Source: Rhodobacter sp. CACIA14H1
GTDB lineage: Bacteria > Pseudomonadota > Alphaproteobacteria > Rhodobacterales > Rhodobacteraceae
DNA: 38,400 bases
NCBI GenBank assembly: GCA_000500915.1
Contig: AYNO01000013.1
Coordinates: 1-38,400, forward strand
Direction of reading: 5' to 3'
Below are positions 1 through 38,400 of this stretch, piece by piece (the first letter of the stretch is position 1; each line of letters starts with the position of its first letter). Position numbers and translations under genes: made by a program. Under the pieces are notes generated by a model. That model had not been told where the DNA came from and searched no databases. It was given only the letters and a program-made list of their open reading frames with translations.

Positions 1-4
1 TATA

Positions 5-37
5 CAAAGGCTACCGTTCGCGGTGGCCTTTGTGTTT
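5..37 (+). terminator. Rho-independent-type hairpin with cUUCGg tetraloop, end of an upstream gene outside the window
   Basis: caaaggctaccg-ttcg-cggtggcctttg: 12-bp stem (one G-U), UUCG loop, followed by tgttt. Confidence 0.7.
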
Positions 38-124
38 CAGGTCCCGACCCCTGCCAGCCCTTCCGTCCCGCTTCCCCTGCCGCCCCTGCCCCGCTATCGT
101 GAGGGCGCAAGAAAGGGGGACACC

Positions 125-1453
125 GTGGCCTCATTCCTCGGATCAGGACAGTTACCCAAACCGCCGTCCTTCTCCGATGACGCCTGGCTTGACGTGCTCT
201 CGGCCGTGGACCGCACCTATGCCGATCTTGTCGATTACCAGGAGCGGCTGGAACGCCAGAATGCCGAACTCCAGTCGATGCGGCATTTCCTCACCTCCAT
301 CCTCTCGTCCGTGTCGGATGTGCTGATCGTCGTCACCCGCACCGGCGAGGTGGAGCAGCTCAGCCGTTCGCTGGCCGATCTGGCGGGGCGTCCGCCCGAG
401 CTGCTGGTGGGTTCCCCGCTGTCCGAGCTCGTCGATCCCGCGGATGGGCCCGCGCTGGACAGGGCGCTGGCCGAGGCGCGTGCCTCGCGCCGTCCGGTCA
501 CGATCGGAACTGGGTCTCGGTGACGCCCGGCGGTCCGAACCCATCGACCTGTCCATCGCCCCCGCCTCGATGACCGGGGTCGGGCGGCGGGTTTCGTCCT
601 GACGGGCCGCCCGCTGGGCGAATTGCGCAAGGCCTATGCCGAACTCAGCGCCGGTCATGACGCCCTCAAATCCGCGCAGGCGCAACTCGTCCGCAACGAA
701 AAGCTGGCATCGCTCGGTCGCCTGCTGGCCGGTGTCGCGCACGAGCTGAACAACCCGATCAGCTTCGTTTATGCCAATGCCCATGCGCTCGAACGCTATG
801 CGGCGAAGTTCGAACAGTATTTCGCCCGCGTGCAGGACGGCGCGTCGCGGGATGAACTGGTGGACCTCCGCGCCAATCTCCGCCTCGACCGCGAGGTGGC
901 GAACCTCCGCGCCGCCATCGACGGGGCGCGGGACGGCGCCGAACGGGTCCGCGACATCGTCGAGGATCTGCGTCGCCTGTCCTCGGAAGGGTCGGGCGAA
1001 AAGGTGGGATTCGACCTTGTCGAAACCAGCCGCGTCGCCGCGACCTGGGTGCTGCGCGGCATGAAGACGCCGGTCAGCCTGCGCTATGCCGGTGCGCTTT
1101 CGGTCCCTGCCTTCGGGCGGCCCGGCCATGTCCAGCAGATCGTGATGAACCTCGTGCAGAACGCGGTGGACGCGCTGGAAGGCCGCGCCGATGGCGAGAT
1201 CGTCATCACCCATGCTGCCGGGGGCGGCGTGGCCTCCCTGACCGTGCAGGACAACGGTCCGGGCGTGCCCGCCGACGTTGCCGCCTCCATCTTCGATCCC
1301 TTCTTCACGACGAAACCCGTGGGGCGCGGCACCGGACTCGGCCTGTCGATCAGCCACAAGATCGCCGAGGAACATGGCGGCAGGCTCATCCTCTGCGACG
1401 ATGCGCCGGGCGGCTGCTTCCGACTCGAACTTCCGTCAGGAGAGACGCCATGA
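125..1453 (+). pseudogene. hupT: HupT/HoxJ-like PAS sensor histidine kinase of the H2-sensing system, interrupted by two compensating frameshifts
   Basis: N-terminal PAS-like part in ORF 23..523 (GTG start at 125 with gaaaggggga upstream) and kinase part in ORF 623..1453 (NEKLASLGRLLAGVAHELNNP H-box, DNGPGVP, GTGLGLSI). The middle segment ELGLGDARRSEPIDLSIAP reads in another frame. Located directly upstream of hupUV. Confidence 0.8.
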
Positions 1454-2442
1454 CCCGCGTGATCTGGCTGCAGGCGGCGGGATGTGGCGGCTGTACGATG
1501 TCGCTGCTCTGCGCCGAAAATCCCGGGGCCATCGACCTGCTGTCGGATGCGGGGATCCGCTTCCTCTGGCACCCCGCCCTGTCCCTGCAAAGCGGCGAAG
1601 AGGCGCGTGCGCTCCTGCAAGCGGTGGCAGACGGGCAGGAACCGGTGGATATCCTCTGCGTCGAAGGGGCCATCGCGCGGGGGCCGAACGGGACGGGGCG
1701 CTTCCAGATGCTGTCCGGCACGGGACGGCCGCTGATGGACTGGGTGCGCGACATCGCCGCCCGCGCCACGCATGTCGTGGCCGTCGGGTCCTGCGCGGCC
1801 TTCGGCGGGGTCACGGCTGCGGGCGGCAACCCCTCCGATGCGGTCGGCCTGCAATACGAAGGCGCCCATCCCGGCGGTCTGCTGCCGCCGGACTGGCGCT
1901 CCCGCTCCGGTCTGCCGGTCATCAATGTGGCCGGCTGTCCGACCCATCCGGGCTGGGTGACGGAAACGCTGCTCCTGCTGTCGGCGGGCGCGATCGGCGC
2001 GGGCGATCTGGACGGGTACCGCCGCCCCCGCTTCTATGCCGACCACCTTGTCCACCATGGCTGCCCGAAAAACGAATTCTACGAATACAAGGCCAGCGCA
2101 AGGCAACTGTCCGACCTCGGCTGCATGATGGAAAACCTGGGCTGCGTCGGGACGCAGGCGGTGGGCGACTGCAACATCCGCCCCTGGAACGGCGAAGGCT
2201 CCTGCACGCGCGGCGGCTTTCCCTGCATCAACTGCACCGCCCCCGAATTCGAGGAACCGCGCCACCCCTTCACCGAAACGCCCAAGGTCGCGGGCATCCC
2301 CGTCGGCCTGCCCACCGACATGCCGAAGGCATGGTTCATGGCGCTCGCCTCGCTGTCAAAGGCGGCGACGCCCGACCGCATCGGCATCAATGCCGTCTCG
2401 GACCGCGTGCGCGTCCCGCCAACCCTGCGGAAACCCAAGTGA
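1450..2442 (+). CDS. hupU: Regulatory (H2-sensing) [NiFe]-hydrogenase small subunit HupU
   Basis: Small-subunit motifs (CGGCTMSLLCAENPG, GSCAAFGG, NVAGCPTHPGW); no Tat signal; ATGA overlap with hupT. Confidence 0.93.
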   Translation: MTRVIWLQAAGCGGCTMSLLCAENPGAIDLLSDAGIRFLWHPALSLQSGEEARALLQAVADGQEPVDILCVEGAIARGPNGTGRFQMLSGTGRPLMDWVRDIAARATHVVAVGSCAAFGGVTAAGGNPSDAVGLQYEGAHPGGLLPPDWRSRSGLPVINVAGCPTHPGWVTETLLLLSAGAIGAGDLDGYRRPRFYADHLVHHGCPKNEFYEYKASARQLSDLGCMMENLGCVGTQAVGDCNIRPWNGEGSCTRGGFPCINCTAPEFEEPRHPFTETPKVAGIPVGLPTDMPKAWFMALASLSKAATPDRIGINAVSDRVRVPPTLRKPK

Positions 2443-3857
2443 CACGCCTCGTCGTCGGCCCCTTCAACCGCGTCGAAGGCGATCTGGAAGTGACGCTGGA
2501 CATCGCCGAAGGGCAGGTCCGCGCTGCCCGCGTCAACGCCCCCCTCTATCGCGGTTTCGAACGGATGCTCGAAGGCCGCGACCCCCGCGACGCGCTGACC
2601 ATCACGCCGCGCATCTGCGGGATCTGCTCCATCAGCCAATCCGCCGCCGCCGCCCGTGCGCTGGCCTCGGCCATGGGGATGACGCCCACGCCGCAGGGGG
2701 CGCGGGTCGCCGCCCTGATCCATGCGGTGGAAAACGCGGCGGACCACCTGACGCATTTCCACCTCTTCTTCATGCCGGATTTCACCCGACCGGTCTATGC
2801 CGGCCACGGCTGGCACGGCAGGGTGATCGACCGCTTCACCGCCATCGACGGCTCCGCCCTCCGCGCTGCCGTGGCGGCCCGCGCCGACCTGCTGCACATC
2901 GTCGGGATGCTGGCGGGCAAATGGCCCCATACGCTGGCCATCCAGCCCGGTGGCGTGACCCGCGCCCCCGGGCCACGCGACAAGGCGCGACTGGCGGTCT
3001 CGCTCCGCGCCTTCCGGCGCTATCTCGAAGAAACCGTCTTCGGCGCCCCGCTGGAGGAATTCGTTGCCCTGTCCCGCATCGACGACCTCATGCGCTGGGG
3101 CAGGGGGGATGTCGGCCTCTTCCTCGACATCGCGGCCGATCTGGGGCTGGACGGCATGGGGCGCGGATCAGGCCGCTATCTCAGTTTCGGGGCCTATCCC
3201 GTGGACGCCGGGCCGATCTTCGCCGCAGGGGCATGGGACAACGGCCCCCGCCCGCTCGACACCGCCGCCATCCGCGAGGATCTGTCCCACGCATGGATGA
3301 CCGGCACCGAGGCGCATCCCTCCGAAGGCCGCACCGAACCCGACACCACCATGTCCGACCCCGCCTATAGCTGGTGCAAGGCCCCGCGCCTTGCGGGGCG
3401 CAGCATGGAAACCGGGGCGCTGGCGCGGCAGGTCGTGGATGGCCACCCCCTTGCCCGCGCCATGGCGGGCGGAGGGGTCCTCGCCCGTGTCGCCGCCCGC
3501 CTTCTCGAACTGGCCCGCACCCAGATCGTGATGGAGGATCTTGTCGCCGGCATCGATCCCGGCGCAACCTTCATGCACTCCGCCCCCGCCCCCCGCGAAG
3601 GCACCGGCGAAGGGCTGGTCGAAGCCGCACGCGGCGCACTCGGGCACTGGCTCCGCATCGCCGACGGGCGCATCGCCAGTTACCAGATCATCGCGCCCAC
3701 CACGTGGAACTTCAGCCCCCGCGATGCCGCAGGCATCCCCGGCCCGCTGGAAGCCGCGCTGGAAGGCGCCCCCGTGCAGGATGGCGAAACCACCCCCGTC
3801 AGCGTCCAGCACATCGTCCGCAGCTTCGACCCCTGCATGGTCTGCACGGTGCATTGA
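2439..3857 (+). CDS. hupV: Regulatory [NiFe]-hydrogenase large subunit HupV
   Basis: GTG start overlapping hupU stop (GTGA); RICGICS near the N-terminus; ends DPCMVCTVH with no C-terminal extension, as expected for the regulatory enzyme. Confidence 0.93.
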   Translation: MTRLVVGPFNRVEGDLEVTLDIAEGQVRAARVNAPLYRGFERMLEGRDPRDALTITPRICGICSISQSAAAARALASAMGMTPTPQGARVAALIHAVENAADHLTHFHLFFMPDFTRPVYAGHGWHGRVIDRFTAIDGSALRAAVAARADLLHIVGMLAGKWPHTLAIQPGGVTRAPGPRDKARLAVSLRAFRRYLEETVFGAPLEEFVALSRIDDLMRWGRGDVGLFLDIAADLGLDGMGRGSGRYLSFGAYPVDAGPIFAAGAWDNGPRPLDTAAIREDLSHAWMTGTEAHPSEGRTEPDTTMSDPAYSWCKAPRLAGRSMETGALARQVVDGHPLARAMAGGGVLARVAARLLELARTQIVMEDLVAGIDPGATFMHSAPAPREGTGEGLVEAARGALGHWLRIADGRIASYQIIAPTTWNFSPRDAAGIPGPLEAALEGAPVQDGETTPVSVQHIVRSFDPCMVCTVH

Positions 3858-3861
3858 CGGC

Positions 3862-6099
3862 ATGGCGGCGCTGCGCATCCGCGTCAGGGGACAGGTGCAG
3901 GGCGTGGGCTTCCGCCCCTTCATCTGGCAACTGGCCCGATCCCACGGCATCACGGGCGAGGTGCTGAACGACCCCGAAGGAGTCCTCATCCACGCCACCG
4001 GCCCCGCGCTGGATGCCTTCCTGCACGACATCCGCGCCAAGGCCCCGCCCCTTGCCCGCATCGACGCGGTGGAAACCGCGCCGCACAGCTTTGCCACCCC
4101 GCCCGACGGCTTCACCATCGCCCCGTCGCAGGGCAGCGGCGCCGAAACCCGAGTCACGCCCGATGCCGCAACCTGCCCCGCCTGCGCCGCCGAAATCCGC
4201 GACGGCGGACGCCGCCACGGCTATGCCTTCACCAACTGCACCCATTGCGGCCCCCGCTTCACCATCCTGCAGGGCCTGCCCTATGACCGCGCCAGAACCA
4301 CCATGGCGCCCTTCCCCCTTTGCCCCGACTGCCGGGCCGAATACGAAGACCCCGCCGACCGCCGCTTCCATGCCCAACCCGTCGCCTGCCCCGCCTGCGG
4401 CCCCCGCCTCTGGCTGGAGGCAGACGGACGCGAACCCGCGACCGACCCCATCCCCGACGCCGCCGCCCGCCTCCGCGCCGGCCAGATCATCGCGGTCAAG
4501 GGCCTCGGCGGTTTCCACCTCGCCTGCGACGCGGCGAACCCCGCCGCCCTGCACACCCTGCGACAGCGCAAGCGCCGCCCGTCCAAACCCTTCGCCATCA
4601 TGGCCAGCCTGCCCATGGCCGAAACGCTCTGTCACCTGACGGATGCCGACCGCGCCCTGCTGTCCGACCCTGCCGCGCCCGTCATCCTTGCCCCGTCCCG
4701 CCGCACCCTGCCCGATGCCGTCGCGCCCGGGATCGACACGCTGGGGATCATGCTGCCCTACACGCCCCTGCATCACCTCCTGCTCGACGCTTTCGACGGC
4801 CCGCTCGTGATGACCTCCGGCAACCTGTCCGGCGAACCGCAGGTCATCGGCAATCACGAGGCGCGGGAAAAGCTGTCCCCCTTCGCCGATGCCTTCCTGA
4901 TGCATGACCGCGACATCGCCCGCCGTCTGGACGACAGCGTGGAACGCGCCGCGCCGCCCATGGTGCTGCGCCGCGCAAGGGGCCGTGTGCCCGGGACGCT
5001 GCCGCTGCCCCCCGGCTTTTCCGACAGGCAGGTGCTGGCAACCGGCGGCCAGATGAAGGGCGCCATCGCGCTGACCAAAGGCGGGCAGGTGCTGCTGGGC
5101 CATCATCTGGGCGATCTGGACGATGCGCTCTGCGCGGCGGAATTCGGCAAGGCCGTCACCGATTACCGCGCCCTGTTCGACGCCCGCCCCGTGGCCATCG
5201 CGCATGACCTGCACCCCGCCTACCGCGCCACCATCGCCGCACAGGACATGGCGCGGCGCGACGGGCTGGCGCTCTGTCCCGTCCAGCACCACCACGCGCA
5301 CCTTGCCGCCTGTCTGGCCGAAAACCTCTGGCCGCTGGACGGCCCGCCGGTGGCGGGGATCATCCTTGACGGGACAGGGATGGGCGATGACGGCACGGTC
5401 TGGGGCGGCGAACTCCTCCTCGGCTCCTACGCCGCCTTCACCCGCGCCGCCCACCTCCGCCCCGCCCCGCTGGCAGGGGGCGACCGCGCCGCCCGCGAGC
5501 CCTGGCGCAACGCGCTGGCGCGGCTGGATCAGGCGGGTCTGCCCCACCTTGCCGACCGCCTGTTCCCCGATGCCCCCCGCGCTGCCATCCGCTCGGCCAT
5601 CGCGGCAGGCATGAACGCGCCCCCCTCCTCCTCCGCCGGTCGCCTCTACGATGCTGTTGCCGCCTGCCTGACCATCTGTCCCATGGCCCAATCCTACGAA
5701 GGCGAAGCCGCGATGCGCCTCGACGCCCTCTCCGCACCGGACGAAAGGCCATACCCCTTCGGCCCCGCCCTCGACCCCGCCCCCATGTTCGCCGCCCTTG
5801 CCGCCGACCTTGCCGCAAACGTCCCGCCCGCCCGCATCGCCGCCCGCTTCCAGCTTGGCCTTGCCGAGGCTTTCGCCGCCGAAGCCCGCACCCTGATCCA
5901 TCAGGGCAAGGCGCAGGCCGTCGCCCTGTCGGGTGGCTGCTTCCAGAACGCCACGCTGCAGCAGGCCGTCATCGACCGCCTGCCCGGCATCCGCGTGCTG
6001 ACCCACCGCAGCACCCCCGCCAATGACGGCGGCCTTGCGCTCGGTCAGGCCGTGGTCGCGCTGGCCCGGATGACCGGCACATCCAACGCCACCACCTGA
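3862..6099 (+). CDS. hypF: Carbamoyltransferase HypF, hydrogenase maturation
   Basis: Acylphosphatase domain (RGQVQGVGFRPFIW), paired zinc-finger motifs (CPACAAEI, CTHCGPRF, CPDCRAEY, CPACGPRL), YrdC-like and Kae1-like domains (HHHAHLAACLAE, LSGGCFQN). Confidence 0.95.
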   Translation: MAALRIRVRGQVQGVGFRPFIWQLARSHGITGEVLNDPEGVLIHATGPALDAFLHDIRAKAPPLARIDAVETAPHSFATPPDGFTIAPSQGSGAETRVTPDAATCPACAAEIRDGGRRHGYAFTNCTHCGPRFTILQGLPYDRARTTMAPFPLCPDCRAEYEDPADRRFHAQPVACPACGPRLWLEADGREPATDPIPDAAARLRAGQIIAVKGLGGFHLACDAANPAALHTLRQRKRRPSKPFAIMASLPMAETLCHLTDADRALLSDPAAPVILAPSRRTLPDAVAPGIDTLGIMLPYTPLHHLLLDAFDGPLVMTSGNLSGEPQVIGNHEAREKLSPFADAFLMHDRDIARRLDDSVERAAPPMVLRRARGRVPGTLPLPPGFSDRQVLATGGQMKGAIALTKGGQVLLGHHLGDLDDALCAAEFGKAVTDYRALFDARPVAIAHDLHPAYRATIAAQDMARRDGLALCPVQHHHAHLAACLAENLWPLDGPPVAGIILDGTGMGDDGTVWGGELLLGSYAAFTRAAHLRPAPLAGGDRAAREPWRNALARLDQAGLPHLADRLFPDAPRAAIRSAIAAGMNAPPSSSAGRLYDAVAACLTICPMAQSYEGEAAMRLDALSAPDERPYPFGPALDPAPMFAALAADLAANVPPARIAARFQLGLAEAFAAEARTLIHQGKAQAVALSGGCFQNATLQQAVIDRLPGIRVLTHRSTPANDGGLALGQAVVALARMTGTSNATT

Positions 6100-7439
6100 C
6101 CCGCCGCCAGCAGCACATCCTCGCGGAACGGCGCGGCAAGGAACTGCACACCCATCGGCACGGGCCCCGACAGGTCCGTCGTCACCGCCAGCCCCGGCAG
6201 CCCCATCAGCGGCGGCACGATCTGCGGCATCTGGGCCGCGATCACCGCATCGAAATCCGCAGGCGACCGAACGTCGATGTTGTTGGCAAACACCTCCGCC
6301 CCCGACACCGGACACAGAACCACCGGCCATTCCTCGAAAAACTGCCGCCACAGCCGCACCAGCCGCGACCGCACCCGCAGCGCATCCATCAACCCCTCCG
6401 CCGTCAGCGCGGGGCTGATCCGGCAGAACTGGTCATAGATGAAGGACGCATCGGGGTCCGCCTCCTGCCGCACGGCCCCCTCCACCCGCCGCATGTCCGC
6501 CATCCACAGGGAAATCTGCACCCCCAGCCCCTCGCGCATAGGCGGGGCAGGGGGCGTGCCCACCTCCCATCCCGCCGCCTCCAGCCGCGCCGCCGCTGCC
6601 CGCAGCGCCCCGCGCACGCGTGGCGCCACCTCCATCCCGTCCGGCGCCTCGACCAGCGCCACCCGCCTTTGCACCGCCGGCCCGTCCAACGGCACCGGTA
6701 TCCACCACGGATCGCGCAGGTCCGGCGCGGCCATCGCCTCCAGCGCCAGCCGCAGGTCGGGCACCGTCCGCGCCAGGGGCCCCGATACCGCCATCAACTG
6801 CCCGCCGATATGCCGGTCCCCCGCCGTCGCGTTGAAGGCCGCCACCCGCCCCAGCGACGGGCGCAGACCATGCACCCCGCAGGCATAGGCCGGATAGCGG
6901 ATCGACCCCGCGATATCGGTTCCATGCGCGATGGACCCCAGACCCGCCGCCACCGCCGCCCCGGCCCCGCCCGAAGACCCGCCGGGCGTCAGCCCCGCAT
7001 CATGCGGATTGACCGTCTGCCCGTGCAGCGCATTCCGCGTGAACCAGCGCAGCGAAAAGGCGGGCGTGTTGGTGCGCCCGACGATCACCGCCCCCGCCCG
7101 CCGCAGGTTGGACACCACCGGATTGTCCTCTGCCGCCACAAGCCCCGCCTGCATCCGCAAGCCGTTGGTCGTGGCCTGCCCCGCCTGATCGACATTCACC
7201 TTCACCGTGACCGGCACCCCCGCCAGCGGCCCCGCATCCTCCCCCCGCGCCAGCGCGGCATCCACCGCCCGCGCCGCCGCCCATGCCTCGTCATCCATCC
7301 GCGCCACGATGGCATTCAGGCGCGGATTCTCCGCCTCCACCCGCGCCAGCGTCGCGGCCAGCACCGCCTCGGCCGACACCTCCCCGCGCCGGATCATCGC
7401 GGCCTGTTCGGTGGCGGACAGAAGGCTCGGATCGGTCAT
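6045..7439 (-). CDS. Amidase signature family protein
   Basis: Amidase motifs VTVKVNVD, GGSSGGAGAAVAAGLGSIAHGTDIAGSIRYPA; start taken as MTDPSLLSATEQAAM. Confidence 0.88.
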   Translation of the reverse strand: MTDPSLLSATEQAAMIRRGEVSAEAVLAATLARVEAENPRLNAIVARMDDEAWAAARAVDAALARGEDAGPLAGVPVTVKVNVDQAGQATTNGLRMQAGLVAAEDNPVVSNLRRAGAVIVGRTNTPAFSLRWFTRNALHGQTVNPHDAGLTPGGSSGGAGAAVAAGLGSIAHGTDIAGSIRYPAYACGVHGLRPSLGRVAAFNATAGDRHIGGQLMAVSGPLARTVPDLRLALEAMAAPDLRDPWWIPVPLDGPAVQRRVALVEAPDGMEVAPRVRGALRAAAARLEAAGWEVGTPPAPPMREGLGVQISLWMADMRRVEGAVRQEADPDASFIYDQFCRISPALTAEGLMDALRVRSRLVRLWRQFFEEWPVVLCPVSGAEVFANNIDVRSPADFDAVIAAQMPQIVPPLMGLPGLAVTTDLSGPVPMGVQFLAAPFREDVLLAAGQVVALDVPVIRASATTA

Positions 7440-7718
7440 GGCAGGCGCTCCCCTCGGTTCACCCCAACATGCCCCCGCGCCGCGCCCTTGCAAAGCCCGC
7501 CGCACCGTCCGGCGGAAAGGCTCTGACCACCCCGCCCCCGCCCGTGATCACCCCCTTGCCGCCCCTGCCGCCGTGAAACCGGTCCAACCCCTTGCAAAAA
7601 CGAAAGAAAACAAACTTCCCGCCCCACCGCAAAAACCCGCATCCACCCCGCCCGCCCATGCCGCATACCCAAGCATACAGTGGCGGGGGCCCGACTCCCG
7701 CAAGAAGGGGAGGAAGCC

Positions 7719-8804
7719 TTGTCACAGATCGAGACCTTCTACGACGTCATGCGCAGGCAGGGGATCACCCGCCGCAGCTTCATGAAATACTGCTCGCTCA
7801 CCGCAGCGGCGCTTGGCCTCGGCCCAAGCTTCGTGCCCAAGATCGCCCATGCGATGGAAACCAAGCCGCGCACGCCGGTCATCTGGGTCCACGGCCTCGA
7901 ATGCACCTGCTGCTCCGAAAGCTTCATCCGCGCCGCGCATCCGCTGGCCAAGGATGTGGTCCTGTCGATGATCAGCCTCGATTACGACGACACGCTGATG
8001 GCCGCTGCAGGCCACGCCGCCGAAGCCGCCCTGATGGACACGATCGAGAAGTACAAGGGCAACTACATCCTCGCCGTCGAAGGCAACCCGCCCCTGAACG
8101 AAGACGGCATGTTCTGCATCACCGGCGGCAAGCCCTTCGTCGAGAAACTCCGCATGGCGGCCAAGGACGCCAAGGCTATCATCTCGTGGGGCGCCTGCGC
8201 CTCCTACGGCTGCGTGCAGGCCGCCGCGCCCAACCCGACGCAGGCCACGCCCGTCCACAAGGTCATCACCGACAAGCCCATCATCAAGGTCCCGGGCTGC
8301 CCCCCGATCGCCGAGGTGATGACCGGCGTCATCACCTACATGCTGACCTTCGACCGCCTGCCCGAGCTTGACCGTCAGGGCCGCCCCGCGATGTTCTATT
8401 CGCAGCGCATCCACGACAAGTGCTACCGCCGCCCGCATTTCGACGCAGGCCAGTTCGTCGAGGCATGGGACGACGAAAACGCCCGCAAGGGCTATTGCCT
8501 CTACAAGATGGGCTGCAAGGGCCCGACCACCTACAACGCCTGCTCCACCATCCGCTGGAACGAAGGCGTCTCCTTCCCCATCCAGTCCGGCCACGGCTGC
8601 ATCGGCTGCTCCGAAGACGGGTTCTGGGATCAGGGGTCGTTCTACAACCGCCTGACCAACGTCAAGCAATTCGGGATCGAGGCGAATGCCGACCAGATCG
8701 GCACCGCCGCGGCAGGGGTCGTGGGCGGGGCGATTGCCGTCCACGCCGCCGTCAGTGCGCTGAAGAAGGCGCAGAAGAAATCGCAGGACAAGGTAGAGGG
8801 CTGA
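7719..8804 (+). CDS. hupS: Uptake [NiFe]-hydrogenase small subunit HupS, Tat-exported
   Basis: Twin-arginine motif [41 protein letters not shown]; likely TTG start at 7719 within ORF 7680..8804. Confidence 0.93.
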
Positions 8805-8808
8805 CACC

Positions 8809-10602
8809 ATGGGCAACCAGACACCGAACGGCTTCACCCTCGACACTTCGGGCAAGCGCATCGTCGTCGATCCGGTCACGCGCATCGAAGGCCACATGCG
8901 CTGCGAGGTGAACGTCAACGATCAGGGCATCATCACCAATGCCGTGTCCACCGGCACCATGTGGCGCGGGCTGGAAGTCATCCTCAAGGGCCGCGATCCC
9001 CGCGACGCGTGGGCCTTCACCGAACGGATATGCGGCGTCTGCACCGGCACCCACGCCCTGACATCGGTCCGCGCGGTCGAGGATGCGCTGGGGATCACCA
9101 TCCCCGACAACGCGAACTCCATCCGCAACATCATGCAGCTCAACCTGCAGATCCACGACCACATCGTGCATTTCTACCACCTGCACGCGCTGGACTGGGT
9201 CAACCCCGTCAACGCCCTGCGGGCCGACCCCAAGGCCACGTCGGAACTGCAACAGGCCGTATCGCCCAGCCATCCCCTCTCCTCGCCGGGCTATTTCCGC
9301 GACGTGCAGAACCGGCTCAAGAAATTCGTGGAATCCGGCCAGCTCGGCCTGTTCAAGAACGGCTACTGGGACAACCCGGCCTATCTGCTTCCCCCCGAAG
9401 CCGACCTCATGGCCACGACCCACTACCTCGAGGCGCTCGATCTCCAGAAGGAAATCGTCAAGGTCCACACCGTCTTCGGCGGCAAGAACCCGCATCCCAA
9501 CTGGCTTGTGGGCGGCGTTCCCTGCCCGATCAACGTCCATTCCACGGGCGCGGTCGGCGCCATCAACATGGAACGGCTGAACCTCGTCTCCTCGATCATC
9601 GACCGCTGCATCGAGTTCAACAACAATGTCTATATCCCCGACGTCATCGCCATCGGCGGATTCTACAAGAACTGGCTCTATGGCGGCGGGCTGTCGTCCA
9701 AGTCGGTGCTGGCCTATGGCGACATCCCCGAAAACGCCAACGATTTCAGTGCCGCGCAACTTCACCTGCCGCGCGGGGCGATCGTCAACGGCAACCTGAA
9801 CGAAGTGCAGGATGTCGATGTCCGCGATCCCGAACAGATCCAGGAATTCGTGGATCACTCGTGGTACCAGTACGGCGAACCCGGCAAGGGCCTGCACCCG
9901 TGGGACGGCGTGACCGAACCGAAATTCGAACTCGGCGCCGCGACCAAGGGCACACGGACCAATATCGAAAACCTCGACGAATCCGCCAAGTATTCGTGGA
10001 TCAAGGCCCCCCGCTGGAAGGGCAACGCGATGGAGGTGGGCCCCCTTGCCCGCTACATCGTGGGCTACGCCTCGGGCCACGAAGACATCAAGAACCAGGT
10101 CGAAGGCCTGCTCAGGACGATGAACCTGCCGGTGTCGGCACTCTTCTCCACCCTCGGCCGGACGGCGGCGCGGGCGCTGGAGTCGGAATATTGCGGCCGC
10201 CTGCAAAAGCACTTCTTCGACAAGCTGGTCCAGAACATCAAGAACGGCGACGAATCCACCGCCAACGTCGCCAAATGGGACCCCTCCACCTGGCCGAAAG
10301 AGGCAAAGGGCGTCGGCATGACCGAAGCCCCGCGCGGCGCCCTCGGCCACTGGGTAAAGGTCAAGGACGGCCGCATCGAGAATTACCAATGCGTCGTCCC
10401 CACCACGTGGAACGGCAGCCCCCGCGACAGCGCGGGCAATATCGGCGCCTTCGAGGCGTCGCTGATGGACACCAAGATGGAACGCCCCGAGGAACCGGTC
10501 GAAATCCTGCGCACCCTGCACAGCTTCGACCCCTGCCTTGCCTGTTCCACCCATGTCATGTCTCCCGACGGTCAGGAACTGACCTCGGTCAAGGTCCGCT
10601 GA
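8809..10602 (+). CDS. hupL: Uptake [NiFe]-hydrogenase large subunit HupL
   Basis: [21 protein letters not shown]-terminal [24 protein letters not shown] with a cleavable extension. Confidence 0.96.
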
Positions 10603-10616
10603 GGGAGGGGATCACG

Positions 10617-10817
10617 ATGAAGAAACTTGCAGCACTCCTTGCCCTTTCCGGCGCACCCGCACTTGCCCATCCGGGCCATGTCGCCGCGGCGGTCGAGGGC
10701 GACTCGCACTGGCTGACGCAGGCGGACCATCTTGCCGTCGTCGTCGGGGTCTTCGTTCTGGCAGGCCTGCTGGCATGGCCCAGGGGCCGTGCCGCGCTGG
10801 CCCGTCTCCTTGGCTGA
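10617..10817 (+). CDS. Small secreted or membrane protein (66 aa) between hupL and hupC
   Basis: ATG 10617 with upstream gagggagggg; MKKLAALLALSGAPALAHPGH (signal-peptide-like) then one TM segment (HLAVVVGVFVLAGLLAWP). Resembles the N-terminus of HupE/UreJ-type proteins but is truncated. Confidence 0.7.
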   Translation: MKKLAALLALSGAPALAHPGHVAAAVEGDSHWLTQADHLAVVVGVFVLAGLLAWPRGRAALARLLG

Positions 10818-10830
10818 CGGGGCGGCAGCC

Positions 10831-11625
10831 ATGACCGGAACCCCCATTCCCGAAGGGACGATCCTGCGTCCCGATCCGGCGACCTCGCCGGCGTACGAAG
10901 CCGCCCGCCTGACCGGCGACGCCACGGCGGAAGACCTTGAAAGCATCCGCAAGCGCACCTCGGTCTATGTGTACGAGGCACCGGTGCGCCTGTGGCACTG
11001 GATCAACGCGGCCTGCATCCTCGTCCTCATCGTGTCAGGCTATTTCATCGGTGCGCCGCTGCCCTCCATGCAGATCGGCGAACCGGTCGAGCAATTCGTG
11101 ATGGGCTACATCCGCTTTGCCCATTTCGCGGCGGGGATGATCCTGACCGCCGCCTTCGCGGGCCGCATCTACTGGGGCCTGATGGGCAACCACCACGCGC
11201 GGCAACTCTTCTATGTGCCGGTCTGGAAAGCCCGCTGGTGGAAGGAGATGTTCTTCGAACTGCGCTGGTATGCCTTCCTCGAACGCGAACCGAAGAAATA
11301 CATCGGCCACAACCCGCTGGCGCAACTGGCCATGTTCTTCTTCATGACGCTGGGCCTGTCCTTCATGATCGTCACGGGCTGGGCGCTCTATGCCGAAGGG
11401 GCAGGGCAGGGGTCGCTGCCCGACACCGCCTTCGGCTGGGTGCTGGGACTGGTGCAGAACAGCCAGCGCCTGCACACGCTGCACCATCTGGGCATGTGGG
11501 CCATCGTGATCTTCACCATGATCCATATCTACGCCGCCATCCGCGAAGACATCATGTCACGACAAAGCATGGTTTCCACCATGATCTCCGGCCACCGCAC
11601 GTTCAAGGACGACCGGCCGGACTGA
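10831..11625 (+). CDS. hupC: Ni/Fe-hydrogenase b-type cytochrome subunit HupC
   Basis: MTGTPIPEG...VYEAPVRLWHWINAACILVLIVSGYFIG, multiple TM segments and histidines; follows hupSL. Confidence 0.93.
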   Translation: MTGTPIPEGTILRPDPATSPAYEAARLTGDATAEDLESIRKRTSVYVYEAPVRLWHWINAACILVLIVSGYFIGAPLPSMQIGEPVEQFVMGYIRFAHFAAGMILTAAFAGRIYWGLMGNHHARQLFYVPVWKARWWKEMFFELRWYAFLEREPKKYIGHNPLAQLAMFFFMTLGLSFMIVTGWALYAEGAGQGSLPDTAFGWVLGLVQNSQRLHTLHHLGMWAIVIFTMIHIYAAIREDIMSRQSMVSTMISGHRTFKDDRPD

Positions 11626-11649
11626 CCCTCCCCACCCCTGCCGACAGGA

Positions 11650-11670
11650 CGGGCCCTCAGGGGCCCGTTT
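11650..11670 (+). terminator. Hairpin after hupC
   Basis: cgggccc-tcag-gggcccg followed by ttt. Confidence 0.55.
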
Positions 11671-12012
11671 CCATTTCGCACGCACAGGAAACCCCGTCCC
11701 GCAGGCAGCCCCGGCTCGGGGCCGGGGCGGGGACGCCTCCGCCCGCCCCATCCTCCCGACCGCCCGCTTCCCTCCGTGAAGGAAGGCAACCAGCCGGACC
11801 GCAAATGTGGAAATCTCCTTTCCACCCCGTATCCCGCCGCATATCCAATTCTCCCAAAACTTCCATATAGATAAGCCATTTCTTCACCCACCCGGCCGCA
11901 CAGAAAGAATCGCTCACTCCTCCCCACTGCAAATGCAATGATCACCCCACAACGCAGGGCGCAAAGCCCGCGACCAGCCGGAACGGCGGCGGAAGGGACG
12001 GAGGAAGTGGTG

Positions 12013-12609
12013 ATGCATGTCCTGATTCTGGGCATCGGCAATGTGCTATGGGCGGACGAAGGCTTCGGCGTCCGCTGTGTCGAGGCGATGGCAGACCGCT
12101 ACGCCCTGCCCGACACGGTCAAGCTGATGGATGGCGGCACGCAGGGCCTTTACCTGCTGCCCTTCCTCGAAGAGGCCGACGCCCTGCTCGTCTTCGATGC
12201 CATCGACTACGGCCTTCCCCCCGGCACCCTGCGCGTCATCCGCGACGGCGAAGTGCCCGCCTTCATGGGAGCCAAGAAGATGTCGCTGCACCAGACCGGC
12301 TTTCAGGACGTCATCGCCACGGCCCAACTCCTCGACCGCTGCCCCGCGAACATGACCCTGATCGGCTGCCAGCCGGTGGAGCTGGAAGATTACGGCGGCG
12401 GCCTGCGCCCCGCCGTCGCCGCCCGCATCCCCGCCGCGCTGGACCTTGCCGTGGAACAGCTCGCCCTCTGGGGCATCCACGCGACGCCGGGCCGATCCGC
12501 CGCCCCCGATCTGGCCGACCCGTCCATCCGCCACTCCGCCTATGAACAGGGCCGCCCGTCCGAGGATGACGCCTGCCGCATCGGCGATGCCCGCTTCCTG
12601 CCGGTGTGA
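12013..12609 (+). CDS. hupD: Hydrogenase maturation endopeptidase HupD
   Basis: [54 protein letters not shown]. Confidence 0.94.
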
Positions 12610-12611
12610 CC

Positions 12612-12931
12612 ATGTGCGTCGGCCAACCCATGCGCCTTCTGTCCATCGACGGCATCGCCGGCCTCTGCCGTGACGGCGACCGCACCGAACTGGTGGACCT
12701 GTCCCTGACCCCCGACGCCCGCCCCGGCGACTGGCTGCTGGTCTTCCTCGGCGCCGCCCGCGAAATCATGACCGAAGCCGAAGCCATCGCCACCGCCCGT
12801 GCGCTGGACGGCCTTCGCGCCCTGATGCGGGGCGGCGATCTGGGCGATGCCTTCGCCGATCTCGACAACCGCACCCCGACCCTTCCCCCCACCTCCAGGC
12901 CGCGCTGGACGCGGGCCAAGCGAAAGGCTGA
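12612..12931 (+). pseudogene. hupF: HypC/HupF-family chaperone HupF; frame shifted near its 3' end so it reads through into hupG
   Basis: [15 protein letters not shown]-terminus. Restoring one C in the run 12885-12890 gives [16 protein letters not shown] with TGA at 12929-12931, 4 nt before the hupG ATG. Confidence 0.8.
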
Positions 12932-12935
12932 CGCC

Positions 12936-13316
12936 ATGCACCCCCTGCTGAACCGGCTTGTCACCGAACTGGGCTGGCCCCACCTGACCACCCACGAACA
13001 GGTGGACGCCTTCCTGTCCTGCCCCGGTGCGCATTGCCTGCTCATCCCCGGCGACCCCGCCCGCAACCTCGAAACCGCCGATGCCGCGGTGGTGCTGCCG
13101 GAACTCCGCATGGTCTTCCAGAACGTCTTCGACTGCGCCCTGATCGGCGACGCCATCGAAGCCGACCTGCGCGAACGCCACGGCGTGCTCAAGACCCCCG
13201 GTTTCCTCTTCTTCCGCAACGGCCAACTCCAGGGCGCCATCGCCAAGATCCGCGACTGGGACGACTACATGGCCCGCATCCCCGCCATCCTCGGCCTTTC
13301 CACGACAGGAGCCTGA
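12936..13316 (+). CDS. hupG: Thioredoxin-like hydrogenase assembly protein HupG (HyaE family)
   Basis: [41 protein letters not shown]...[15 protein letters not shown]; position in hup operon. Confidence 0.85.
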
Positions 13317-13319
13317 CCC

Positions 13320-14144
13320 ATGGCCAACTTCCACCTGCCCCCCCAAGGTTTCGGCCCCGGTTCCCAAGGCACGGGCGAGGAACTGGATTTCATGCCCCTC
13401 CCCTCGGGGATGCGCACCTACTCCCCCCATGTCCCCGAAACGGACGGCGCCGCGCCGCAGATCGTGCTGGACCTGCTCGGCGCCATCGCGGGGGCCTGCG
13501 ACCTTGCCGCCATCGACGGCCATTCCCGCAGCTTCGACCTGTCCATCCTGACGGCGCCGCAGCGGGCGCTGGTGGCCGACACGCTGGGCCATGGCGAGGT
13601 GGCGATGAAACTGCGCGGCATCCCCGCCATCGCCGTGCAGGAGTCGGTCTTCGCGGGCGTCTGGGTGCTGGCCGGCGAAGGCGTGGACCGCGTCGAAATC
13701 GCCCCCCACCCGACGCTTGCCCTGACCCGCGCCCATGTCCCCCACCGCCCCGCACTGGGCGCCAATGCCTTCCGCGGGGCGCAGGTGGTGAACGCCCCCG
13801 CCCTGCTGGCCGAGTTGCAGGACAAGTCCCGCAGCCACGGCGCGGACAGCCCCGTCCACACCATCAACCTGTCGCTCCTGCCCCACACGGAAGAAGATCT
13901 CGTCTGGCTGGCCGAAGCCACCGGCGAAGGCGCCGTCACCATCCTGTCGCGCGGCTACGGCAACTGCCGCGTCACCGCGACCGCCATGCCCCATGTCTGG
14001 CGCGTGCAGTTCTACAACTCCACCGACGCGCTGATCCTCGACACCTACGAAGTCAGCATGATCCCCGAAGTCGTCATCGCCGCGCCCGAAGACCTGTCCG
14101 ACAGCGCCGCCCGTATCCGCGAAGTGGCGGAGGCGATCAGATGA
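13320..14144 (+). CDS. hupH: Hydrogenase expression/formation protein HupH (HyaF family)
   Basis: MANFHLPPQGFGPGSQ...LDFMPLPSGMRTY, SVFAGVWVL; position. Confidence 0.88.
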   Translation: MANFHLPPQGFGPGSQGTGEELDFMPLPSGMRTYSPHVPETDGAAPQIVLDLLGAIAGACDLAAIDGHSRSFDLSILTAPQRALVADTLGHGEVAMKLRGIPAIAVQESVFAGVWVLAGEGVDRVEIAPHPTLALTRAHVPHRPALGANAFRGAQVVNAPALLAELQDKSRSHGADSPVHTINLSLLPHTEEDLVWLAEATGEGAVTILSRGYGNCRVTATAMPHVWRVQFYNSTDALILDTYEVSMIPEVVIAAPEDLSDSAARIREVAEAIR

Positions 14145-14917
14145 CCCCCCGTTTCGAAGGCAGCTATCTGGGCGCCACCGACAAGATCAGCCCGCAAGCC
14201 ATCATGGAATGCAAGATCTGCTGGACCCCCTACGACCCCGCCGAAGGCGACGATACGCGGCAGGTCCTTCCCGGCACCCCCTTCGTGGCGCTGCCCGAAG
14301 ACTGGTCCTGCCCCGGCTGCTCCGCCCCCAAGGCGCAATTCCTCGTCCGTGAAGACCCCGGTGCCGAAAGCGCCCGCCGCGCCGCCGAAATGGCCGAAGC
14401 GACCAGACGGCTGGTTTCGGACTTCGCGGAAATCTTCCATTCAAAGATGCGCGACGTTCCGCTGGTCAACCACGCCCTCCATGTCGAAGCCGTGGGCTTC
14501 GTCCCCCATGACGAAGGCTTCCTCGGCGTCCTCGTCGCGCCGTGGTTCATGAATCTGGTCCTGCTGCCAAGACACGGTCGCCCCGCGCTCAAGGCGGGCG
14601 AAAAGGAAACGCTCTCCTTCCCCTCGGGCGATTACGAATTCCTGCACAACAGCCGGCCCGAAACCGGCCCCTACCTTGCCTGCTCGCTCTTTTCCCCGAT
14701 GTCGGACTTCACCAGCCAGTTGCAGGCCACCGATGTCGCCCGCGCCGTCATGGCCGAACTGTTCAAGGCCGAGAACCGCGCCGAAACCGACCGCGCCGCC
14801 GACATCCGCGCGGCGCGGGAGGCGGAACTTGCCGCCCTCGAACCGCCAGAGCCGGAAGCAGGGACCGAAGACCCCGCCACCCCCACCCGCCGCGCCCTGC
14901 TGACGGGCGGTCTGTAG
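14141..14917 (+). CDS. hupJ: Rubredoxin domain fused to HybE-like hydrogenase assembly chaperone, HupJ
   Basis: MECKICWTPYDPAEGD...LPEDWSCPGCSAPKAQF (rubredoxin CxxC pair), then HybE-like domain (MRDVPLVNHALHVEAVGF, LGVLVAPWFMNLVLLP); ATGA overlap with hupH. Confidence 0.88.
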   Translation: MTPRFEGSYLGATDKISPQAIMECKICWTPYDPAEGDDTRQVLPGTPFVALPEDWSCPGCSAPKAQFLVREDPGAESARRAAEMAEATRRLVSDFAEIFHSKMRDVPLVNHALHVEAVGFVPHDEGFLGVLVAPWFMNLVLLPRHGRPALKAGEKETLSFPSGDYEFLHNSRPETGPYLACSLFSPMSDFTSQLQATDVARAVMAELFKAENRAETDRAADIRAAREAELAALEPPEPEAGTEDPATPTRRALLTGGL

Positions 14918-14919
14918 GA

Positions 14920-15810
14920 ATGACGGGGATGGAACAGACCCTCACCCTCATCCCCGACGCCGCAGGCTGGCGCGTGGTCCGTCCGGCAGACCTGCCGCTC
15001 GGCCCGCTCCTCCTCGGCCGTCCGGTGGCCGAGGTTGCGGCGCTGCTCCCCCGTCTCTTCTCGCTCTGCCGTACGGCGCAGGGCATGGCCGCCCGCCTGT
15101 GCCTTGGCCTGCCGGAACCCGACGGCCCGCAGGCGCTGGCTGCCGAAATCCTGCGCGACCACAGCCTCCGCCTGACGGTCACGCTGCCCCCGATGCTGGG
15201 CCTGTCCCCCCGTGCCCCCACCGCCGACCCCGGCCTCCAGCTTTTCGGCCCCGCCCGCCGCCTGCCCGACAGCCCCGCCGCGATGATGGCCTGGCTCGCG
15301 GCAGGGCAGGGCGCGGCCCCCCTTGTCGCCGCCATCGCAGATGCCTTCGCCCCGCGCGAAGCCGCCTCGACGACGCTCCCCCTCGCCACCCCCGCCAACG
15401 CCCTGACCGGCGCGGTGCTGGAAAACTCCGCCGCCGCCCGCCAATCCGCACACCCCCTGTTGCAGGGCATCGAAACCACCCACGGGCGCGGCCCGCTCTG
15501 GCGCGTCCTCGGGATGCTGGCCGATGCCGAAGCAGCCATCGCACAGCGCCTGCCCGCCCCCGCCCTGCAGGGCACGACCGCCCATGTCCCCGCCGCCCGC
15601 GGTCTCTATTCCCTGACGCTGGCCCGGACTGCGGGTCTCGTCACCCGCATCCACCGCATCACGCCCACCGACCACGCCACCGCCCCGCAGGGTGCGATGG
15701 AAACCGCCCTCGCCACCCTGCCCCAGACAAAGCGCCACCTTGCGCCACTGGTTGCCGCGCTGCACGATCCCTGCATGGGTGTAACGGTGAAGGAGACGCG
15801 CGATGCATGA
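14920..15810 (+). CDS. hupK: Hydrogenase expression protein HupK
   Basis: Residual hydrogenase large-subunit-like motifs ([26 protein letters not shown]); between hupJ and hypA. Confidence 0.82.
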
Positions 15811-16144
15811 AATGTCGCTCGCCGAAGGCATCCGCTCCCTCATCGAAGATCAGGCCCGCGCCCACGGCTTTTCCCGCGTGACCGTCGTGCGGCTGGAAAT
15901 CGGCCGCTTCGCCGGTGTCGAAAAACCCGCGCTCGACTTCGCCTTCGATGTCGTCATGCGCGGATCGCCTGCCGAAGGCGCAAGGCTGGAAATGATCGAC
16001 CTGCCGGGACGCGCCCTCTGCTACGACTGCACCGAAACGGTGGAAATCGACCACCGCCTGTCCCCCTGCCCGAAATGCGGCGGCGGGCGGCTGATGCCCG
16101 ATGGGGGCGATGAAATGCGTATCAAGGATCTGGAGGTGGCGTGA
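15803..16144 (+). CDS. hypA: Hydrogenase nickel incorporation protein HypA
   Basis: [10 protein letters not shown]; zinc site positions CYDC/CPKCGGG. Confidence 0.94.
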
Positions 16145-16998
16145 TGTGTACGGTTTGCGGATGTTCGGACACGGTGACGGCGGACGGCAAGGCCTTCGGC
16201 CATTCCCACGGCCACGCGCATTCCCATGCGGACGGCCACCATCACCACCATGACCACGACCACGGCCATGACCACCACCACCACGGCCACCACCATTACG
16301 GCACCGGCCCCGCAGGCGTCTCCGTCCCCGGCATGTCGCAGGCCCGCCTGATCAAGGTGGAAACCTCCATCCTCGCCAAGAATGACGCCTATGCCATGGC
16401 CAACCGCCGCGTGCTCAAGGCGCTGGGCGCACTGGCCGTCAACCTCGTCTCCTCGCCCGGTTCGGGCAAGACGACGCTCCTGTGCGAAACCATCCGCCGC
16501 CTCGGCACCGCGCCCCTTGCGGTGATCGAGGGCGACCAGCAGACCAGCGCCGATGCCGACCGCATCCGCGCCACGGGGGCCACCGCCATCCAGATCAACA
16601 CCGGCAAGGGCTGCCATCTGGACGCCCACATGGTCGGCCACGCGATGGATGACCTGACCCTGAAACCCGGCTCCTTCCTCTTCATCGAAAACGTCGGCAA
16701 CCTCGTCTGCCCCGCCGCCTTCGACCTTGGCGAAGATGCCAAGATCGCCATCCTCTCCGTCACGGAAGGCGAAGACAAACCCCTGAAATACCCCGACATG
16801 TTCACCGCCGCCAAGGTGGCGATCCTGAACAAGATCGACCTCGCCCCCCATACCGCCGCCGACCTCGACGCCTATGAATCCAACCTCCGCCGCGTGAACC
16901 CTTCCATCACCATCCTGCGCGTCTCGGCCCGCACGGGGCAGGGGATGGAGGCGTGGATCCAATGGCTCCACCACGCCCGCACGGCCAAGGTGATGTGA
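16144..16998 (+). CDS. hypB: Hydrogenase nickel incorporation GTPase HypB with His-rich N-terminus
   Basis: [51 protein letters not shown]-loop; start ATG 16144 (or GTG 16141). Confidence 0.95.
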
Positions 16999-18482
16999 TG
17001 CCCGACGCCGCCCCCCGCCCCGCCATCCTTCTGGTCGATGACGAACCCCACAGCCTGCAATCCATGCGCATGGCGCTGGAGGATGAATTCGACTGCCTCT
17101 CTGCCGCCAATGCCGAACAGGCGCTGGCGATGATGGAAGAGGAATGGGTGCAGGTCGTCATCTGCGACCAGCGGATGCCGGGCCGCACGGGGGTGGAACT
17201 GCTGACCGAACTGCGCGAACGCTGGCCCGAAACGGTGCGCATCATCATCACGGGCTATACCGACCCGAACGCCATGGCGCAGGCGATCAACGATGCCGGC
17301 ATCCACCAGTTCCTGACCAAGCCGTGGCATCCCGACCAGCTCCTCATGGCCGCCCGCAACGGCACCCGCCTTTTCGCGCTGGCCCGCGACAACGAACGCA
17401 TGGCGCTGGAAATGCGCTTCCTCGCCCAGACCGCGCAGGCGAAACTGGACAAGCGCCGCACCGCCCTGCGCGAAGGCTTCGGCTTCGAAACCATCCTGCG
17501 CGCGCCCACCAGCCCGATGAACGCGCTGATCCATCAGGCGCGGCTCTACGCCACCTTCGACGTGCCGGTCCTGCTGACCGGGGAACCGGGCACCGGCAAA
17601 TCCCGCCTCGCCCGCGCGATGCACTACGCCTCGCTCCGGTCAGACAAGCCCTTCCTGTCGCTCAACCTCGCCGGAATGCCTGAAGACCTGATCGCGCTGG
17701 AACTCTTCGGCGCGAAACGCGGCATCCTGCCGGGCGGCGTGTCCCGCATCGGTCTGGTCCAGAAGGCCGATCGCGGCACCCTCTTCCTCGGCGGCATCGA
17801 AACCCTCTCCCCCGCCCTGCAACTGGCCCTCCACCGCCTGCTGGACGAAGGCACCTACTCCCCCCTCGGCGGGCAGGACGTCCTGACCTCCGGCCTGCGC
17901 CTGATCGCGGGCTCCTCCGCCGACCTTGCCGCCCGCGTCGCCGAAGGCCAGTTCCGCCCCGACCTCTACTATGCGCTGGCCGTGGCCGAACTCGCCGTCC
18001 CCCCGCTCCGCGCCCGCCGTGGCGACGTGGCGGTGCTGGCGCAGCACTACCTGTCCGAACTCTCGCTCCAGCATGGCAAGGCGACCCACGGCTTCGAAGC
18101 CGCCGCGCTGACCTTCCTCGAAAACTACGATTGGCCCGGCAACCTTCGCGAACTCCGGAACGAGGTGACGCGGATGCTGATCCACGCCGCCGACACCGTC
18201 CTCGGCGCCGACCTGATTTCCCGCCACATCCTGCAGGCCGCCCCCGGCGATGGCGGGGCCGACCGTCAGGCGCAGGTCGCGCTGATGGATGGCAGCCTGA
18301 AGGACCGCGTCGAACTGATCGAAATGCGCATCCTGCGCGAAACCCTGACCCGCCACCGCTGGAACAAAAGCCGCGCCGCGGCCGAACTCGGCCTCTCCCG
18401 CGTGGGCCTCAGGGCGAAACTGGACCGTTACGGCATCCTCGACCCGCTGGGCCGCAGCACCGCCGAGGAAGAGGAGGAATAG
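16998..18482 (+). CDS. hupR: NtrC-family response regulator HupR
   Basis: Receiver domain ([25 protein letters not shown]), AAA+ domain with GEPGTGKS, C-terminal Fis-like HTH ([29 protein letters not shown]); between hypB and hypC as in R. capsulatus. Confidence 0.92.
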
Positions 18483-18486
18483 ACCC

Positions 18487-18792
18487 ATGTGCCTCGGCAT
18501 CCCCGGCCGCATCACGGCCATCACCGACGAAACCCGCCTCATGGCCATGGCCGAGGTTTCGGGCGTCCGGCGCGAGGTGTCGGTCGCCTGCGTCGCGGGC
18601 AACGACCTGCACGCGCTGGTGGGCCAATGGGCGCTGATCCATGTCGGCTTCGCCATGGCCCTGATCGATCAGGACGAGGCGGAAAAGACCCTGCAAGCCC
18701 TCCGCGATCTGGGCGAGGCGCAGGAAACGCTGGAACAGATGCGTGCCGGCGATGCCGCGCTGGCCCAACCCGCGAAGGAACCCGCGCAATGA
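18487..18792 (+). CDS. hypC: Hydrogenase maturation chaperone HypC
   Basis: MCLGIPGRI N-terminus, size, position. Confidence 0.93.
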   Translation: MCLGIPGRITAITDETRLMAMAEVSGVRREVSVACVAGNDLHALVGQWALIHVGFAMALIDQDEAEKTLQALRDLGEAQETLEQMRAGDAALAQPAKEPAQ

Positions 18793-19928
18793 AATTCGCA
18801 TCCGAATTCCGCGACCCCGCCGCCGCCAAGGCCCTGCTGGCCGAAATCGCCCGCACCTGCGACCGTCTGGGCGCGACCCGCGCAAAGCCGGTCCACATCA
18901 TGGAAATCTGCGGCGGCCACACCCATTCCATCTTCCGCTACGGCCTCGACAAACTCATCCACGAAGGGGTCGAATTCATCCACGGCCCGGGCTGCCCCGT
19001 CTGCGTCCTGCCCATGTCCCGCGTGGACGAATGCGTGCAGATCGCCGAAAAGCCGCAGGTCATCTTCTGCACCTTCGGCGACGCCATGCGCGTGCCCGGC
19101 CACCGCAAGAGCCTGATGCAGGCCAAGGCCGACGGCGCCGACATCCGCATGGTCTATTCCCCCTTGGACGCGCTGGAACTCGCCCGCCGCAACCCCGCAC
19201 GGGAAGTCGTCTTCTTCGGCCTCGGCTTCGAAACCACCACCCCCTCCACCGCCCTCGCCATCCAGCAGGCGGCGCGGGAAGGGCTGGGGAACTTCTCGGT
19301 CTTCTGCAACCACATCACGGTGCCGGAACCGATCAAGGCCCTGCTCGACGATCCCGAAATGGTGCTGGACGGCTTCATCGGCCCCGGCCATGTGTCCATG
19401 GTCATCGGCATCCACCCCTATGACTTCATCGCCGCCGACTACGGCAAACCCATCGTCGTCGCGGGCTTCGAACCGACGGACCTGCTGCAATCCGTGCTGA
19501 TGGTCCTGACCCAGATCGAACAGGGCCGCGCGGTGGTGGAAAACCAATATGCCCGCGTGGTCCCCGAACATGGCAACGCGGTCAGCCTTGCCGCCATCGC
19601 CGATGTCTATGAACGCCGCCCCACCTTCGAATGGCGCGGACTGGGCGAGATCGATGCATCCGGCCTCCGCATCCGCCCGCGCTACGCCGCCTTCGATGCC
19701 GAAGAGAAATTCGCCATCGGCTACGGCGCCGCCTCCCGCAACGTGCCGGAACCCGAAGGCTGCGCCTGCGGGGCGGTGATGACGGGCCGCATCAAACCCA
19801 CCGCCTGCCCGCAATTCGGCAAGGGCTGCACGCCCGACATGCCGCTGGGTGCGCTGATGGTGTCGTCGGAAGGGGCCTGCGCGGCCTATTGGCAATATGG
19901 CGGCGCAAGGGCCGTTGCGGCGGAATAG
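18789..19928 (+). CDS. hypD: Hydrogenase maturation protein HypD
   Basis: MEICGGHTHSIFRYG, HGPGCPVCVLP, FGLGFETTTPSTA; ATGA overlap with hypC. Confidence 0.95.
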   Translation: MKFASEFRDPAAAKALLAEIARTCDRLGATRAKPVHIMEICGGHTHSIFRYGLDKLIHEGVEFIHGPGCPVCVLPMSRVDECVQIAEKPQVIFCTFGDAMRVPGHRKSLMQAKADGADIRMVYSPLDALELARRNPAREVVFFGLGFETTTPSTALAIQQAAREGLGNFSVFCNHITVPEPIKALLDDPEMVLDGFIGPGHVSMVIGIHPYDFIAADYGKPIVVAGFEPTDLLQSVLMVLTQIEQGRAVVENQYARVVPEHGNAVSLAAIADVYERRPTFEWRGLGEIDASGLRIRPRYAAFDAEEKFAIGYGAASRNVPEPEGCACGAVMTGRIKPTACPQFGKGCTPDMPLGALMVSSEGACAAYWQYGGARAVAAE

Positions 19929-19938
19929 GTGGCAGGCG

Positions 19939-19985
19939 GCGGGGGTTTCACCCCCGCACCCCCAGGGTATTTGGGCCGGGATGAA
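19939..19985 (+). repeat. Hairpin plus CCCCCAGGGTATTTGGGCC element in the hypD-hypE gap
   Basis: gcggggg-tttca-cccccgc hairpin then acccccagggtatttgggccgg; related inverted element near 24000. Confidence 0.5.
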
Positions 19986-19996
19986 AGGGCCGCGAT

Positions 19997-21031
19997 ATGG
20001 ACGGAACAACACAGCGACGCATTGAACGGGTGACGATGGCCCATGGCGGCGGCGGCCGCGCCATGCGCGACCTGATCGACAGCGTCTTCACCTCCGTCTT
20101 CCAGCCCCCCGGCAACGAAGACCAGGCCCGCCTGATGCATTCCGCGCTGCAGGAACCCGGTGCCCGCCTTGCCTTCACCACCGACAGCTTCGTCGTCACC
20201 CCGATCGAATTCCCCGGCGGCGACATCGGCAAGATCGCCGTCTGCGGCACCGTCAACGACCTTGCCGTGGGCGGGGCGCGGCCCCTCTGGCTCTCTGCCG
20301 CCTTCATCATCGAGGAAGGCTGCGACATCGCCCTCCTCCGCCGCATCGCCGCCTCCATGCAGGCCGAGGCGCAGGCAGCAGGCGTCCGCATCGTGACCGG
20401 CGATACCAAGGTGGTCGAACGCGGCAAGGGTGACGGCGTCTTCGTCACCACCTCCGGCGTGGGCGTCATTCCGGCAGGCCGCGACCTTGGCGCCGCCCGT
20501 ATCGCGGCGGGCGACGTGGCCATCGTCAACGGCTTCCTCGGCGACCATGGCGCGGCCATCCTTGCCGCCCGCGGCGACCTCGCGCTGGAAACCGCGCTGC
20601 ACAGCGACTGCGCCGCGCTGGGCCACCTGATGGAAACCGTCCTGACCGCCGCACCCGGCGTCAAGGCCGCCCGCGACGCCACGCGCGGCGGCCTCGCCTC
20701 CGCGCTCAATGAAATGGCGGCCGAGGCGGGGGTTGCCGTGGAACTGGACGAAACCGCCCTCCCGCTCCGGGACGAAGTCAGGGGGATGTGCGAAATCCTC
20801 GGCCTCGACCCGCTCTATCTGGCGAATGAAGGCACCCTCGTCCTCTTTTCCCCGCCCGATCAGGCCGAAGCCGCCCTCGCCGCCATGCGCAGCCGCCCCG
20901 AAGGCGCCAACGCCGCCATCATCGGCCGCGCCCTTCCCGCCCCCGCAGGCCGCGTCACGCTCCGCTCGCCTTTCGGCGGCGCAAGGATCGTGGACATGCT
21001 GGTGGGCGAACAACTGCCGCGCATCTGCTGA
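19997..21031 (+). CDS. hypE: Hydrogenase maturation protein HypE
   Basis: MAHGGGGRAMRDLI, TTDSFVVTPIEFPGGDIGKIAVCGTVNDLAVGGA, C-terminal PRIC. Confidence 0.95.
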   Translation: MDGTTQRRIERVTMAHGGGGRAMRDLIDSVFTSVFQPPGNEDQARLMHSALQEPGARLAFTTDSFVVTPIEFPGGDIGKIAVCGTVNDLAVGGARPLWLSAAFIIEEGCDIALLRRIAASMQAEAQAAGVRIVTGDTKVVERGKGDGVFVTTSGVGVIPAGRDLGAARIAAGDVAIVNGFLGDHGAAILAARGDLALETALHSDCAALGHLMETVLTAAPGVKAARDATRGGLASALNEMAAEAGVAVELDETALPLRDEVRGMCEILGLDPLYLANEGTLVLFSPPDQAEAALAAMRSRPEGANAAIIGRALPAPAGRVTLRSPFGGARIVDMLVGEQLPRIC

Positions 21032-21051
21032 ACCCGGCTTGCCCCGCCCCC

Positions 21052-22337
21052 TCAGGGCAGGACCTGCTCCCGCTCCACCAGCAGCTTGTCCACCCGCCGC
21101 CCGTCAAGGTCCACCACCTCGATCCGCCAGCCGCCCAGGCTTACATGCGACCCCGTCTCCGGCAGGCGGCCCATGGCATCGATCACCAGCCCCGCCACCG
21201 TCTCGTAATCGCGGTCGGGCGGCAGGGTCAGGCCGATCCGGTCCGCGAATTCGTCCGCCGGCATCCACCCCGCCACCAGCAGCGACCCGTCCCCGCGCTC
21301 CACCACCTTGCTCTCGCCGTCGCCGTCATCCGCAAAGGCCCCGGTTATCGCCTCCAGCACGTCCATCGGCGTGACGATCCCCTCGAAATGGCCGTATTCG
21401 TCATGTACCAGCACCATGTTAGCCGGCGCACCCCGCAGCGCCTCGATCACGTCCAGCGCCGCCATCCCGTCGCGCACGACCGGCGCGGGAATGACCAGCG
21501 ACCGCAGGTCCACCCCGTCCCCCGCGACCGGCGATCCAGGAAGTCCCGCGATGCCAGGACCCCGATGATGTTGTCCATCCCGCCGTCCCGCACCGGCAAC
21601 AGCGACCGGTTCGTTTCGCGGAACCGCCGGACGACCTGCGCGGGGCTGTCGCTCACATCGACCAGATCCACCTCGTGGCGCGGCGTCATCAGTCCGCGCG
21701 CCGTGCGGTCGGCAACCCGCATCACGCCTGCGATCATCTCGGTCTCGGCCTCGTCCATCACACCGGCCGACTGCGCCTCGGCAATGACGAAACGCACTTC
21801 CTCGTCCGTCATGGTCCGGTCCGCATCGCCGGACTGGCCCAGCAGGAACAGCACCGCCTTCCCCGACCGGTCCAGCAGCCAGACCAGCGGCGCCGCCGCC
21901 ACCGCGATGCCCTGCAACAGCGGCGCGATGCGCACCGCCGCTGCCTCGGGCGACCGCAGCGCGATCTGTTTCGGCACCAGCTCTCCGAAGACCAGCGCCA
22001 CATAGGTGATCAGGACGACCACGCCCCCCACCCCGACCGCCCGCGCCAAATCCGCGCCCATCCCCGCCGCCTCCAGCGCCGCCGCCGCCCGCAGGCCCAG
22101 CGTCGCCCCCGAAACGGCGCCCGACAGCACCCCCACCAGCGTGATCCCGATCTGGACCGACGACAGGAACCGCCCCGGTTCCTCGGCCAGCCGCAACGCG
22201 ATCCGCGCCCCGCGGCTGCCATTCTCGGCCATCACCCGCAGCCGCGCCTCCCGCGATGACACGATGGCAAGCTCGGACATCGCCAGCACGCCATTGACCA
22301 GGGTCAGCGCGAGGACGATCAGGATTTCAACGAACAC
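21052..22337 (-). pseudogene. CNNM (DUF21)/CBS/CorC_HlyC-like transporter-family protein, split by one frameshift
   Basis: N-terminal ORF 21447..22337 (MFVEILIVLALTLVNGVLAMSELAIVSSREARL, DUF21-type TM region plus CBS) and C-terminal ORF 21052..21513 (MVLVHDEYGHFEGIVTPMDVLEAITG, CorC domain) in different frames; one extra C in run 21519-21523 joins them as DRRSRGDGVDLRSLVIPAPVV. Confidence 0.82.
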
Positions 22338-22466
22338 GGGGGGCCCAGACCTTTCCGGAGACAGGCCGCAGATATGGCGGCACCGCGCCCCCGGTTCAAG
22401 CCGGATCCGCCGCGCTGGAACCCGCTGCAGCGCGTGCTAGTTTTCCCGGGCGAAGCGGAGAATGGC

Positions 22467-23954
22467 ATGACGCGCTGGCTTGTGGCGGCAATCGCATCGG
22501 CGCTGGTCGCCCTGTCGGTCTGGCAACTGGAACGGCCCCGCGCCGGGCTGGCGATCACACCGCTGGCCATCGCGGACGGCCCCCCCGCCACCCTGTTCCA
22601 CCTGCGCGGTGCCGTGCCCGCGCCGGTCGTCGTCATCGCCCATGGCTTTGCCGGGTCGCGGCAGCTCATGGAACCCTTCGCCCTGACGCTCGCCCGCGCG
22701 GGCTACACCGTCGTCACCTTCGACGCGCTGGGCCATGGCCGCAACCCGCGCCCCATGTCCGGCGACGTCACCTCGGTCGATGGCACCACAAGGCTGATGG
22801 TGGACGAACTCCGCACCGTCGCCCGCGCCGCGCTCGCCCTGCCGCAGGCCGACGGACGGCTGGCCTATCTGGGCCACTCCATGGCCTCCGACCTTGTCAT
22901 CCGCGCCGCACAGGATGCACCGGAGGCCAGCGCCGTCATTGCCGTCTCCATGTTCTCGCAGGCCATCACGCCCGACAGCCCCCCGAACCTCCTCGTCATC
23001 CCCGGCGAATGGGAAACCCGCCTGCGGCAAGAGGGCCTCCGCGCCCTCCGCCTCACCGACCCCGCCGCCAGCGAAGGCGACAGCGTGGGCGACATGGCGC
23101 AGGGCACCGCCCGCCGCGTGGTGGTCGCCCCGTCGGTGGAACATGTCGGCGTCCTCTATTCCGCCACCGCCCGCCGCGCCGCCACGGACTGGCTCAACAC
23201 CGCCCTCGGGCGCGACCTGCCCCCGCAGACCGATGCGCGGGGCGGCTGGATCCTCCTCCTGCTCGCCTCCGTCACCGCACTGGGCTGGCCCCTGACCGCG
23301 CTCCTGCCGCAAGGGCAGGGCCGGCGCAGCCCCATCCCCGCCCGCAGCTTCCGGACCGCCACCCTTGCCCCCGCGATCCTGACCCCCCTGCTCCTCGCCC
23401 CCTTCGACACGCGCTTCCTGCCTGTGCTGGTGGCCGACTACCTCGCCCTCCACTTCGCGCTCTACGGCGCCCTCACGCTGGCCCTCCTCCATCGCGCCGA
23501 CCGCCTGACCGGCCAGTTCCCCGCCCGGGTCGCGGTCCTGTCCCTCGCCCCCGCGATCTTTGGCATCCTGATCCTCGGCACCGCGCTCGACCGCTACGTC
23601 GCCTCCTTCGTCCCCGATGCCGGACGCGCGGTCATAATCCTCGCCCTCGCGCTCGGGACCGTCCCCTTCTTCCTCGCCGACGCCCTGCTGACCGAAGGCG
23701 GCCGCGCCTCCGTCCTGCGCACCCTTGCCGCACGTGGCGCCTTCCTCGGCTCGCTCGTCGCCGCCGTTGCGCTGGATTTCGACCGGCTGATGTTCCTCCT
23801 CATCATCCTGCCGGTGATCCTGCTGTTCTTCCTCCTCTTCGGTACGCTGGCCGGCTGGATCGGGCGCCGCACCGGCCTTCCCGCCATCGCGGGCCTCGGC
23901 TTCGGCCTGACTCTGGCCTGGGCGCTGGGCGTGACCTTCCCGCTCTTTGCCTGA
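22467..23954 (+). CDS. Alpha/beta hydrolase with C-terminal multi-TM domain
   Basis: VVIAHGFAGSRQLMEPFALTLARAGYTVVTFDALGHG, YLGHSMASDL nucleophile elbow; hydrophobic C-terminal half. Confidence 0.75.
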   Translation: MTRWLVAAIASALVALSVWQLERPRAGLAITPLAIADGPPATLFHLRGAVPAPVVVIAHGFAGSRQLMEPFALTLARAGYTVVTFDALGHGRNPRPMSGDVTSVDGTTRLMVDELRTVARAALALPQADGRLAYLGHSMASDLVIRAAQDAPEASAVIAVSMFSQAITPDSPPNLLVIPGEWETRLRQEGLRALRLTDPAASEGDSVGDMAQGTARRVVVAPSVEHVGVLYSATARRAATDWLNTALGRDLPPQTDARGGWILLLLASVTALGWPLTALLPQGQGRRSPIPARSFRTATLAPAILTPLLLAPFDTRFLPVLVADYLALHFALYGALTLALLHRADRLTGQFPARVAVLSLAPAIFGILILGTALDRYVASFVPDAGRAVIILALALGTVPFFLADALLTEGGRASVLRTLAARGAFLGSLVAAVALDFDRLMFLLIILPVILLFFLLFGTLAGWIGRRTGLPAIAGLGFGLTLAWALGVTFPLFA

Positions 23955-23997
23955 CCGCACCGCCTCCACCACGGACACCACACAGGCCCCATTTTCC

Positions 23998-24065
23998 GTC
24001 TCCAAATATCCACAGGGGGTGAATTGCCCCGCCTGCGGGGCAAGAGGGGGCGCGTGCGCCCCCTG
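23998..24065 (-). repeat. Double hairpin with inverted ATATTTGGAGA-type element upstream of the sox-like operon
   Basis: tctccaaatatccacaggggg then ttgccccgc-ct-gcggggcaa and gggggcgc-gt-gcgccccc hairpins. Confidence 0.5.
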
Positions 24066-24230
24066 ACGGCGGAGCCGGAGCGGATGCGGAGGCGACAGCA
24101 AAGCCATGCGGGCGGCACGCCCGCGCCGCTGGAGTCATGTCGGTTCCAAAAGACCCGATGGCGGAAATGAAAGACCCTTTTCCGCCCCCAAGGCGCATAT
24201 TCCCCACGATAACAAACCGGGGAACCGACC

Positions 24231-25481
24231 ATGCGCTATTCCGGCTTCCGCGTGATTGCCGAGGCACTCACAGGCCACAAGGGGTGGAAACCCGCATGGC
24301 GCGACCCCGAACCGCAGGCCTCCTACGACTACATCATCGTGGGCGGCGGCGGCCACGGCCTCGCCACCGCCTATTACCTCGCCAAGGAATTCCGTCAGGC
24401 CCGCATCGCCGTGCTGGAAAAGGGCTATCTCGGCGGCGGGAACGTGGGGCGCAACACCACCATCATCCGCTCCAATTACCTGCTCGACGGGAACGAACCC
24501 TTCTACGAATTCTCGCTGAAACTCTGGGAAGGGCTGGAACAGGACTTCAACTACAACGCGATGGTGTCCCAGCGCGGCATCATCAACCTCTACCACACCG
24601 ACGCGCAGCGCGACGCCTATACCCGTCGCGGCAATGCCATGATCCTGCACGGGGCCGATGCGGAACTCCTGAACCGCGATCAGGTCCGCGCGATGTATCC
24701 CTTCCTCAACTTCGACAACGCCCGCTTCCCCATCAAGGGCGCGCTGATGCAGCGGCGCGGCGGCACCGTCCGCCATGACGCCGTCGCTTGGGGCTATGCC
24801 CGTGGGGCCGACCAGCGCGGCGTGGACCTGATCCAGAACTGCGAAGTCACCGGCATCCGCACCGAAGGCGGCCGCGTCACCGGCGTCGAAACCACCCGCG
24901 GCTTCATCGGCGCAGGGAAGGTCGGCGTCGCCGTCGCAGGCTCCTCCTCCAAGGTCATGTCCCATGTGAACATGCGCCTGCCGATGGAATCCCACGTCCT
25001 TCAGGCCTTCGTCTCCGAAGGTCTCAAACCGCTGATCGACGGCGTCATGACCTATGGCGCAGGGCACTTCTACGTCAGCCAGTCCGACAAGGGCGGCCTC
25101 GTCTTCGGCGGCGACATCGACGGCTACAACTCCTACGCCCAGCGCGGCAACATGCCGGTGGTCGAAGACGTGGCCGAAGGCGGCATGTCCCTCATGCCCA
25201 TGATCGGCCGCGCCCGCCTCCTGCGCACATGGGGCGGCATCATGGACATGTCGATGGACGGGTCACCCATCATCGACAAGACCCATATCGACGGCCTCTA
25301 TTTCAACGGCGGCTGGTGCTATGGCGGCTTCAAGGCCACCCCCGCCTCCGGCTGGTGCTTCGCGCATCTGCTGGCCACCGACAAACCCCATCCCACCGCC
25401 ACCGCCTACCGCTTCGATCGCTTCCGCAAGGGGCTGATGATCGACGAAAAAGGGCAGGGCGCGCAGCCCAACCTGCACTGA
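24231..25481 (+). CDS. mgdA: Sarcosine oxidase beta-like FAD subunit; probable N-methylglutamate dehydrogenase subunit A
   Basis: SoxB-like: YDYIIVGGGGHGLATAYYLAKEF, GGNVGRNTTIIRSNYL, GGTVRHDAVAWGYARGADQRGVDLIQNCEVTG, GGWCYGGFKATPASG; context with mgsABC/gmaS. Confidence 0.88.
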   Translation: MRYSGFRVIAEALTGHKGWKPAWRDPEPQASYDYIIVGGGGHGLATAYYLAKEFRQARIAVLEKGYLGGGNVGRNTTIIRSNYLLDGNEPFYEFSLKLWEGLEQDFNYNAMVSQRGIINLYHTDAQRDAYTRRGNAMILHGADAELLNRDQVRAMYPFLNFDNARFPIKGALMQRRGGTVRHDAVAWGYARGADQRGVDLIQNCEVTGIRTEGGRVTGVETTRGFIGAGKVGVAVAGSSSKVMSHVNMRLPMESHVLQAFVSEGLKPLIDGVMTYGAGHFYVSQSDKGGLVFGGDIDGYNSYAQRGNMPVVEDVAEGGMSLMPMIGRARLLRTWGGIMDMSMDGSPIIDKTHIDGLYFNGGWCYGGFKATPASGWCFAHLLATDKPHPTATAYRFDRFRKGLMIDEKGQGAQPNLH

Positions 25482-25493
25482 GAGGGCCGAGCC

Positions 25494-25793
25494 ATGATCA
25501 TCAACCACCCCCTCCTCGGCCCCCGCGACGCGCAGGAATTCACCTATCTCGGCGACGCCGCCCTGATCGACCGCCCGGACGGCCTGTCCTTCCCTGACGC
25601 CAACGCCGCGCAGGACGCCTTCCACGACTACCTCTATCTCCGCGACAACCCCGCAGGCGAACACCGTGAACTCTGGTTCCACGAACAGGGCGACCGCTCA
25701 TGGCTGGTCGTCACCCGCAACACCGTGACGCACGAGATCACGAAGGTCGAACTCGCCCGCGATGTGGCACGCGCAAAGGGGCGCAGCAAATGA
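25494..25793 (+). CDS. mgdB: Sarcosine oxidase delta-like subunit; probable MgdB
   Basis: MIINHPLLGPRDAQEFTYLGDA...DYLYLRDNPAGEHRELWFHEQGDRSWLVVTRNTVTHEI matches SoxD layout. Confidence 0.87.
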   Translation: MIINHPLLGPRDAQEFTYLGDAALIDRPDGLSFPDANAAQDAFHDYLYLRDNPAGEHRELWFHEQGDRSWLVVTRNTVTHEITKVELARDVARAKGRSK

Positions 25794-28741
25794 CGCAAGA
25801 GAACCGCATCAAGGGCGGCCAGATCGACCGCAGCAGGACGCTCCGCTTCACCTTCGACGGCCACCCCTATACCGGCCATCCCGGCGACACGCTGGCCTCC
25901 GCCCTGCTGGCCAACGGCGTCCGCCTGATGGGCCGCAGCTTCAAATACCACCGCCCGCGCGGCCCGATCTCGGCCGGGTCCGAAGAACCCAACGCCATCG
26001 TGGAACTCCGCTCCGGCGCAAGGCAGGAACCCAACACCCGCGCCACCGTGGCCGAGCTTTTCGACGGTCTGGAAGCCAACAGCCAGAACCGCTTCCCCTC
26101 GCTCAAATTCGACCTGATGGGAATCAACGACCGCCTCTCGCCCTTCTTCGCGGCAGGCTTCTACTACAAGACCTTCATGTGGCCCGCGTCGTTCTGGGAG
26201 AAGATCTACGAACCCATCATCCGCCGCGCCGCGGGCCTCGGCTCGCTGACCCGTCAGGATGATCCCGACGACTACGACAAGGGCTTCCTCCACTGCGACA
26301 TCCTCATCATCGGCGCTGGCCCCGCAGGCCTGATGGCCGCCCTGACCGCAGGCCGCGCCGGCGCCCGCGTCATCCTCGCGGATGAGGATTTCCGCATGGG
26401 CGGCCGCCTGAACGCCGAAACGCTGACCATCGGCAACCATTCCGGCGCCGACTGGGCCGAAGACACCGTCCGCACCCTGTCCCAGATGCCCAACGTCCGC
26501 CTGATGACCCGCACCACGGTCGTGGGCGCGATGGACCACGGCATCTACGCCGCCGTCGAACGCGTCTCCGACCACCTGCCCGTGCCAGCCGCAGGCAAAC
26601 CCCGCCAGATCCTCTGGCGCATCTACTCGGCCCACGCGATCCTCGCCGCAGGCGCCATCGAGCGCCCCATCGCCTTCGAAAACAACGACCGCCCCGGCAT
26701 TCTGCTGGCGGGCGCGCTCCGCACTTACGCCAACCGCTATGCCGTCGCCGTCGGCGACCGCGTCGCCGTCTTCACCAACAACGACGACGGCCTGCGCACC
26801 GCCACGGACCTTCAGGCCAAGGGCATCGACATCGCCGCCGTCATCGACACGCGGCAGGAAGGCGAACTCCTCTCCGGCATCCGCCACCTGAAAGGCGCAC
26901 AGGTGATCGACACCGCAGGCCGCCTCGGCCTGAAATCCGTCACCATCCGCCACGCCAACGGCAAGACGGAAACCCTGCCGGTCAATGCACTCGGCGTCTC
27001 CGGCGGCTGGAACCCGAACCTCAACATCGCCAGCCACCACCGCGGCCGTCCCGTCTGGAACGAAGGCATCGCCGCCTTCACCCCGCCCACCGACGGCCCC
27101 GCCAACCTGACCGCCGCAGGCGCGGCAGCAGGTGCGATGTCCACCCACGCCGCCCTGCAAACCGGTGCCGCCCAAGCCAACGCCGCCCTCACGGCGCTGG
27201 GCCTGCCAACCCACAGCCCCGACCTGCCAAAGGCCGAAGACGCCCCCGTGAACATCACCCCCTTCTGGTATGTCCACGAAGGCAAGGGCCGGGCATGGAT
27301 CGACCAGCAGAACGACGTCACGGTCAAGGACGTCAAACTGGCGAAGCAGGAAAACTTCACCTCCGTCGAACACCTGAAACGCTACACCACGCTGGGCATG
27401 GCGACGGATCAGGGCAAGACCGGCAACATCCTCGGCCTTGCCATCATGGCCGAACTGACGGGCCGCTCCATCCCCCAGACCGGCACCACCATCTACCGCC
27501 CGCCCTACACCCCCGTCGCCATGGGCACCCTCGCGGGCCGCTCCCGTGGTCACGAATTCAAACCCACCCGCCTGACCCCGTCGCACAAATGGGCCAGCGA
27601 ACAGGGCGCCGTCTTCGTCGAAGTCGGCATGTGGCTCCGCGCCCAGTGGTTCCCCAAGGCGGGCGAAACCACTTGGCGCCAGTCGGTGGACCGCGAGGTG
27701 CTGCAAACCCGCGCCTCCGTCGGCATCTGCGACGTCACGACCCTCGGCAAGATCGACATACAGGGCCGCGACGCAGGCGCCTTCCTCGACAAGGTCTATG
27801 CCAACACCTTCTCCACCCTTCCCGTCGGCAAGGTCCGTTACGGCCTCATGCTGCGCGAAGACGGGATCGTGATGGATGACGGCACCACCGCCCGCATGGG
27901 CGAAAACGAATGGGTGATGACGACGACGACCGCCAACGCCGTCCCGGTCTTCCGCCACCTCGAATACGTCCGCCAGTGCCTCTATCCGGACATGGACGTG
28001 CAACTGATCTCCACGACCGAAGCCTGGGCGCAATTCTCCGTCGCCGGACCCAACGCCCGCAGACTGCTGCAGAAGATCGTGGATCAGGACATTTCCGACA
28101 CGGCCTTCCCCTACATGGCCTGCGGAAACATCACCGTCGCAGGCGGCCTCCGCGCCCGCCTCTTCCGCATCTCCTTCTCGGGCGAACTGGCCTATGAAAT
28201 CGCCGTCCCCACCCGCTACGGCGACGCCATGATCCGCGAGTTGATGAAGCAGGGCGAGGAATTCGGCGCCGTCGCCTATGGCACGGAATCCCTCGGCGTC
28301 ATGCGCGTCGAAAAGGGCCATGTCGCGGGCAACGAGTTGAACGGCCAGACCACCGCACTCAACATGGGCCTCGGCAAGATGGTGTCGAAGAAGAAGGACG
28401 CCATCGGCATGGTCCTGTCGCAGCGCGAAGGGCTGACGGCCGAGGACGGCCTCCGCCTCGTCGGCGTCAAACCCGTGGACCCGTCAAAGCCCCTCACCGC
28501 AGGCTCCCACTTCCTCGACATCGGCGCGGCGCCCGTGGCGGCGAACGATGGCGGCTGGCTCACCTCCGTCGTCTATTCCCCCCACCTCGGCTCCTCCATC
28601 GCGCTGGGCTACCTGAAGAACGGCCAGACCCGCATCGGCCAGAGGATGCGTGCCGTGAACCTGCTCGCCAAGACAGAGGTGGAGGTGGAAATCGTCTCCC
28701 CCCACTTCTTCGACCCGGAAGGAGAACGCCTCCGTGGCTGA
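25790..28741 (+). CDS. mgdC: Sarcosine oxidase alpha-like subunit (FAD/NAD plus GcvT-like folate domain); probable MgdC
   Basis: SFKYHRPRGPISAGSEEPNAIVEL, ILIIGAGPAGLMAALTAGRAGARV, C-terminal GcvT-like FSVAGPNARRLLQKI. Confidence 0.9.
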   Translation: MTQENRIKGGQIDRSRTLRFTFDGHPYTGHPGDTLASALLANGVRLMGRSFKYHRPRGPISAGSEEPNAIVELRSGARQEPNTRATVAELFDGLEANSQNRFPSLKFDLMGINDRLSPFFAAGFYYKTFMWPASFWEKIYEPIIRRAAGLGSLTRQDDPDDYDKGFLHCDILIIGAGPAGLMAALTAGRAGARVILADEDFRMGGRLNAETLTIGNHSGADWAEDTVRTLSQMPNVRLMTRTTVVGAMDHGIYAAVERVSDHLPVPAAGKPRQILWRIYSAHAILAAGAIERPIAFENNDRPGILLAGALRTYANRYAVAVGDRVAVFTNNDDGLRTATDLQAKGIDIAAVIDTRQEGELLSGIRHLKGAQVIDTAGRLGLKSVTIRHANGKTETLPVNALGVSGGWNPNLNIASHHRGRPVWNEGIAAFTPPTDGPANLTAAGAAAGAMSTHAALQTGAAQANAALTALGLPTHSPDLPKAEDAPVNITPFWYVHEGKGRAWIDQQNDVTVKDVKLAKQENFTSVEHLKRYTTLGMATDQGKTGNILGLAIMAELTGRSIPQTGTTIYRPPYTPVAMGTLAGRSRGHEFKPTRLTPSHKWASEQGAVFVEVGMWLRAQWFPKAGETTWRQSVDREVLQTRASVGICDVTTLGKIDIQGRDAGAFLDKVYANTFSTLPVGKVRYGLMLREDGIVMDDGTTARMGENEWVMTTTTANAVPVFRHLEYVRQCLYPDMDVQLISTTEAWAQFSVAGPNARRLLQKIVDQDISDTAFPYMACGNITVAGGLRARLFRISFSGELAYEIAVPTRYGDAMIRELMKQGEEFGAVAYGTESLGVMRVEKGHVAGNELNGQTTALNMGLGKMVSKKKDAIGMVLSQREGLTAEDGLRLVGVKPVDPSKPLTAGSHFLDIGAAPVAANDGGWLTSVVYSPHLGSSIALGYLKNGQTRIGQRMRAVNLLAKTEVEVEIVSPHFFDPEGERLRG

Positions 28742-29300
28742 CCACCGCTTCAAACCCGTCACGCCGCTGGGCCATGACGCGCCCCATTCCGTCACCCTCG
28801 GCCCCGTGACCATCACGGAAGTCGTGGATACGGCGCTGGCCTCCCTCGCCGCCCGCCTGGGCGAAGCCAAGGCCACGGCCGACATCGCGGAAACGGCAGG
28901 CATCCCCCTGCCGCCCCCCGGCAAGGCCGCGAAGGGCGCAACCTACGGTGCCTTCTGGCTGTCGCCCGACATGTGGATGGTCGAAGCCCCCTTCGCCACG
29001 CATGAAGACATCACCGCCGTCCTGAAACCCCATTTCGGCGAAGCCGCCAGCATCACCGAACAGACCGACGCATGGGCGCGGTTCGACGTGACGGGCGCCG
29101 ACCTGCCCGCGATGTTCGAACGGCTGTGCAACTTCGACCTCCGCGCCAACGGCCCGGGATCGGCCACGCGGACGGTGATCGAACACCTCGGCTGTTACGT
29201 GGTCATCCGCGCCGAAGGCCACCTGTCCGTCATCGGCCCCCGCTCCTCGGCGGCCTCCCTGTTCCACGCGCTGGAAACGGCGGCGCGGTCGGCGTTCTGA
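28734..29300 (+). CDS. mgdD: Sarcosine oxidase gamma-like subunit; probable MgdD
   Basis: GTG start overlapping the alpha subunit; AWARFDVTGADLPAMFERLCNFDLR typical of SoxG. Confidence 0.84.
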   Translation: MADHRFKPVTPLGHDAPHSVTLGPVTITEVVDTALASLAARLGEAKATADIAETAGIPLPPPGKAAKGATYGAFWLSPDMWMVEAPFATHEDITAVLKPHFGEAASITEQTDAWARFDVTGADLPAMFERLCNFDLRANGPGSATRTVIEHLGCYVVIRAEGHLSVIGPRSSAASLFHALETAARSAF

Positions 29301-29308
29301 TCCCCTTC

Positions 29309-29476
29309 AAGCGCAACGGCAGGTTCCGGACCGTGGCCCAAAGCCACGGTCCGCGCACGTCCCGCCCCACCGGGACGTGCGCCACAGGCGCCCGCCCCGG
29401 CGTGACGCGCGCGGCCCTACCGGCGGAGTGTCGAAACGTGCCACTGGCACCTTTCGCCACTCCTTGCACGTAGGGC
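29309..29476. repeat. Multi-hairpin intergenic repeat, copy 1
   Basis: Stem I cggaccgtggc-ccaaa-gccacggtccg; stem II gcgcacgtcccg-ccccac-cgggacgtgcgc; 39-nt imperfect hairpin 29425-29463 enclosed by gccctac(29414)/gtagggc(29470). First 132 nt align ungapped to 38269-38400. Confidence 0.85.
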
Positions 29477-29667
29477 GGGGTTTCCTGCGCCAAGAACGTC
29501 GCCACCGCCGATCCTTACCAACCCCTCACCCCACCGCCCGCTGCGTGCTGACAGTTTGCGGTACACATCGCGGCACAACGCTCTGCACAGTCGGTTTTGC
29601 CGACTTGCCCGGGTCCCGCCTTTCCCTATAGTGAAAAACAATTCGCGTATGTTCACTGAGGGACTTT

Positions 29668-30333
29668 ATGGAAGACCTCGATTCCGCCGCCGAAGCCACG
29701 CTTCCCAAGTCCAAACCCGCCTTTTCGCAGGACCCGCACCGCGTCCGCGAACTGGCCGAACGCAATCTGGAAATGGCCATCGGCCGCTCCGTCCGCGCCT
29801 TCCGCCGCCAGCAGGGGATGACGGTGGCCGACCTCTCCTCCGTCACCGGCCTGTCGATCGGGATGCTGTCGAAGATCGAGAACGGCATCACCTCGCCCTC
29901 GCTCACCACCCTGCAAATCCTGTCGCACGCCTTCTCCACCCCCATCACATCCTTCTTCCGCGGCTACGAAGAAAAGCGGGAAGTTCAACATGTTAAGGCG
30001 GGCGAGCACCTCGAAATCGAACGCCGCGGCACCCGCGCCGGGCACCAGTACCACCTCCTTGGCCATATCGGATCGAATAGCTCGGGCGTGGTGGTGGAAC
30101 CCTACCTGATCACGCTGACCACCGAATCCGACACCTTCCCCACGTTCCAGCACGAAGGCATCGAACTGCTGTTCATGCTGGAGGGAGAGGTGAAGTACCG
30201 CCACGGCGACCAGCTCTTCCACCTGCAACCGGGCGACAGCCTGCTCTTCGACGCCGATGCCCAGCACGGGCCGGAAGTCCATGTCAAACTCCCCGCCCGC
30301 TACCTGTCGATCATCTGCTACCCTCAGGCCTGA
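29668..30333 (+). CDS. XRE-family HTH regulator with C-terminal cupin domain
   Basis: VRAFRRQQGMTVADLSSVTGLSIGMLSKIENGITSPSLTTLQILSHAF HTH; cupin FQHEGIELLFMLEGEVKYRHGDQLFHLQPGDSLLFDADAQHGP. Confidence 0.92.
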   Translation: MEDLDSAAEATLPKSKPAFSQDPHRVRELAERNLEMAIGRSVRAFRRQQGMTVADLSSVTGLSIGMLSKIENGITSPSLTTLQILSHAFSTPITSFFRGYEEKREVQHVKAGEHLEIERRGTRAGHQYHLLGHIGSNSSGVVVEPYLITLTTESDTFPTFQHEGIELLFMLEGEVKYRHGDQLFHLQPGDSLLFDADAQHGPEVHVKLPARYLSIICYPQA

Positions 30334-30590
30334 TGCCGCCACACCTCGTACCGGATCCGCCCGATCCGGTAGGCATCCAGAATCGACATCGCCCAGACGA
30401 ACAACCCGCCCGCATACTTGCCCACGGCCGACACGCCGGGCGCGGCGGTGGTGGCGGTGAATGCACCCAGAAGTATCATGAAAAACAGGAAGATAAGCCC
30501 CCGCACCGGCTGGCGGCTGGCCACGTGACCGACCCCCGGCAACACCACGGCAAGGGCCATGACGGCCCAGGGATGCAGCGGTTTCCTCAT
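30324..30590 (-). CDS. Small membrane protein, 88 aa
   Basis: MRKPLHPWAVMALAVVLPGVGHVASRQPVRGLIFLFFMILLGAF; overlaps the upstream gene by 4 nt. Confidence 0.72.
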   Translation of the reverse strand: MRKPLHPWAVMALAVVLPGVGHVASRQPVRGLIFLFFMILLGAFTATTAAPGVSAVGKYAGGLFVWAMSILDAYRIGRIRYEVWRHQA

Positions 30591-31276
30591 GTCGTCCTCC
30601 GTCGTTCCACCTCGGACAGCACCCCGTTCCGCAACGCCTGCGCCGCCGCCAGAAACGGCGCCAGCCGCGACGGGGGCAGCGGGTCCAGCCCCATTTCCGC
30701 ATCCCGATACAGCAGATACCGCGTCCGCGTCGCCTCCTCGGCAAGGAAGACCAGCCGCACCCCGTCGGGCGTGACCAGCACCTCCTTCAACCGCTGCATG
30801 TCCACCGCCTCCAGCACCCGCCGCACCGGATCGGCCCATGGCATCGGCCCCGGCGCATCGGTGCGGATCGCGCATTCCGGCGGAAATCCGGGCGGGGCGG
30901 GTACCTGCACGGGCAACCGCCCGAAATTGGAAAACGTCTCCATCCCCGACGCCCGCATCATCAGGTCCAGCGTGTCATGCACCGGCAGCGCCTGCGGCAG
31001 GCTGACCAGCACCCACAGCGCGGGCAGCTTGCGCACGCTCAGCATGTCGGGCACCACCTGTATGTCGAACAGATCCCCTTCATGCCGCCCCGAAAGGCGC
31101 GGGAATCCCGTGGGTTGCACCACCTCGCGCCGCTCGGTGAACAGTCCCGCGCAGGCCGCCAGATAGCCCGCCCGCCGCGCGGCCCGCCGCCCCTGCGCCC
31201 TGCCCAGCGTCCAGATGACGGCGGCACCGGCACCCAGTGCCAGCGCCGCAGCCCCTATCGTTCCGATCTCTTCCAT
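30587..31276 (-). CDS. Conserved-looking hypothetical protein, single N-terminal TM anchor
   Basis: MEEIGTIGAAALALGAGAAVIWTLGRAQGRRAARRAGYLAACAGLF; 229 aa ORF coupled with 30324..30590. Confidence 0.72.
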   Translation of the reverse strand: MEEIGTIGAAALALGAGAAVIWTLGRAQGRRAARRAGYLAACAGLFTERREVVQPTGFPRLSGRHEGDLFDIQVVPDMLSVRKLPALWVLVSLPQALPVHDTLDLMMRASGMETFSNFGRLPVQVPAPPGFPPECAIRTDAPGPMPWADPVRRVLEAVDMQRLKEVLVTPDGVRLVFLAEEATRTRYLLYRDAEMGLDPLPPSRLAPFLAAAQALRNGVLSEVERRRTT

Positions 31277-31297
31277 ACTCTCACTTCGTTACGGAAA

Positions 31298-31320
31298 ACG
31301 GCCCGCGTCAAGCGGGCCGT
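31298..31320 (-). terminator. Terminator of the permease operon
   Basis: acggcccgc-gtcaa-gcgggccgt perfect 9-bp stem; minus strand continues ttttccg. Confidence 0.75.
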
Positions 31321-31327
31321 CACTCCC

Positions 31328-32767
31328 TCAATACCCCCGCGGCTTCGGCCAGGGCATCGTGAACTGGTCCGCCCGCTTCACGAAACGATAGCGCCAGAAG
31401 TGGAACCACAGCGACACCACGATGTAGAAGCTGACCATCGCGATGAGCTGCGTGCCATAGCCCAGGAACACCGCGAAATAGGTCACCGCACACAGGCAGA
31501 TCAACAGGATCGCCGGGATCGGGTGGAAGGGATGCTCATACCCCCGCTTGATCGTGTCCAGCGGCCATTTCCGCCGGAACAGGATCACGTTGATCGGCAT
31601 GAAGGTATATCCCAGCAGCCCCGACAGGATCGAGAAGGTGATCACCTGATCCAGCGGCGCCCCCAGCGCGAAGATCAACGCGATGGGAACAAGGAAGATG
31701 ATCGCGCGATAGGGCGTCCGGTAGGTCGGATGCACCGCCCCGAACCATTGCGGCAGGTAATGGTCGCGGCCCATGGAAAACCACGCCCGCGACGCATCGT
31801 TGATGCAGCCATTGGCCGAAGCCAGCGTCGCAAACAGCGTCCCGAAGCCGAGGATGACGACCAGCGCCGTCGATCCCGTCAGCTGCGCCGCGCTGAACAG
31901 CGGGGCAACCGCCCCGTCCACGCCATCGCCAAGGTATTCCCACGGCAGATAGCCGACGCAGACATACCATGTCAGCGTCGCCGCGATCAGCAGCGTCATG
32001 ATCCCCGCCAGCGTCCCGAAGGGCAGCGCCCGCGCGGGCGACCGCACCTCTTCCGCCGCCTGCGTCGTGCCTTCGATGCCAAGATAGAACCACAGCCCGA
32101 AATGCATCGCCGCCAGCACGCCCAGCCAGCCATAGGGCAGGGCGGCCTGACCCGACATCAGGTCGGCATGGGCCATCATCGTCCCGTCGCTCCACGGGGC
32201 CGAGGCAAAGAACAGCACCAGGATTGCGACAAAGGCGAAGGCCGTGATGACAAGGTTGAAGGTCAGCGTCGCCAGCACGCCGCGATAGTTCAGCCATGCA
32301 AGGAACATGATCGCCAGCACGATGAAGGGCCGGTCCGATACCGGCTCCACGGCCCCCGTCATGTCGGCCGCCACCGTGATCAGATAGCCCAGCGTGATGG
32401 CATTCGCCGCCTCCAGCATCGTATAGGCGAAGACCAGATAGAGGCCGACGTTGAACGCCATCAGCGGCCCCACGATATGCTTGGCCTGCGTGTATTGCCC
32501 GCCCGCGGCGGCGACGGTCGATGTCACCTCCGAGTCGATCATGGCCACGCAGGAATACAGTATCCCCGCGAACCAGCAGGCGATCAGCGCCGCATAGGCC
32601 CCGCCTTTGCCGACGGCAAAGTTCCAGCCCATGTATTCGCCGACCAGAACGATCCCCACGCCCAGCGCCCAGACATGCGCCGGACCCAGGACGCGCAGAA
32701 GGCCGACCTTGGTGCCATGCGGCCCCATGCCGTCCATCGTCTTCGATGTGATGTCGGTATTTGCCAT
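31328..32767 (-). CDS. APC-superfamily amino acid/amine permease (ethanolamine permease-like)
   Basis: About 12 TM segments; GPAHVWALGVGIVLVGEYMGWNFAVGKGG, GIEGTTQAAEEVRSPARALPFG. Confidence 0.88.
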   Translation of the reverse strand: MANTDITSKTMDGMGPHGTKVGLLRVLGPAHVWALGVGIVLVGEYMGWNFAVGKGGAYAALIACWFAGILYSCVAMIDSEVTSTVAAAGGQYTQAKHIVGPLMAFNVGLYLVFAYTMLEAANAITLGYLITVAADMTGAVEPVSDRPFIVLAIMFLAWLNYRGVLATLTFNLVITAFAFVAILVLFFASAPWSDGTMMAHADLMSGQAALPYGWLGVLAAMHFGLWFYLGIEGTTQAAEEVRSPARALPFGTLAGIMTLLIAATLTWYVCVGYLPWEYLGDGVDGAVAPLFSAAQLTGSTALVVILGFGTLFATLASANGCINDASRAWFSMGRDHYLPQWFGAVHPTYRTPYRAIIFLVPIALIFALGAPLDQVITFSILSGLLGYTFMPINVILFRRKWPLDTIKRGYEHPFHPIPAILLICLCAVTYFAVFLGYGTQLIAMVSFYIVVSLWFHFWRYRFVKRADQFTMPWPKPRGY

Positions 32768-32771
32768 GATG

Positions 32772-32939
32772 TCACCCGTTCAGCTTGTGCTGTTCGGTCA
32801 TCGCCTCGATCTCGCCCTCGCGGGACGAAGTCAGGACGTCTTCGGAATAGGTGGTATCGGTCCTGTACCAATCCCACAGCATGTGCAGCGCGAAGAGTGC
32901 GGAAAGCACCCATGCGCCCGTTTCGATCAGTGGCCACAT
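32772..32939 (-). CDS. Small single-TM protein, 55 aa (below the ORF-track cutoff)
   Basis: MWPLIETGAWVLSALFALHMLWDWYRTDTTYSEDVLTSSREGEIEAMTEQHKLNG; 4-nt gap to the permease start. Confidence 0.65.
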   Translation of the reverse strand: MWPLIETGAWVLSALFALHMLWDWYRTDTTYSEDVLTSSREGEIEAMTEQHKLNG

Positions 32940-32952
32940 GTCGGCTGCTCCC

Positions 32953-33330
32953 TCATTTCCCGTCGAACTTCTCGGCGATCACCTCGCGGTATTCCTTCTC
33001 GGACAGGCGCAGCATCAGGGCGAAGTAGCCCACGATCACCACCACCATCAGCGCCAGTGCGCCCCATGTGAAGGAATAGTCGAACCGCGCCGTGATCAGG
33101 TCATGGGCCGACGCCGGATCATAGCCCAGCGCCGTCCAGCGTTCGACCATCACCGCGTTCTGGCCAAGGCTTTCCCATGTCGGCTCGTCCGCCGGAACCG
33201 GCAGTTTGGACGATCCGGCAAGGCCCAGCCACAGCGGGATGTACAGCGCGCCGATCGACATGATCAGCAGGACGATGACGTCGATCACCTGCCCCATCTT
33301 GCCCTGTTTCGGGGGGATATAGCGTGCCAT
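32953..33330 (-). CDS. Small membrane protein with two predicted TM segments, 125 aa
   Basis: MARYIPPKQGKMGQVIDVIVLLIMSIGALYIPLWLGL...FTWGALALMVVVIVGYFALMLRLSEKEYREV. Confidence 0.75.
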   Translation of the reverse strand: MARYIPPKQGKMGQVIDVIVLLIMSIGALYIPLWLGLAGSSKLPVPADEPTWESLGQNAVMVERWTALGYDPASAHDLITARFDYSFTWGALALMVVVIVGYFALMLRLSEKEYREVIAEKFDGK

Positions 33331-33334
33331 CCCG

Positions 33335-33622
33335 TCACCTCTTCGCGGCGCGGGCTTCATCAAGGAACTTGATGTCCAGCCCGTACATGAAGTCGCGGTC
33401 CTCGCGGTAATGCCGCAGCATCGCCATGATGGCGGCGGTGTTCAGCACAAGCACGATGAACCCGCCGATCAGAAGCATCGTCCGCGCCCCTGAAGACGGC
33501 GCGAGCGACCAGGTGGCAATCGCCACGAAGATGACGGCCAGCCACAAACCGATGACGAATGCCCAGGCAACGGACACGTCCCGTTTGTGCATGGCCTGAA
33601 TCCTTGAATCCAGGTCTGACAC
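33335..33622 (-). CDS. Small membrane protein with two predicted TM segments, about 95 aa
   Basis: GTG start at 33622 preceded by gggagga; VSDLDSRIQAMHKRDVSVAWAFVIGLWLAVIFVAIATWSL...MLLIGGFIVLVLNTAAIMAML. Confidence 0.7.
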   Translation of the reverse strand: MSDLDSRIQAMHKRDVSVAWAFVIGLWLAVIFVAIATWSLAPSSGARTMLLIGGFIVLVLNTAAIMAMLRHYREDRDFMYGLDIKFLDEARAAKR

Positions 33623-33679
33623 AGTTTCCTCCCTTGGCCCTCTCTTTTGCCGCTCCATGTCCGGGCCTTGACACGGGGG

Positions 33680-33698
33680 TGTTCGCTGAGCGTGAACA
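33680..33698. promoter_or_regulatory. Candidate operator (imperfect palindrome) upstream of the permease operon
   Basis: TGTTCgCtgagcGtGAACA; related TGTTCACTGAG at 29650-29660 in front of the XRE-cupin gene. Confidence 0.4.
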
Positions 33699-33757
33699 TT
33701 CTTTACCCACAGGGAAGCACCCCTGCGGCATCCTGTCAAAGGAAATGCATAGGAATT

Positions 33758-33782
33758 GGGCAATATGAAAACATCATTGCCC
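33758..33782. promoter_or_regulatory. Candidate operator in the divergent permease/mgsA promoter region
   Basis: GGGCAAT-N11-ATTGCCC perfect inverted repeat in an AT-rich intergenic segment. Confidence 0.4.
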
Positions 33783-33868
33783 GTAGGTTAAAAAAGTTTC
33801 TTCGCAGTTGAACGGACAATTCTTCGGTGCTAGCGTTACCGCCAGAAGCGAACAGAGGAGTCGATGCC

Positions 33869-34765
33869 ATGTGTGGAATCGTCGGGCTTTTCCTGAAAGA
33901 CCCCAAGCTAGAGCCGCAGCTCGGTGCCATGCTCACCGACATGCTCATCACCATGACGGACCGCGGCCCCGACTCGGCGGGCATCGCGATCTATGGCCGC
34001 CCCGAAAAGGGCAAGGCCAAGCTGACCGTGCAATCCCCCGCGCCCGAGGCCGATTTCGCCACGCTGGCCGAAGACCTCGGCCGCGCCATCGCCGCCAAGG
34101 TGACGGGTCAGGTCAAGGACACGCACATGGTCCTCGAACTGCCCGAAGACCGGCTTGACGCCGCCCGCCACGCCATGCGCGACCTGCGCCCGAAGGCCAA
34201 GGTGATGTCGGCAGGCGAAGGCATCGAAATCTACAAGGAAGTGGGCCTTCCCAAGGACGTCGCCGCCCGTTTCGACGTGTCGCGCATGTCCGGCACCCAC
34301 GGCATCGGGCACACCCGCATGGCCACCGAATCCGCCGTCACCACGATGGGCGCACACCCCTTCTCGACCGGCGCGGACCAGTGCCTCGTCCATAACGGGT
34401 CGCTGTCCAACCACAATTCCGTCCGCCGCGTGCTGCGTCAGGCGGGCATGACGTTCGAGACGGAAAACGACACCGAAGTCGCCGCCGCCTTCATCAGCCA
34501 CAAGCTTCAGGAAGGCGCCAAGCTGGGCGAGGCGATGGAAGCCACGCTCACCGACCTTGACGGCTTCTTCACCTTCGTCGTCGGCACGAAAAACGGCTTC
34601 GGCGTCGTCCGCGACCCGATCGCCTGCAAGCCCGCCGTGATGGCCGAAACCGACCAGTATGTCGCCTTCGGCTCCGAATACCGCGCGATGGTCAACCTGC
34701 CGGGCATCGACAGCGCCCGCGTCTGGGAACCGGAGCCTGCCACCGTCTATTTCTGGGAACGCTGA
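33869..34765 (+). CDS. mgsA: Class II glutamine amidotransferase-like subunit, N-methylglutamate synthase subunit A (GlxB-like)
   Basis: MCGIVGLFLKDPKLEPQLG with catalytic Cys2; GHTRMATESAVTT; VHNGSLSNHNSVRR. Confidence 0.88.
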   Translation: MCGIVGLFLKDPKLEPQLGAMLTDMLITMTDRGPDSAGIAIYGRPEKGKAKLTVQSPAPEADFATLAEDLGRAIAAKVTGQVKDTHMVLELPEDRLDAARHAMRDLRPKAKVMSAGEGIEIYKEVGLPKDVAARFDVSRMSGTHGIGHTRMATESAVTTMGAHPFSTGADQCLVHNGSLSNHNSVRRVLRQAGMTFETENDTEVAAAFISHKLQEGAKLGEAMEATLTDLDGFFTFVVGTKNGFGVVRDPIACKPAVMAETDQYVAFGSEYRAMVNLPGIDSARVWEPEPATVYFWER

Positions 34766-34769
34766 GACC

Positions 34770-35459
34770 ATGCAGACATTCGACCTCTCCGCCCAAGGCT
34801 TGCGGGCGCTGAACTCGACCCTCCACGGCCTCAAGGGCCAGACGAACATGACCTCTTGGGAAATCATCAATCCCAAGGGCGCCCATGCCATCGCCGTCGG
34901 CCTCGACGCGCCTGTCGATGTCACCGTGCGCGGATCGACCGGCTACTACTGCGCCGGCATGAACAAGCAGGCGACCGTCCGCGTCAAAGGCTCTGCCGGT
35001 CCGGGCGTGGCGGAAAACATGATGTCGGGCACCGTCATCATCGACGGCGACGCCAGCCAGTATGCGGGCGCCACCGGCCGTGGCGGCCTGCTGGTCATCA
35101 AGGGCAACGCCTCCTCGCGCTGCGGCATCTCGATGAAGGGCATCGACATCGTGGTGCATGGGAACATCGGCCATATGTCCGCCTTCATGGCCCAGTCGGG
35201 CAACATGGTCGTCCTCGGCGACGCGGGCGAAGCCCTTGGCGACTCCCTCTACGAAGCCCGCCTTTTCGTGCGCGGCTCGGTCAAGTCCCTTGGTGCCGAC
35301 TGCATCGAAAAAGAGATGCGCCCCGAACACCTCGCCCTTCTGGCGGACCTGCTGAAGCGGGGCGAAGCCGACCATCTGGCCAAGCCCGAGGAATTCAAAC
35401 GCTACGGCTCCGCCCGCAAGCTTTACACCTTCAATATCGACAACGCGTCGTCCTACTGA
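34770..35459 (+). CDS. mgsB: GltB C-terminal-domain-like protein, N-methylglutamate synthase subunit B (GlxC-like)
   Basis: Repeated-Gly beta-helix: GSTGYYCAGMNKQATVRVKGSAGPGVAENMMSGTVIIDGDASQYAGATGRGG. Confidence 0.88.
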   Translation: MQTFDLSAQGLRALNSTLHGLKGQTNMTSWEIINPKGAHAIAVGLDAPVDVTVRGSTGYYCAGMNKQATVRVKGSAGPGVAENMMSGTVIIDGDASQYAGATGRGGLLVIKGNASSRCGISMKGIDIVVHGNIGHMSAFMAQSGNMVVLGDAGEALGDSLYEARLFVRGSVKSLGADCIEKEMRPEHLALLADLLKRGEADHLAKPEEFKRYGSARKLYTFNIDNASSY

Positions 35460-35472
35460 GGCTGCAACAAGA

Positions 35473-36801
35473 ATGAGCGATTTCCCCCGTACGCCGCCCA
35501 AGCAGTCGTGGACCTTCTCCAACGACATCAACGCCGAAATCCGCCGCGCCGCCGCAACCGGCATCTACGACATCCGTGGCGGCGGATCGAAGCGCAAGCT
35601 TCCCCACTTCGACGACCTGCTGTTCCTCGGCGCCTCCATCAGCCGCTACCCGCTGGAAGGCTACCGCGAGAAATGCGCGACCGACGTCTGGCTCGGCACC
35701 CGCTACGCCAAGAAACCGATCCACCTCGACATCCCCGTGACCATCGCAGGCATGTCCTTCGGCGCCCTCTCCGGCCCGGCGAAAGAGGCCCTCGGTCGCG
35801 GCGCCTCTGCCGCAGGCACCTCCACCACCACTGGTGACGGCGGCATGACGGAAGAGGAGCGGGGCCATTCCAAGACCCTCGTCTATCAATACCTCCCCTC
35901 GCGCTACGGCATGAACCCCGACGACCTGCGCCGCGCCGACGCGATCGAAGTCGTGGTGGGGCAGGGGGCAAAGCCCGGCGGCGGCGGGATGCTGCTCGGG
36001 CAAAAGATTTCCGACCGCGTCGCCCAGATGCGCAACCTGCCCAAGGGCATCGACCAGCGCTCTGCCTGCCGCCATCCGGACTGGACGGGGCCGGACGACC
36101 TTGAAATCAAGATCCTCGAACTGCGCGAAATCACCGACTGGGAAAAGCCGATCTACGTGAAAGTCGGCGGCGCACGCCCCTATTACGACACTGCGCTCGC
36201 CGTGAAGGCCGGCGCTGACGTCGTGGTCCTCGACGGGATGCAGGGCGGCACCGCCGCCACGCAGGACGTCTTCATCGAAAACGTCGGGATGCCCATCCTC
36301 GCCTGCATCCCGCAGGCCGTGAAGGCGCTGCAGGACCTCGGGATGCACCGCAAGGTGCAACTGATCGTGTCAGGCGGCATCCGCACCGGGGCCGACGTGG
36401 CCAAGGCCATGGCGCTGGGCGCAGATGCCGTGGCCATCGGCACCGCGGCCCTCGTGGCGCTGGGCGACAACGACCCCGCGCTGGAGGCCGAATACAACAA
36501 GCTCGGCACCACCGCCGGCGCCTATGACGACTGGCACGAAGGCAAGGACCCTGCGGGCATCACCACGCAGGACCCCGAACTCTTCAAACGTTTCGACCCC
36601 ATCCTCGGTGGTCGCCGCCTGAAGAATTACCTCAAGGTCATGACGCTGGAGGCGCAGACGATCGCCCGCGCCTGCGGCAAGAATCACCTGCACAATCTGG
36701 AACCCGAAGACCTCTGCGCCCTGTCCATCGAAGCCGCCGCAATGGCTGGCGTCCCGCTGGCAGGCACGAACTGGATCCCGGGCCGGAACGGCAGCTTCTG
36801 A
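35473..36801 (+). CDS. mgsC: FMN-binding glutamate synthase-like protein, N-methylglutamate synthase subunit C (GlxD-like)
   Basis: GMSFGALSGPAKEALGRGASAAGTSTTTGDGGM, KPGGGGMLLGQKIS, SGGIRTGADVAKAMALGADAVAIGTAAL. Confidence 0.9.
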   Translation: MSDFPRTPPKQSWTFSNDINAEIRRAAATGIYDIRGGGSKRKLPHFDDLLFLGASISRYPLEGYREKCATDVWLGTRYAKKPIHLDIPVTIAGMSFGALSGPAKEALGRGASAAGTSTTTGDGGMTEEERGHSKTLVYQYLPSRYGMNPDDLRRADAIEVVVGQGAKPGGGGMLLGQKISDRVAQMRNLPKGIDQRSACRHPDWTGPDDLEIKILELREITDWEKPIYVKVGGARPYYDTALAVKAGADVVVLDGMQGGTAATQDVFIENVGMPILACIPQAVKALQDLGMHRKVQLIVSGGIRTGADVAKAMALGADAVAIGTAALVALGDNDPALEAEYNKLGTTAGAYDDWHEGKDPAGITTQDPELFKRFDPILGGRRLKNYLKVMTLEAQTIARACGKNHLHNLEPEDLCALSIEAAAMAGVPLAGTNWIPGRNGSF

Positions 36802-36851
36802 AGACACACACGGCGCAAAGCCGGACAAAGGACAGGACAGGGAGTTTTTTC

Positions 36852-38159
36852 ATGGCAAAAGATCTTGCCAAATGGGCCGCCGAACGTGGCGTGAAGTACT
36901 TCATGATCTCCTACACCGATCTCTTCGGTGGTCAGCGCGCAAAGCTCGTGCCGACGCAGGCGATCAACGACATGGCCGAAGAAGGGGCAGGTTTCGCCGG
37001 TTTCGCCACATGGCTTGACCTGACCCCCGCCCATCCGGACCTCATGGCCGTGCCGGACCCCGACAGCGCGATCCAGCTGCCGTGGAAGAAGGACGTCGCA
37101 TGGGTCGCCGCCCGCGCCACGATGGAAGGCAAGCTCGTCGATCAGGCCCCCCGCAACGTGCTGGAACGGCTGATCGGCGAAGCCGCCAAGGAAGGCCTGC
37201 GCGTGAAGACCGGGGTGGAACCCGAATTCTTCATCCTGAACGCCGAAGGCACCGCCGCCTCCGACATCTACGACACGGCGGAAAAGCCCTGCTACGACCA
37301 GCAGGCGATCATGCGCCGCTACGACGTCATCAGCGAGATCTGCGACTACATGCTGGAACTCGGCTGGGAGGCCTACCAGAACGACCACGAAGACGCGATC
37401 GGCCAGTTCGAGATGAACTGGAAATACGACGATGTCCTCCAGACCGCCGACAAGCACAGCTTCTTCAAGTTCATGGTGAAGTCGGTGTCGGAAAAGCACG
37501 GCTTCCGCGCCACCTTCATGCCCAAACCCTTCAAGGGGTTGACCGGGTCGGGCTGCCACGCTCATATCTCGGTCTGGTCGCTGGACGGCAAGACCAACGC
37601 CTTCTCCGACCCGACGAAGGAGCTGTCGCTGTCGGATCAGGGGCGCAACTTCCTCGGCGGGATCATGAAGCACGCCTCGGCCCTTGCCGCGATCTGCAAC
37701 CCGACCGTCAACAGCTACAAGCGCATCAACGCCCCCCGCACCTCCTCCGGCGCGACATGGGCACCCAACACCGTGACCTGGACCGGCAACAACCGGACCC
37801 ACATGGTCCGCGTCCCCGGCCCCGGCCGCTTCGAACTGCGCCTGCCCGACGGCGCGGCAAACCCCTACCTGCTGCAGGCCGTCATCCTTGCCGCAGGCCT
37901 CGATGGCGTGCGCACCAAGGCCGACCCCGGCCGCCGCTACGACATCGACATGTACCAGCAGGGCCATACCGTGAAAGGTGCGCCCAAACTGCCGCTGAAC
38001 CTGCTCGACGCGCTGCGCGAATACGACAAGGACAAGACGCTGAAGGCCATGATGGGCGAGGAATTCTCGGCCGCCTACCTGAAGCTCAAGCATCAGGAAT
38101 GGAACAGCTTCGTCTCCCACTTCTCGCGCTGGGAACACGAGAACACGCTGGACATCTGA
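36852..38159 (+). CDS. gmaS: Gamma-glutamylmethylamide synthetase (type III glutamine synthetase-like)
   Basis: Glutamine synthetase fold motifs (GVEPEFFILN, FMPKPFKGLTGSGCHAHISVW, NRTHMVRVPGPGRFELRLPDGAANPYLL); directly downstream of mgsABC. Confidence 0.9.
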   Translation: MAKDLAKWAAERGVKYFMISYTDLFGGQRAKLVPTQAINDMAEEGAGFAGFATWLDLTPAHPDLMAVPDPDSAIQLPWKKDVAWVAARATMEGKLVDQAPRNVLERLIGEAAKEGLRVKTGVEPEFFILNAEGTAASDIYDTAEKPCYDQQAIMRRYDVISEICDYMLELGWEAYQNDHEDAIGQFEMNWKYDDVLQTADKHSFFKFMVKSVSEKHGFRATFMPKPFKGLTGSGCHAHISVWSLDGKTNAFSDPTKELSLSDQGRNFLGGIMKHASALAAICNPTVNSYKRINAPRTSSGATWAPNTVTWTGNNRTHMVRVPGPGRFELRLPDGAANPYLLQAVILAAGLDGVRTKADPGRRYDIDMYQQGHTVKGAPKLPLNLLDALREYDKDKTLKAMMGEEFSAAYLKLKHQEWNSFVSHFSRWEHENTLDI

Positions 38160-38187
38160 CAGACTTACCCCCCTGAGGGTCACTTCC

Positions 38188-38218
38188 CCCGCCGGAGCGA
38201 TCCGGCGGGTTTCTTTTT
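38188..38218 (+). terminator. Rho-independent terminator of the mgs-gmaS operon
   Basis: cccgccgga-gcga-tccggcggg followed by tttcttttt. Confidence 0.9.
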
Positions 38219-38268
38219 GGGCGGACATGCTCTGTCAAGCCCGCCACGGGTTTGTCAGTCGGGCACTG

Positions 38269-38400
38269 AAGCACAACGGTTGGGTCCGGACCGTGGCCCA
38301 AAGCCACGGTCCGCGCACGACCCGCCCCACCGGGTCGTGCGCCCGAGGCGCCCGCCCCGGCGGGTCATGCGCGGCCCTACCGGCGGCGCAGGGAAACGCT
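38269..38400. repeat. Multi-hairpin intergenic repeat, copy 2 (runs off the window end)
   Basis: Hand alignment to 29309-29440, ungapped, 113/132 identical; stem II gcgcacgacccg-ccccac-cgggtcgtgcgc. Confidence 0.85.

Follow-up and report, generated by a model that had tools for sequence, protein, structure and literature searches.

A compact minus-strand operon of small membrane proteins and an APC-superfamily permease lies among the N-methylglutamate (NMG) pathway genes of Rhodobacter sp. CACIA14H1, which raises the question of whether the permease works together with these small proteins and which compound it carries. The locus was analysed within a stretch of 38,400 nucleotides, hereafter the window, and in related genomes. 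The NMG pathway is a widespread methylamine route in marine and soil bacteria, and no dedicated methylamine importer or permease for NMG clusters was named in the literature that we found; the operon provides a testable candidate for such an importer. The neighbouring gmaS, mgs and mgd genes on which the initial annotation had relied were identified as mgsABC-gmaS (glxBCD-glnT-like; positions 33872 to 38159, plus strand), which cover the first half of the pathway and are divergent from the operon, and mgdABCD (soxBDAG-like; 24231 to 29300, plus strand), which cover the second half, the gene assignments following PMC5023235. A gene for an XRE-cupin (PuuR-like) regulator (29668 to 30333, plus strand) is convergent with the operon. 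As judged from the ORF translations only, a large [NiFe]-hydrogenase cluster occupies positions 1450 to 21031, upstream of the methylamine genes.

Analysis of the operon revealed three small membrane ORFs of 95, 125 and 55 aa ahead of the permease, separated by gaps of 4, 13 and 4 nt, which agrees to the base with what had initially been described. The first, sm1 (33335 to 33622, minus strand), has two predicted TM helices (residues 18-36 and 49-67) and a conserved, charged C-terminal tail, RHYREDRDFMYGLDIKFLD; it begins with GTG, and since the alignment places an ATG at this position in relatives, the start is right. The second, sm2 (32953 to 33330, minus strand), has predicted TM helices at residues 15-33 and 91-109, which flank a conserved loop of about 55 residues, and its C-terminal tail, SEKEYREVIAEKF, is also conserved and charged. 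The third, sm3 (32772 to 32939, minus strand), has a single likely TM helix, which in the window copy falls below the hydropathy cutoff used, followed by the conserved tail TYSED.LTSSREGE.EA. The permease itself (31328 to 32767, minus strand) is 479 aa long and matches Pfam AA_permease at 2.8e-32. The recurrence of sm1-sm3 in order at the loci described below, together with purifying selection (pN/pS of 0.12-0.45 against six relatives, with the exception of 0.60 for sm2 against locus L005), indicated that they are genes and not chance ORFs. Neither these three nor the two genes that follow the permease, orf229 and gene 6, matched any Pfam or NCBIfam family at cutoff, so the small proteins do stand outside the described families, as had been supposed. 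The DUF485, DUF4212 and DUF997-type families, which are known small partners of SSS symporters, were absent from the Pfam matches of sm1, sm2 and sm3.

To compare the gene order across relatives, 101 loci were assembled, comprising 80 loci from a permease scan with one genome per species (80-94% identity), 13 regions from genomes picked up by the sm1 profile, 7 plasmid regions and the window. The results showed that six genes, sm1-sm2-sm3-permease-orf229-gene 6, stand in the same order on one strand at 96 of the 101 loci, with median gaps of 2, 9, 7, 52 and -4 nt along the unit. Four of the five incomplete loci (L022, L037, L096 and L105) lie at contig ends, and the fifth, L170 from Paraburkholderia, does have sm3, diverged beyond the reach of the search. 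The unit therefore extends over six genes, including orf229 (30587 to 31276, minus strand), which encodes an N-terminal TM helix and a conserved domain, and gene 6 (30324 to 30590, minus strand), which overlaps orf229 by 4 nt and encodes an 88-aa small membrane protein with a weak DUF6677-like match below the Pfam cutoff. Its hosts are Alpha- and Betaproteobacteria, namely Rhodobacterales, Hyphomicrobiales and Burkholderiales. Wherever the contig reaches, sm1-sm3 are present beside the permease, and all sm1 matches in the class, phylum and family samples adjoin the permease. Orthologues of the permease (at least 64% identity) were found in only 4 of 34 NMG-pathway genomes, the same four that have sm1. 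Below these orthologues there are no intermediates: the most similar remaining permeases of NMG genomes have 24-30% identity and are mostly ethanolamine-permease-like; six of them, when tested, scored 323-384 bits as ethanolamine permeases (one above the family cutoff), and the sm1 profile found nothing in the genomes that hold these distant homologues. Strict co-conservation of a partner gene with its permease is what would be looked for in a heteromeric APC transporter, and the initial annotation had made its reading depend on the small ORFs being conserved with the permease in relatives; both are borne out by these neighbourhoods. The unit is thus real, deeply conserved and undescribed in the families and literature examined, and five uncharacterised protein families gain a fixed partner, the permease.

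The operon had initially been thought to end in a clear terminator behind the permease. A perfect 9-bp GC-rich stem with a 5-nt loop, followed by TTTT, does exist at positions 31298 to 31320 (minus strand), but the operon continues beyond it, because orf229 and gene 6 (31276-30587 and 30590-30324), both co-conserved, begin 51 nt downstream. The hairpin is therefore intercistronic and internal to the unit, and a terminator that ends the operon is ruled out. Of 99 loci, 89 have a GC-rich hairpin (minimum free energy of -15 kcal/mol or lower) in the gap that separates the permease stop from orf229, and only 32 have a TTTT run anywhere in this gap. We infer that the hairpin serves as an internal attenuator or mRNA-stabilising element, letting the transporter part exceed the rest, so that orf229 and gene 6 would perhaps be made at a lower level.

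Genes that are transcribed together may still belong to two systems, and sm1-sm3, orf229 and gene 6 might constitute a membrane system of their own, such as a sensor, which shares only its transcript with a permease acting alone. The lack of a recognised fold in orf229 would agree with such an arrangement. The confident AlphaFold model of orf229 (pLDDT 94, pTM 0.89) starts with a long helix at the N-terminus, continues with a largely beta domain containing short helices, and closes with a helix at the C-terminus. A Foldseek search of the PDB gave a best E of 0.17 and thus no meaningful match, and the orf229 sequence matched nothing in Pfam or PDB. The predicted fold may be new, or a counterpart may simply have been missed by a structure search that covered the PDB. 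However, sm1-sm3 and the permease are inseparable in 101 loci from two proteobacterial classes, at median gaps of 2-9 nt, which argues against two independent systems. The charged, conserved tails of sm1, sm2 and sm3 and the nearly invariant C-terminal tail of the permease (RYRFV.R..QFTMPWP.P.GY) point in the same direction, as their conservation suggests that they are contact surfaces. We therefore regard a separate co-transcribed system as somewhat unlikely and favour a permease with its own small subunits.

As for what such a transporter would carry, the distribution of the unit points to the NMG pathway. An NMG gene (mgsA, mgsC, gmaS or mgdA at more than 60% identity within the fetched stretch) lies beside the unit at 79 of the 101 loci, and among the remaining 22 there are 20 with mgsC (at least 70% identity) elsewhere in the genome or plasmid. 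The two exceptions without mgsC are G071, an 82%-complete MAG with a 50% paralogue only, and L171, a plasmid-only record. The background frequency of mgsC is 34 in 280 class genomes. The association of the unit with the NMG pathway gave a Fisher p of 8e-4 in the class sample, and of 0.005 in the family sample when a contig-edge mgsC fragment in G604 was included (0.06 under the stricter first threshold), values that overstate independence because the loci are phylogenetically correlated. Genomic linkage and co-occurrence with gmaS/mgs/mgd, the marks of an NMG accessory system, were thus found for this unit, which occurs almost only in methylamine-using bacteria and is therefore probably a methylamine uptake system of several parts.

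The reverse dependence does not hold, as 30 of the 34 NMG genomes in the class sample are without the unit, and G684, from the genus of the window, has mgsC at 97% identity and zero sm1 match. It follows that the unit is patchy even within a genus and cannot be the sole methylamine route. Members of the Amt family can conduct methylammonium, and Amt resembles the unit in that its membrane proteins adjoin gmaS/mgs genes, although the two families are unrelated. In six NMG clusters lacking the unit, Amt is linked to NMG genes, and in one genome (G165; locus L099, positions 14188-15642) an Amt gene lies immediately downstream of the unit, so that this genome has both candidate methylammonium carriers, which rules out strict exclusivity between them. 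A role of the unit in methylamine import would thus make it one solution among several.

The same linkage is seen in individual genomes. On pSymB of Sinorhizobium meliloti Ak57, with pathway gene names assigned by homology, the order is tdm-like, oxidoreductase, dmm-type, purU, XRE regulator, unit, gmaS-mgs, GlxA regulator and mgd, and in the genomes of genus g238 dmm-type and NMG genes flank the unit. On plasmid paAMD1 of Aminobacter niigataensis MD1, mgs-gmaS-mgd-ppc-glyA and then the unit (six genes, O1Y97_RS25720 to RS25745) lie within 20 kb, and the published account describes most of the plasmid methylamine cluster as induced on dimethylamine and metformin (PMC9699525). On plasmid pAMI6 of Paracoccus aminophilus, mgsABC-gmaS and the unit (JCM7686_RS21935-21960) are divergently oriented; the genome paper names NMG operons and tmoP, and the unit goes unmentioned in its main text (PMC4543880).

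TmoP of Methylocella silvestris (NF053774) is likewise an APC permease from the same type of island, and the compound it carries, TMAO, is a methylated amine. It belongs, however, to another branch with 23% identity to the window permease, and NF053774 was not among the NCBIfam matches of the latter. At locus L107, where gmaS and mgsC are present, a gene for this TMAO permease (NF053774, 870 bits) lies between them and the unit, so that TMAO is already served there.

The permease is clearly a member of the APC superfamily, scoring 112.5 bits with AA_permease (cutoff 24.6) and 105 bits with AA_permease_2 (cutoff 27), and its best-scoring named family is the ethanolamine permease TIGR00908. This family assignment, the PuuR-like regulator nearby and the saccharopine-dehydrogenase-family gene (homospermidine-synthase-like) that follows the unit in Aestuariivirga-type genomes (L067, positions 8779-10206; L069; L078) could suggest that a polyamine or ethanolamine-type permease has been hitch-hiking in methylotrophy islands. 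However, its score of 183.2 bits is far below the equivalog cutoff of 381.75, its identity to the ethanolamine permeases is 24-30%, and the inspected genomes with ethanolamine-type homologues have no sm1 match. The NMG pathway, moreover, is present in nearly all unit-bearing genomes, even when non-adjacent, and homologues of the PuuR-like regulator also recur in NMG clusters, including clusters without the unit. A hitch-hiking permease thus seems very unlikely, and a carrier belonging to the NMG pathway is the better reading.

The first transmembrane segment bears on the substrate. In APC amino-acid permeases, the carboxylate of the substrate is bound by the part of TM1 that is unwound. The corresponding motif of the permease is G43-E44-[YF]-[MT]-G-W-N49 (G43-E44-Y-M-G-W-N49 in the window), in which E44 is unchanged across 16 diverse orthologues, and it is similar in form to that of the ethanolamine-type homologues (G-[EDH]-F-x-G-W-N), which take a small amine that has no carboxylate. 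Such a pattern with E44 fits a small amine cation. Another compound linked to the pathway, such as dimethylamine, N-methylglutamate, gamma-glutamylmethylamide (imported or exported) or glutamate, might be carried in place of methylamine, given that several genomes have dmm-type neighbours and that amino acids are common cargo of APC permeases. We consider this unlikely, because the invariant glutamate occupies the site at which amino-acid permeases bind the carboxylate, and because ethanolamine is the substrate of the nearest characterised family; dimethylamine use, moreover, is not required for the unit, since no dmm genes were found in the window.

The reading that we prefer, with a probability of roughly 0.6 judging from the sequence evidence, is an uptake system dedicated to methylated amines, with monomethylamine as the most likely substrate and with a permease core and small subunits. 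The earlier proposal of a multi-component amine transporter is retained in this form, on the strength of strict co-conservation, the absence of a described family and the tie to the NMG pathway, although its boundary at the hairpin is not. The APC permease would be the transport core, in which E44 in the unwound TM1 would bind the amine, and import of the methylammonium cation would feed the cytoplasmic N-methylglutamate pathway. Around the permease, sm1, sm2 and sm3 would be small subunits acting in assembly, stability or gating, and orf229 and gene 6 would be accessory or regulatory parts. Uptake could follow the membrane potential, and a methylammonium uniport would suffice.

The initial annotation had remarked that APC permeases normally act alone, which is a fair rule with exceptions, such as the SLC7 light chains, which pair with one-TM SLC3 heavy chains bearing a large ectodomain, and GkApcT with its one-TM partner MgtS, an E. 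coli protein. GkApcT (PDB 5oqt), the closest solved sequence to the window permease (1.4e-21), was crystallised with MgtS packed on TM5, which shows that a one-TM protein can dock there on an APC permease; MgtS had been supplied by the host used for expression, and its effect on the melting temperature was slight (PMC5803215). In contrast, the window unit encodes three small proteins of its own, none with recognised relatives, and their association with the permease is one that we infer from the genes. At or near the position of the TM5 lysine of GkApcT, the alignment places Ala/Phe in the permease, so its ion coupling may differ from that of GkApcT; a structure prediction of the permease was of low quality (pLDDT 57, 12 similar sequences) and was set aside. 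In its stronger form, which we put forward tentatively and hold to be less than even in likelihood, the unit would encode an undescribed hetero-oligomeric APC carrier specific for methylamine, in which the permease needs three obligate small subunits and is joined by orf229 as a membrane-anchored accessory protein, possibly with a new fold. If true, it would add a rare example from bacteria of an APC permease that has small subunits of its own.

The region between the unit and mgsABC-gmaS (33623 to 33871), which the two divergent operons share, contains conserved blocks in the alignment. Kept in ten Rhodobacteraceae are the block GTTCAACTG.GAAGAAACTTTTTTAACC and TTGACAG upstream of sm1. A search for a shared operator found no second copy of the former block in the window, and a GTTC...GAAC palindrome before sm1 was rejected as such an operator, as it recurs only in L004 among the loci scanned. 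At the betaproteobacterial locus L170, on a plasmid of Paraburkholderia caribensis, a gene for a GCV_T-like aminomethyltransferase and a further permease-like gene come after the unit.
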